Below are positions 1-48,567 of a DNA stretch of 48,567 nt, piece by piece. The number at the start of each line of letters is the position of its first letter. The first letter of the stretch is position 1. Location of the stretch: NCBI RefSeq assembly GCF_028688295.1, contig NZ_JAQTYM010000006.1:19261-67827 (forward strand), given 5' to 3'. Below the pieces are notes generated by a model. It was given only the letters and a program-made list of their open reading frames with translations. It had not been told where the DNA came from and ran no database searches. A program made the translations under genes and the position numbers. The stretch is from Sulfuricurvum sp. (GTDB taxonomy: Bacteria; Campylobacterota; Campylobacteria; Campylobacterales; Sulfurimonadaceae).

Positions 1-1
1 A

Positions 2-49
2 GCGAAGATGGGGGAGTGGATTGAAAAAGTCTGGAAAAATCGCTCTTAA
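2..49 (+). CDS. Possible 3' end of a gene entering from the left edge
   Basis: An open frame runs from the window edge to a TAA at 47-49 and encodes 15 residues ending in WIEKVWKNRS. Its stop overlaps the stop of the convergent response regulator gene by two bases, a normal arrangement for tail-to-tail genes. The fragment is too short to recognise a family, and an open frame of this length can occur by chance. Confidence 0.3.
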   Translation, partial: AKMGEWIEKVWKNRS

Positions 50-786
50 TGTATCGATGATAACCGATACCCCATCCCATAAATACTCGTAAGCGCTTTC
101 TCTGGAAGCTTTTTTCGCAACCGCATCATCATACCGCGAAGATTATCGGAATTCAAATCAATGTTGTTGTGATAAAAATGATAGAGTATCTCATCGGTAG
201 TGCATACTTGTTCAAACTTTTTAACCAAAATTTCCATTAATAAAATTTCATATTTGGTTAGGGTGATTATCTCATCACCTTGAAAAAATATTTTTTTCTC
301 ATTATCCCAAAAGAACTCATCCGAAAGATGGACAATGTGGAGTGGTTTTGTCGAAATAACAGGGGAAGTATTGATTTTGGAACATACTTTATGCAAAGTA
401 TCAAACATTTCAGGATATTGCACCGGTTTGGTGATGAATTGAGACACTCCGATGTTTATAAGTTGGAGAAGATAGTCCGTTTCCGTATGGGCTGAGAGGA
501 TGATGATCGGTTGATCTTCTCTGATTGATCGTAATTCGGCAGTGAGTTCTACTCCATCCATTCTTGGCATTTGAATGTCTGAGATGACGAGATCGTAATG
601 CTTTTGTTTGGTATGGAAATACTCATTATACTTCTCAAGAGCATCGCGACCGTCTATCGCACTATCTACACGATAAAAGTATTCTTCAAATACCGCAACC
701 ATACGAATACGTAAAGGGTCACTGTCTTCTGCAAAAAGAAGGGACAAGCGTTTTGTTTGTTCTAAAAGATGTTGTTGATTAATCAT
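46..786 (-). CDS. OmpR-type response regulator (REC plus winged helix)
   Basis: A two-component response regulator of 246 residues. The receiver domain (about 1-125) has the acidic pair E20/D21 in LLFAEDSD, the phospho-acceptor D70 in VISDIQMPRMDG and K120 in ITKPV. The C-terminal part (about 155-240) resembles an OmpR/PhoB winged helix: LTKYEILLMEILV followed by a recognition-helix region rich in Arg and Lys (RGMMMRLRKKL) and the final GMGYRL wing. The frame stays open upstream to 1092, but that would lie inside metH, so I place the start at the ATG at 786, seven residues before the receiver fold begins. There is no good Shine-Dalgarno site; a TATAAT lies a few bases upstream. It could partner the large sensor kinase at 4459-7002, on the other side of metH, but nothing in the sequence proves this. 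Confidence 0.85.
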   Translation of the reverse strand: MINQQHLLEQTKRLSLLFAEDSDPLRIRMVAVFEEYFYRVDSAIDGRDALEKYNEYFHTKQKHYDLVISDIQMPRMDGVELTAELRSIREDQPIIILSAHTETDYLLQLINIGVSQFITKPVQYPEMFDTLHKVCSKINTSPVISTKPLHIVHLSDEFFWDNEKKIFFQGDEIITLTKYEILLMEILVKKFEQVCTTDEILYHFYHNNIDLNSDNLRGMMMRLRKKLPEKALTSIYGMGYRLSSIH

Positions 787-793
787 TTGAAAA

Positions 794-799
794 ATTATA
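794..799 (-). promoter_or_regulatory. Predicted -10 box very close to the response regulator start
   Basis: Read on the minus strand, TATAAT lies eight bases upstream of the ATG at 786. A transcript started from it would begin at or next to the start codon, giving a leaderless or nearly leaderless mRNA. There is no recognisable -35 box, which is usual for sigma-70 promoters in this phylum. Confidence 0.4.
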
Positions 800-821
800 G
801 CATAAATGAAAATGGAGATTT

Positions 822-841
822 TAAGGGGGCTTGGAGCCCCC
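822..841 (-). terminator. Hairpin after metH, probable terminator
   Basis: GGGGGC and GCCCCC arms (825-830 and 836-841) enclose a five-base loop, 21 bases past the metH stop. On the minus strand the hairpin is followed by TTAAAATCT, a weak U-tract, so it may be a leaky terminator that lets some transcription reach the response regulator gene. Confidence 0.5.
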
Positions 842-862
842 ATGAACTCGTGTTTTTCATTT

Positions 863-3800
863 TTAAATGTTGTAGTAGGTTGCTTCTTTATGATGGACAA
901 CGAGTGCCGTCGTGCTTTGCTCAGGGTGAATTTGGAACGTTTCAGAGAGGGTAATACCAAACTCTTCGGGACGTAATAGATCAAAAATGATACGACTTTG
1001 CTCCAGATCAGGACACGCAGGGTACCCGAAACTGTAGCGTGCTCCCGCATAGCGGTTGAGGCGAACGTCTCGCAAGCTGAACCCCTCATCATCGTGTGCG
1101 ATACCTAGATCCAAACGGATCTGTTTGTGCGCCACTTCGGCTAACGCTTCGGCAAGCTCCACGCCGAATCCGTGTACCAGATTGTATTCTAGATATTGGT
1201 TAGAGGCGTAAAGTTCTTTTTCGTACTCGCTAAATTTGTCCCCGACGCTAACACACGTTAGCGGCAACACATCATCGCGGGTGTGGGTGAAGAAGTCGCT
1301 CAATGCACGGTGCGGTGCTTTACGTTGGCGCGGAAATTCGAATACATATTTGGCATTTCCGATCACCTCTTCGAGGTTTTGGCGGTTAGCGTTTGCATCG
1401 ATATTCCATCCGCAGCTCTCATCAAAAATTAGGAGCTCATGGTCACTGCTTCGGACGGGATAGTATCCATAAATCACGGTAGGATCAAATAATCCCCTCT
1501 TGATAATCTCCGATTTAATACGTTCATAGGCGGGGTACACTTTAGTATCAAGAAGTTTTTTATACTCTTCAACCGGCATGCCGGCACGTTTGTATCCCCA
1601 GTGCATTTTAAAGAGGCTACGTTTGTTAATCCAACCGCATACCATATCAAAATCGAGCTGCTCTTTACGCAATACTCGTCGTCCCCAAAACGGTGGAGTA
1701 GGGATTCTTACTGCACTCGGCATTTTTAGCTCATGATAGGGAGGGATAACAACGTCGATCACCTCTTTGGCGGCACGTTCAACCATATCACCGCCTAAAC
1801 GGGTATCAAGCCCTACGCTCGGATCGGCGTTGTATTTCTCGATGCGGCTCATCGCGATGACCCCATCAAACGCGTCGCGGCAATAAAAGATTGCTCCGTT
1901 ATAGATCGGTCGGCAAAAATCGTCCACAAAACTGCGAGTGAGTGCTGCACCGCCAAGTAAAACAGGTGTCGTAATCCCTTTGGAAGCCATGATTTCAAGA
2001 TTGTCTTTCATCACTTGGGTCGATTTGACGAGTAATCCCGACATACCGATGGCGTGGATATCGTTCTCTTTCATAACATCGAGATACTCTTCGAGCTCCG
2101 TTTTGATCCCGATATTGATCACCTTGAACCCGTTGTTGGAGAGGATAATATCGACAAGATTTTTCCCTACGTCGTGAACGTCCCCTTTGACGGTGCCGAT
2201 CACGAGGGTGGTATCAGTATCTTTTTCCTGTTTGGAGAGGTAGGGGTTGAGATAATCGACGGTCGTTTTCATCGTCTCGGCACTCTGCAATACAAACGGC
2301 AACTGCATTTTCCCCGATCCGAAAAGCTCACCGACGATTTTCATCGCATCGATAAGAATTTCATTAACGATAGTGTCAGGGTTGATGGTGTGACGCGCTT
2401 TTTCGACCAACGGGATCATCCGCTCTTTATCTCCGTCGAGGAGAAGTTGGGCAATTTTTTCCTCATCACTCATCGCCTCATAGGCTTCGTCGTTTTTGCC
2501 GTTATCAATAGTTTTGTCACTGAAATGGCCGATAAATTTAAAGAGGGACTGATCATCGGGATGGAACAATAGCTCTTCACAGATGCTACGATCCTCTTCG
2601 GACATTTTTGCAAGCGGTACGATGTGTTTGACGTTGATGATGACACTGGTCATTCCCGCTTCGAGACAGTGGTGTAAAAAGACGCTGTTCAAAAAGACAC
2701 GGGCATTCATGCTCAGACCAAACGAGATGTTTGAAAGCCCCAATGTCGAGCCGACGTTCGGATACTTGGCGTGAAGTTGACGGATGGCTTCGAGTGTTTG
2801 GATAGCCGCGTCACGGTATTCCACATCACCGCTTCCTACCGTAAAAGTGAGCATGTCGAACATAAGATTGCGTGGGTCGATGCCGTGGCGGTTGACACAC
2901 AGATCGTAGATACGATCCGCGATCCGCATTTTATCCGCCGTGGTTTTTGCCATCCCTTTTTCATCGATGACGAGACATACGAGTGCCGTTCCGAATTTTT
3001 TGGCGAGAGAACAGATCGCATCGAGCCGCTCTTCCCCGTCTTCGAGGTTGACCGAATTGATGATCGGTTTTCCGCCGATACATTTGAGTGCCTCTTCCAT
3101 CGTGTTGACCCGCGTCGCATCAGGCATCAGCGGAAGGGGGATTTTTTGGTTATAGAGTCTCATAACGTGCGCCATATCGATCGCACCATCACGCCCCGCA
3201 AACTCGACGTTGACATCGAGACAATGGGCACCGTCACGCACTTGGGCTTGTCCGACGCTGAGGGTTCCCTCGTAATCACTCGCGATGATGAGCTCTCGAA
3301 ACGCTTTAGACCCTGTAGAGTTAGAGCGTTCCCCGATCAAAAGGGGAGAGGGTGTTTGAATCAGCTCGACGCTATTAAAGAGCGATGCAACAGAAGCCGG
3401 CATATTCCCGGAAGGTTTTTTAGGGGCGATAGAAGAGACTTTATCAACTAATGCACGGATATGCTGAGGGGTTGTTCCGCAGCATCCGCCGAGAAAACTG
3501 ACACCGTCATAGTTTAAAAAGTCACATTGGAGTTGTGCAAACTCATCAGGCCCCATCGGATAGTACGAGTAACCGCCGCGATTTTGTGGTAGTCCCGCAT
3601 TGGCGTGGACGGAGATCGGTTTAGCCCACACTTCAGAGAGGGTACGTACGTGTTTACCGTATTGCTCCGGTCCCGTTCCGCAGTTGAAACCGAGGCTGAT
3701 GATGTCGAAGGGTTCTAAGATGGTAGCAATCGTTTGTGCATCGGTTCCGATGAGCATACTTCCCGCAAGCTCGATGGTAACAGAGACCATAATAGGAAGC

Positions 3801-4360
3801 TCAGTTCCTCGCTCACGGTTTGCCGCTTCGCAGGCGTGGAGTGCCGCTTTGATCTGGAGCGGGTCTTGGCATGTTTCTAAGAGGAAGATATCGCATCCGC
3901 CGTCGATAAGACCCAAACAACACTCCAAATATCCCGTAAACATTTCATCGTAGTGAATGTGCCCTAGAGAGGGGAGTTTGGTTCCCGGCCCGATAGAACC
4001 GAGGACAAATCGGGGATGTTCGGGTGTGGAGAATTTGTCACACTCCGTTTTACATACCGCCGCACCTGCACGGGAGAGCTCGTACGAGCGATGTCCGATC
4101 CCGTATTCATCCAAAACCCAGTTAAAAGAACCGAAGGTATTGGTGGTGATAAGATCGGCTCCTGCCGTGAGGTAGGCGTGAAAAATATCGCTCATAACTT
4201 CAGGAGCGGTGACGTTGAGGAGTTCATTACACCCCTCTAGTCCTTCCCAAGCAGACTCGGGTATCTTGTCGGCACGTTCCTGAAGCTGAGTCCCCATAGC
4301 ACCGTCGATGATGAGGGGGCGGCGGGAGATGGTTTCAAGAAGTGTTTGTTTGACCGACAT
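863..4360 (-). CDS. metH: Cobalamin-dependent methionine synthase
   Basis: MetH transfers the methyl group of 5-methyltetrahydrofolate to homocysteine through methylcobalamin, in the cytoplasm. All four modules are present in 1165 residues. The homocysteine/zinc domain (about 1-310) has C227 and the C293-C294 pair in GGCCGTTP. The pterin-binding domain (about 335-600) contains the LIGERSN motif. The B12 cap and binding domains (about 640-880) carry the cobalt ligand H729 in GDVHDVGKN. The S-adenosylmethionine reactivation domain (about 900-1165) has the GYPACPD motif. Length is close to the usual 1150-1230. The ATG start is preceded by AAAGAG, and the start of the protein (MSVKQTLLETISRR) fits the family. 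The gene is divergent from the sensor kinase at 4459 and is followed by a hairpin. Confidence 0.97.
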   Translation of the reverse strand: MSVKQTLLETISRRPLIIDGAMGTQLQERADKIPESAWEGLEGCNELLNVTAPEVMSDIFHAYLTAGADLITTNTFGSFNWVLDEYGIGHRSYELSRAGAAVCKTECDKFSTPEHPRFVLGSIGPGTKLPSLGHIHYDEMFTGYLECCLGLIDGGCDIFLLETCQDPLQIKAALHACEAANRERGTELPIMVSVTIELAGSMLIGTDAQTIATILEPFDIISLGFNCGTGPEQYGKHVRTLSEVWAKPISVHANAGLPQNRGGYSYYPMGPDEFAQLQCDFLNYDGVSFLGGCCGTTPQHIRALVDKVSSIAPKKPSGNMPASVASLFNSVELIQTPSPLLIGERSNSTGSKAFRELIIASDYEGTLSVGQAQVRDGAHCLDVNVEFAGRDGAIDMAHVMRLYNQKIPLPLMPDATRVNTMEEALKCIGGKPIINSVNLEDGEERLDAICSLAKKFGTALVCLVIDEKGMAKTTADKMRIADRIYDLCVNRHGIDPRNLMFDMLTFTVGSGDVEYRDAAIQTLEAIRQLHAKYPNVGSTLGLSNISFGLSMNARVFLNSVFLHHCLEAGMTSVIINVKHIVPLAKMSEEDRSICEELLFHPDDQSLFKFIGHFSDKTIDNGKNDEAYEAMSDEEKIAQLLLDGDKERMIPLVEKARHTINPDTIVNEILIDAMKIVGELFGSGKMQLPFVLQSAETMKTTVDYLNPYLSKQEKDTDTTLVIGTVKGDVHDVGKNLVDIILSNNGFKVINIGIKTELEEYLDVMKENDIHAIGMSGLLVKSTQVMKDNLEIMASKGITTPVLLGGAALTRSFVDDFCRPIYNGAIFYCRDAFDGVIAMSRIEKYNADPSVGLDTRLGGDMVERAAKEVIDVVIPPYHELKMPSAVRIPTPPFWGRRVLRKEQLDFDMVCGWINKRSLFKMHWGYKRAGMPVEEYKKLLDTKVYPAYERIKSEIIKRGLFDPTVIYGYYPVRSSDHELLIFDESCGWNIDANANRQNLEEVIGNAKYVFEFPRQRKAPHRALSDFFTHTRDDVLPLTCVSVGDKFSEYEKELYASNQYLEYNLVHGFGVELAEALAEVAHKQIRLDLGIAHDDEGFSLRDVRLNRYAGARYSFGYPACPDLEQSRIIFDLLRPEEFGITLSETFQIHPEQSTTALVVHHKEATYYNI

Positions 4361-4431
4361 AAATGCTCTTTGTGTAAAAATTAGTTCTTTATTTTACCCC
4401 AAAGGAGCATAAGCAGTTCTAAGTATGAAAA

Positions 4432-4437
4432 TATAAT
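4432..4437 (+). promoter_or_regulatory. Predicted -10 box for the large sensor kinase
   Basis: TATAAT lies 21 bases upstream of the ATG at 4459, in the 98-base divergent gap with metH. The spacing would give a leader of about 15 bases. No strong ribosome-binding site is seen. Confidence 0.45.
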
Positions 4438-4458
4438 TCTTTGGATACACTCTAACTT

Positions 4459-7002
4459 ATGAAAAAGATACTTTTTTTATCTCTCTTTTTAGTGTCGATC
4501 GTATGGGCGAAAGAGTCGGTAACATTGCAGCTGCCATGGCTCCATCAGTTCCAGTTTGCAGGCTATTACATAGCCAAAGAAAAGGGATATTACGCTAATG
4601 CAGGATTGGATGTCACCATCCTAGATGCACATAACAAACAAGACGCTTTTGATGCCGTAATGGCGGGCAAAGCTCAATACGGTGTCGGGCGTTCTTCGCT
4701 GATAGTGGATTATATCAAAGGTGCCCCTCTTGTTCTCATGGCAGCCGTATTTCAATCTTCTCCGATGATGCTCCTAAGTCGAAAAGATGCCAATATCCGT
4801 AGTGCCAAAGATTTAAAAAACAAACGGATAATGCTAACTGCTGATACGATCGAGGGGGCTGAGATGCAGGCGATGCTTCGAAGTGTCGGATTGCAATTCA
4901 GTGATTTGGATCTACAAGAACACTCGTATGATCCGATGTCATTGGCTAGAGGAGAAACCGATGCAATGGTCTCTTATCTCTCAAATGAACCCTATATTCT
5001 CCAAAAAGCAGGGGTTGAAACACATGCTATTCATCCCAAAGAGTATGGATTTGATTTTTACAGCGATATTTTATTTACAACGACCAATGAGACCATTAAA
5101 AACCCACAAAGGGCCGAAGCCTTTTACGATGCATCGATAAAAGGGTGGCTGTGGGCCTTTGATCATATTGAAGAGACGGCAGCGTTGATTTATCGTGATT
5201 ACAATCCACAGCATAAATCACTCGATGCCCTCATTTTTGAGGGACGAGCACTTAAAGAGTTGGCTTTTCGACCAAATATCGCTTTTGGTAGTATTGATCC
5301 GGTACGGCTAGAGATGATAGCACAGGGATATCGACTGATGGGGGTAGTCCAATCTATTCCTTCATTTGAGCCTTTACGTTACAAACACAGCGCATTACAA
5401 CTGAGTGAAAAAGAGAAGCAATGGCTACGTGATCATCCGGTCATTCGAGTCGGAATTGATCAAAACTGGCCTCCGATAGAATCGGTGGATGAAAAAGGGA
5501 GACACGCAGGAGTCAGCGCATCGTACTTGAAACTTCTCGAAAAGCGGTTGGGCGTACATTTTGAGATTGATTACAGTCGAAGCCAATGGAGTGATTCTCT
5601 CCGTTCTGTTCAAAATAAAGAGATCGATATGCTCTCGTGTGCGGCGATCACAGATAAACGTCGTGAAAGTCTCCTTTTTAGCCGTCCCTATCTCAAACAA
5701 TCAGTTGTCATTGTTGCCGATTCGGATGTAGGATATGTGAATGATTTGAACGATTTGAGTGGAAAAAAAGTTTCGGTTGTCCGTTCCTATGCCACGGAAG
5801 AGTATCTACGCACCTATTATCCAAAAATTATCCCCGTCGTTGCCGATACCTCTCTTGAAGCACTTCAAAAAGTTACTTCGGGCGAGGCGTATGCCTGTAT
5901 CGAAGGGCTAGGAGTTGTTAGTCATCTTATCGAACGCCATAATCTAAAACGACTTAAGGTCGTCGGGGAAACGTCGTACCGATATGAACTCGCCTTTGCT
6001 TTCCGCAATGATTGGGGGATGTTAGCTTCTATCTCGGATAAAGTTCTCGCTTCTATCACCCCATCAGAATATGAAGAGATTCACGGACGTTGGCTTGTTA
6101 TGGAGCGTAATGAACCAGTAAATTATCGCTTAGTCTGGGGTATAGTTGGTTTTATGGGGATATTATTTATTTTAATTGCCTATAAGAATCGTCGTCTTGA
6201 CGTATTAGTACGTCAGCGAACAACAGAGCTTCAAACCTTTAATCAACGGCTTCAAGATGAGATTGAAAAAGCGGTTGAAAAAAACCGAAAACAGGAAAAA
6301 TTGCTGATGCAGCAAGCTAAAATGGCCGAGATTGGTTCTATGCTCGAATCGATTGCGCACCAGTGGCGACAGCCGCTTAATATTTTAGGGCTCTCGATGA
6401 CACGTTTGAATTTGAGTTGCGCGATAGGGGGGAATAGCGAATCTTCAAAAGTGATCGAGATCGCTGAAGCGCAGATCGAATACATGTCGCAGACGATTGA
6501 TGATTTCCGCAATTTTTTCAAACAAGATAAAGATCAAATCTTAGTAAATATTAATACGTTGGTTAATGATGTTGAAGCTCTTTTAGGTCCTTTGTTAATG
6601 CGTAAAAAAATTATTATTGAGCGCGATATTGATATGACGATCGAAGTTTTAGTCTATCCAAATGAGCTAAAACAGGTTGTTATTAATCTTGTAAATAATG
6701 CACGTGAAGCGATAGAACAGCATCGGGGACGTGAGCGGGTAATCCTCATCCGTTGTGTTGAGGATGAGCAATATTGTACAATAGCTATTGAAGATACGGG
6801 AGGGGGCATATCCCCTGATATTATTGATAAAATTTTCGATCCGTACTTTACAACCAAATTTGAGTCCCAAGGGACAGGGATCGGGTTGTATATGGCGAAA
6901 ATGATTGTTGAAAAACACTTTTTAGGAAAACTCAGTGTACACAATACCTCTAAAGGGGCTTGTTTTGAAATCCGTCTTAATCGAGTGATAAAAGAGGGTT
7001 GA
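4459..7002 (+). CDS. Sensor histidine kinase with tandem periplasmic binding-protein domains
   Basis: A membrane sensor kinase of 847 residues. It begins with a signal peptide (1-17, MKKILFLSLFLVSIVWA). Next come an NMT1/THI5-like substrate-binding domain (about 20-250, with the FQFAGYYIAKEKGYY segment) and a second, family-3 solute-binding domain (about 330-545, starting VIRVGIDQNWPP). A single membrane segment (about 558-577) leads into a short coiled coil and the kinase core. H634 in IAHQWRQPL is the predicted phosphorylated histidine; the ATPase has the N-box (NLVNNAREAI), DTGGGI and GTGIGLY. So it should sense a small ligand outside the inner membrane and phosphorylate a regulator. The ligand is unknown; NMT1/THI5 relatives bind pyrimidine and other small molecules. 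Its 3' end overlaps the convergent kinase gene by 26 bases. No regulator is adjacent on its strand; the one at 46-786 is a candidate. Confidence 0.93.
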   Translation: MKKILFLSLFLVSIVWAKESVTLQLPWLHQFQFAGYYIAKEKGYYANAGLDVTILDAHNKQDAFDAVMAGKAQYGVGRSSLIVDYIKGAPLVLMAAVFQSSPMMLLSRKDANIRSAKDLKNKRIMLTADTIEGAEMQAMLRSVGLQFSDLDLQEHSYDPMSLARGETDAMVSYLSNEPYILQKAGVETHAIHPKEYGFDFYSDILFTTTNETIKNPQRAEAFYDASIKGWLWAFDHIEETAALIYRDYNPQHKSLDALIFEGRALKELAFRPNIAFGSIDPVRLEMIAQGYRLMGVVQSIPSFEPLRYKHSALQLSEKEKQWLRDHPVIRVGIDQNWPPIESVDEKGRHAGVSASYLKLLEKRLGVHFEIDYSRSQWSDSLRSVQNKEIDMLSCAAITDKRRESLLFSRPYLKQSVVIVADSDVGYVNDLNDLSGKKVSVVRSYATEEYLRTYYPKIIPVVADTSLEALQKVTSGEAYACIEGLGVVSHLIERHNLKRLKVVGETSYRYELAFAFRNDWGMLASISDKVLASITPSEYEEIHGRWLVMERNEPVNYRLVWGIVGFMGILFILIAYKNRRLDVLVRQRTTELQTFNQRLQDEIEKAVEKNRKQEKLLMQQAKMAEIGSMLESIAHQWRQPLNILGLSMTRLNLSCAIGGNSESSKVIEIAEAQIEYMSQTIDDFRNFFKQDKDQILVNINTLVNDVEALLGPLLMRKKIIIERDIDMTIEVLVYPNELKQVVINLVNNAREAIEQHRGRERVILIRCVEDEQYCTIAIEDTGGGISPDIIDKIFDPYFTTKFESQGTGIGLYMAKMIVEKHFLGKLSVHNTSKGACFEIRLNRVIKEG

Positions 7003-8233
7003 GGCATATTACCTCAAAGCAATGCTCCCCATGGGAATAACGATAATTGAGGGTAAAATTATGGGCATCTAATATGGATTTGATAATATAGAGTCCTAGC
7101 CCGAAACTTTGTGAATTTTCATGGTGATGAAAAAACGGTTCACTTAGGGTTTGCAATGTACACCCTGAGGGCCATGGTTCAGCTTTGTTAGAAAAGAGAA
7201 TAGTGGTACCGTTTTGAACGATAGAGACTTTGCCATCTGAACTGTATTTGATCCCGTTATCGATAAGATTTTTAAAGACCGTGACGAGTACTTCACAATC
7301 TGCATATATGGATGTTCCACTTAACTGCAGATTGATAGTCTCATTGTTTAGAAAAAGCAATGTTTTAGCTTTTTCGATAAGATGTTTCGGATCACACTCT
7401 TGAAGATGAGGTGACAGTGCTCCAGAGGTGATTTGCTCTACTTTAACCAGCTCCGCTATTAAGTGTTCCATTCGTGAAAATGCCCGCTCTAAAATCGATT
7501 TTTCTTCACCGTTTTTGAGGAAAGGGAGTGCTAATTTACCGACGGTAATCGGAGTCTTTAACTCATGCATGATATTACGTAAAAAAAGTCTGCGCGCTTC
7601 GAGAAGCGTTTGATTTTTATGCATTGCACTATCAAGCGCACGAGAAACCAGAGAAATCTCATCTTTTTTACCACTTTTTATAGGGGCATAAAACCCTGAA
7701 TTTGCATAATGGTTGATCGAATGGATCAAGGTTTTAAGGGGGAAAAGGGTTCGGATAATCAGCCAGTACAAAAGCAAGAGCGTTAATATTAGGATGACAA
7801 ATACGGCTGCTGGCCAAAAGGATTGTTTTGCGGCATCAGTTTTGATTACCAATAGCGGAGGAGTCGCTTTAGTGAGGTAAATATAGAGATGATTTTCATC
7901 TTTTAAAATCTGTATTCGTCCCTCTTTGAGGGAGTCTTTAATCGCTTCAGGATAGTTTTCAGGGATGTAGGGAAGGCCATTGCTCAGGGTGTTAATGAGA
8001 TCAGGGTGCGGTTCAGCAACACTGTAACCTTGTTCTTGTAAAAACGAACGCCGTTCGTTTTGATCCAGAACGATACTTTTACGTAATACGAGGAGTAGTT
8101 TCCCTGCTTCGAGTTCCAGTTGTTTTGTATGCTCTTGGGCTAGTTTTTGGTGTAAAAAATAAAATCCAAATCCCATGACACTTAAGGTAAAGAGAAAAAA
8201 CAGGGTAATACGAAGAAAGATACTATGGCGCAT
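6977..8233 (-). CDS. ArsS-like sensor histidine kinase
   Basis: A 418-residue membrane histidine kinase with membrane segments at about 7-27 and 138-162 around a short periplasmic loop of about 110 residues. A HAMP-like linker follows, then a HisKA domain with H223 in IMHELKTPI. The C-terminal ATPase is compact, with NLIDNGIKYS and the late FGLGLYIIKSI box. The N-terminal sequence and general build match the ArsS family of Helicobacter and Campylobacter, which senses acid in H. pylori; the signal here is not known. The start lies three bases after the stop of the regulator gene, so the two are co-transcribed and probably coupled in translation. Confidence 0.9.
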   Translation of the reverse strand: MRHSIFLRITLFFLFTLSVMGFGFYFLHQKLAQEHTKQLELEAGKLLLVLRKSIVLDQNERRSFLQEQGYSVAEPHPDLINTLSNGLPYIPENYPEAIKDSLKEGRIQILKDENHLYIYLTKATPPLLVIKTDAAKQSFWPAAVFVILILTLLLLYWLIIRTLFPLKTLIHSINHYANSGFYAPIKSGKKDEISLVSRALDSAMHKNQTLLEARRLFLRNIMHELKTPITVGKLALPFLKNGEEKSILERAFSRMEHLIAELVKVEQITSGALSPHLQECDPKHLIEKAKTLLFLNNETINLQLSGTSIYADCEVLVTVFKNLIDNGIKYSSDGKVSIVQNGTTILFSNKAEPWPSGCTLQTLSEPFFHHHENSQSFGLGLYIIKSILDAHNFTLNYRYSHGEHCFEVICLNPLLSLD

Positions 8234-8236
8234 TAC

Positions 8237-8902
8237 TTAGCCTGAAAACCGATAACCGCTTCCGCGAATAGAGTGGATAAAGCGGGGACTTTTTGGGTCT
8301 TTTTCAATTTTTTGACGTAAGCGACTAATGATAACATCGATGGTTCGAACCGAACTTTCCCAAGAAATAGCTTCGGAGTTGTTGGAGAGAAAATCACGGC
8401 TGAGTGTTTGGTTCGGGTGGAGGATAAAAAGGGATAACAGCTCATATTCAGCACGCGTCAAAGAGAGCTGTGCGCCGTTAAAAAAGATTGTCTGCTCATT
8501 TTCATTGAGCATAAAGGGCTTATTTTTTTTCTCTAGGGTAGGTCGATAGCGGCGTAGAACGCTTTTAATACGTGCGATTAATTCACGAGGCTCATACGGT
8601 TTTGGGAGGTAATCATCTGCTCCGTATTCCAGTCCGATTACTTTGTCGTTGATATCACTTCTGGCACTGGAGATCAGAATAGGGATATCAGTTTTTTGGC
8701 GGATCATTTTGCACAGTGCTAACCCATCCATCTGTGGGAGTGTTAAATCCAAAATGATTAGATCAAAATGGTCGGTCTCTAATAAATTAAGACCGGCAGA
8801 GGGGGTTGATACGGCATTAAGTGCTATCCCATAATTTTTGAGATAATTCACCAACAATGTTGTGATATCGGGGTCATCTTCGACCATCAGGGCTTGAAGC
8901 AT
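8237..8902 (-). CDS. ArsR-like OmpR-family response regulator
   Basis: A 221-residue DNA-binding response regulator. The receiver domain has D9/D10 in VEDDPD, phospho-acceptor D52 in LILDLTLPQMDG and the lysine of YLPKPYEP. The winged-helix domain (about 125-221) includes LTRAEYELLSLF, the helix VRTIDVIISRLRQKIE and the IRGSGYRF end. It is most similar in build to the H. pylori HP0166/ArsR group of the two-component system, not to the unrelated metalloid repressor also called ArsR. It lies between a small exported protein gene (11-base gap) and its kinase (3-base gap), which suggests a three-gene operon. Confidence 0.93.
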   Translation of the reverse strand: MLQALMVEDDPDITTLLVNYLKNYGIALNAVSTPSAGLNLLETDHFDLIILDLTLPQMDGLALCKMIRQKTDIPILISSARSDINDKVIGLEYGADDYLPKPYEPRELIARIKSVLRRYRPTLEKKNKPFMLNENEQTIFFNGAQLSLTRAEYELLSLFILHPNQTLSRDFLSNNSEAISWESSVRTIDVIISRLRQKIEKDPKSPRFIHSIRGSGYRFSG

Positions 8903-8913
8903 CGTTACCTTTC

Positions 8914-9156
8914 TTAGTTGGTATTACAAAGACTCTTTTGGCGTGCGCAAAAGAGTTTCCGTTGGTACGGATTAAGCACTTCGATTTGTTTAGCATAAGT
9001 GTGCCGTTTTACCTGCTCTAGTGTTGCATCTATCCGCTGTAGTTGTTTGACCTGATTCTCTGTCAGGTTTAGATCTGACGACATTGTAATAGGGGTTGAT
9101 GTGGATGCCGCTAGATAGGCACAACTTAAAGTTGATAAGACAAGTAAACGCATCAT
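8914..9156 (-). CDS. Small exported protein with a Spy/CpxP-like LTxxQ motif
   Basis: An 80-residue protein with an N-terminal signal peptide (about 1-18, ending CAYLAAS) and a short helical mature part. It contains LNLTENQVKQLQRID, which resembles the LTxxQ motif of the Spy/CpxP family of small periplasmic chaperones and stress sensors. The C-terminal part has two cysteines (LFCARQKSLC) that could form a disulfide. The gene is the first of an operon with an OmpR-type regulator and its kinase, as CpxP-like proteins often are, so a role in feedback on the kinase is plausible but unproven. AGGAGT five bases upstream supports the first ATG; a second ATG follows directly and could be used. Confidence 0.75.
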   Translation of the reverse strand: MMRLLVLSTLSCAYLAASTSTPITMSSDLNLTENQVKQLQRIDATLEQVKRHTYAKQIEVLNPYQRKLFCARQKSLCNTN

Positions 9157-9177
9157 AGATTACTCCTTTAAGGTTAT

Positions 9178-9195
9178 TACCTCGTCATTGAGGTA
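9178..9195. repeat. Short inverted repeat upstream of the small exported protein gene
   Basis: TACCTC and GAGGTA surround a six-base spacer, about 20 bases upstream of the ATG at 9156. It could be an operator for an OmpR-type regulator (autoregulation) or a small hairpin in the leader. With six-base arms, chance is possible. Confidence 0.3.
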
Positions 9196-9338
9196 GACGT
9201 CTGACAGTATGACCGAGGGATGTTAACCAAGGGTAAAAGAATAATAAATGAGTATAAAGAGAATTATAACGTTGTTAGGTAAAAGTATATGAGTAGAAAT
9301 GATAGATGAAGCAGATTGCCACAGAGGCAAAGTGTTAT

Positions 9339-9419
9339 TTAGTCAACCATCCAGCTGGCGCGTTTAGATTTGCGTAATTTTTTGACCAACATTTTTTCTA
9401 ACGGTGTCATTTTTTCCAT
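9339..9419 (-). CDS. Very small basic protein (26 residues) with a strong ribosome-binding site
   Basis: On the minus strand an ATG at 9419 opens a frame of 26 codons ending in TAA at 9339. An AAGGAG ribosome-binding site lies seven bases upstream, better than that of most genes in this window, and a TATAAT sits further upstream at 9501-9506. The peptide starts MEKMTPLEKMLVKKL, is followed by a run of Lys and Arg, and ends WMVD; net charge is about +5. It has no signal peptide and looks like a soluble basic helix. No family is recognised. It occupies the otherwise empty 490-base gap between the small exported protein gene and msrA. Confidence 0.55.
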   Translation of the reverse strand: MEKMTPLEKMLVKKLRKSKRASWMVD

Positions 9420-9442
9420 TGGGTTCTCCTTTGTAAAATAGT

Positions 9443-9481
9443 ACGTTATCGTACCGGTATTTGATTACCGTACGATAACGT
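9443..9481. repeat. Near-perfect 17-base inverted repeat upstream of the small ORF
   Basis: The arms are ACGTTATCGTACCGGTA (9443-9459) and its reverse complement lacking one G (9466-9481), with a six-base loop. It lies between the predicted -10 box and the ribosome-binding site of the 26-codon gene, so it would form a stable hairpin in that mRNA leader; as DNA it could be an operator for a dimeric repressor. There is no U-tract next to it, so it does not look like a terminator. Confidence 0.7.
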
Positions 9482-9500
9482 GTTCTGACGAAACAGTGAC

Positions 9501-9506
9501 ATTATA
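9501..9506 (-). promoter_or_regulatory. Predicted -10 box for the 26-codon gene
   Basis: TATAAT read on the minus strand, 20 bases upstream of the large palindrome and about 80 bases upstream of the small start codon. It predicts a transcript that starts just before the palindrome. There is no clear -35 box. Confidence 0.4.
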
Positions 9507-9644
9507 AACCTATTAAGATATAAAATATTCAAATATTTGATTAAAAAACAGCCAACTTAAGTCATCAACTCAATAGATATTCTTCAAGTACCTAACAGCC
9601 CTGAAAACGGATAATCGCACACTATGATACAAAAGGATAGAGGA

Positions 9645-10169
9645 ATGGAAAAGGCGCTTTTAGGGGGCGGATGTTTTTGGTGTATTGAGGCGGTTTATAC
9701 TCGTGTGCTTGGAGTACAAAGTGCCCTTAGCGGTTATACGGGGGGAGCGCGCAAAAATCCCTCTTATGAGCAAGTATGCAGCGGTGCAACCGGACATGCA
9801 GAAGTAGTAGAAATCACCTATGATCCCTCTATCATTAGTTATGAAGAGATTTTGGATATCTTTTGGGTCATCCATAATCCGACAACTTTAAATGTTCAAG
9901 GTGCTGATCGCGGCACGCAATACCGTTCAGTTATCTATTATTATGATGAAGTTCAAAAAGAAAAAGCATTACAATCCATCTCTGAGGCTCAAAAAGGGTG
10001 GGATGCTCCGATTGTAACAGAGCTCTCACCAGCTCCTGAGTTTTATGAGGCTGAAGCATATCATCAAGATTATTATACTGAGCATCCGACACAAGGGTAT
10101 TGTTATGCGGTTATTGCACCAAAAGTAGAGAAGTTTATGAAGACGTTTCGAGATAAGGTAAAAGGATAG
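9645..10169 (+). CDS. msrA: Peptide methionine sulfoxide reductase A
   Basis: MsrA reduces the S form of methionine sulfoxide, free or in proteins, and so repairs oxidative damage. The protein begins MEKALLGGGCFWCIE, with the catalytic cysteine C10 in the invariant GCFWC motif, followed by the family segments GYTGG, TGHAEVVEI, and AYHQDYY near the C-terminus. A late cysteine in GYCYAV could be a recycling residue. An ATG seven codons upstream (9624) is in frame, but AAGGATAGAGGA just before 9645 and the normal N-terminus of the family favour 9645, giving 174 residues. The gene stands alone, convergent with the OmpA gene across a shared hairpin. Confidence 0.95.
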   Translation: MEKALLGGGCFWCIEAVYTRVLGVQSALSGYTGGARKNPSYEQVCSGATGHAEVVEITYDPSIISYEEILDIFWVIHNPTTLNVQGADRGTQYRSVIYYYDEVQKEKALQSISEAQKGWDAPIVTELSPAPEFYEAEAYHQDYYTEHPTQGYCYAVIAPKVEKFMKTFRDKVKG

Positions 10170-10179
10170 GAAAGAAGCT

Positions 10180-10197
10180 TTCCCGCGTGAGCGGGAA
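10180..10197. terminator. Hairpin between convergent msrA and OmpA genes
   Basis: TTCCCGC and GCGGGAA (10180-10186, 10191-10197) pair around a GTGA loop. It is centred between the stops of two convergent genes and could terminate both transcripts, although neither side has a long T-run. Confidence 0.6.
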
Positions 10198-10209
10198 GAG
10201 GGGTAGAAC

Positions 10210-11331
10210 TTAGTGAGAAAGTTCTACTTCGATACGGCGGTTTTCAGCACGGCCAGCTTTTGTTTTGTTAGAAGCAACCGGTTGAGATTCACCTTTACCT
10301 GCTGTTGTTAAACGTTCAGCCGCAACACCGTTGTTAACGAGCATATCTTTAACCATTTCAGCACGTTTTTCAGAGAGTTTTTGGTTGTATTTGTCTGATG
10401 CAGTACTATCAGTATGACCTACGATACTCGCTTTGTAAGCAGTGCTATCTTTCAAGAAGCTAGAGAATGCAGCTACTTTAGCAATACCTTCAGCATCTAC
10501 TTTATTTGAATCCGTTGCGAAGTTCAAGTGTAATGTTGCTTTAAGAGGGCAACCATCAGCATCCACTTTGAATCCAGCCGGAGTAGCAGGGCATTTGTCT
10601 TGAGGATCAAATACACCGTCTTTATCACTGTCGATTGGGGCAGCAACTACTACTGGTTTTGGAGCCGGAGCTGGAACTACTACCGGTTTTGGAGCCGGTT
10701 TTGGTTCAGGAGCAACAACGGCTGCAACTACAGGAGCTGCTACTGCTGCAACTACAGGAGCTGCATTTTCATCAAAGCTAAATGTCAAACCGGCAAGTGC
10801 CGCAACGTTATGAACTTCACCGTTGCTTCCATTAACACCGTTGTTGTTCATTTTGTACATATACAAACCTTCAAGTTTGAGAGCGATATGTTTTGTAATA
10901 TCCGCTTTCATTCCAAGTCCAGCATCTGCAACAAGACCATCGAAGCTTTGGCGATGGGTATTGGTATACCACTCATAACCCAAACCTGCTTTTGCAAACG
11001 GGGTAATTGCAGTATTTGTATCGAGTTCATAGACACCATTGAGCATAGATGTCAATACACCTGTTTTTTCATCAGCACCTGTAACGCGATCACGTCCGTA
11101 TAGAAGCATCCACTCAGGTTTGATAAAATCACAAACGTTATTCATTTGCATTTCAAAACCATATACTGCATGATTTTCTACGCCGCCCATTGGCCCACCA
11201 TTTGCTTGGTTTTTTTCATCTGAAGAAGTTGAATTCCAGAGGTAACCAGCAACAGGGCTAATTTCATAATTAAAATCACTCGCACCGAGTAAAGTTGCAG
11301 CAAGAATTGCTGAAAATACTAATTTTTTCAT
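10210..11331 (-). CDS. OmpA/OprF-family outer membrane protein
   Basis: A major outer-membrane protein of 373 residues that anchors the membrane to peptidoglycan. It has a signal peptide (about 1-18), an N-terminal beta-barrel (about 20-190) with alternating aromatic strands, and a flexible linker of Ala, Val, Pro and Lys repeats (about 195-235). Then comes a calcium-binding thrombospondin-type-3 repeat (DSDKDGVFDPQDKCP) with a cysteine pair, and a C-terminal OmpA domain (about 265-373) with GHTDSTASDKYNQKLSEKRA and NRRIEVEL. The order is that of OprF-type porins. A good AAGGAG site lies upstream of the ATG and a TATAAT at 11367-11372. The linker's low-complexity sequence produces long antisense open frames that are not genes. 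Confidence 0.93.
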   Translation of the reverse strand: MKKLVFSAILAATLLGASDFNYEISPVAGYLWNSTSSDEKNQANGGPMGGVENHAVYGFEMQMNNVCDFIKPEWMLLYGRDRVTGADEKTGVLTSMLNGVYELDTNTAITPFAKAGLGYEWYTNTHRQSFDGLVADAGLGMKADITKHIALKLEGLYMYKMNNNGVNGSNGEVHNVAALAGLTFSFDENAAPVVAAVAAPVVAAVVAPEPKPAPKPVVVPAPAPKPVVVAAPIDSDKDGVFDPQDKCPATPAGFKVDADGCPLKATLHLNFATDSNKVDAEGIAKVAAFSSFLKDSTAYKASIVGHTDSTASDKYNQKLSEKRAEMVKDMLVNNGVAAERLTTAGKGESQPVASNKTKAGRAENRRIEVELSH

Positions 11332-11366
11332 CGTCGAAGTCTCCTTAAGACCGGGATATAAGTGAA

Positions 11367-11372
11367 ATTATA
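11367..11372 (-). promoter_or_regulatory. Predicted -10 box for the OmpA gene
   Basis: TATAAT on the minus strand, 36 bases upstream of the ATG, preceded by an AT-rich stretch with TTGTATG. It gives a leader of about 30 bases that contains the AAGGAG site. Confidence 0.55.
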
Positions 11373-11408
11373 ACATACAATTGTGAGTGGAATGTTTTCT
11401 ATATAAAG

Positions 11409-11741
11409 TTAAGTGTTATTTTTAATGGTTTCAAATTCTGATTGCATCGCGTTTAATAAAGAAGAAATTTCGTGATTTAATTGTGTTTGAGCGGCATCTA
11501 TTTTTTCTAAATGAGAGTGTTTAAGTGCTTCAAGTTTTTCTAAAGTCTCTTTAAAGAGAGCTTCATTATCGGTCAGTAGAATAATTTCTTCTTTAGAAGC
11601 CCATTTTCGTTTCACGACTCCCTCATGACGGAATTCAAAAATAACATTCTGGGAATTTTCAGAACTGATACAGCGGGGGACGGTGTAAGCCAAATAGTGT
11701 TTTTTTTGATCACCATGGTGACGTTGAATTACATAGTACAT
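11409..11741 (-). CDS. Conserved-looking hypothetical protein with C-terminal coiled coil
   Basis: A 110-residue soluble protein that I do not recognise. The N-terminal half (about 1-60) is a likely small beta-rich domain starting MYYVIQRHHGDQKKHYLAY. The C-terminal half (about 60-110) is a charged amphipathic helix with heptad-like spacing of Leu, Ile and Ala, probably a coiled coil used for dimerisation. It has no signal peptide or membrane segment. It stands between the OmpA gene (same strand, 77-base gap) and a divergent flavin oxidoreductase gene. Its ordinary codon use supports a real gene. Confidence 0.65.
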   Translation of the reverse strand: MYYVIQRHHGDQKKHYLAYTVPRCISSENSQNVIFEFRHEGVVKRKWASKEEIILLTDNEALFKETLEKLEALKHSHLEKIDAAQTQLNHEISSLLNAMQSEFETIKNNT

Positions 11742-11791
11742 CTGTAGATGATAACATAAATTGGATTTTATCCCTCTTTATGATAGAGTAC

Positions 11792-11810
11792 ATCACTTTA
11801 AAGTAGTGAT
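11792..11810 (+). repeat. Inverted repeat in the leader of the flavin oxidoreductase gene
   Basis: ATCACT and AGTGAT surround seven bases, directly before the GAGGAG ribosome-binding site of the gene at 11823. It could be a repressor site or an mRNA hairpin that affects translation. The arms are only six bases long. Confidence 0.3.
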
Positions 11811-11822
11811 AGAGGAGTTGAG

Positions 11823-12770
11823 ATGGAGCATAGGTATCAGGTAGCGATTATCGGTGCAGGTCCTGCGGGGATAGCGACGGCGATTGAGAGTTATGTGCTA
11901 GGGATGCGTGATATCATACTTCTTGAAAAAGATGAAAATCATAATGCGACAATCCGAAAGTTTTACAAAGATAATAAACGTGTGGATAAAGATTGGAAAG
12001 GGCAAAAAGTTGAATTAGACGGTACTATCTATTTTATGGATGGAACCAAAGAGTCGACATTAGACTTTTTTGATCAATTACTCGATAATGAGGTACTAGA
12101 ACTTAAAACTCATACCGAAGTACAAAAAATTGTGAAAATAGAGGGGGGATTTGAGGTTTTTATCGGCGGAGGTAGCATTAAGGCATCGTATGTTGTGGTG
12201 ACAATCGGTCGGATGGGCAAACCGAATAAACCCGATTATAAAATCCCACCTTCGATTAAAAGTCAGATCCATTTTACGTTGGATGGATGTTCTCAGGGAG
12301 AAAAAGTGATGGTTGTCGGAGGGGGAGATTCGGCGATTGAGTATGCGGTTGAACTGTGCGATCGAAATGAAGTCTCTATCTGTTACCGACGCGGAACGTT
12401 TCGCCGTGCTAATCCGACCAATCAGGCCGATATTGAAAAAGCAGTGGCTGAGGGTGCGGTTCGACCACTGCTCAATACAGAAATTACCGAGTTGGAGAGT
12501 GAGAGCGGAAAAGTAAAAGTGATTTTCAGTGATGGTACTACAGAGCTGTTTGATCGGCTTGTATATGCCATCGGCGGGACAACCCCGAGCGGATTCTTGC
12601 AAAGTAGCGGTATACGTGAAGAGGATGGAAAGCCTGTTCATGATGAGAACTATCAGACCAATGTAGCCGGACTTTTTGTGGCGGGAGATATTACCCAAGA
12701 ATCAGGCGGTTCGATCGCATTGGGACTTAACCACGGTTTCGCCATTGCCAACTATATACAATCGTTATAG
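11823..12770 (+). CDS. Thioredoxin-reductase-like FAD/NAD(P)-dependent oxidoreductase
   Basis: A 315-residue two-dinucleotide-domain flavoprotein. The FAD-binding motif IIGAGPAG is at about residues 9-16. A second Rossmann motif, VVGGGDSAIE, begins at about residue 163 and should bind NAD(P)H. The late GDITQESGGSIALGLNHG box closes the FAD site as in thioredoxin reductases. The CxxC redox pair of true thioredoxin reductases is missing from the central domain, so it probably passes electrons to another acceptor, as do YpdA-like and ferredoxin-NADP reductase-like relatives. GAGGAG precedes the ATG. It is convergent with the AMMECR1-like gene with a one-base gap. The exact substrate cannot be told from sequence. 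Confidence 0.85.
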   Translation: MEHRYQVAIIGAGPAGIATAIESYVLGMRDIILLEKDENHNATIRKFYKDNKRVDKDWKGQKVELDGTIYFMDGTKESTLDFFDQLLDNEVLELKTHTEVQKIVKIEGGFEVFIGGGSIKASYVVVTIGRMGKPNKPDYKIPPSIKSQIHFTLDGCSQGEKVMVVGGGDSAIEYAVELCDRNEVSICYRRGTFRRANPTNQADIEKAVAEGAVRPLLNTEITELESESGKVKVIFSDGTTELFDRLVYAIGGTTPSGFLQSSGIREEDGKPVHDENYQTNVAGLFVAGDITQESGGSIALGLNHGFAIANYIQSL

Positions 12771-12771
12771 A

Positions 12772-13125
12772 TTAGGCTTTTAATATCGCTTCGCTTTGAT
12801 GGCTTAATTCCCCATCGGCGGTAAATAGCGTGAGTTTGATTGTCGTATGGAGATATTCAGAGGTAACGAGGGGATCGAAACTTTCGTCTTGAAACGCGGC
12901 AATTTTAGAATTATGGATAATATCTTCGAGAAGTGAACGCTGGGGTGTTTCACTTTTGGCACTGCCGCGAACTTTGTTATCTAAAAAGAGGGTTATTTGT
13001 ATTGCTATGGGCTCACGCAGAATGGGATAGTTTTCGAGCAGATCGTTACGATCAATCGAATTTTGGGCTTGTAACACCTCTTCGATAGAGGCTCTGGCGA
13101 TGGTTAATAATACCGATTGTGACAT
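12772..13125 (-). CDS. AMMECR1-like small protein
   Basis: A 117-residue soluble protein. The middle part (LREPIAIQITLFLDNKVRGSA, then SLLEDIIHNSKIAAFQDESFDPL) resembles the AMMECR1 fold, in which a strand-rich segment with a Gly-containing turn is followed by an alanine-rich helix and AAFxDxxFxPL. The usual RGCIG motif is altered to RGSAK, and the protein is shorter than typical AMMECR1 domains (about 170 residues or more), so it is a reduced or divergent member. Function is unknown. A GGAG site precedes the ATG. It lies 43 bases after bioB on the same strand and may end that operon. Confidence 0.6.
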   Translation of the reverse strand: MSQSVLLTIARASIEEVLQAQNSIDRNDLLENYPILREPIAIQITLFLDNKVRGSAKSETPQRSLLEDIIHNSKIAAFQDESFDPLVTSEYLHTTIKLTLFTADGELSHQSEAILKA

Positions 13126-13168
13126 CCGACTATCTCCTTTTCGCCTTGCTTGATGGTGTTATTATAAC

Positions 13169-14020
13169 TTACTTATCCTCAGGTGAAGACGCAATTTCAA
13201 ATCCTAACTCTTTTAGCATCATCAAATCACTATGGGCTTCACGTCCGGCGGTAGTGAGATAGTTTCCGATGACGATACTGTTCGCACCTGCTTCAAAAAT
13301 CTCATTTTGGCGTTCTTTAAAGGTGATTTCGCGTCCTCCCGCAATCATAATCCGATCCGCTTTGTCTAAAATTTTCCGTGCTAACGTGATGAGGTTGAGT
13401 GATTCATCGATCGATAAAGGATTGGGACTCAGTGGCAAGGCTGGATTATGGTGATAAAAGTTTAGCGGTACCGAAACAGGGTTCAGTTCTTTAAGTGAAT
13501 AGAGCATGCTGAGGCGGTCTTCGTGGGTTTCTCCCATCCCGAAGATCCCTCCGGTGATGAGTTTTAGTCCTGAACGGTTGACGTTTTCACACGTCTCGTA
13601 GCGCTCCTCCCACGGGTGAGTCGTACACACTTGGCTGTAAAATTCACGGCTCGTTTCGAGGTTGTGGTTATAGGCACTCACTCCGGAGCGTTTGAGTTCA
13701 TTGAGCTGATCCAACGTAGCCGTACCGTTACACGCGATAAGACGAAGGCGCGGTACTTCACGTTTGAGCGTAGAAGCGACGTTGCAGACAAACTCGAGTG
13801 TTTTGTCATCCAACCCCTTTTGGGCTGTGACAAGACAAAAGCCGAGCGCTCCGAGTGCTTCAAGGCGGCGTGCTTCTTCTAAAATCTGATCCATAGGCTT
13901 TTGTTTATAGCGCTCTATATCGGCTTTGTATTTCACACTTTGGGAGCAAAATTTGCAATCTTCGTTGCAGGTTCCGCTGTTGATGTTACAAATAGAGCAG
14001 AGAAATATTTTTTTGGACAT
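13169..14020 (-). CDS. bioB: Biotin synthase
   Basis: BioB is a radical SAM enzyme that inserts sulfur into dethiobiotin in the last step of biotin synthesis. The [4Fe-4S] cluster is held by C18, C22 and C25 (CNEDCKFCSQS). Other family features are the YNHNLETS motif, the GGIFGMGET box, NFYHHNPALP and IAGGREI. The frame is open to an ATG at 14071, but the ATG at 14020 gives the N-terminus usual in this phylum (MSKKIFLCSICNINSG), a length of 283 residues, and a start one base after the stop of the phosphodiesterase gene, so translation is coupled. It is the third gene after topA and the phosphodiesterase. The other bio genes are not in the window. Confidence 0.93.
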   Translation of the reverse strand: MSKKIFLCSICNINSGTCNEDCKFCSQSVKYKADIERYKQKPMDQILEEARRLEALGALGFCLVTAQKGLDDKTLEFVCNVASTLKREVPRLRLIACNGTATLDQLNELKRSGVSAYNHNLETSREFYSQVCTTHPWEERYETCENVNRSGLKLITGGIFGMGETHEDRLSMLYSLKELNPVSVPLNFYHHNPALPLSPNPLSIDESLNLITLARKILDKADRIMIAGGREITFKERQNEIFEAGANSIVIGNYLTTAGREAHSDLMMLKELGFEIASSPEDK

Positions 14021-14021
14021 A

Positions 14022-14537
14022 TTAGGATCTTTCAAAAGAGTAGTGGTGTTCATCAAACGTGTCTGTTCCAACGGCTCTCGTGTAGTGTGTTACATTAAAA
14101 TAGGTATCGGTTATTTCTAACATTGCACATGATGAGAGGGCTTTATCTCTGGCACACGCTTCTCCCGGATTGAGAAACAGAGTGCGATTTTTAAAATCAC
14201 ATTCAAATACGTGGGTATGGCCGAAAATGATTATTTCGGCATCGGCATTCATGTAAAACGGTAAATGCATCAGTTTGAAATTCACCCCGCCGAGTTTGAA
14301 ATAGTGGGGCTCTTGGACGAGATTGTATTTGGTATGGTATTCGATCAAAGCGGCATCATTGTTGCCATAGACGGCAACATAGCGCAATCCACTATTTTTG
14401 AGTTGTTCGAGGATCTCAGGTTTGACGATATCTCCGGCATGGATCAGAAACTCTGCTCCCTGAGCTTTGAGGTGGTTGATTACCTTTTGCGATCGCCCCT
14501 CTTTTTTATGGGTATCGGAAAGTAATCCGATTTTCAC
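14022..14537 (-). CDS. YfcE/MJ0936-family metallophosphoesterase
   Basis: A 171-residue calcineurin-like phosphoesterase that uses two metal ions. The metal ligands are visible in order: DTH (8-10), GD (HAGDIV), GNND and GHTH. The compact size and order of motifs match YfcE-type phosphodiesterases; the natural substrate is unknown. It starts with GTG at 14537, whose bases overlap the topA stop (GTGA), and its stop lies one base before bioB, so the three genes are read as one unit. Confidence 0.92.
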   Translation of the reverse strand: MKIGLLSDTHKKEGRSQKVINHLKAQGAEFLIHAGDIVKPEILEQLKNSGLRYVAVYGNNDAALIEYHTKYNLVQEPHYFKLGGVNFKLMHLPFYMNADAEIIIFGHTHVFECDFKNRTLFLNPGEACARDKALSSCAMLEITDTYFNVTHYTRAVGTDTFDEHHYSFERS

Positions 14538-16756
14538 GCATTTTCCTCTTCTCGCGGTGTGCGGTCTTTACATTTGACACACTCATACACCTCTTTGTTA
14601 CGGTAGGTTCGTGGAGCCAATGCACCTCCACACCCTTCGACTTCACATTTTTTATCACTTGGCTCGAATTTAGAGATAAATTTACATTTCGGATAGTGTT
14701 CACATCCCCAAAAAGCCCCTCTACGTGATTGACGCCATAGCAGTTTTCCGCCGCATTCAGGACACGGAACTTCAGAAAACTTGGTTTCTTGGTTAAGTGT
14801 TTTGGTATTTTTACATTTCGGATAGCCGCTGCACGCCAAAAACTTCCCATTACGGCCGTTTTTGACCACCATCGCACTGCCGCATTTGTCACATACCTCT
14901 TCACTTACTTCATCCGGAGTTGTCGGGTTCTCTTTTTGGTTCTCTTCAGTCTGCTCGGTGTATTTACACTTCGGAAAACCGCTACAGGCGATAAACTCAC
15001 CGAAACGCCCTGAACGGAGCAATAGCTCACTACCGCATTGCGGACAGTTGCGTCCGAGCGGTTTTGCCATTTTTAGGCTGACGATGTTGGTTTTACCCGC
15101 TTCGATTTGTTCCAAAAACGGATAATAAAAATCGAGCAAAATTTTGTGCCACGATTTGCCGCTCTCGCTGATCTCATCGAGGGTCTCTTCCATCGTCGCG
15201 GTAAAGCTGGCATCGACAATCTCGTTAAAATGAGTCTCCAGCATCTCTGTTACGGTAAACGCTATCTCGGTCGGTTGAATTGCACGTTTCTCGATTTCGA
15301 TGTAGTTACGTGCTTGCAAGGTACTGATGGTCGGTGCATAGGTTGATGGACGACCGATCCCCTCAGCTTCGAGCTTTTTAATCAAACTCGCTTCGGAGTA
15401 GCGTGATGGCGGCTCGGTAAAGTGTTGCTCGGGAGTGATACTCTGAATATCGATCGCATCCCCTGTTGTGAGCGACGGGAGGAGCTTATCTTTATCATCG
15501 CTTCCGACAACACGGTAAAAACCGTCAAACAAGAGTTTACGTCCGGTCGCTCTGAATTCTGCTTTGGCGGATGTAAAGGTGATACTTTGTTGCTCAAAAC
15601 GTGCATCGTTCATTTGACAGGCGATAAAGCGGTTATAGATAAGTCGGTAGAGTTTAATCTCATCGGGTTTGAGATAGGTTGCCGCGATCTCAGGGGTAAA
15701 GGCGAGCATCGTCGGACGGATCGCTTCATGCGCCTCTTGTGCCCCTTTGGATTTTTTCGTATAGACTTTGAGCTCTTTTGGTAAATATTCTTTTCCATAA
15801 CGGTTCAAAATCAGCTCACGCGCCGCTTCAACCGCTTCGGCTGCGAGGTTTAGTGAGTCGGTACGCATATAGGTGATAACCCCGCTGGTACCATCAGGAG
15901 TTTTAACCCCCTCATACAATGCTTGGGCGACCATCATCGTTTTCTTCGGAGAGAATCCGAGCGAAGAGGAGGCCGTTTGTTGGAGGGTCGAGGTCATAAA
16001 CGGCGGAGGGGTAGAGCTTTTGCGCTCTTTGGTTTCAATCTCACCGACTGTGAAGCTCTCGCCTTTGAGTGTCGTTACAATTCGCGTTGCTTCATCGCCC
16101 GTTTTAATCGTGAGCTTCTCAATTTTTTCGTTTTCAAAACTCACCAACGTCGCTTCAATATCTTTTTTGAAAAGGGTATCGATACTCCAGTACTCTTCAG
16201 GGATAAAGGCGCGGATTTCACGTTCACGATCAACGACGATTTTGAGGGCTGAGGATTGAACACGTCCTGCTGAGAGCCCTTTTTGGATTTTGCTGGCTAG
16301 AAGAGGAGAGAGTTTATACCCCACCATGCGATCGAGTAAACGGCGTGCTTGCTGAGCATTAACCCGATCCATATCGATAGTGCGCGGAGATTCGAGTGCA
16401 TGAATGATTGCAGTTTTCGTAATCTCATGAAATACGATTCTCGGCAACGATTCAGGGTCTTTATCAATAGCGTGAGCAATATGCCACCCGATTGCTTCTC
16501 CCTCGCGGTCTTCGTCGGTCGCGATAAAGATTTCATCACTTTTTTTGGCAAGCTCCTGAATTTGCTTGACGGTAGCGGTACTGTCTTCACTGATGCGATA
16601 CTCGGCAATGATTTTTTCATCATCGATTTTAATACCGAAGCGGTTTTTAGGGAGATCTCGGATATGCCCTTTAGAGGCGATAACCTCATAATCTTTAGAG
16701 AGGAAGTTTTTAATGGTCTTGGCTTTGGCCGGAGACTCTACAATAATTAGTTTCAA
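14534..16756 (-). CDS. topA: DNA topoisomerase I
   Basis: A type IA topoisomerase that relaxes negative supercoils through a covalent 5'-phosphotyrosine. The Toprim domain has E7 and the DEDREGE acidic cluster at 81-87; the active-site tyrosine is Y296 in ITYMRTDS. The C-terminal tail (about 575-740) carries four zinc-finger-like cysteine modules (CPQCG, CDKCG, CPECG and CEVEGCGG with their partner cysteines), as is usual in this phylum. Length is 740 residues. The start codon is TTG at 16756, supported by AGGA nine bases upstream and by the invariant N-terminus MKLIIVESPAKAKTI; there is no ATG at that place. It is the first gene of an operon with the phosphodiesterase and bioB, and is divergent from the flagellin genes. 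Confidence 0.97.
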   Translation of the reverse strand: MKLIIVESPAKAKTIKNFLSKDYEVIASKGHIRDLPKNRFGIKIDDEKIIAEYRISEDSTATVKQIQELAKKSDEIFIATDEDREGEAIGWHIAHAIDKDPESLPRIVFHEITKTAIIHALESPRTIDMDRVNAQQARRLLDRMVGYKLSPLLASKIQKGLSAGRVQSSALKIVVDREREIRAFIPEEYWSIDTLFKKDIEATLVSFENEKIEKLTIKTGDEATRIVTTLKGESFTVGEIETKERKSSTPPPFMTSTLQQTASSSLGFSPKKTMMVAQALYEGVKTPDGTSGVITYMRTDSLNLAAEAVEAARELILNRYGKEYLPKELKVYTKKSKGAQEAHEAIRPTMLAFTPEIAATYLKPDEIKLYRLIYNRFIACQMNDARFEQQSITFTSAKAEFRATGRKLLFDGFYRVVGSDDKDKLLPSLTTGDAIDIQSITPEQHFTEPPSRYSEASLIKKLEAEGIGRPSTYAPTISTLQARNYIEIEKRAIQPTEIAFTVTEMLETHFNEIVDASFTATMEETLDEISESGKSWHKILLDFYYPFLEQIEAGKTNIVSLKMAKPLGRNCPQCGSELLLRSGRFGEFIACSGFPKCKYTEQTEENQKENPTTPDEVSEEVCDKCGSAMVVKNGRNGKFLACSGYPKCKNTKTLNQETKFSEVPCPECGGKLLWRQSRRGAFWGCEHYPKCKFISKFEPSDKKCEVEGCGGALAPRTYRNKEVYECVKCKDRTPREEENA

Positions 16757-16820
16757 AGGGGCGTATCCTATATATAATGGATGAATTTTGAAAGTGTAAC
16801 AAAAAAAGTTGCAAAACCGT

Positions 16821-16847
16821 TAAAGTTTTTTGTTTATCTCCCGATAT
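16821..16847 (+). promoter_or_regulatory. Sigma-28 (FliA) promoter of the first flagellin gene
   Basis: TAAAGTTT (16821-16828), an 11-base spacer, and CCCGATAT (16840-16847) match the FliA consensus (TAAAGTTT-N11-GCCGATAA) at nearly all positions. The predicted leader of about 60 bases leads to the flagellin ATG at 16915. This places the gene in the late flagellar class. Confidence 0.9.
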
Positions 16848-16914
16848 AGTTGTAGAAGCAAGGATGCTCAACTAACTAAAGAGCCAAAAGCGCTCTAACG
16901 ATAAAGGATTTATC

Positions 16915-17358
16915 ATGGGTTTCAGAATTAACACAAACATTGCAGCGATGAATGCGCATACAAATGCAAATGTAAACAATCGTAATTTGGACAGTTCATT
17001 GTCTAAACTCTCTTCAGGTCTACGTATCAATACTGCAGCAGATGATGCTTCAGGTATGTCGATTGCGGATTCTCTTCGTTCACAAGCTTCGACTTTGGGT
17101 CAAGCTATTGCAAACGCGAATGACGGTATCAGTATGATCCAAATCGCTGACAAAGCGATGGATGAGCAACTTAAAATTTTGGATACTATCAAAGTAAAAG
17201 CGACTCAAGCGGCACAAGATGGTCAAACGACACAATCTCGTCAAGCACTTCAATCAGATATCAAACGTTTGATGGAATCACTTGATAATATTGCAAAAAC
17301 GACATCGTTTAATGGTCAATCTTTACTTTCGGGTTCTTTTACGAACAAAGAGTTCCAA
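16915..17358 (+). repeat. Flagellin 5' direct repeat, copy 1
   Basis: The first 444 bases of this gene are almost identical to 18577-19020 in the second flagellin gene, with roughly 15 to 20 mismatches by eye, and long stretches are identical at silent positions as well. Confidence 0.9.
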
Positions 17359-18402
17359 GTAGGCGCTTACTCTAACCAATCAGTTGGTATATCGATCGGA
17401 GCAACTAGCTCGGATAAAATCGGTAATGCTCGTTTCGAAACAACAGGGACAGTCACAGGTTCTGGTTCGGTTCAAATGTCATTTACAAATGTAGATGGAA
17501 CAAACAGTTATACATTAGAATCGGTTAAAATTTCTACTAGTGCCGGAACTGGGTTGGGTGTATTGGCTGAAGCAATCAATAAAAACTCTGATATGCTCGG
17601 TGGAGTTCAAGCAAGTTTCCAAGTTGTTGAAACTGGAAGTAGTGCAATTGCTACAGGTACAATTACCGGATTGAAAATCAACAACATCGAAATTGGCGAT
17701 ATCAAAATCGAAGATGCGAATGATGCAAACGGTGTATTGGTTGCAGCAATCAATAATTTTAAAGACACAACCGGTGTAGAAGCAAGTGTTGACAGTCGTG
17801 GTCATTTAACCCTTACAAGTCGTGATGGTCGCGGTATCCAAGTTTCTGGAACAGGTTTAAATACTGTTGGTGGTTTGACAAGTGCTCAAACTGAAAACTA
17901 TGGTCGTTTGACATTGACTCGTGTCGGTGCTGCTGATATCATTGTTAGCTCTAGCGGTGCGTTACAAACAGCTATTGGTTCTTCTGCAGAAGCAACTACT
18001 AACCTTCGTGGTGTTGGTGGACAAATTGACCAAAATGTAGCAAGTGCTATGGGCTTTAATGCAAATGCTAATGTTCAAAATATCAGTGCAGCGTATAAAG
18101 GTGCCGGTGTTACAACACTCAAAGGTGCTATGGCAGTTATGAAAATTGCTGACTCAGCGATTCAACGTTTGGATCAAGTTCGTTCAGACCTTGGTTCGGT
18201 TCAAAATGCGTTGGTTTCAACTGTTAATAATATCTCAGTTACTCAAGTTAATATTAAAGCGGCTGAATCACAAATCCGTGATGTTGACTTCGCAGCAGAA
18301 TCTGCAAACTTCTCTAAATTCAATATTCTTGCTCAGTCAGGAAGCTATGCGATGTCGCAAGCCAATGCTGTACAACAGAATGTTCTTCGATTACTACAAT
18401 AG
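16915..18402 (+). CDS. flaA: Flagellin, late-class (sigma-28) copy
   Basis: A flagellar filament subunit of 495 residues. The N-terminal D0/D1 region (about 1-145) begins [15 protein letters not shown] and has the coiled-coil helices [19 protein letters not shown]. The C-terminal D1/D0 region (about 400-495) ends in NVLRLLQ. The variable central region contains Flagellin_IN-type segments ([20 protein letters not shown]). It lacks the LQRVRELAVQ-type segment of enteric flagellins, as is usual in this phylum. The sigma-28 promoter upstream matches flaA of Campylobacter and Helicobacter. The many Ser and Thr residues in the centre are candidate glycosylation sites, which fits the adjacent Maf and pseudaminic acid genes. 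Start: ATG with AAAGGATTT upstream. Confidence 0.95.
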
Positions 18403-18422
18403 TAATCACCATTTTTCTTTTT

Positions 18423-18444
18423 ATGGTGCCCTTTCGGGCATCAT
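18423..18444 (+). terminator. Hairpin terminator after the first flagellin gene
   Basis: ATGGTGCCC and GGGCATCAT pair around TTTC with one G-T pair, 20 bases after the stop, and are followed by a T-rich stretch. It separates the two flagellin transcripts. Confidence 0.75.
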
Positions 18445-18508
18445 CTTCTTTGTAGTATTTTTCCTTTAAATTTTATCAATTTTTATTTTTTTAGCTCTTG
18501 ATGGCAAG

Positions 18509-18528
18509 TTTGGTATATTTTTTGCTTT
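18509..18528 (+). promoter_or_regulatory. Sigma-54 promoter of the second flagellin gene
   Basis: TTTGG (GG at 18512-18513), ten bases, then GC at 18524-18525 in TTTTGCTTT, the -24/-12 layout of RpoN promoters. The transcription start would be near 18537, with a leader of about 40 bases before the ATG at 18577. In Campylobacter and Helicobacter flaB is also an RpoN gene. Confidence 0.8.
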
Positions 18529-18576
18529 TTCTTCTGCACTATTGCATGGATGCAAAAAAATCCGAAGGAAATTATT

Positions 18577-19020
18577 ATGGGTTTTCGAATTAACACAAAC
18601 ATTGCAGCGATGAATGCGCATACAAATGCAAATGTAAACAATCGTAATTTGGACAGTTCATTGTCTAAACTCTCTTCAGGTCTACGTATCAATACTGCAG
18701 CAGATGATGCTTCAGGTATGGCGATTGCAGATTCTCTTCGTTCACAAGCATCAACTTTGGGTCAAGCTATTGCAAACGCGAATGACGGTATCAGTATGAT
18801 CCAAATCGCTGATAAAGCGATGGATGAACAGATTAAAATTTTGGATACTATCAAAGTAAAAGCGACTCAAGCGGCACAAGATGGTCAAACGACACAATCT
18901 CGTCAAGCACTTCAATCCGACATTAAACGTTTGATGGAATCACTTGATAATATTGCAAAAACGACATCATTCAATGGTCAATCTTTACTTTCGGGTTCTT
19001 TTACGAACAAAGAGTTCCAA
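18577..19020 (+). repeat. Flagellin 5' direct repeat, copy 2
   Basis: Partner of the 444-base repeat at 16915-17358. The similarity stops being near-exact at the border of the variable domain, at the codons after KEFQ. Confidence 0.9.
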
Positions 19021-20106
19021 ATCGGTGCTTATTCTAACCAATCAGTTACTGCTTCGATTGGGGCGACTAGCTCGGATAAAATCGGTAATGCACGGTTTGA
19101 GACATCATCATCCATAACAGCGGGTGGCACGGTACAATTAACATTTAGCAATGCCGATGGTGTAAATAACTATACGCTTGAATCCGTAAAAATTTCTACC
19201 AGTGCAGGAACTGGATTAGGAGTATTGGCTGAAGTAATTAACAAAAACTCCGATATGCTCGGGGGAATTCAAGCGAGTTTTCAAGTTATTTCAACAGGAT
19301 TGCAAGCTGTTGCTACTGGGACAGTTGTCGGTTTACAAATCAATAACATTAAAATCGGAGATATCCAAATTTCCGATGCAAATGATGCGAATGGCGTATT
19401 GGTTGCAGCAATCAATAATTTTAAAGACACAACCGGTGTAGAAGCTTCAACTGATAGTCGTGGACGATTGGTTCTTACTAGTCGTGACGGACGGGGTATC
19501 CGAATGTCTGGAACGAATCTCGGAACGGTTGCTGGTTTAGGAAAAGCAAATGAAGCTTTTAACAGTACAACGGTATCTGATGTCGTTGAAAATTATGGCC
19601 GTTTGACGTTGACCCGTATCGGTGCGGCAGATATTTTAGTTAGTGCGAGTGGAAGTAGCGTTGTAAATTCAGCTGTTAAAGTGAGTGCAGCTCAGGCAAC
19701 CGTCAATTTACGAAGTGTTGGTGGAATCATCGATAAAGATATTGCGAGTGCTATGGGGTTCAATGCCAATGCAACAGCTCTTAATGTGAGTGCCTCTTAT
19801 CGGAGTGCAGGGGTAACAACGCTTCGAGGTGCTATGTCGGTTATGAAAATCGCTGACTCTGCGATTCAGCGGCTTGATCAAATTCGTGCCGATCTAGGTT
19901 CGGTTCAAAATCAACTCACGTCAATTGTTAATAATATTTCAGTCACTCAAGTGAATGTCAAAGCAGCCGAATCACAAATTCGTGATGTTGATTTTGCAGC
20001 AGAATCAGCAAACTTCTCGAAATACAATATTCTTGCTCAGTCAGGAAGCTATGCAATGAGCCAAGCAAATGCTGTTCAGCAGAATGTTCTAAAACTACTC
20101 CAATAG
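18577..20106 (+). CDS. flaB: Flagellin, sigma-54 copy
   Basis: A second filament subunit of 509 residues, with the same conserved ends as the first copy (MGFRINTN at the start, NVLKLLQ at the end) and a diverged centre that has insertions such as the segment near [14 protein letters not shown]. An in-frame ATG at 18550 would add nine residues, but GAAGGAA just before 18577 and the universal flagellin N-terminus favour 18577. The sigma-54 promoter places it in the middle class with hook genes, so it is probably made earlier and near the hook. It is followed by a weak hairpin and then by the Maf gene, with which it may be partly co-transcribed. Confidence 0.95.
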
Positions 20107-20118
20107 TTTTAAGTTCAG

Positions 20119-20141
20119 AGAGCCGTAGAGGATCGGCTTTC
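20119..20141 (+). terminator. Weak hairpin after the second flagellin gene
   Basis: AGCCG (20121-20125) and CGGCT (20134-20138) pair around an eight-base loop and are followed by TTCTTTG. The stem is short, so termination is probably partial and some transcription could continue into the Maf gene. Confidence 0.45.
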
Positions 20142-20190
20142 TTTGTCGATGTATCCATCGGCTGATAAACGATACCTCTAAGGGACAATA

Positions 20191-23040
20191 ATGAATACAT
20201 TTGAACACAATATTGAATCGTTAATCATCCTCAACCCTTCTTTGGGATCACGGGTCTTCGCTATTGAGGAAAATGATCGCTATGAAGTCTTTCAAGAGCC
20301 GACCGATCCGTTGAATATTAACATTTTGGATCGGCTTACGGGGTCTCTTTTTTATGAGGGGAGACCTCAAGATGAAATTCTTGCTCAAGTAGATCGGTTC
20401 GAACAAGAGTTTAGCCGATACCCTATTCTTTTTATTTATGGGATTGCAAATGCCCTGTTCGTTAAACTTCTCCTAAAAAATACAAACCATACCCATATCA
20501 TCGTGATTGAACCGGAGATTGAACTTCTCTACATCGCCTATAATTTGATCGATTTTTCGACAGAGATTGAGCAAAGACGACTCTATTTTTTTGAACATCA
20601 TGAGATCGATTTTGTTCGTGCCGTCGGAATATTTAGTGATTCTCAGATCAAGGTGTTTTGCAAGACCTATCATCTTGAACCTAATATTCCGTATTACGAG
20701 AATCATTATGGAGAATCATTAGTACAGTGCAATGCCCATTTGGTTCGAGCGATTCACCATGTCGTCACAGGTTTGGGAAATGATACTACAGATGCTTTAA
20801 TCGGGTTGGAGTGGCATTTGGCGAATGTGTCTAAAATGGTAGAGACCCCAACGTTATTGGAGTTGATTCAAAAGATGAAAACGACGAAAACGGCCATTAT
20901 TATCTCTACTGGTCCCTCCTTAGCCAAACAGCTTCCGCTTTTAAAAACGATAAAAGACAATGTAACATTGCTAAGTGTTGACGCTAGTTTACCAATTTTG
21001 GAACAGTATGGAATTAAACCCGACATCGTCTTTTCGATCGAGCGTGTAGCCGAAACAGCAGAGTTTTATCAACGTACCTCGAGAGAGTTTCAAGAGGGGA
21101 TCATTTGCGCTATGTCTTCACTGTCCCATCCGTTGCTAGTTGAAAGTGTGAATGGTGCAACGTTGCAGATGAGTATGCGCCCTTTTGGGTATACACGATA
21201 TTTTAATCAACCTGAGTATGGGTATATTGGTATTGGGATGTCAGCTGCAAATATGGCGTATGAAGCCGCTTTTCATGCCAAATTTGAAAATATCATCCTT
21301 ATCGGACAAGACCTAGCTTATGGCGAGGAAGGAAAATCGCATAGTGACGGTCATATTTTTGGTGCATTAAAACGACGTAAAGATGATGTGGAAGTAGAAG
21401 CCTACGGTGGAAATGGTACAGTTCTAACCAGCGTAATTTGGAATATGTTTCGTAACTTTTTTGAAAATGATATCCATATAGCATCTCAAGAGGGGGTCAT
21501 GACTATCAATGCCACTGAAGGTGGAGCACGTATTCACGGTTCAAAAGAGCTCTCATTTAGTGAAGCGATCGAGTTATGTATTGATAAAAATATTGTTAAA
21601 GAAAAAATCATATTGACTCCACCTAATTCTGAGTGTATTGAAGCTAAACACAATGAAATTGAAGCAAAAATAGCTTTTATGTTGGAGTATGTTACGGAAA
21701 CACAGGTAAAAGTTTCAAAACTGTTTGAACAAGTTGCCGAATGTGTGGAACGTCTTGATAAAATCAATGGACGAAAGAATTTAGAAAAAATCGATTATGA
21801 TGAAATCGCAAATTTGATGGAACAAATCGATGAGGTGAAAGCACTTTTTGATGATCAGCAATTTGTTGATATTTTTATTGATGCAACACAGGCATTAATT
21901 GTTCATCATGAACTTGAAATCGCTCGCATTCAAGTACGACCAATCCAAAACGATGATGATCGTCGTCTAAAAATGATCGATTGGATTTATGCACATCACC
22001 ATTGGCTGTTTGCTTTGGCTGGGATTATGGAAGCGGAATTGGTGGCGATACAACGACGTGGAGAGCAAAGTGGTTATGTACATAAAGCGAAACTGAGTGA
22101 TGATGGTGATAGTATCATCGGTTATTTTTATGATTTTAGTAAACGAGATACTCATTTCGAGATTGATTTGATAATTGATAATGAGTTGATTTTTAGTAAA
22201 AAAATAAAAATAGTGTACCCACAAAAAGGGAATTTTATTTTTTTCGTTCCTGCCAATTTTTATAATGATCAAGTACATGATATCATATTAAGAGAAAAAA
22301 ATACTGGCATAGTTCTTTCTGGAATGCCAGAACGAAGAATATTTTTAAGTGCAAATCGGGCAAAAGCAGAGTTTATGGCGTCGTTTGATCGCGTCTATCC
22401 TGAAAAAATTAAAAAGATATATTGTAAAAATGCGATTGGATTTTTAGCGGTTAAAGAGAATTTGGAAGATGACGATTATATTAGATATCTTAATGAAATC
22501 CTTGAATTGTTTCCGCAGGTTAAACTAAAAGCATTTTATTTCGATGATGAAATGATAGAAATGATCAATGTGGCTTTTTATAATTCTTTAGAGAGAGTAA
22601 TATGGATTAAACCTCAAGATATCTATTGTATTACGAACGAAATAGAAGCATGGATACAAAATAGTGTCTCTATGTTGGATAGTTTGATCCGAACGACGAT
22701 TATGGCATGGGTTCCGTTTAATTATTTCGAAGCTATAAAAATGATGGAATCTCTCGAAAAATACGAAAGAGACAACGCAGGAATGTTTGGTCTTTTTACT
22801 AAAAATTTAGAATTTTTTGGATTTGATCCATTTCTGAGTAAACAATATGGAATCTCATTTTACGAAATTTTTTATAACAGTGTTATTCAAAAAATTAGAT
22901 ATGGGCATAAAAAGATTGTTCCGGATATGAGCTTGCAAGAGTTGAGTTTTTTGAGACTCGAGATGATTCTTTCTTCTGAAGAGTTTAAAAAAGCAGTGAT
23001 AACACTGTCGATTAATTTTCAGAAAATTTTGAATCAATGA
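20191..23040 (+). CDS. Motility accessory factor (Maf), flagellin glycosyltransferase
   Basis: Maf proteins transfer nonulosonic acids such as pseudaminic acid from CMP-donors to Ser/Thr of flagellin in the cytoplasm before export. This 949-residue protein has the N-terminal Maf region (about 20-200) and the central MAF_flag10/DUF115 domain (about 210-400) with IIISTGPSLAKQLPLL (GPSL 241-244) and the SVDASLPIL and GIKPDIVFSIER segments that shape the nucleotide site. A helical region (about 490-630) follows. Then comes a long C-terminal extension: a beta-rich segment (about 630-710) and an unrecognised helical part to 949. Typical Maf proteins have 600 to 750 residues, so the tail is unusual, and it is also more AT-rich. 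AAGGGA precedes the ATG. Position directly after the flagellins supports flagellin as its target. Confidence 0.9.
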   Translation: MNTFEHNIESLIILNPSLGSRVFAIEENDRYEVFQEPTDPLNINILDRLTGSLFYEGRPQDEILAQVDRFEQEFSRYPILFIYGIANALFVKLLLKNTNHTHIIVIEPEIELLYIAYNLIDFSTEIEQRRLYFFEHHEIDFVRAVGIFSDSQIKVFCKTYHLEPNIPYYENHYGESLVQCNAHLVRAIHHVVTGLGNDTTDALIGLEWHLANVSKMVETPTLLELIQKMKTTKTAIIISTGPSLAKQLPLLKTIKDNVTLLSVDASLPILEQYGIKPDIVFSIERVAETAEFYQRTSREFQEGIICAMSSLSHPLLVESVNGATLQMSMRPFGYTRYFNQPEYGYIGIGMSAANMAYEAAFHAKFENIILIGQDLAYGEEGKSHSDGHIFGALKRRKDDVEVEAYGGNGTVLTSVIWNMFRNFFENDIHIASQEGVMTINATEGGARIHGSKELSFSEAIELCIDKNIVKEKIILTPPNSECIEAKHNEIEAKIAFMLEYVTETQVKVSKLFEQVAECVERLDKINGRKNLEKIDYDEIANLMEQIDEVKALFDDQQFVDIFIDATQALIVHHELEIARIQVRPIQNDDDRRLKMIDWIYAHHHWLFALAGIMEAELVAIQRRGEQSGYVHKAKLSDDGDSIIGYFYDFSKRDTHFEIDLIIDNELIFSKKIKIVYPQKGNFIFFVPANFYNDQVHDIILREKNTGIVLSGMPERRIFLSANRAKAEFMASFDRVYPEKIKKIYCKNAIGFLAVKENLEDDDYIRYLNEILELFPQVKLKAFYFDDEMIEMINVAFYNSLERVIWIKPQDIYCITNEIEAWIQNSVSMLDSLIRTTIMAWVPFNYFEAIKMMESLEKYERDNAGMFGLFTKNLEFFGFDPFLSKQYGISFYEIFYNSVIQKIRYGHKKIVPDMSLQELSFLRLEMILSSEEFKKAVITLSINFQKILNQ

Positions 23041-23082
23041 ATCTTTTATTGTGATGATAATAATGAGATGGGGGATGTCTAA

Positions 23083-24168
23083 ATGTATAAATTTATTAAA
23101 AATATAGTTGAACAGTATAATTTAAATATAAATAGCAGGATTATCAATAATTATGATTTTCGTGCATATTCGTATGGGAAATATATTGAACCTGATATGG
23201 AACAGTTAAAAAAGGGATGTGAAAGTTATTTTTCTTTTTTTATTTTAAATGCACATAAGTTTTTTACTACCTATAATTTATTGAATAACAATGAATCTAA
23301 GAAGCTTTTTGTTAACTTGATACTCTATAGATCTTTGGGTTATTTTAGATTTAAAATAGAGGAAGATTATGATTGGACCGATGAAGTTGATATGTTTGAA
23401 AATATTAAAAAATATTACATATCAGAGTCATCAATAAACTCGCATGGATTATATGGAGAATTAGGTCATTTTGAAAACGTACCTTTTGCAGACCGACTTC
23501 TCAATCTTGAATGTTGGTCTGCCAATATTGTCTCTTTCTTGTACAGAAAGCAATATTATTATGGGATAGGTGGAGTTGAAGTAAAGCCTGAATATGGAGA
23601 TATTGTCATTGATGCGGGAGCGTGCTTCGGTGATACTGCAATCAACTTTGCGGCTACAGTCGGAGACGAAGGTCATGTATACACGTTTGATCCATTAGTT
23701 GAACATATCGAGATAGCTCGGCACAATATCTTTCAAAATTCAATGAGTGAAATAATTACAGTAGTGCCTTGCGGGTTAGGAAACTACAATAATAATACAG
23801 CGTATAATAGAGGTGAAAAACAAAGTAGCAATGTGAACCCAGCTTTTAGTTTAAACCAGAATGAAAATATTGATTTATTTTCTATTAGAACGATTGATTT
23901 CGTGTGTACTGAGCAAAATATTAATAAAATAGATTTTATCAAAATGGACATTGAAGGTTTTGAACTGGAAGCGTTGAAGGGTGCTTTTAATACTATCAAA
24001 AAGAATTTACCGAAATTAGCAATTTCTTTGTACCACAAATTGGAAGATTTTTATGAAATACCTGATTGGATAAAAAGTAATTTTCCTGAGTATCAATTTT
24101 ATCTGGGGCATCATACGATACATGCAGGGGAAACTATTTTGTACTGTATAGCTAAAAGCCATGATTAA
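23083..24168 (+). CDS. FkbM-family methyltransferase
   Basis: A 361-residue SAM-dependent methyltransferase. After an N-terminal helical region (about 1-165) comes the FkbM domain. The SAM-binding loop is DIVIDAGACFGDTAINFA, followed by the acidic YTFDPL strand, the TIDFVC segment, FIKMDIEGFELEALKG and the final HTIHAGETILYC. FkbM enzymes methylate hydroxyl groups of sugars and polyketides. In this cassette it probably O-methylates a flagellar or surface glycan. GGGGGAT precedes the ATG. The gene ends eight bases inside the next one and has low G+C content, like the following genes. Confidence 0.9.
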   Translation: MYKFIKNIVEQYNLNINSRIINNYDFRAYSYGKYIEPDMEQLKKGCESYFSFFILNAHKFFTTYNLLNNNESKKLFVNLILYRSLGYFRFKIEEDYDWTDEVDMFENIKKYYISESSINSHGLYGELGHFENVPFADRLLNLECWSANIVSFLYRKQYYYGIGGVEVKPEYGDIVIDAGACFGDTAINFAATVGDEGHVYTFDPLVEHIEIARHNIFQNSMSEIITVVPCGLGNYNNNTAYNRGEKQSSNVNPAFSLNQNENIDLFSIRTIDFVCTEQNINKIDFIKMDIEGFELEALKGAFNTIKKNLPKLAISLYHKLEDFYEIPDWIKSNFPEYQFYLGHHTIHAGETILYCIAKSHD

Positions 24169-25234
24169 TGTAACAAAAACATATCTTCCTAATAAAGAGA
24201 AATATAAAAAGTATGTTGATGAAATTTATTCAAATGGATGGATAACCAATAACGGTCCATTGGTTCAAAAGCTTGAGAAGAGGCTTGCAGATTATTTGGA
24301 CGTTAAACATGTGGTTCTTGTTTCTAACGGTACTATTGCTCTTGAGATAGCTTATCGGACACTTAATGTCAAAGGCTTTGCAATAACTACACCCTTTAGT
24401 TTTGTAGCTACTACTAGTTCTTTGGTAACGAACCAAATACTACCTATTTTTGCAGATATCAATCCAAATACTTTCAATATTGATCCAAAAAATATTGAAA
24501 ATCTGATTACCCAGAATACTTCAGCAATTGTTCCCGTTCATGTTTTTGGTAATGCATGTGAGGTTGAGGAAATAGAAAAAATTGCCCAAAAACATAATCT
24601 AAAAGTTATATATGATGCATCTCATGCTTTTGGAGTAAAATACAAGAATAAAAGTGTCCTTAATTATGGAGATATTTCTACCCTTAGTTTTCATGCTACG
24701 AAGCTTTTTCATACTATAGAAGGTGGAGCTTTAATTATCAATGATGATGATTTGGTTCAAAAAGCAAGATATCTTATAAACTTCGGTATCAAAAATACGG
24801 AAGAGATACCAGAATTGGGCACTAATGGGAAAATGAATGAATTTGAAGCGGCAATGGGACTGTGTGTGCTTGATGATATGGAAGAGATAAAGCAAAATAG
24901 AAAAATAGTTTATGAAATCTATGCGAGAGAACTCAAAGGATTAGTCGATTCTCAACAACAAAATGAAAATGCAACAAAAAATTATAGTTATTTTTCGGTT
25001 TTATTTAAGGATGAAGCCCTTCTAAAAAAAGTTCAAAATAGATTGAATGAAAACAATATTTATCCCCGCCGCTATTTTTATCCATCTCTTGATACATTGA
25101 ATTATATTGAGCCTAAACAAATTTCACTAAATTCAAGAGATGTTTCCAGAAGAATTTTGTGCTTACCAATGTATGGAGAATTATCTTTAGATGATCAAAT
25201 GACGATCATTAGGATTTTGAAAGAGGCGTTATGA
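24161..25234 (+). CDS. DegT/DnrJ/EryC1-family sugar aminotransferase
   Basis: A 357-residue PLP-dependent aminotransferase of the type that aminates keto-sugars bound to a nucleotide. The catalytic lysine is K181 in SFHATKLFHTIEGG, the PLP-contact YDASHAFG is at 151-158, and the early SNGTIALE loop binds phosphate. Paired with a 4,6-dehydratase such an enzyme makes 4-amino sugars; it is a second one besides PseC, so a second amino sugar is possible, although no separate dehydratase is seen on this strand. It overlaps the FkbM gene by eight bases and the next gene by four (ATGA), so translation is coupled. Confidence 0.93.
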   Translation: MINVTKTYLPNKEKYKKYVDEIYSNGWITNNGPLVQKLEKRLADYLDVKHVVLVSNGTIALEIAYRTLNVKGFAITTPFSFVATTSSLVTNQILPIFADINPNTFNIDPKNIENLITQNTSAIVPVHVFGNACEVEEIEKIAQKHNLKVIYDASHAFGVKYKNKSVLNYGDISTLSFHATKLFHTIEGGALIINDDDLVQKARYLINFGIKNTEEIPELGTNGKMNEFEAAMGLCVLDDMEEIKQNRKIVYEIYARELKGLVDSQQQNENATKNYSYFSVLFKDEALLKKVQNRLNENNIYPRRYFYPSLDTLNYIEPKQISLNSRDVSRRILCLPMYGELSLDDQMTIIRILKEAL

Positions 25235-25920
25235 CTCTTGGTATCATGCAACCTTATTTATTTCCTTATATCGGCTATTGGCAGTTGATAGAGGCAGTGG
25301 ATACTTTTATAATTTATGATGATGTTTCTTATATTAAACAGGGATGGATAAATAGAAATCAAATTTTATTTAATAGTAAAAGATATCTTTTTACTTTGGA
25401 ATTACAAGGAGCCAGTTCTTTTAAAAAAATAAATGAAGTAGAAGTTGGAAATAATCGTATTAAGCTTTTAAAAACGTTTGAACAAGCTTATAGAAAAGCT
25501 CCATTTTTTAATGATGTTTTCCCTATGCTAACCAATATTATGACCAATCAGGAACTGAATCTTGCACGCTATTTGGAGTATTCTATTAAAGAAATTGTAA
25601 GTTATTTAAATTTACAAACAAAAATTATTATTTCCACCCAAATTGAAAAAGACACTTCATTGAAAGGCCAAGACAAAATTATCAATATATGTAAAAAACT
25701 AAATGCTACACATTATATCAATACTATTGGAGGACAGGTTCTATATGACAAAGAAAGTTTTACAAAGAGAGATATTTCATTAAGTTTTATCAAAACTAAT
25801 TTGATGGAATATAGACAGTTTTCAGATGAATTTATTTCTCATTTATCTATCATTGATGTTATGATGTTTAATAATATCAATGATATCAAAAATATGATGC
25901 AGGAATATGAGTTAGTATGA
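25231..25920 (+). CDS. WbqC-like protein
   Basis: A 229-residue soluble protein with the WbqC-family N-terminus: LGIMQPYLFPYIGYWQLIEAVD, then IIYDDVSYIKQGWINRNQIL. Members occur in O-antigen and exopolysaccharide gene clusters, usually next to DegT aminotransferases, and are thought to act on amino sugars; their reaction is not established as far as I know. Here it sits between two DegT-type proteins, with four-base ATGA overlaps on both sides. It has no membrane segment. Confidence 0.88.
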   Translation: MTLGIMQPYLFPYIGYWQLIEAVDTFIIYDDVSYIKQGWINRNQILFNSKRYLFTLELQGASSFKKINEVEVGNNRIKLLKTFEQAYRKAPFFNDVFPMLTNIMTNQELNLARYLEYSIKEIVSYLNLQTKIIISTQIEKDTSLKGQDKIINICKKLNATHYINTIGGQVLYDKESFTKRDISLSFIKTNLMEYRQFSDEFISHLSIIDVMMFNNINDIKNMMQEYELV

Positions 25921-26879
25921 AAGAAATTGGTGGATATTTTGAATTAGAGCTCAAGAAAAAAAAAGAGTATCATCATGATGCTTTAAAATTAAACAGTGGT
26001 AGAAATTGTTTGAAATATATCTTATCGACCGTTCCACCTCATAAAGTATATGTTCCTTGTTATATCTGTGATAGCTTACTTGAGCCATTAGTGGAACTTG
26101 GTATTAAATATGAATTTTATAATATAGATGCTCATTTTGAAATCCTTGAAGAAATCGATATGAAAAGTAATGATCGTATTTTGTATGTAAACTATTTTGG
26201 TATGAAGAGTTGTTATATTGATGATCTTTCTAAGAAGTACGGCACAAAGCTTATTGTTGATAATACACAGGCTTTTTTTGAAAACCCAATTTTAGGTATT
26301 GATACTATATACAGCCCAAGAAAATTTTTTGGTGTTTCAGATGGTGGGTATCTTTACACGAGAAATTTTCATCCGCTTTATGGTAAGTTAGAAGTAGATT
26401 ATTCTGTCGAATACGCAGAACAATTACTTGGCAGAATTGATAAAAATGCATCTTTCTATTATACTAATTATCAAAAGTCCGAAAACAGGCTTAGTCATCA
26501 ACCAATAGCTTTAATGTCAAAATTGACACAACGAATTTTAAATTCTATTGATTATCATGAGATACAAAAAATTCGAAATTCAAATTTTTCTTATTTGCAT
26601 GAACATCTAGTATCTTTAAATTTATATCAGGTAGAGCCTGCGTTAATAAAAGTTCCAATGATATATCCTTTTTTGACTGCTAATAACGCTTTAAGAGAAA
26701 AACTTATAGAAGCAAAAATTTATGTTGCAAGATATTGGAATGAAGTTTTACAAAGAGAAGTTGTGACAGAAATAGAAAAAAATTTTGTCGATATACTTCC
26801 TCTTCCTATTGATCAAAGATATGGGCGAAGAGAGATGAAAAAAATCGTAGCAATCATTAAAGAATCAGTATATGAATAA
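25917..26879 (+). CDS. Divergent DegT-like PLP-dependent protein
   Basis: A 320-residue protein related to the DegT aminotransferase fold but divergent and shorter. The putative PLP lysine is kept as K136 in SPRKFFGVSDGG, which lines up with the FHATKxxxxxEGG motif of the preceding aminotransferase, and D115 of IVDNTQAF corresponds to its YDASHA aspartate. An N-terminal segment with LKLNSGRNCLKYIL matches the SGTxAL loop. The substrate is unknown; it may aminate a sugar or act as a partner subunit. Translationally coupled to the WbqC-like gene (ATGA) and to the sulfotransferase gene (eight-base overlap). Confidence 0.78.
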   Translation: MKEIGGYFELELKKKKEYHHDALKLNSGRNCLKYILSTVPPHKVYVPCYICDSLLEPLVELGIKYEFYNIDAHFEILEEIDMKSNDRILYVNYFGMKSCYIDDLSKKYGTKLIVDNTQAFFENPILGIDTIYSPRKFFGVSDGGYLYTRNFHPLYGKLEVDYSVEYAEQLLGRIDKNASFYYTNYQKSENRLSHQPIALMSKLTQRILNSIDYHEIQKIRNSNFSYLHEHLVSLNLYQVEPALIKVPMIYPFLTANNALREKLIEAKIYVARYWNEVLQREVVTEIEKNFVDILPLPIDQRYGRREMKKIVAIIKESVYE

Positions 26880-27876
26880 TATTCAAATAGAAGCAAGACG
26901 TAGTGAGTTTAAACGTAATGATTCATTGGAATCTTTGCTTACAGAAGTTAATCATTTGATGAATATTGCCGAAAAAACTTTGTTAGACGATCAAACAACT
27001 GCATATCCAATAGTTTTTATTGTTGGACCGCATAGAAGTGGTTCGACACTTATAACACAATGGCTTGCCAACAGTGGATTGGTAGCTTATCCGACAAACT
27101 TGATGTCTCGTTTTTATAAAGCGCCGATTATAGGTGCAAAAATCCAACTATTGCTGACTGATGAGCGTTATAATTATCGCAATGAAATACGTGATTTTAA
27201 CTCGTCTATAGATTTTTATTCGGAAAACGGTAAAACAAAAGGGGCTTTGGCTCCAAATGAGTTTTGGTATTTTTGGAGACGTTTTCTGCCATTTGAAGAG
27301 ATAGATTACCTTTCGGATGATGAGCTTTTCGAAAAAGTAGATATTAAAACCCTTTTAGCTGAATTTGCTGGTTTGACAGATGTTTTTCAAAAGCCTTTCG
27401 CACTCAAAGCAATGATTCTCAACTATAATATCCCTTTTTTAAATAAAATTTTTGATAAAGCAATCTTTATTTATACCAAACGTGATCCTTTGACCAATAT
27501 AGAATCTGCGTTAAAAGCTCGCGAAAAACAATATGGGACAATTAATCAATGGTATTCATTTAAAATTCCAGAATACAATCAATTGAAAGATATGAATCCT
27601 TATGCACAAGTTGCAGGGCAGATATTTTATATAAATAAAGCTGTTGAAAAAGGGTTACAGAATGTTCCTGAACATAAAAAGTTAGTTGTTGAATATGAAG
27701 AGTTCTGTGAAAATCCAAAGAAATTTTATGATCAAATAGTTGGTATGTTAAAATCATATGGTTGTGTAATAGAAAGAGCGTATGAGGGTGATGAAAAGTT
27801 TAATGTGACACGGAAAAGTGTACAAGATGAGAATATTTTAAAATCGTATAACTTTTTTTCTAAGATGGATAACTGA
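26872..27876 (+). CDS. Sulfotransferase-family protein
   Basis: A 334-residue protein with the 5'-phosphosulfate-binding loop of PAPS-dependent sulfotransferases (VGPHRSGSTLITQWL, about 51-65). A later segment (IYTKRDPLTNIESALKAR) fits the 3'-phosphate-binding strand and helix. Such enzymes move a sulfo group from PAPS to a hydroxyl or amino group of a sugar or lipid. Inside a flagellar glycan cassette this suggests sulfated sugars, which would be unusual for flagellin. Some members of this broad family are not sulfotransferases, so activity should be treated as a prediction. Its ATG lies inside the end of the preceding gene. Confidence 0.85.
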   Translation: MNNIQIEARRSEFKRNDSLESLLTEVNHLMNIAEKTLLDDQTTAYPIVFIVGPHRSGSTLITQWLANSGLVAYPTNLMSRFYKAPIIGAKIQLLLTDERYNYRNEIRDFNSSIDFYSENGKTKGALAPNEFWYFWRRFLPFEEIDYLSDDELFEKVDIKTLLAEFAGLTDVFQKPFALKAMILNYNIPFLNKIFDKAIFIYTKRDPLTNIESALKAREKQYGTINQWYSFKIPEYNQLKDMNPYAQVAGQIFYINKAVEKGLQNVPEHKKLVVEYEEFCENPKKFYDQIVGMLKSYGCVIERAYEGDEKFNVTRKSVQDENILKSYNFFSKMDN

Positions 27877-27937
27877 TGATATTTATTGTTAGAAATCAAA
27901 TAAAGCCCATGAAATTATTACACATGAAACAAAAAAT

Positions 27938-28807
27938 ATGAATTCTCAGCATCCTTATATGTTTGCAATTTTTGCTCCCAGTTTTGATTCATCAAGCGGT
28001 GGATGTATCGTATTGCATAAGTTATGTGATATTTTAAATCAACTAGGCTATCAAGCTTATCTATATACTTTTGGCACAAAAATAGAAAAGTATATAGTAA
28101 ACCAAAAATATACTACACCTTTAATAGACAGGTCTTTTTTTCATCAAAATATTCAAAATTTTATAGTTGTATATCCAGAAATAATTTCGGGGAATCCTCT
28201 AAAAGCTCCGAATGTTGTAAGATGGCTTTTGCATAAACCAGGGTTTTTCACTCATGAAATTGATTTTGGTGAAAATGATTATATACTTGGATTTAGTCCA
28301 TTCTCATATCAAAATCCAGATTTTAAGATACATGACAAGCTATTAATTCTAGAAGGAAATCTGGATATTTTTAAAAACTATCATTTTTCAAAACGGGAAG
28401 GAAGTTGTTATATAAAGCGAAAAAATCCTAATGCCATAATTGTACATGATATGGAAAATAGTATTGAAATCGTAGATACAACACCATCTTCCGCATTAGC
28501 AGAATTATTCAATAAAAAAATATTTTTTTATTGCTATGATCCATATACTTTTTTATGTATTCAGGCAGCATTGTGCGGATGTATTCCTGTGATCATCCCA
28601 TGTCACAATATGAGTAAGGAAGAATGGCGAAAAAGTATAAGAAGTTATAATGGTATATCGTATGGTTTTGATGATATAGCTCATGCTACTTCTACTCAAT
28701 ATCTTGTTCGGCTTGAAATTGAAGAGGTTGAACAAAATAATAAGCGCTTTGTTGATGCATTTTATTGGAAGGTAAGTAAGTTTTTTATGATGGATCGCTC
28801 ATCATAG
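27938..28807 (+). CDS. Glycosyltransferase-like protein
   Basis: A 289-residue soluble protein with the look of a GT-B glycosyltransferase. The N-terminal half starts MFAIFAPSFDSSSGGCIVLHKLCDIL, similar to the acceptor domain of GT4-like enzymes with a Gly-rich loop. VVYPEIISGNPL and VVRWLLHKPG occur in related glycosyltransferases from surface polysaccharide clusters. The C-terminal half has FYCYDPYTFLCIQAALCGCIPVIIP, equivalent to the donor-binding region. It is short for the family (typically 330 to 400). No clear ribosome-binding site is seen; it lies 61 bases after the sulfotransferase gene. Donor and acceptor are unknown. Confidence 0.75.
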   Translation: MNSQHPYMFAIFAPSFDSSSGGCIVLHKLCDILNQLGYQAYLYTFGTKIEKYIVNQKYTTPLIDRSFFHQNIQNFIVVYPEIISGNPLKAPNVVRWLLHKPGFFTHEIDFGENDYILGFSPFSYQNPDFKIHDKLLILEGNLDIFKNYHFSKREGSCYIKRKNPNAIIVHDMENSIEIVDTTPSSALAELFNKKIFFYCYDPYTFLCIQAALCGCIPVIIPCHNMSKEEWRKSIRSYNGISYGFDDIAHATSTQYLVRLEIEEVEQNNKRFVDAFYWKVSKFFMMDRSS

Positions 28808-28878
28808 TATACGGGCTATAAACTTTTTTAATAGATATCCATATGAATGACAAATTACAGATGTAAAAGTGTAGATTA

Positions 28879-30357
28879 ATGATTAAACAAACACCAAGAA
28901 TTCGTTTAAGCTCAAGTGAAAAAAGTCATATTCGTATGATCAACTTTTTTGATCATCATGATGAGGGGGATAAACTTTGTATTTATTCCCACTTTGACCC
29001 TGACGGTATCATTGATGCTTATGTCATTTTCGCATTGAGGTCAATGAAAAAAATGGGGTATGCGATTGTTTTTGTGACAACATCAGAAAAGATTGCGTAT
29101 CGGGAAATAAATAAAGTAAGGCGGTACGTTAAAGTTTTAGTGGTAAAAAAGAATATAGGATACGATTTCATGTCATGGAAAGCAGGATTGTATGCGGTTG
29201 GTGATTATACGAAATATAAGCAAATAATCCATATGAATGATAGTATCTTTTATCCACTTTCTAACCCTAAAAAAATGTTTGACAGCATGAAAAAACGAAG
29301 GCTTGATTTTTGGGGGCTTGCTGATAGTTACAATATACAATATCATATACAAAGTTATTTTTGGGTCTTTGAACAAAAGATTGTTAAGAGCTATTTTTAC
29401 AATCTTTTTTGGAACACTTGTAGAGTAATTGAGAATAAGCAGAAAATAATTGATTCGTATGAATTGGAATGTGCAAAAAAGGCCATAAAAGCTGGATTTA
29501 CCGTTGGTGGATTTGTTGAATTTGATAAGTTGCTCGAATCCGTTTCAAAAAAATTTAATGATGTTGAAAAAAAACTTTTTGCACAGGTAAATCCGGCGTA
29601 TTATCTATGGGATACGATGATCGAAATACATGATGCACCCTTCTTGAAAAAAAATATTCTTTTAAGAACCCATTCCGATTATAATCCTGAATCATCTATG
29701 TGGCATCTGTTTGTAAATCAGTATACGTACAATCCTTCTTTGATTGAACGTTATATTGAAAGAATTGATAAAAAAGGGACGATTTTATATTTTGCAGAAG
29801 AGGTATTTAACTATTTTTTAGAACAAATTGAGAGTCTTAAACAATACAATTGCGTTGTCATTTATGGTTATGGGCAGGTTGGCCGTTTCGTGCATTGTCT
29901 GACAACGAATATTGTCGGAGCGGTAGATGGTAATGAAAAAAATTCAAATATATTGAATCGTTTTTATGGAGTTGATATTGAGGTTAAGCCGAAGGAAAGT
30001 ATAGTGAATATGGATTATGATAAAATTGTAATCTGCTCTATTGGATATGAAAAGGAAGCGATTAAGTCACTTGATTCTTTGGGTATTACGGAAGAAAAAT
30101 TAATACTATTGTCACAAAAGCATAAAGATCTTATACCGTTCGTACATATTTTACGGACTATTATTCGTCTCCACTTTATTGAGCTGAAAAGTGAGAGAGA
30201 AATCTATGTAACGTCAAGTAATGATGTATTTATAACTTATGTACGAGCATTTCTAAACTTTATCGGGCTTTATCCAAAATTTATTCTTCCTGATAATGTT
30301 AGGATAGAGTGCCCTGGGCAACTTTTTCAGTTTGAAATTTTTTCAAAACACAAATAA
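28879..30357 (+). CDS. RgpF-like protein with added Rossmann domain
   Basis: A 492-residue protein. The N-terminal part (about 30-260) matches the rhamnan-synthesis F (RgpF) family: CIYSHFDPDGIIDAYV, KKNIGYDFMSWKAGL, and IHMNDSIFYPL. RgpF proteins are predicted glycosyltransferases of surface polysaccharide clusters. From about residue 325 a Rossmann-type domain follows, with the glycine-rich loop IYGYGQVGRF and IVICSIGYEKEAI, resembling nucleotide-binding domains that join some polysaccharide enzymes. The last 70 residues are not recognised. The final 59 bases overlap the convergent methyltransferase gene. Confidence 0.82.
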   Translation: MIKQTPRIRLSSSEKSHIRMINFFDHHDEGDKLCIYSHFDPDGIIDAYVIFALRSMKKMGYAIVFVTTSEKIAYREINKVRRYVKVLVVKKNIGYDFMSWKAGLYAVGDYTKYKQIIHMNDSIFYPLSNPKKMFDSMKKRRLDFWGLADSYNIQYHIQSYFWVFEQKIVKSYFYNLFWNTCRVIENKQKIIDSYELECAKKAIKAGFTVGGFVEFDKLLESVSKKFNDVEKKLFAQVNPAYYLWDTMIEIHDAPFLKKNILLRTHSDYNPESSMWHLFVNQYTYNPSLIERYIERIDKKGTILYFAEEVFNYFLEQIESLKQYNCVVIYGYGQVGRFVHCLTTNIVGAVDGNEKNSNILNRFYGVDIEVKPKESIVNMDYDKIVICSIGYEKEAIKSLDSLGITEEKLILLSQKHKDLIPFVHILRTIIRLHFIELKSEREIYVTSSNDVFITYVRAFLNFIGLYPKFILPDNVRIECPGQLFQFEIFSKHK

Positions 30358-31108
30358 ATTCAATACCATTGGGAACAATTTCAAGAAGAGTTGCATTGAT
30401 AAACCCATCATTAATAGCATTTTTTATATGTTTTTCAAAGGTTGAACTTTCCCAAACATGAAAATGGGTATCCTTGTGTTCTTGAAGAAGTTTTTCTGTT
30501 TTGATTAAAAGCTCTTCATCATCATAATGAGCAGTATGTTTTAAAAAGTCTATATAGTGTTCTTTTCGATTTTTTTCAGATCCATTAAGGTATTCATCTT
30601 TAAGATGTTCATACGTCGTGAGCTCTCTTGTTGCGTCAAAAGTGTACCGTTTATCAGGAACTGCATACAGAATGTAGCCATCTGGTTTAATGACGCGGAG
30701 ATGATTCTGAATGGTTGTAATCACATCTTCTACGTGCTCAATCATATGATTTGCGATTAAAAAAGCGTAATATTCAGAGGGAACCTTAGAAAGTTTTTGT
30801 CCATCGTCAAGTGTAAGAGAGTAAACACAATTTAGATCATTGATTTCTGGAAAACGATTTTTTAAATCATCAATAGACGCTTGATCGATATAGTCGGCTT
30901 GACATCCTAATGGAAGGTGATTAGGAGCATGGAAGCCACCTAGTTCAACTCCTCTTGTTGCTCCGGAGAGATATTTTTCTGATAAAATATAGCGTTGATT
31001 TGCTGGTCTTGGATTTGCAAGATTTCTGACAAAGAAATTATAATCATCTCGTAATGCTTCTGAAGAAAGAAGAAGATGTTCACTTGGGAGATATTTAGCT
31101 TTACGCAT
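30299..31108 (-). CDS. SAM-dependent methyltransferase (class I)
   Basis: A 269-residue predicted methyltransferase. The Rossmann core starts with GVELGGFHAPN in place of the usual DxGxG loop. Acidic and hydrophobic segments DYIDQAS, FLIANHMIEHV (motif like the methyltransferase-11 SHVLEHV), and LRVIKPDGYILYAVPDKRYTFD follow. The protein is probably a sugar or lipid methyltransferase and is the last gene of the long minus-strand pse operon. It is convergent with the RgpF-like gene and overlaps it by 59 bases. The start is an ATG with AAGGAAC upstream, 29 bases after the CDP-glycerol transferase-like gene. Confidence 0.85.
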   Translation of the reverse strand: MRKAKYLPSEHLLLSSEALRDDYNFFVRNLANPRPANQRYILSEKYLSGATRGVELGGFHAPNHLPLGCQADYIDQASIDDLKNRFPEINDLNCVYSLTLDDGQKLSKVPSEYYAFLIANHMIEHVEDVITTIQNHLRVIKPDGYILYAVPDKRYTFDATRELTTYEHLKDEYLNGSEKNRKEHYIDFLKHTAHYDDEELLIKTEKLLQEHKDTHFHVWESSTFEKHIKNAINDGFINATLLEIVPNGIEFICVLKKFQTEKVAQGTLS

Positions 31109-31137
31109 TATGTTCCTTTAGTTTATGTCTATATTAA

Positions 31138-32616
31138 TTATAATATGACACTGCTTTTGATTAAATTTTTAACGATTCGTTCGGATGAATACATATCTTG
31201 ATAGGCGAAAAAAAGATCTTTTATATTTGTACGTTGAGAAGCAAAACTTTCTTTGTCTTGAACAATGGACTGCAGTATGACTATTAAATCATTTTGCGTT
31301 TTAATTTTCCCCCCTGGAGCATTTTTTTCATAGTCATACACAAATCCCCCCATGTTGCCGCTGTACTCTTCGTAATCGTAGTCAAAAAATATAATAGGAC
31401 GATTTAATAACAGAAAGTCAAAATAGACTGAAGAATAATCGGTGATTAAAATATCGGCATATTTGAGGATCGGATAGACATCTCCCTGGGATGAATGAAA
31501 GTGGATATGTTCGTACCCTCCTTCTGGAGCAAAACTCTGGTAAAACTGCATGATAAAAGGATGCAATTTGACAATCAAAATAGCATTCAGAATTTTAAGA
31601 GAATGGTCTAATAGGTTAAAGTCCAGAGGGATGAGAGGTGTTTTTGGATTTTCCAACTCTGTTGAGGCTTCGCGATGGGTTGGCATGTAAACGATTACTT
31701 TGGTTTGTGTGCCGAAGGTTGATTTAGCCAATTTGTATAGATTGTGGTCACATAAAAGCAGATCATACTCACTATGCTCTTTCAGTAAAAGATCATTTCT
31801 AGGATAGCCGTAATCTTTGTACTCTTTGGCGACAATGACATGAGAAAGAGAAGTTTCGTTAACGTAATCAGACGTACTCACTAGATAATCGTAGGTAATA
31901 TCGGTAAGTCTGTTCATCCGTTTGAGGGGAATGCCATGCCACATTTGGATGGTTTTTTGGTGTGGGCTGAGATGTTTAAGGGGTTCGGTGTAGTTCCCCT
32001 GATCCATAATGAGATTTTTCCCCCATGCAATATTCCAAATTGCTTTCAAGCTTAAAAGAGGAGCGACAGGGAAACCATGAATTTTGAATTGGCTCAGTTG
32101 ATGCTGATTGTCTGTGAGGAGAACTGTATTCGTATAACGAGTCGCAGTATGAAGATAGAGCATTTTTGTGTTGGTTCCGACAAATGATTTGGCGATAAAA
32201 ACATTTTTTGAACGTTTGAATCCGAATGCATCGATGAAGCGGGTCAGTAAAGAGAGAAATTTCATCCGTAGCTTTTGCGGTATTGCCGCATATTTTTGGC
32301 GACTAATATCACGCTCATCAAAAAAGTGGTATCGGTTGTCGATGATATCGATTTTGATTAGTTTGGATTTTGGGATGTGAACGGTATAGTCATCATAAAT
32401 ACTGGAAAAGTGGTTTTGAGAGAGGATGAGAATGGCATCAAAAGGGGTCTCTATTATCGTATCCAATTTGAATATTTCATCTCCCTCTTTGGTTTTATCG
32501 ATAAATCCTAAACATTCGGCATTAGGATAGTATTCACAAAAACTTTTCTGAAACATAGTTGTGCGAGGTGTGTGTGGGGCGATATAGACCCGTTTGCCGT
32601 TAAAATCAAACGCCAT
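31138..32616 (-). CDS. CDP-glycerol glycerophosphotransferase-like protein
   Basis: A 492-residue protein of the TagB/TagF family. These enzymes move glycerol phosphate from CDP-glycerol to a sugar or to a growing teichoic-acid-like chain. Family motifs are MWHGIPLKRMNR, YGYPRNDLLL, VIVYMPTHRE, KLHPFI, and ITDYSSVYFDFLLLNRPIIFF. The first 190 residues are divergent and could hold the acceptor-binding part. No membrane segment is clear, so it is peripheral or soluble. It follows directly after the TagD-like gene (one-base overlap, TGATG), which should supply its substrate. Confidence 0.9.
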   Translation of the reverse strand: MAFDFNGKRVYIAPHTPRTTMFQKSFCEYYPNAECLGFIDKTKEGDEIFKLDTIIETPFDAILILSQNHFSSIYDDYTVHIPKSKLIKIDIIDNRYHFFDERDISRQKYAAIPQKLRMKFLSLLTRFIDAFGFKRSKNVFIAKSFVGTNTKMLYLHTATRYTNTVLLTDNQHQLSQFKIHGFPVAPLLSLKAIWNIAWGKNLIMDQGNYTEPLKHLSPHQKTIQMWHGIPLKRMNRLTDITYDYLVSTSDYVNETSLSHVIVAKEYKDYGYPRNDLLLKEHSEYDLLLCDHNLYKLAKSTFGTQTKVIVYMPTHREASTELENPKTPLIPLDFNLLDHSLKILNAILIVKLHPFIMQFYQSFAPEGGYEHIHFHSSQGDVYPILKYADILITDYSSVYFDFLLLNRPIIFFDYDYEEYSGNMGGFVYDYEKNAPGGKIKTQNDLIVILQSIVQDKESFASQRTNIKDLFFAYQDMYSSERIVKNLIKSSVIL

Positions 32617-33035
32617 CAGAGCTGTACCTCGTTTTCGAGTAAAAAGAGATCGAGAGATTTTTTGATTTCTGTAGTAGATATATCTTCAGTACGAGGAAGA
32701 TAGACCACTTTGCAGTAAGGGGATAGAAAATCAAATTTTCCCTCCCAATCATTTCCCATCGCAAAGATATCGACATTGTGATTGCGGATATCATCGATTT
32801 TTTGTTCCCAATTCTCTTCGGGAATAACGAGATCGACCCCTTTGATTGCACTCACGATTTGGGCACGCTGTTCGTAAGGAATCAGCGTTTTCTTCCCTTT
32901 GACTGTATTAAACTCATCGGTAGAAACAGCGACGATGAGTTTTTCACCGAGTGCACTGAGACGCTGGAGGAGATTGAGATGACCGATATGGAACATATCG
33001 AATGTTCCGTAGGTTAAAACGATCTTTGGCTTCAT
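32616..33035 (-). CDS. tagD: Glycerol-3-phosphate cytidylyltransferase (TagD-like)
   Basis: A 139-residue nucleotidyltransferase that makes CDP-glycerol from CTP and sn-glycerol-3-phosphate. The HxGH site is H16-I-G-H19 in YGTFDMFHIGHLNLL. TagD-specific segments follow: VAVSTDEFN, VIPEENWEQK, FAMGNDWEGKFDFL, and RTEDISTTEIK. The similarity is close enough to name it TagD rather than a generic cytidylyltransferase. It overlaps the preceding ligase gene by four bases (ATGA). With the next gene it forms a compact glycerol-phosphate transfer pair, known from teichoic acids of Gram-positive bacteria and from some capsules of Gram-negative ones. Confidence 0.93.
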   Translation of the reverse strand: MKPKIVLTYGTFDMFHIGHLNLLQRLSALGEKLIVAVSTDEFNTVKGKKTLIPYEQRAQIVSAIKGVDLVIPEENWEQKIDDIRNHNVDIFAMGNDWEGKFDFLSPYCKVVYLPRTEDISTTEIKKSLDLFLLENEVQL

Positions 33036-34369
33036 CGGTTGATCCTCATTTTCTTAAATCGTTCACTGAAGTTAGTATGATCGACCACTTTGACATGGGT
33101 TGGAATTTTATAGGGGTCAAGTTTATTTTTGCAAAATTGTCGGATTGTTTTTTTGATCCCCTCGGTATCAGAGGGATCATGTAAAACAACTTCTACTGCG
33201 ACACTTTGCCCCGTAATTGCATTGGGGATTGCATAGACGAGGGCATCATCGATTTGACTCATCTGCATCAAAACCGATTCCACTTCGATGGGGAGGACTT
33301 TTTCTCCTCCGACGTTGATAACCTCTTTGCTCCGCCCGATAATCCGAAGATAGCCGTTCTCCCCCTCTTCGACCAGATCGCCTGTTTTAAACCAACCATC
33401 TTCTGTGAAACTCTCCATAGATGCATTGAGGTAGCCGAGGATTTGGGTATGGCTGCGCAGCCACAGTTCACCGGATTCAATTCGGTAATCCAGATCAGGA
33501 TCGTCGATTTTCATAAAAGTGGAGTTGGATGAGAGGGAGCTAGTAGTGGCGATGCCTGTCTCACTGGTTCCGAAGGTTTGTAAAAATTTGACACGGGGAA
33601 AAGCAGTTTTTAAACGCTCCAGAAGTGTATCACTCATCGCTTCGGTTCCATAGGTAATCATCCGCAAAGAGGAGAGATTGAATCGATTTTGGGCATCGGC
33701 TATCATCATCAGATTTAAAAAAGTGGGTGAAGAGGGGAGTACCGCAATGGCATATTTTTCAATCAAGTGGCAAATTTCCTCGACATTGCGCGAAGCGGGG
33801 ATAATCATAGTCGCACCCATGGAGAGAATGTTAAGGAGTGTATTGAGTCCACCGATGTGATCGAACATTAAAAAAAGCAATAGATTCATTGATTTGGGTT
33901 TTTTACCGCTATAGCTTTGGGCGAGGGTATCAAGATCGTGGATCATCGCTTTTGGTTTTCCGGTACTGCCACTGCTGAAAAGTACCAGACCGCTATGTCC
34001 TCTCAAACGGAGAGTTTCGATGATCGGATGGTTTTTTTCCTGATGAAGTTCTTGAACGAAGTACTTCCCATCACGGATTCGAATTGCTTTGTTGGTATAC
34101 GATTCACTCAGTTTATCTTCAATCTCGCTCTCTAGCGTGGCAGTGATCGGGACAATGATGTTATGGTTTTTCATTAATGCCAAAAATAGAGCAACCGATT
34201 CAAACGAATAATCCGAGAGGATGGCGATTACCTCTCCAGGAACTATGCCAGAAATAACGCTATCTTGAAGCATTTGGATGGTGTGTGAGAGATGAGTATA
34301 GGTATAGGTTCCCTCATTGCTGATAACGCAGTTTTTATTACTAAAAGCGCTAAAATCCATCCACTCCAT
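33032..34369 (-). CDS. ANL-superfamily acyl-activating ligase
   Basis: A 445-residue AMP-forming ligase. It has the P-loop LVLFSSGSTGKPKAMIHD, the A5-type FGTSETG segment, the KTGDLVEE box, and the hinge and catalytic lysine region (GRSKEVINVGGEKV near residue 355, final FKKMRINR). It activates a carboxylic acid as acyl-AMP and passes it to CoA or to a carrier protein. It is short for an acyl-CoA synthetase (about 500 or more). The acyl carrier protein gene two genes upstream is the likely acceptor. It has a GGAGAG site and lies nine bases after the reductase gene. The acid used is unknown. Confidence 0.9.
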   Translation of the reverse strand: MEWMDFSAFSNKNCVISNEGTYTYTHLSHTIQMLQDSVISGIVPGEVIAILSDYSFESVALFLALMKNHNIIVPITATLESEIEDKLSESYTNKAIRIRDGKYFVQELHQEKNHPIIETLRLRGHSGLVLFSSGSTGKPKAMIHDLDTLAQSYSGKKPKSMNLLLFLMFDHIGGLNTLLNILSMGATMIIPASRNVEEICHLIEKYAIAVLPSSPTFLNLMMIADAQNRFNLSSLRMITYGTEAMSDTLLERLKTAFPRVKFLQTFGTSETGIATTSSLSSNSTFMKIDDPDLDYRIESGELWLRSHTQILGYLNASMESFTEDGWFKTGDLVEEGENGYLRIIGRSKEVINVGGEKVLPIEVESVLMQMSQIDDALVYAIPNAITGQSVAVEVVLHDPSDTEGIKKTIRQFCKNKLDPYKIPTHVKVVDHTNFSERFKKMRINR

Positions 34370-34378
34370 GATCTCTCC

Positions 34379-35080
34379 CTATCGACTGACTCCGCCCAGA
34401 TAGAGAATCTGGCCGGTGAGAAAGTCGCTTTTTTCATCGACAAAGAAATCGACTACATGGGTAATATCGTCAAATGTTCCCATACGTTTGAGAGTTTGTT
34501 TTTCGATCAGAGCATCGATTTTTTCTTTTGGAACCGCTTTGATCAGATCAGTTTGGATAGGGGTCGGGCCAATGGCATTGACCGTGATCTTGTAGTTAGA
34601 GAGCTCTTTGGAAGTGGTCTGGGTGAGGTTTTCGATAGCGGCTTTGGCACTGGCATAAATCGCCTCCCCCTCAAGATGAAGAGGAGTGGCGATAGTGGTA
34701 AAATTGATAATCCTTCCCCGTTCTTGTTTCATCATCACTTTCGCACACTCGCGCATCATGAGCGCCGTTCCTAAAACATTGACACGGAATAGTTTTTCCA
34801 TCGTTGAGAGGGGGGTGGTGATAAAATGGTTCATTGAGGCGATACCGGCGTTGTTGATCAGGACATCGAGTCGTCCAAACTCTTTTTTGAGACTGCGTAT
34901 CATAGATATAACGGCGGATTCATCGGTAATATCGAGGCAAAAATGACGATAGGAATTATGTGTAATACTTCCCTCTTCTCTTGAACACCCAATGACGGTA
35001 TTTCCAAGCATGAGATAATGGCGTGCTAATGCTTCTCCTATCCCTTTGCGGGTTCCGGTAATCAGGATCACTTTAGTCAT
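34379..35080 (-). CDS. Short-chain dehydrogenase/reductase, FabG-like
   Basis: A classical SDR of 233 residues. It has the NAD(P)-binding TGTRKGIG loop (9-16), the NNAG motif, and the catalytic Y142 and K146 (YASAK). At the usual catalytic serine position the protein has threonines (T128/T129), a change that occurs in some active SDRs. The frame is open to 35122, but the ATG at 35080, with the usual SDR N-terminus MTKVILITG, overlaps the carrier protein gene by eight bases and is preferred. It is next to an acyl carrier protein and an acyl ligase, so it could reduce a carrier-bound 3-ketoacyl group; a sugar-modifying role like that of Campylobacter PtmA is an alternative. Confidence 0.88.
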   Translation of the reverse strand: MTKVILITGTRKGIGEALARHYLMLGNTVIGCSREEGSITHNSYRHFCLDITDESAVISMIRSLKKEFGRLDVLINNAGIASMNHFITTPLSTMEKLFRVNVLGTALMMRECAKVMMKQERGRIINFTTIATPLHLEGEAIYASAKAAIENLTQTTSKELSNYKITVNAIGPTPIQTDLIKAVPKEKIDALIEKQTLKRMGTFDDITHVVDFFVDEKSDFLTGQILYLGGVSR

Positions 35081-35363
35081 TGAGTAGTTTTTCGACGTAA
35101 TTGCAGAGTGAGCCGACATCACGAAACGGTGAGGTGCGCTGACTCATGGCACGCTCATCGGCTAGCACGATAGCGCGCTCAAATGTATCGTATATTTTTT
35201 CTTCGACATCGGCGATTAAGGAGACGAGGGCGAGGCTATCGAGTGCTCCGCCGTTTCCGAAAAGCTTGGTCTCTTCGCTCACGTGTTGTAATGTCTCATT
35301 TTCTAGCTCTTCACCCATGTCACGAACGGCAGAGGAGATAATTTCAAAAATGTGCTCTTTCAT
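35073..35363 (-). CDS. Acyl carrier protein
   Basis: A 96-residue carrier protein. The 4'-phosphopantetheine attachment serine is S43 in GGALDSLALVSLI, with the acidic helix IADVEEKI following, as expected for an ACP. It is not the fatty-acid AcpP (which has the DSLDTVELVM motif) and is longer than it. It lies in the pse operon, with ATGA overlaps to the upstream N-acyltransferase and an eight-base overlap to the reductase downstream. So it probably carries an acyl unit made or modified by the local ligase and reductase. Confidence 0.9.
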   Translation of the reverse strand: MKEHIFEIISSAVRDMGEELENETLQHVSEETKLFGNGGALDSLALVSLIADVEEKIYDTFERAIVLADERAMSQRTSPFRDVGSLCNYVEKLLND

Positions 35364-35902
35364 AAGCTCTCCAGATTGATGGGATAGTGTGTGGCGTATT
35401 GTAGAATATTTTTGAGGATTTTTTTCTCTTTTTGAGCGCTCCAGAGCATTTCATCCAATTGCATAAGGGTAAAATCGTCGCTTTCACAGAATGGTTTAAA
35501 TCCTAATTGTCGGTTGAAAGCGATTGCTGGGATATTATTGGTCCGGATATGCGACTGGAGTGTTGTTACACCCAAATGATTAAAACAGCGATCGATAAAA
35601 TAGAGAGTTACCGAAGCAATAACCCAAACAGAGGTGTTGGGATCGAAAAAGATTCCCCATGTAGCCGTTTCATCATTGTTTTGGATGAGGTGGATCCCGC
35701 CGCAGAGGGTATTGGTTTCAAACACAGCGTAATAGATTTTTCCGCTACAGGTTTTGAGTGATTCAATCCATCGGATATGATCGGTAAAATCGATCTCCTC
35801 TATATTCGTCGAAGCGTTGCGGATGGTTGTGAGATTACGGATATTTAAAAGATCCTGATGTTCTTGAGCCGTTAAATCGGTGTAATTTTTGAGATGTATC
35901 AT
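35360..35902 (-). CDS. GNAT N-acyltransferase, PseH-like
   Basis: A 180-residue GNAT-fold acyltransferase. Helix and strand segments fit the fold: IRNLTTIRNASTN near the start, the TWGIFFDPN strand region, VTLYFIDRCFNHLGV, and the FNRQLGF late motif. PseH-type enzymes acetylate the 4-amino group of UDP-4-amino-4,6-dideoxy-GlcNAc-altrosamine. It has that position in the operon, directly after pseI, and is the only PseH candidate here. The adjacent carrier protein, with which it is translationally coupled, suggests that its donor could be an acyl-ACP other than acetyl-CoA. I therefore leave the symbol blank. Confidence 0.82.
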   Translation of the reverse strand: MIHLKNYTDLTAQEHQDLLNIRNLTTIRNASTNIEEIDFTDHIRWIESLKTCSGKIYYAVFETNTLCGGIHLIQNNDETATWGIFFDPNTSVWVIASVTLYFIDRCFNHLGVTTLQSHIRTNNIPAIAFNRQLGFKPFCESDDFTLMQLDEMLWSAQKEKKILKNILQYATHYPINLESL

Positions 35903-36927
35903 ATCAGCTTTACGGAGACCATTGTTTTATCCAGAGGGGTACCGCGTTTAATGCAAGTAATTGCATGGGTATGCAGTAGTGTGTTTAAATGACGGGGATG
36001 AAGCCCCTCTCCTGGACGAATACTTCGGGTATTTTCAGCAGTAAATTTCTCTCCTTCAGCGATATCACGAATCGCAAAAAGACTACGTGCATACTTTTTA
36101 TCGCCCCCTTTGTAATCGGGATAACCAATCATTTTTTCAACACTGCGAATACTTTTAACTAAAGCAGTGAGCTCATCGGGGCTTAGAGAGAAAGCTTGAT
36201 CGGCAGAGGGGACGGAGGGGTCTGGGGTGAAATGTTTTTCAATGATTTTCGCTCCCAGGGCTACACCCGCGATACAGGCTTCAAGTCCTAGCGTATGATC
36301 GGAAAGACCGACAGTGACACCGAATTTTTGAGCCATATCGGGAATCGTAGAGAGATTCATCGATTCGGGTGGAGCGGGATAGGAGCTAGTACATTTGAGT
36401 AATGCGATCTGATTGTTTCCGACACTTCGACATGCTTCGATAGCGCGGAGAATATCCTCTTCGTTGGCAATTCCGGTGGAGATAAGGATCGGTTTTCTTT
36501 TGGCAGCGACATGTTGGATAAGGGGTATATCGGTAATCTCGAAACTGGCAATTTTATATGCAGGAACATTGAGTGATTCGAGTAGATCGGCTCCAGATAT
36601 ATCAAATGCTGAAGAGAAGAGGATAATCCCTAACTCATCTGCATAGGCTTTGAGCGGTTCATGCCATGACATCGGCATATGTGCACGTTCATAGAGATCA
36701 TAGAGATATTCACTGCTCCACAGATGCCCAGCTTTGAAACGCTCCTCTTTGACATCAATCGTGAGAGAATCAGCAGTATAAGTCTGAAGTTTGATGGCAT
36801 CGGCACCTGCTTCGTAGGCGAGTTTGACAGCTTTTTTTGCGAGATTAAAATCTTGATTATGATTGGCGGAGAGTTCGGCGATGATAAAGGTTTTTCCCTC
36901 ATTAAAATCAAAATGGGCTATTTTCAT
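35899..36927 (-). CDS. pseI: Pseudaminic acid synthase
   Basis: PseI condenses 2,4-diacetamido-2,4,6-trideoxy-L-altrose with phosphoenolpyruvate to give pseudaminic acid. The NeuB-type TIM barrel (about 10-260) begins TFIIAELSANHNQDF and contains ADAIKLQTYTADSLTID, PAYKIASFEI, and GLSDHTLG. The C-terminal SAF domain (about 280-342) has LFAIRDIAEGEKFTAENTRSIRPGEG. The AELSANHNQDFNLA and TYTADSLTID wording is typical of PseI rather than of NeuB or LegI. The start at 36927 overlaps the PseG stop (ATGA), which is preferred to an upstream ATG at 36948. Length 342 fits the family. Confidence 0.95.
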   Translation of the reverse strand: MKIAHFDFNEGKTFIIAELSANHNQDFNLAKKAVKLAYEAGADAIKLQTYTADSLTIDVKEERFKAGHLWSSEYLYDLYERAHMPMSWHEPLKAYADELGIILFSSAFDISGADLLESLNVPAYKIASFEITDIPLIQHVAAKRKPILISTGIANEEDILRAIEACRSVGNNQIALLKCTSSYPAPPESMNLSTIPDMAQKFGVTVGLSDHTLGLEACIAGVALGAKIIEKHFTPDPSVPSADQAFSLSPDELTALVKSIRSVEKMIGYPDYKGGDKKYARSLFAIRDIAEGEKFTAENTRSIRPGEGLHPRHLNTLLHTHAITCIKRGTPLDKTMVSVKLI

Positions 36928-37754
36928 GTTATATCCTCCATAACGCAATAACCGTTTATTTTTAAATACTCTACCATATCGTCCTGATTGGGTGCACTTT
37001 GAAGTGCACTGAAGGGGAGTCCCATGTAAATCGCCTCATGAGCGATGGTGCTAGGGGTGAGGATCGCTTTTTTACTTTGGTTCATGATGCGTGCGACATC
37101 GTTGGAATTAATAAACAGATGAACTTTTGGATGAGCTTTAGCGTAAGTTTGCAGTGCATCTAAATGGTGGTTTGCAGTGGTGGTCAAAATCGCGATTTGG
37201 ATATTTTCAGAAACACTTTGCATAATCTTACCAATCTGATCGGTCGTATCTGCTCCCCCCATCGCAATGAGAAGATCGTAGACTTTTTCTCTAACGATTT
37301 TTTGTTCGGCAATAAACTCTTCACGGATCAGAGTGTGCTCACTGCCGCACCACAGGATACATTCGATTGGCACCAAGGAGGTGTATTTTTTAGGGTCTGC
37401 GTAGATATTATGGTTGAGAAGAATATCACAATGGTGCTTTTGGTAGGTGTCATCAAGAGCAATAATTTCTACGGCAGTTTGCTCTTTGATCTGTTTTTCG
37501 AAGTGTGCATTGATTCCGTAATGGTCGAATATAACACGTTCAAACCCCTCCGTTTGGATAAGTGTTATGAGCTCCTCAGGGGTGTTTGTAGTGAGTGTAT
37601 ATAAAGGATAGGATATCTGCTCGATAATATTCCCTTCCAATTCCATACAAGCGAAAAAGATCTTCCCTCCCAGCCGTTTGGCAAGAACGAGATCACGCAT
37701 GATATGTCCTACTCCGATCGATGAGGAGCTGTCGGAACGGATAAGGGTTTTCAT
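36924..37754 (-). CDS. pseG: UDP-2,4-diacetamido-2,4,6-trideoxy-beta-L-altropyranose hydrolase
   Basis: PseG removes UDP from the bis-acetamido sugar before PseI acts. The GT-B-like protein has 276 residues. The catalytic H17 lies in SSSIGVGHIMRD, the known position in Campylobacter PseG. Further family segments are FDHYGINAHFE, IIALDDTYQKHHCDILLNH, and LIAMGGADTTD. The pathway order in the operon and the ATGA overlaps on both sides support the assignment. Confidence 0.95.
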   Translation of the reverse strand: MKTLIRSDSSSSIGVGHIMRDLVLAKRLGGKIFFACMELEGNIIEQISYPLYTLTTNTPEELITLIQTEGFERVIFDHYGINAHFEKQIKEQTAVEIIALDDTYQKHHCDILLNHNIYADPKKYTSLVPIECILWCGSEHTLIREEFIAEQKIVREKVYDLLIAMGGADTTDQIGKIMQSVSENIQIAILTTTANHHLDALQTYAKAHPKVHLFINSNDVARIMNQSKKAILTPSTIAHEAIYMGLPFSALQSAPNQDDMVEYLKINGYCVMEDIT

Positions 37755-38434
37755 AAATGGAGAGCTTTGTACATCAGTTCTGCTCGAATCCAGTCTTCGG
37801 GGGTGTCTATATCTTGCACGAGATGGCGAGGGAGAATGATAGGAATGCTATCTGAACCGAACATCGGCTGATTGGATTTATGTGCGAGTTTACTCCAGTA
37901 AAATTGTCCCGCATCTTGATACGCCTCTTCGAGATCTTGACTCCGTTTTAAAGCATTTTCAGGCCAGAACATTTCACATCGATTTTGCGGAGTAATTTTG
38001 AAAGTTCGTTGAATTGGAAAAGGCATAGAAGTGCATGAAAAAGCATGAACAGCATCTGATTTTTTTAATTTTTCAAAACCTTCACTAAGATAGGGTGCTT
38101 GCAATAAAGGTGCAGTTGCATAGATAGTACAAACATAATCAAATTTTTCACCCTGATCTTTCAACCATGAGAGCGTATGATGGATAACTGCACCTGTTCC
38201 CGTCAAATCGTCGCTAAGCTCTTTCGGACGTAAAAAAGGGACTTCAGCCCCATAGCTGAGGGCTATCTTAGCGATCTCTTCATCGTCAGTGCTTACAATA
38301 ATTTTATCAAAAAGTGTGGATGTTTTAGCCGCCTCAATACTGTAAACGATCATCGGTTTTCCGCAAAAATCTTTAATATTCTTTCGTGGAATACGTTTAC
38401 TGCCGCCACGGGCAGGGATTATGGCGATATTCAA
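37751..38434 (-). CDS. pseF: Pseudaminic acid cytidylyltransferase
   Basis: PseF activates pseudaminic acid with CTP to CMP-pseudaminic acid, the donor used by Maf. The nucleotide-binding start is NIAIIPARGGSKRIPRKN, followed by KIIVSTDDEEIA and DTPEDWIRAE. The frame opens at a GTG (38443), but a TTG at 38434 fits better: it overlaps the pseC stop (TTGA), has GAGGG eight bases upstream, and gives the N-terminus MNIAIIPARGG. Length is then 227 residues. Either start leaves the enzyme whole. ATGA overlap with pseG follows. Confidence 0.94.
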   Translation of the reverse strand: MNIAIIPARGGSKRIPRKNIKDFCGKPMIVYSIEAAKTSTLFDKIIVSTDDEEIAKIALSYGAEVPFLRPKELSDDLTGTGAVIHHTLSWLKDQGEKFDYVCTIYATAPLLQAPYLSEGFEKLKKSDAVHAFSCTSMPFPIQRTFKITPQNRCEMFWPENALKRSQDLEEAYQDAGQFYWSKLAHKSNQPMFGSDSIPIILPRHLVQDIDTPEDWIRAELMYKALHL

Positions 38435-39558
38435 AATGAACACCCTCGATAGGAATATTTTTCGATCACTTCTAGAACGGTATCGACCACGACTTTGGCA
38501 TCCTCCATAGACATCTTCTGATGGCAGGGGATAGAGAGCTCCGAGCGGTAAAAGTGCTCGGTAGTCATTAAACGTATTTCACCGAAACGTTCTTTGTAAA
38601 AGCTGTTTTTGTAAATAGGTTTATAATGAACCTGCACTCCAAGAGCACGTGATTGAAGTTCTTCAAAAATTTCCTCTTTGACACAATGGAGCTCAGGATT
38701 CAGTAGTAGGGGATAAAGGTGGCGCCCGCTTTGTTCATTATTAGGAATTGTAATTGTGGAGAAGAGTGGATGTTTGTCGAATTTTTCATCATAATAACGG
38801 GCAATATGTTCACGTATATTGATGAAACGATCGAGTTTGTGCAGTTGTGAAAGCCCAAGTGCGGCGGCAAATTCGGTGAGACGATAGTTATGCCCAAGAC
38901 TCACCATATCTGAATTCCAAAGATGCTTTTTGATGATACCGTGAGAGCGAAAGAGTCTAAGCCGCGACGCAAATTCCTCATTGTTGGTTACGATAGCTCC
39001 TCCCTCGCCGGTAGTGATCGGTTTGATCGCATGGAAGCTAAAGACAGTCATATCTGAAAATGAGCCGATTTTACGGTGATTAATATCGCTTCCCAATGCA
39101 TGAGAAGCATCTTCGATCACAAGAAGATTGTGTTTTTTGGCGATGGTTTTGATCGTTTCGATAGCGACTGGTTTACCGGCAAAATCGACAGGAACGATGG
39201 CACGGGTTCGGGAAGTGATAAGTGATTCGATGAGGTTTTCATCAATGTTACCGTCCATTTTCACATCACAGAAAATAGGTTTTGCTCCCAGTGCAACTGC
39301 CATATTCGAGGTCGCAACAAAACTGATAGGGGTGGTGATGATCTCATCGTTTTCTTTGAGTTCTGCAACTGCATATGCCCCTAAAAGAGCAGATGTAGCA
39401 GAGTTGAATGTAACACAGTAGCGTGCGCCGACATACTCGGCAATTGCTTCTTCAAACTCCTCGACTTTGGAGCCTTGAGTGAGGTGAGAACTGCGTAAGA
39501 CCTCAACAACAGCGGCAATATCATCCTCTTCGATGAACTGGGTCGAATAGGGCAACAC
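38431..39558 (-). CDS. pseC: UDP-4-amino-4,6-dideoxy-N-acetyl-beta-L-altrosamine transaminase
   Basis: PseC aminates the 4-keto sugar made by PseB, using PLP and glutamate. It has 375 residues. The catalytic lysine is K179 in SFHAIKPITTGEGG, and other DegT motifs are FNSATSALLGAY, PISFVATSN, and IEDASHALGS. The beginning, LPYSTQFIEEDDIAAVVEVL, and HLTQGSKVEEFE match PseC. The start is GTG at 39558, two bases after the PseB stop. It ends in a four-base overlap with pseF. Confidence 0.96.
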   Translation of the reverse strand: MLPYSTQFIEEDDIAAVVEVLRSSHLTQGSKVEEFEEAIAEYVGARYCVTFNSATSALLGAYAVAELKENDEIITTPISFVATSNMAVALGAKPIFCDVKMDGNIDENLIESLITSRTRAIVPVDFAGKPVAIETIKTIAKKHNLLVIEDASHALGSDINHRKIGSFSDMTVFSFHAIKPITTGEGGAIVTNNEEFASRLRLFRSHGIIKKHLWNSDMVSLGHNYRLTEFAAALGLSQLHKLDRFINIREHIARYYDEKFDKHPLFSTITIPNNEQSGRHLYPLLLNPELHCVKEEIFEELQSRALGVQVHYKPIYKNSFYKERFGEIRLMTTEHFYRSELSIPCHQKMSMEDAKVVVDTVLEVIEKYSYRGCSF

Positions 39559-39560
39559 GA

Positions 39561-40568
<1,008 letters not shown>

Positions 40569-40634
40569 TCAAACCCTTTTATTTAAAATAATTCTTCAAA
40601 AGTGTAGCTGAGTTCACTTGAAAAGCTTCTTGTC

Positions 40635-42614
40635 TTAGCCGTTGACTGCCATACTGATCTGTTGGCTGAGTGAGGAGAATTGATTGTTGAGTTTGCTGAT
40701 AATGGCATCATATTCAATAAAGCGTGATGTCATTGATTCATAGCGTGCATCGAGTAGGGCTTGACTTCGTGTTTTATTTGCAGTTAACGTTTTTGTCTCT
40801 TCTTTTGATGCATCGGTCAACATTGTCATAATTCCGCTGTAACCAGTGTAACGATCTAGCCAACTATTGAGTTGAGTAAATATACCATCTTCCCTTGAAG
40901 ACTCATTTCCATTTGTGTCGTAGGTGATTAATCCGCTGAAAAATTTTTCTGATTCAGCTGCGTCTTCTTTGAATTTATTAGCAAAGGTTGTTGCGTTGAA
41001 ACTCATAGTACCCGTTTCGTTAAGATCGATTCCGAACTGCGATAGTGAATAGCCATTGCTGTTTAATGATGTCAATAGTTTGGTGATTTCGCGGCGGATT
41101 CCCGTGATGGTACTATCACCATTGAAAATGCCTACTTTGCCATTTTCAACATCAGCTAAAGTCATAGAATTAAGTTGATCCATGAGCGTGTTATAGCTTG
41201 AAACCATGTTACTCATTTCATTACCGATTACATCGACATCTTGGGTTATATCAATATTGGTGCTGTCGCCATTTTGGAGTAGATTGATCGTGACTCCGGT
41301 AATAAGATCGGCAATTTCGTTGCTGCTGCGGGTGATCGTAATACCGTTGTATTTAAAACTGGCATCCGATGCCTGTTGTATCACTTCTGCTGGCGCATAG
41401 TCTATCATGCCGGTTGTCAGTTTTGTATCGAGAAATCCTCCGGTATCGGAAATGCTAAACGTAGCATCATTACCCGTAGCCGTTGATTGGAGGATGAGTT
41501 GGTACGAGCTTCCTACTTGTTTTATTGACGCAACGCTGCTTCCTACTGCGGTATTGATATTATCTGATAATTGTTGCAGGGTTGTCGTTCCATCATAAGC
41601 AATATTGTAAGTCGTTCCATTCATGGTAATGTTATAGGTTCCTGCAACACTTGGGGTCATATCGGTCGTTGATGCAAGAGCAGTGGAATCTACGGTAGTA
41701 AATGGGGTTGTGATGGTGTAGGGGGTTCCCGCAGTGTTGGCACTAATCGTGACATCATTACCGTTTATGGTTGCAGTATAGAGACCACTTGCATCGATTG
41801 CATTTTTGAAATTTGTTAGTGTTGTTGTATGATCGGTATCAAAATCAGCATTGTAAAGAACACCTCCGATCTCGACCGATATTCCCCCATCCGTTAGGGG
41901 TTGTGAGAGCGAAAATTTGGTTGATTGTGTCACTGAACTGGATGTAACCAAAGAACTGGTAGCAGTAAACGACCCGCTCCCTTTGATATCTTTTTGTTGA
42001 TAGAGTGCATAGTCTAAAGATCCGCCGGTTGAATCGGATAAGGTGATATTTTGAGACGTCCCTGTTGCATTGGAAGTTAAAACCATTCGATAATCATCAG
42101 TTCCTACTTGGAGAATTGATGCTTTGATTTTATCTCCCGCTTTGTTATTAATAGCACTTGCCAAATCTTCGAGCGTTGTAGAGGATGTATAATCGATACT
42201 ATAAGTTTTTCCATCGATTGCAAGAGACATGGCCCCTGTTCCATTGGCAACAAGACTGGTTTTAGAAGCAAATCTACCCGATTGACTAACGTATTGTTTA
42301 GCGAGTTCAGTATCACTGATAGAGAACGATTGAACCGAAACCCCAGCATCTGCAGTCACTTTTACTCCATCTGTTGTACCATTGACACTCCGTTTTTGAA
42401 ACGTTATATCTTCATCCAATGCGCTAACACTGCTTTTGAACGTAGAGAGGAGAGATTTTAGTAAATCTAATGCACTGCTTTTTTGCTCAGCAAGGGTGAT
42501 TTTATTCGTGATAGGGGTAATGCTTAATGCTTCATCATTTGCTTTTAGTTTATCAATAACATCTGATGTCAAAACACCAGACCCGATCCCGAGTGAATTA
42601 ATGGTTCCAGCCAT
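40635..42614 (-). CDS. fliD: Flagellar filament cap protein FliD (hook-associated protein 2)
   Basis: FliD caps the filament tip and helps flagellin subunits fold into place. It has 659 residues. The N-terminal coiled-coil (about 1-75) begins MAGTINSLGIGSGV. The C-terminal FliD_C domain (about 420-659) has GVTINLLQNGDS, NTLMDQLNSMT and a terminal coiled-coil ending SSLSQQISMAVNG. The centre holds three related beta-modules (about 127-203, 244-305 and 325-400), each with an IDGKTYxIDY-like strand and a TTLxxLxxxIN helix, like the Flagellin_IN motif. AAGGATTT precedes the ATG, and a sigma-28 promoter lies just upstream. Confidence 0.95.
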   Translation of the reverse strand: MAGTINSLGIGSGVLTSDVIDKLKANDEALSITPITNKITLAEQKSSALDLLKSLLSTFKSSVSALDEDITFQKRSVNGTTDGVKVTADAGVSVQSFSISDTELAKQYVSQSGRFASKTSLVANGTGAMSLAIDGKTYSIDYTSSTTLEDLASAINNKAGDKIKASILQVGTDDYRMVLTSNATGTSQNITLSDSTGGSLDYALYQQKDIKGSGSFTATSSLVTSSSVTQSTKFSLSQPLTDGGISVEIGGVLYNADFDTDHTTTLTNFKNAIDASGLYTATINGNDVTISANTAGTPYTITTPFTTVDSTALASTTDMTPSVAGTYNITMNGTTYNIAYDGTTTLQQLSDNINTAVGSSVASIKQVGSSYQLILQSTATGNDATFSISDTGGFLDTKLTTGMIDYAPAEVIQQASDASFKYNGITITRSSNEIADLITGVTINLLQNGDSTNIDITQDVDVIGNEMSNMVSSYNTLMDQLNSMTLADVENGKVGIFNGDSTITGIRREITKLLTSLNSNGYSLSQFGIDLNETGTMSFNATTFANKFKEDAAESEKFFSGLITYDTNGNESSREDGIFTQLNSWLDRYTGYSGIMTMLTDASKEETKTLTANKTRSQALLDARYESMTSRFIEYDAIISKLNNQFSSLSQQISMAVNG

Positions 42615-42644
42615 AGCAAATCCTTTTGCTTTTTATTGTTAGGT

Positions 42645-42671
42645 AAATCGGCCAAAAGGGTAAAAACTTTA
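42645..42671 (-). promoter_or_regulatory. Sigma-28 (FliA) promoter of fliD
   Basis: On the minus strand TAAAGTTT (42671-42664), an 11-base spacer and GCCGATTT (42652-42645) match the FliA consensus almost fully. The leader is about 25 bases. Same spacing as the promoter of the first flagellin gene. The pse operon lies 66 bases after fliD and could receive late-class transcription from it. Confidence 0.9.
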
Positions 42672-42750
42672 GGTTGAAAAGATAAAGCAAAAAAAGTTCC
42701 GTATCGTTTTCCTAAAATCATACTATCTTGCATTTATAAAGCGAAACCGC

Positions 42751-42756
42751 TATAAT
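42751..42756 (+). promoter_or_regulatory. Predicted -10 box of the SRP RNA gene
   Basis: TATAAT seven bases before the predicted 5' end of the RNA; the preceding stretch is AT-rich except for GCGAAACCGC. The position relative to the RNA supports it. Confidence 0.6.
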
Positions 42757-42762
42757 TCCACC

Positions 42763-42866
42763 TCTCCTCTAGACCTGTGCAAGGGTGCGTTTAGACATCG
42801 TGTCAGGGTAGGAATACAGCAGCACACCTAGACGTGTTTTGTGCCGCAGGTATCTGGGGGAGTCTC
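42763..42866 (+). ncRNA. ffs: Small signal recognition particle RNA (4.5S type)
   Basis: SRP RNA with Ffh targets membrane proteins to the translocon. The Ffh-binding helix 8 is easily seen: GTGTCAGG, then GGAA tetraloop region, then CAGCAGCACAC (about 42799-42828). The ends also pair: CTCTCCTCTAGACCTG near 42762 with GCAGGTATCTGGGGGAG near 42846-42862, as in the long hairpin of the bacterial RNA. Length is about 100 bases. The exact ends are estimated to within a few bases; no strong hairpin terminator follows, only a T-rich stretch (CTCTTTTCTACCCTTTT). Confidence 0.93.
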
Positions 42867-42937
42867 TTTTCTACCCTTTTAATCACACTCCTATCAAAAT
42901 CTCATAAAAAAGCAACCCTTAAAGAATAAATTTAATC

Positions 42938-42953
42938 TATAATGATCTATAAT
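42938..42953 (+). promoter_or_regulatory. Tandem predicted -10 boxes for the HDOD gene
   Basis: Two TATAAT hexamers (42938-42943 and 42948-42953) ten bases apart, about 40 to 50 bases upstream of the ATG. They could give two close transcription starts. Confidence 0.45.
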
Positions 42954-42991
42954 CCTTTCAGAACTATAAGAAATTATTTTGGAGAATTGCG

Positions 42992-43804
42992 ATGAGAATT
43001 GAATTAATGGAACAGATTGAGCACGTTCCGATGCTACCAGAAACCGTTCAAAAAGTAGAAGCGGTTTTTAATGATTCGAACGCTACGGTGTCCGATATGG
43101 CAAACGCAATTAAAGATGATCCGATTATTACGGCATACATTCTAAAAACTGCGAATTCCCCGTTATATGGTTTGAGCCGAACGGTCAACGATATCGCTAC
43201 TGCAGTTTCATTATTAGGTAGAGAAGCCGTTCGTACTTTTACGATCGCCTCAGCCGCAAATTCGTGTATGGAGCTTGATCTTTCACCTTATGGGATGAGT
43301 AAAGATACCTATTTGGCACGTTCACAGCTTCAAAATGCTCTTGTCAGTCGTTGGGTATCTAAAGTAGACCGTTCACTTCTCGCTCATTTATCATTGGCAT
43401 CATTTTTGTTGGAATTGGGTAAAGTAGTCATCAGTCGCTATTTAATTGAATCAAATCAGAGTGCTTTATTGAGCAGCAATTTAGAAAAAGGGATTTCAAT
43501 TAAGCAAGCGGAAATTGTCGCCTGTGGTTCAAAATCTGAGGACGTTACAGCAACCCTCTTTTTCCGCTGGAATTTTGATCCTGATTTGGTTCATTTGATC
43601 CGTTTTGCCAATGAACCCGAAGATGCGTCCGATCCCGAAACCCAAGAGATGGCAAAATTTTTGAAAGTAGCGAAAGAAGCGATTAGCCTGGATGGTAAAA
43701 TCACCGATGATACCCTCAAAAATGCCCATGAGCTTATCGAAGAGTATGGAATGAACCAAAATCTTTTTGATGAAGCGGTTGAGAAAGTTTTAGCAGCTGC
43801 TTAA
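42992..43804 (+). CDS. HDOD-domain protein
   Basis: A 270-residue HDOD protein. These proteins have an HD-like fold without the catalytic metal ligands and act in signalling. The N-terminal region begins MRIELMEQIEHVPMLPETVQKV and contains the typical segments DDPIITAYILKTANSPLYG and AVSLLGREAVRTFTIA. It has no attached EAL or GGDEF domain and no signal peptide. HDOD proteins of this phylum can be involved in motility or virulence control, but its role here is unknown. GGAG precedes the ATG. It is a single gene between SRP RNA and the secretion operon. Confidence 0.9.
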   Translation: MRIELMEQIEHVPMLPETVQKVEAVFNDSNATVSDMANAIKDDPIITAYILKTANSPLYGLSRTVNDIATAVSLLGREAVRTFTIASAANSCMELDLSPYGMSKDTYLARSQLQNALVSRWVSKVDRSLLAHLSLASFLLELGKVVISRYLIESNQSALLSSNLEKGISIKQAEIVACGSKSEDVTATLFFRWNFDPDLVHLIRFANEPEDASDPETQEMAKFLKVAKEAISLDGKITDDTLKNAHELIEEYGMNQNLFDEAVEKVLAAA

Positions 43805-43982
43805 TCTCTCTAATTCCAGCTTTTTCGTATTTATTCTCCTTTCTTTGCCCTTGCTTGGGCTAGTAATTAGTTAGGGGAGAGAACCTCAATTCCTTTTGAC
43901 TTATCTTATTCACTGTAAAGATTATTATGCTAAAATCCATCGTACTTAATTTTAACTTTTTTAACCAAGGTTCCTATATTTT

Positions 43983-45695
43983 ATGAATAAACACCCTTCA
44001 TCTAAAGAAAGTTCCGAACTGCTTGGTGTCATCAAACTCTCGAAACACGCTTTTTATTTTGCTGCATTTATAAGTCTTTTCATTAATCTTTTAATGTTAG
44101 TTCCACCTCTATACATGCTTCAACTCTATGATCGGGTTTTGGCAAGTAGGAGCGAAGAAACATTGCTGATGCTTACGCTCATTGTTATTGTAATGTTTGG
44201 GGTCATGGGGATTTTGGAGTTTGTGCGTTCGCGGATATTGATCCGTGTTGGAAATGCGATTGATGCGAAAATGTCAACCCGACTTTTTAATGCTATGTTT
44301 GCTCTCTCTAACAAAAATCCGGGTAAATCTACCTCTCAACCACTGGGTGATTTGACGCAGATACGGCAATTTTTGACGGGAACTCCGTTATTTGCTTTTT
44401 TCGATGCGCCGTGGATTCCGATTTACATTGGTATTATGTTTTTATTTCATCCATGGTTAGGGTGGTTTGCTATTTTTGCAGCAATTGTTGCGTTTACATT
44501 AACGATTATCAATGAAAAACGGACAAAGAAAAGCCTTGAAGAATCCAATCGTTACTTCCAGCAGTCTCAAAGTTTTATTCAAACCAGTTTACGTAACTCA
44601 GAGATCATCGAAGCGATGGGGATGCACGAGAATGTTCGAAAACGCTGGTATGCGCGTTACATCGCATTTTTAAATGAGCAATCTCGCGCCAGTGATGAGG
44701 CAGGGTTATGGTCAAACCTCTCTAAAACGCTTCGCATGCTGATGCAGTCGCTTGTTTTAGGACTCGGGGGGTATTTAGCGATAGTGGGTGAAGTAACACC
44801 GGGGATGATGATTGCGGGATCGATCATTATGGGGAGAGCACTCGCTCCGATCGATTTGATGACTAATACTTGGAAACAATTCAGCGGGGCACGCGGAGCA
44901 TATGAGAGACTTGGGAAACTGCTCCAAGATTTTCCGGAAGCTTTGTCTCCAACCGCTCTTCCTCAGCCAAAAGGATTTATCGATTTGGAATCGATTGTAG
45001 TTGTTCCGCCAGAGGCACAAGCCCCATCACTTAAAGGGGTGTCTCTTTCGATTAAAGCGGGTGAGATTGTTGGGATTATTGGACCGAGTGCAGCAGGGAA
45101 ATCCTCTTTGGCACGTGCGATGCTAGGGGTCTGGCCTCTGCATTCTGGGAAAGTTCGAATCGATGGCGCTGAGATAAGCCATTATGATAGAAGTGTTTTG
45201 GGCTCATTCATCGGTTATCTCCCGCAGGATATTGAATTGTTTGATGGAACCATTAGTGAAAACATTGCCCGCTATGCTGAACCAAAGCCTGAAATGGTCG
45301 TGGAAGCGGCAATAGTTGCAGGGGTCCATGAGATGATTTTGCAGTTACCGAAAGGGTACGATACCCCTATCGGACCAGGGGGAATTGCACTTTCTGGAGG
45401 GCAGCGTCAGCGTATTGGATTGGCTCGGGCTCTTTATGAATATCCTAAAATTATTGTCCTTGATGAGCCGAATTCTAATCTTGATGACGCCGGGGAGCGA
45501 GCATTGGTACAAGCCGTGCTGCAGATGAAGCAACGTCAATCTACTGTTATTTTAATCACCCATCGACCATCAATCTTGGGAAATGCCGATAAAATTGCAT
45601 TTTTACGTGATGGACAGCTTCAAATGTTCGGTCCAAGAGATGAAGTGATTGCTGCTCTCGCACCAAAAACAGCTATGCCAGGAGTTCAAGGATGA
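43983..45695 (+). CDS. Type I secretion ABC transporter (PrtD/AprD-type)
   Basis: The inner-membrane ATPase of a type I secretion system, 570 residues, acting as a dimer. Several membrane segments lie in about 25-310, starting ISLFINLLMLVPPLYMLQLYDRVL, which is typical of the AprD/PrtD family. The nucleotide-binding domain (about 340-560) has Walker A GPSAAGKS (367-374), the signature LSGGQRQR, and Walker B IIVLDEPNSNLD. There is no N-terminal C39 peptidase domain, so substrates with an uncleaved C-terminal signal (RTX-type) are expected. ATGA overlap with the next gene shows coupling. The promoter is not clear; no strong ribosome-binding site is seen. Confidence 0.95.
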   Translation: MNKHPSSKESSELLGVIKLSKHAFYFAAFISLFINLLMLVPPLYMLQLYDRVLASRSEETLLMLTLIVIVMFGVMGILEFVRSRILIRVGNAIDAKMSTRLFNAMFALSNKNPGKSTSQPLGDLTQIRQFLTGTPLFAFFDAPWIPIYIGIMFLFHPWLGWFAIFAAIVAFTLTIINEKRTKKSLEESNRYFQQSQSFIQTSLRNSEIIEAMGMHENVRKRWYARYIAFLNEQSRASDEAGLWSNLSKTLRMLMQSLVLGLGGYLAIVGEVTPGMMIAGSIIMGRALAPIDLMTNTWKQFSGARGAYERLGKLLQDFPEALSPTALPQPKGFIDLESIVVVPPEAQAPSLKGVSLSIKAGEIVGIIGPSAAGKSSLARAMLGVWPLHSGKVRIDGAEISHYDRSVLGSFIGYLPQDIELFDGTISENIARYAEPKPEMVVEAAIVAGVHEMILQLPKGYDTPIGPGGIALSGGQRQRIGLARALYEYPKIIVLDEPNSNLDDAGERALVQAVLQMKQRQSTVILITHRPSILGNADKIAFLRDGQLQMFGPRDEVIAALAPKTAMPGVQG

Positions 45696-47035
45696 GTATC
45701 GATACAACAGAATTGATAAAAGCTCCATCTGCTCCGACGCCAGAAACGGATGATCGACGTTATCGACGATTGGGATGGATTGTATTAGGATTGTTGATTG
45801 GAATCTTCGGAATTTGGGGATCATTGGCCCCTTTAAGCAGTGCCGTTCCCGCTCCTGGGAAAGTAATTGTAGCTTCTAATAATCGTGTTATTCAACACTT
45901 AGAAGGTGGAATTGTCAAAGCAATTTTAGTGCGTGATGGTGATATTGTCCATTTAAATCAGCCATTAATAGAACTCGATACGACTCAAGCAAAAGCTCAA
46001 TTAGAAATTGCACAAGGAAAGTTTTTTGAAAACCTCGCTTTTGAATCTCGTTTGATTGCGGAGAGGGATGGATTAAATACCATTGCCTTTAGTGATGAGT
46101 TGGCTCAGATGGAAGAGTCCATTGCAAAAACTACTTTGATCGAGGGGCAACGACAAGAATTCCAAGTACGTCGTCAAGATTTATCCGATCAGAAAATGAT
46201 AGTACTTCAGCGAATTGAACAATTGAAAAATCAAATACAGGGATTGGAAGCAATTATTACTGCCAAAAACAGCCTTTCTACCTCTTACGGTGAGGAAATT
46301 AAAGAGTGGGAAATTCTTTACAAAGAGCAGTTGATCGATAAAATAAAATTACGCGAAATTAAGCGTGAAAAAGTACGTATCGAGGGTGAAATTGCGAATG
46401 CAAAAACAGAAATCTCACGCGCAAGAGCACAAATTTCAGAGATGAATGCACAAATAACCGCCCAAAGACAAACACTGATGACTCAGATCGCAAGTGACCT
46501 ACGTCAGGTACACATGGAGCTTTCAGATTTGCGAAGCCGTATCAGTGCTTTAAAAGATACGCTGAAACGTACAGTAATTTTAGCTCCGGTAGAGGGTGTA
46601 GTGACAAATTTGAAGATACATACAATTGGTGGGATTATCCCCTCAGGTCAGCCCATTTTAGAGATTGTTCCACGTGGAGAGCCTTTGATTATAGAGGGGA
46701 AAGTAGCTGCTAATGAAGTGACAAATATCCGTGTTGGACTCGAAACAGAGATCCGTTTTCCCAATTTTGCTCATGTTAAATCTTTAGATGTTGTGGAAGG
46801 AAAAGTAATTTTTGTTGCACCGGATGCAGTGCTAGAAGAACAAACACAGAGCCTTTATTATCCGGTTAAAATTCAAATAACACCTGAAGGTGAAGAAGAA
46901 CTACAAAAAAATCAGCTCTCACTACAATCAGGGATGCCTGTGGAGACAATGATTGTGGTTGGCAGTCGTACCTTTATGGATTATATGATTAAACCTTTGA
47001 CACAAATGTTTACAAAGGCATTTAATGAAGAGTAA
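45692..47035 (+). CDS. Type I secretion membrane fusion protein (HlyD/PrtE-type)
   Basis: The adaptor that links the ABC transporter to the outer-membrane channel, 447 residues. A single membrane segment (about 27-45, IVLGLLIGIFGIWGSLAPL) leads to a lipoyl/barrel-sandwich half (VIVASNNRVIQHLEGGIVKAI, about 65-100), a long alpha-helical hairpin (about 110-290), and the second half (APVEGVVTNLKIHTIGGII). The family's late segment (LQSGMPVETMIVVGSRTFMDYMIKPL) is present. It overlaps the ABC gene by four bases and the TolC-like gene by eleven. Confidence 0.95.
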   Translation: MSIDTTELIKAPSAPTPETDDRRYRRLGWIVLGLLIGIFGIWGSLAPLSSAVPAPGKVIVASNNRVIQHLEGGIVKAILVRDGDIVHLNQPLIELDTTQAKAQLEIAQGKFFENLAFESRLIAERDGLNTIAFSDELAQMEESIAKTTLIEGQRQEFQVRRQDLSDQKMIVLQRIEQLKNQIQGLEAIITAKNSLSTSYGEEIKEWEILYKEQLIDKIKLREIKREKVRIEGEIANAKTEISRARAQISEMNAQITAQRQTLMTQIASDLRQVHMELSDLRSRISALKDTLKRTVILAPVEGVVTNLKIHTIGGIIPSGQPILEIVPRGEPLIIEGKVAANEVTNIRVGLETEIRFPNFAHVKSLDVVEGKVIFVAPDAVLEEQTQSLYYPVKIQITPEGEEELQKNQLSLQSGMPVETMIVVGSRTFMDYMIKPLTQMFTKAFNEE

Positions 47036-48329
47036 TCCTCTTTTATCTGTCATTACGTTAGCAGTTTTTGCGTTGCTTTCAAATGCGCAAGAGCCTTTAA
47101 CATTAGGGACTGCCTATGAATTGGCATTGAAGCATGAGCCGAAGCTCCAGTCGTTGTATTTAAAAACCGCAGCAAACGGTGAATCGATCGAGCAAGTTCG
47201 TTCTAGATTATTTCCGCAAATTCAAGGAACGGTATCGGTTGGTAGGTATGAATATGCTTATCAAGCCTCTTCTAAAGCGACAAAAGAGAACTATACCGAT
47301 TATTCGATTTCAGCAGTCCAGCCCATATTCCGACCTGAATATTGGCGTGGTTTAGATCAAGCAAAAAGTAAGTACGAATCTGCATTGGAACAACTAAAAG
47401 CACAACAACAACAAGTAGGGCTGGATGTGTCAAAAGCGTATTTTAGTGTTTTACATAGTGAAAAAAGTGCAGAATTAGCGAGCGCTCAAAAACTCTATTA
47501 TGAGCAAAAATATGTACAGCTTGAAGAGATGTTAAAGATCGGATTGACCAATAAAATCGATTTTCTTGAGACAAAGATAGCTCGCGACAAAGCTCGTTCA
47601 CTCTATGCAATTGAGCAAAAAAGGGCTGGAATTGCGAAACTTCGTTTACAAAATATGATCGGTAAGCCGATTGAAGCACTTCATGAACTTAATTTTGAAA
47701 TGATCGATGTTTCTCATTGGATTATAAATAAAAGTGAACTCAATCAAAAGCTAGACGAAAATCCACTCTATAAATCAGCTAAGTACACTGTCAAAGCAGC
47801 TGAAGACGAAGTTGCAATTCGAAATTATGAACACTATCCTAAAGTCGATTTGAGCTTAACTCGAAAAGAGACGAATTCTGCTGATCCAATAACACATATC
47901 TATGACAATCAGGCAATTGTACGGATGAGTATCCCAATTTATGCTGGTGGATATGTCCAATCGCGTGTACGAGAGGGGATACTTCTTTTAGATGCTGCAC
48001 AGCAAGAGCGTGAATACTATTCTCAAGAGACAAACGCAAAATTCGAAGAGGCATGGGAAGAGTCTCACTACAGTGTAGAAAATTATAATAATTTAAAAGA
48101 TTCGGAACGCTCCGCACATCTTTATGTTGAATCGGTTGAAAAAGCACATGCTGCGGGATTAAAAAGTATTATTGATCTTTTAGAAGCCCGTGCAAAACTC
48201 TTTGAAATCAAAAGGGATTTAATCAATGCAGGGTATGAAGTATTAAACAACCGTCTTTTATTACTTGATATTACCGGAGAGCTTAATGCTCAATCGATTG
48301 CACTTCTGGAAAAAGATTTAAACCAGTAA
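47025..48329 (+). CDS. TolC-family outer membrane channel of a type I secretion system
   Basis: The outer-membrane part of the same system, 434 residues. Signal peptide is about 1-21 (ending LLSNAQ). The repeated TolC layout is visible, with LGTAYELALKHEPKLQSL at the start, the strand YTDYSISAVQPIF, long helices, and the second repeat near MSIPIYAGGYVQSRVREG. It should form a trimer across the periplasm and outer membrane. It completes the three-gene operon; no RTX substrate is visible in the window, so the substrate gene is elsewhere or beyond the right edge. Confidence 0.94.
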   Translation: MKSNPLLSVITLAVFALLSNAQEPLTLGTAYELALKHEPKLQSLYLKTAANGESIEQVRSRLFPQIQGTVSVGRYEYAYQASSKATKENYTDYSISAVQPIFRPEYWRGLDQAKSKYESALEQLKAQQQQVGLDVSKAYFSVLHSEKSAELASAQKLYYEQKYVQLEEMLKIGLTNKIDFLETKIARDKARSLYAIEQKRAGIAKLRLQNMIGKPIEALHELNFEMIDVSHWIINKSELNQKLDENPLYKSAKYTVKAAEDEVAIRNYEHYPKVDLSLTRKETNSADPITHIYDNQAIVRMSIPIYAGGYVQSRVREGILLLDAAQQEREYYSQETNAKFEEAWEESHYSVENYNNLKDSERSAHLYVESVEKAHAAGLKSIIDLLEARAKLFEIKRDLINAGYEVLNNRLLLLDITGELNAQSIALLEKDLNQ

Positions 48330-48354
48330 AATATAATCTAGCAGATAGAAATGT

Positions 48355-48567
48355 CTACTTTTCTTCTCGATAACTTCCAGCTTTGCAACCCCCTGGGCTG
48401 CTTGGCGGATTATCTCTCAAGTAACACAAATCTTCATACGTCTGTTTTAACACTTTACTCTCTCGTAATAACGGCAACATCTTTTCATCTTTATCACTTA
48501 GGGAGAGAGATTGGTTATACAATAGTGCTTTGACTTCGGCATCGACGGCGGCAAGTGCCGCTTCTAT
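48355..48567 (-). CDS. C-terminal part of an unrecognised protein at the right edge
   Basis: On the minus strand a frame enters from the window edge and ends at TAG 48355-48357, giving 70 residues. The sequence is mostly helical and charged (ALAAVDAEVKALLYNQ, then LSDKDEKMLPLLRES, LKQTYEDLCYLRD) and has a Pro/Gly/Ser-rich end with a cysteine. It is convergent with the TolC-like gene, 25 bases away. The frame is open throughout and the composition is normal, so a real gene is likely; I cannot name it. Confidence 0.55.
   Translation of the reverse strand: MEAALAAVDAEVKALLYNQSLSLSDKDEKMLPLLRESKVLKQTYEDLCYLRDNPPSSPGGCKAGSYREEK

Follow-up and report, generated by a model that had tools for sequence, protein, structure and literature searches.

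A PseH-like acyltransferase with ACP, SDR and ANL partners: a probable carrier-fed acylation step in a Sulfuricurvum pseudaminic acid operon

A pseudaminic acid (Pse) operon of Sulfuricurvum sp. encodes a PseH-like GNAT acyltransferase followed by an acyl carrier protein (ACP), an SDR reductase and an ANL acid ligase. Together, these four genes probably form the acylation step of the operon, replacing the acetyl-CoA-dependent PseH (probability roughly 0.7). The proposal builds on the genes and their overlaps, intact motifs, a conserved association, the lack of canonical PseH here and in most similar genomes, and the predicted GNAT fold. From these we infer catalysis, an acyl-ACP donor, a Pse acceptor in this strain and flagellin as the target.

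Organization of the locus

The window, meaning the whole 48,567-nucleotide stretch analysed, encodes FliD, two flagellins (418 identities and 77 mismatches between them) and a Maf-type protein, together with the pse genes (Table 1). PseI is the sole NeuB-family match in the draft genome. The pseI/GNAT and GNAT/ACP junctions are 4-base ATGA overlaps. The listed SDR reading frame opens at GTG 35122; the majority of aligned homologues begin at a methionine that corresponds to ATG 35080, from which the SDR overlaps the ACP by 8 bases. Nine bases separate the end of the SDR (34379) from the start of the ANL (34369), and an ATGA overlap joins the ANL to the tagD-like gene. The original prediction had given the ATGA between GNAT and ACP, the ACP/SDR overlap and the nine bases before the ANL exactly to the base. 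The run extends past the ANL, where that prediction ended, into TagD-like, TagF-like and methyltransferase genes; the tagD-like gene, although in the same run, probably serves a separate glycan decoration. No tRNA was found in the window, and a promoter scan of it did no better than chance (33 hits against 32.2 expected).

Table 1. Genes of the pse operon and its continuation, in order of transcription
Feature	Coordinates	Strand	Remarks
fliD (filament cap)	40635..42614	-	Precedes pseB; FliD_C 135.7 bits, FliD_N 44.1 bits
pseB (UDP-GlcNAc 4,6-dehydratase/5-epimerase)	39561..40568	-	Polysacc_synt_2 353.3 bits (Pfam only); named from position and family
pseC (4-aminotransferase)	38431..39558	-	TIGR03588 488.4 bits, above cut-off 423.5
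pseF (CMP-Pse synthetase)	37751..38443	-	TIGR03584 341.3 bits, above cut-off 205.7
pseG (UDP-sugar hydrolase)	36924..37754	-	TIGR03590 218.2 bits, above cut-off 153.55
pseI (pseudaminic acid synthase)	35899..36948	-	TIGR03586 430.9 bits, above cut-off 340.25
PseH-like GNAT, proposed ACP-fed N-acyltransferase	35360..35902	-	TIGR03585 63.0 bits, below cut-off 93.1
Acyl carrier protein (ACP)	35073..35363	-	GALDSL motif with serine
SDR reductase	34379..35080	-	PF13561 155.2 bits, PF00106 151.2 bits; reading frame from GTG 35122
ANL acid ligase, proposed acyl-ACP synthetase	33032..34369	-	PF00501 113.1 bits, PF13193 49.1 bits
tagD-like glycerol-3-phosphate cytidylyltransferase	32616..33035	-	TIGR01518 172.7 bits, above cut-off 165.4
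tagF-like CDP-glycerol glycerophosphotransferase	31138..32616	-	PF04464 202 bits
SAM methyltransferase, last gene of the run	30299..31108	-	Methyltransf_23 33.6 bits

A GNAT apart from canonical PseH

The GNAT falls under the curated cut-off of the PseH equivalog (62.9 bits in the genome search), and a profile search found no PseH above that cut-off in this genome. In a quick tree built without bootstrap, it belongs to a 21-row clade (SH-aLRT 99), and canonical PseH rows form another clade of 30 (SH-aLRT 96). Its predicted structure (pLDDT 93.3) has a fold like that of solved PseH, with PseH 4xpl as the first Foldseek match. The P-loop stretch is devoid of glycine; at loci L040 and L046 a glycine is present in the turn just ahead of it. 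A profile search with window-type GNATs found FdhC as the first relative beyond PseH (6.2e-9; 38.9 bits). FdhC also has no glycine P-loop, yet its crystal contains bound CoA (5ktc). P-loop loss, once entertained as proof of ACP use, was therefore downgraded to weak evidence for an ACP donor, a step to which locus L218 (below) and the tree also contributed.

Fourteen of the 21 GNAT neighbourhoods read contain a PseI-type gene (>300 bits), and 13 of these 14 show no PseH above the curated cut-off. The sole PseH-like match scores 58.5-87.3 bits in 12 of the 14, below 93.1, and has an E-value of 4.0e-12 in genome G039; G079 retains canonical PseH alongside the window-type GNAT. In these 13 pse operons, the window-type GNAT takes the place of canonical PseH. 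For comparison, canonical PseH exceeds the cut-off in 220 of 397 genomes. Of nine further genomes sampled from the genus, six have canonical PseH and none yielded the ANL; in four of them the order is fliD, pse genes, PseH, pseI. In three genomes of a sister genus (L193-L195; families checked in L193), KAS III, ACP and FkbH-type genes lie with a GNAT between pseG and pseI.

Distribution of the partner genes

Searching the phylum by profile (397 genomes), with full-length GNAT clade members defined by 131 bits or more, recovered 23 such members. ACP, SDR and ANL genes stand beside the GNAT in all 21 neighbourhoods read, the window included. The remaining two (G020 and G024), assessed by ANL distance alone, lie 11 and 1,024 bp from an ANL; for 21 of the 23, the distance to the module ANL is 3-1,613 bp. 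At L250 and L251 the adjoining ACP, ANL and SDR are of divergent subfamilies, and at L251 a window-type GNAT and pseI adjoin ACP-SDR-ANL-LuxE-LuxC. The order ACP-SDR-ANL is kept in 19 of 20 loci and is directly adjacent in 17 (exceptions: no ACP called at L034, one inserted gene at L036, a gap at L037). The coupling proposed from this one operon recurs as a conserved group with its active-site residues kept.

The arrangement is less unusual than originally supposed. Of the phylum's 68 genera, 17 yielded the ANL, and the gene set also occurs in a pse locus of a Vibrio relative (L218). Sulfurospirillum sp. SCADC (L061) is another strain with the set. Moreover, ACP, 3-oxoacyl-ACP reductase and AMP-synthetase genes are interspersed with flagellin-glycan genes in Aeromonas group II and enterobacterial flagellar islands (PMC7874193, PMC4875605). 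ACP-SDR-ANL is a unit wider than its GNAT association: the window GNAT clade occurs in only 21 of 63 ANL-bearing genomes, and elsewhere the unit adjoins hexapeptide, MBOAT and other enzymes.

We give about even odds to a broader reading, taken as a whole, in which one PseH-like GNAT clade is the dedicated partner of ACP-SDR-ANL, a portable acyl-ACP supply unit of many phyla, and pse operons have repeatedly swapped PseH for ACP-dependent N7 acylation. The same joint reading comprises at least three supply sets: (i) the window type; (ii) a LuxE/LuxC type, with this GNAT clade; and (iii) an FkbH-KAS III type, with another GNAT group.

Carrier, reductase and ligase

No Pfam or NCBIfam model matches the ACP at 1e-3. 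Its motif contains the phosphopantetheine serine, Ser43, conserved in 77 of 77 homologues, and the genome has an AcpS-family gene. The divergent carrier at L251 passes PP-binding (25.2, cut-off 20.8); that at L250 scores 19.7, slightly under it. The SDR retains the catalytic Asn, Ser/Thr, Tyr and Lys in all 78 homologues (the Ser site is Thr in 63 and Ser in 15). Its best PDB sequence matches are mostly FabG-type entries; against the FabG equivalog NF004198 it reaches 157.8 bits, short of the 296-bit cut-off.

The ANL has an AMP-binding N domain and a C domain, both above their Pfam cut-offs, and its model (pLDDT 90.4) shows a complete ANL fold. An A3 loop and the A10 lysine (Lys439) are present; Lys140 and Lys439 occur in 81 of 81 homologues. 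No substrate was taken from this fold because its structural matches are tied across CoA ligases of aromatic acids, aryl-acid enzymes and amino-acid enzymes. The TagD-like and TagF-like genes downstream of the ANL raised DltA/DltC-like D-alanylation as a candidate. It was rejected: the scanned genes of the run gave no MBOAT (DltB) match, and DltA (7vhv) ranks low among the ANL profile matches (77.9 versus 122.9 bits for the best).

Proposed mechanism

In the preferred scheme, the ANL would adenylate a small acid and attach it to the dedicated ACP at the phosphopantetheine serine. The acyl carbonyl would be reduced by the SDR on the carrier or, as has been proposed in Pseudomonas, once transfer is complete. 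As acceptor of the acyl group, the GNAT would use the 4-amino function of UDP-4-amino-4,6-dideoxy-beta-L-AltNAc, and after PseG, PseI and PseF the acylated amine would become N7 of pseudaminic acid.

The module product is most likely a hydroxyacyl-ACP. A tentative guess at the acyl group, which we hold with rather less than even confidence, is 3-hydroxybutyryl derived from acetoacetate. The guess draws on FdhC being the next relative after PseH, on the 5ktc entry title, which names a 3-hydroxybutanoylamino sugar, and on L083, where an FdhC homologue (3.9e-31) overlaps the ANL and genes for FdtA and an aminotransferase come next. For the Pse residue on flagellin it predicts 360.153 Da, against 316.127 Da for Pse5Ac7Ac.

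Alternative readings

The order of the last two steps might be reversed, with the GNAT moving acetoacetyl from the ACP and the SDR then reducing the amide-linked keto group. In P. syringae, dTDP-N-acetoacetylviosamine is named as a precursor and deletion of vioR abolishes the modified sugar (PMC3927599). We nonetheless consider this order unlikely here: the SDR stays with ACP and ANL (adjoining both in 65 of 80 named loci) even as the type of acyltransferase alongside changes, which fits a carrier-bound SDR substrate better. Nor does it seem probable, and we rate it distinctly unlikely, that the GNAT keeps acetyl-CoA or acyl-CoA as donor for the sugar while its three partners make an acyl group destined for a different acceptor on the same glycan (for example an O-acyl or glycerol-phosphate decoration). 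CoA binding by FdhC, itself without a P-loop, would suit such a division of labour, as would the TagD-like and TagF-like genes downstream, the module's association elsewhere with MBOAT/hexapeptide enzymes and the absence of the GNAT clade from 42 of 63 ANL-bearing genomes. Against it stand the unbroken company of GNAT and partners in the neighbourhoods read, only a few of which have a TagD label beside the ANL, and the 13 of 14 pse cases with no PseH above cut-off.

We regard as very unlikely that the ANL loads an amino acid, the sugar receives an aminoacyl group and the SDR acts elsewhere. ANL Asp170, invariant in 81 of 81 homologues, aligns with an Asn of a DhbE-type enzyme at what we take to be the site of the amino-acid-binding Asp in NRPS domains, and the structural matches include NRPS-type adenylation domains and prolyl-carrier ligases. 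The register of Asp170 is unsure because the adjoining His171 is equally invariant (81 of 81), those matches rank level with CoA ligases acting on aromatic acids, and a FabG-like SDR with an intact tetrad would better suit a ketoacyl group. Most improbable of all is that these genes make a fatty chain for lipidation of the flagellar glycan. The Aeromonas and enterobacterial reports interpret ACP, FabG, ligase, LuxE and LuxC as fatty-acid synthesis, possibly for a liposugar (PMC7874193, PMC4875605). Here, the scanned genes of the run include no ketosynthase, and the acyltransferase next to them belongs to a type that N-acylates sugars or polyamines; the Pse derivative of A. piscicola AH-3, given as 376.14 Da (PMC7874193), is too light for a long chain.

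Implications

The surface that antibodies, phages and glycan-binding proteins encounter includes the N-acyl groups of pseudaminic acid. If ACP-fed acylation is correct, a non-acetyl acid on the pathway sugar would alter flagellar surface chemistry, and non-acetyl Pse carriers would become predictable from genome sequence. It would also give a function to unexplained 'fatty acid' genes of flagellar islands, extend the GNAT sugar acyltransferases to members that depend on acyl-ACP and provide a ready cassette for new sugar derivatives.

Comparison with known systems

Butirosin-type ACP transfer and Shewanella islands may offer parallels, and the C. jejuni flagellar locus has ACP genes. No mention of such C. 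jejuni genes was found in PMC13130089. Canonical PseH (PDB 4xpl, 4ri1) is the acetyl-CoA N-acetyltransferase of the pse pathway, from which the window GNAT differs in its sub-threshold score, separate clade, glycine-free P-loop stretch and ACP/SDR/ANL neighbours.

By published gene names, there is a likeness to the Aeromonas and enterobacterial islands, and in Aeromonas the ACP, reductase and AMP-synthetase genes sit between pse genes (PMC7874193). These islands differ in having luxE and luxC, in listing pseH as present and in their reading as fatty-acid/liposugar synthesis; neither lux gene occurs in the window run, where TagD-like, TagF-like and methyltransferase genes follow the ANL. Locus L251 bridges the two types. 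Exchanging one acetyl of Pse for C4H6O3 gives a calculated 376.148 Da, equal to the AH-3 mass; the match was set aside as proof of the acyl group because strain AH-1 is reported with a derivative at 403 Da (PMC4691044).

The P. syringae viosamine island (vioA-M-T-S-B-R-acp) shares a local ACP and FabG-type reductase, there for an N-3-hydroxybutyryl sugar on flagellin. It has KAS III (VioS) rather than an ANL, VioB (213 aa) as acyltransferase and viosamine as the sugar (PMC3927599, which also cites the P. aeruginosa PAK island). The scanned genes of the window run include no KAS III. Cluster-specific ACP and reductase genes recur in the Flavobacterium psychrophilum O-antigen genes wfpC-G, with two ketosynthases instead of an ANL and a PglD-type acyltransferase predicted to move dihydroxyhexanoyl from ACP to a UDP-4-amino sugar (PMC6519341). 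FdhC (PDB 5ktc) is, by its title, a nucleotide-sugar GNAT with a hydroxybutanoyl product, and shares the glycine-free P-loop; it differs in its sugar, in the CoA of its crystal and in being a distant relative (38.9 bits). Finally, likened by module and product, A. baumannii psaABCGHF swaps the acyl step of the Pse pathway: it yields Pse5Ac7R, where R is (R)-3-hydroxybutanoyl, and psaABCDEF yields Pse5Ac7Ac. The named psaABCGHF module contains no ACP, SDR or ANL (PMC9676051).

Gene run and gene joints in the window

The window (G000:C128:19261-67827) comes from a 2.6-Mb draft genome and also encodes two flagellins and a Maf-type protein. The overlaps and near-abutments that join the GNAT, ACP, SDR and ANL genes are exactly as first described, except for the SDR start, which is probably the ATG at 35080 rather than the GTG at 35122. 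The TagD-like and TagF-like genes suggest that the flagellar glycan carries glycerol-phosphate. At L055, L057, L206 and L040/L060 (one genome), ANL is again followed by a TagD label, and TagD and TagF labels lie close by in L251. A low-GC block (30-31%, versus 35-46% in 2-kb windows up to 10 kb on either side) holds FkbM methyltransferase, DegT aminotransferase, WbqC, sulfotransferase-like and RgpF genes; the final gene of the block shares 59 bases with the end of the pse gene run.

Features of the window and of related loci
Locus	Feature	Coordinates	Strand	Remarks
Window	Two tandem flagellins	16915-18402 and 18550-20106	+	418 identities, 77 mismatches, 23 gap positions
Window	Low-GC block	22001-30000		
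Window	TagD-like and TagF-like genes	31138-33035	-	3′ of ANL
Window	fliD-pseB-pseC-pseF-pseG-pseI-GNAT-ACP-SDR-ANL-tagD-like-tagF-like-methyltransferase		-	gene order
L251	pseG-ACP-SDR-ANL-LuxE-LuxC-GNAT-pseI	7953-14679	-	
L252	Truncated window-type GNAT	6473-6844		123 aa; beside canonical PseH in pse operon
L253	Truncated window-type GNAT	8969-9358		129 aa; beside canonical PseH in pse operon

Association of the GNAT with ACP, SDR and ANL

Relatives of the window ANL are present in 63 of the 397 genomes sampled from the phylum and in 17 of 68 genera (75 matches, E 1e-40 or better). Among 20 neighbourhoods picked from these matches, 19 have ACP, SDR and ANL in order and 17 have them directly adjacent; in seven, GNAT-ACP-SDR-ANL lies next to pse genes. 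These loci had been selected by ANL, and the test was therefore reversed to start from the GNAT. A profile of 12 module-linked GNATs, searched against the same 397 genomes, gave 23 full-length matches of at least 131 bits. Below these came two truncated GNATs (109.8 and 106.1 bits), and matches at or below 100.6 bits were canonical PseH wherever compared. The module ANL lies 3 to 1,613 bp from the GNAT in 21 of the 23 full-length members. At loci L250 and L251 (genomes G266 and G039), which lack a module ANL, an ACP, ANL and SDR of other subfamilies adjoin the GNAT; the L250 carrier falls slightly under the Pfam cut-off (19.7 versus 20.8 bits).

Neighbourhoods were read for 21 of the 23 clade members, the window included and G020 and G024 left out. 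ACP, SDR and ANL partners accompany the GNAT in all 21, which supports the predicted gene coupling. A PseI-type gene (>300 bits) is found in 14 and a NeuB-type gene of 182-197 bits in three; in the other four, queries with window proteins recognised neither type. The GNATs form one clade in the tree, and therefore the 21 associations cannot be counted as independent. The strongest indication that selection acts besides descent to hold the set together comes from the non-orthologous partners in L250 and L251. The truncated GNATs of L252 and L253 are perhaps relics of a lost set.

ANL does not imply the GNAT: 42 of the 63 ANL-bearing genomes lack a window-type GNAT. A search at 1e-8 finds nothing PseH-like in G157 and G215, two genomes whose ANL homologues are close (61 and 57% identity). 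Tandem ANL copies are indicated by the matches in G119 (L049, L103), G128, G166, G190, G267, G281 and G296; in several family f2 genomes the second copy lies ∼300 bp or less from the first.

Replacement of canonical PseH

PseH exceeds the curated cut-off in 220 of the 397 genomes. Fourteen clade members lie near a PseI-type gene. In the genomes of 12 of them (G000, G008, G030, G109, G127, G203, G235, G276, G318, G323, G374 and G394), the best PseH match scores 58.5-87.3 bits, under the 93.1-bit cut-off. In G039 the best PseH match has E 4.0e-12. G079 has both types, a canonical PseH of 130.8 bits among its pse genes and the window-type GNAT beside ACP-SDR-ANL. Nine other genomes of the window's genus were sampled. 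The ANL is missing from all nine; six carry canonical PseH, and the remaining three give no PseH match at 1e-10. The four congeners read have the order fliD, pseB, pseC, pseF, pseG, PseH, pseI (L201 without a pseB label). Within genus g14, pseB-C-F-G-PseH precedes pseI in canonical-PseH genomes (L211, L212), and L204, L206 and L207 read pseB-C-F-G-I-GNAT-ACP-SDR-ANL. The PseH step looks like one repeatedly exchanged for a putative, locally supplied acyl transfer. The original prediction was right about the arrangement and mostly right about its logic; the arrangement it called unusual is no one-off.

Other putative acyl supplies occur at pse loci. In a sister genus (L193-L195), a GNAT, a 357-365-aa gene, an ACP-like gene and a 518-519-aa gene lie between pseG and pseI; in L193 the two unlabelled genes are KAS III and FkbH (245.0 bits, cut-off 146.65), the latter presumably with a role in acyl-ACP supply. 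The same site therefore accepts a different acyl-ACP supply. This set might give a glyceryl-type acyl group; a di-O-methylglyceric pseudaminic acid of C. jejuni is cited in a passage of PMC3958885.

Acyl donor and acyl group

None of the 21 distinct module-linked GNATs in the tree has a glycine in the stretch that matches the CoA P-loop in the alignment, and all 30 canonical-clade rows carry one. The L250 and L251 GNATs, judged by eye, also lack it, and those of L040 and L046 have one glycine in the turn preceding the stretch. However, FdhC likewise lacks a P-loop glycine, yet was crystallised with CoA; the P-loop of H. pylori PseH is termed atypical in part of a review (PMC4964394); and the L218 GNAT, beside ACP-SDR-ANL in a pse locus, reads Q-R-N-I-G-G. 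It is therefore mainly gene association that speaks for acyl-ACP as donor, and P-loop loss carries little weight.

For the acyl group itself, an invariant Asp of the ANL counts against a hydroxyacyl: the ligase may take an amino acid. A short hydroxyacyl is pointed to by two loci and two published systems. In L083, a gene homologous to FdhC (3.9e-31) overlaps ANL, and after it come a methyltransferase, FdtA (177.4 bits) and a DegT aminotransferase; the title of PDB 5ktc (FdhC) names a 3-[(R)-3-hydroxybutanoylamino] sugar product. In L130, the genes after ACP-SDR-ANL encode KAS III, another SDR and a GNAT akin to that of L083 (4e-29). According to parts of PMC3927599, P. syringae clusters an ACP and a 3-oxoacyl-ACP reductase with genes for an N-(3-hydroxy-1-oxobutyl) flagellin sugar, which the reductase mutant lacks; according to part of PMC9676051, A. 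baumannii makes Pse5Ac7-(R)-3-hydroxybutanoyl through an exchanged acyl step. 3-Hydroxybutyryl is a tentative assignment, with roughly two chances in five.

Distribution and precedents

A scan of named genomes (tblastn, 1e-3) returned 291 ANL-related stretches. Among the best 80 of these, with neighbours labelled by similarity to window proteins and some records shared with the sampled genomes, 65 have ACP, SDR and ANL side by side on one strand, 32 show a DegT-type aminotransferase label and 16 a label of NeuB type. Record labels include Campylobacterota, Bacteroidota, Verrucomicrobiota, Pseudomonadota, Myxococcota, Acidobacteriota, Actinomycetota, Cyanobacteria, Bacillota and Spirochaetota, although many are metagenome bins and so may be mislabelled (L057, for example). 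The 62 genes scanned immediately upstream of the module include GNATs (9 by the best-matched model), SDRs (8), P450s (7) and MBOATs (3). Among the 61 scanned on the downstream side are matches to KAS III (10), hexapeptide transferases (6) and FAD halogenases (4). Four of the 61 downstream neighbours match tryptophan-halogenase/CmlS_C models, and a P450 case was traced to L125. The halogenase and P450 neighbours possibly mark natural-product clusters with carrier-bound tailoring.

Among 394 genomes of the taxonomic order to which the Vibrio locus L089 belongs, four match the ANL profile, the L089 genome being one of them. In one of the four (L218), flagellin, FliD-like, FliS, pse genes, ACP, SDR, ANL, GNAT, glycosyltransferase and LuxC are consecutive.

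Open-access titles and abstract openings on PseH or pseudaminic acid with ACP or hydroxybutyryl contained no proposal of an ACP-fed PseH. Such ACP, reductase and ligase genes in flagellar islands are themselves already known. In sections of PMC7874193, Aeromonas group II islands (98 strains) hold ACP, 3-oxoacyl-ACP reductase, AMP-dependent synthetase, luxE and luxC between pse genes, and a liposugar is suggested; sections of PMC4875605 offer the same idea for ACP, FabG, ligase and LuxE genes in 71-73 enterobacterial strains. L251 joins a window-type GNAT to a LuxE/LuxC cassette resembling that of the Aeromonas and enterobacterial islands.
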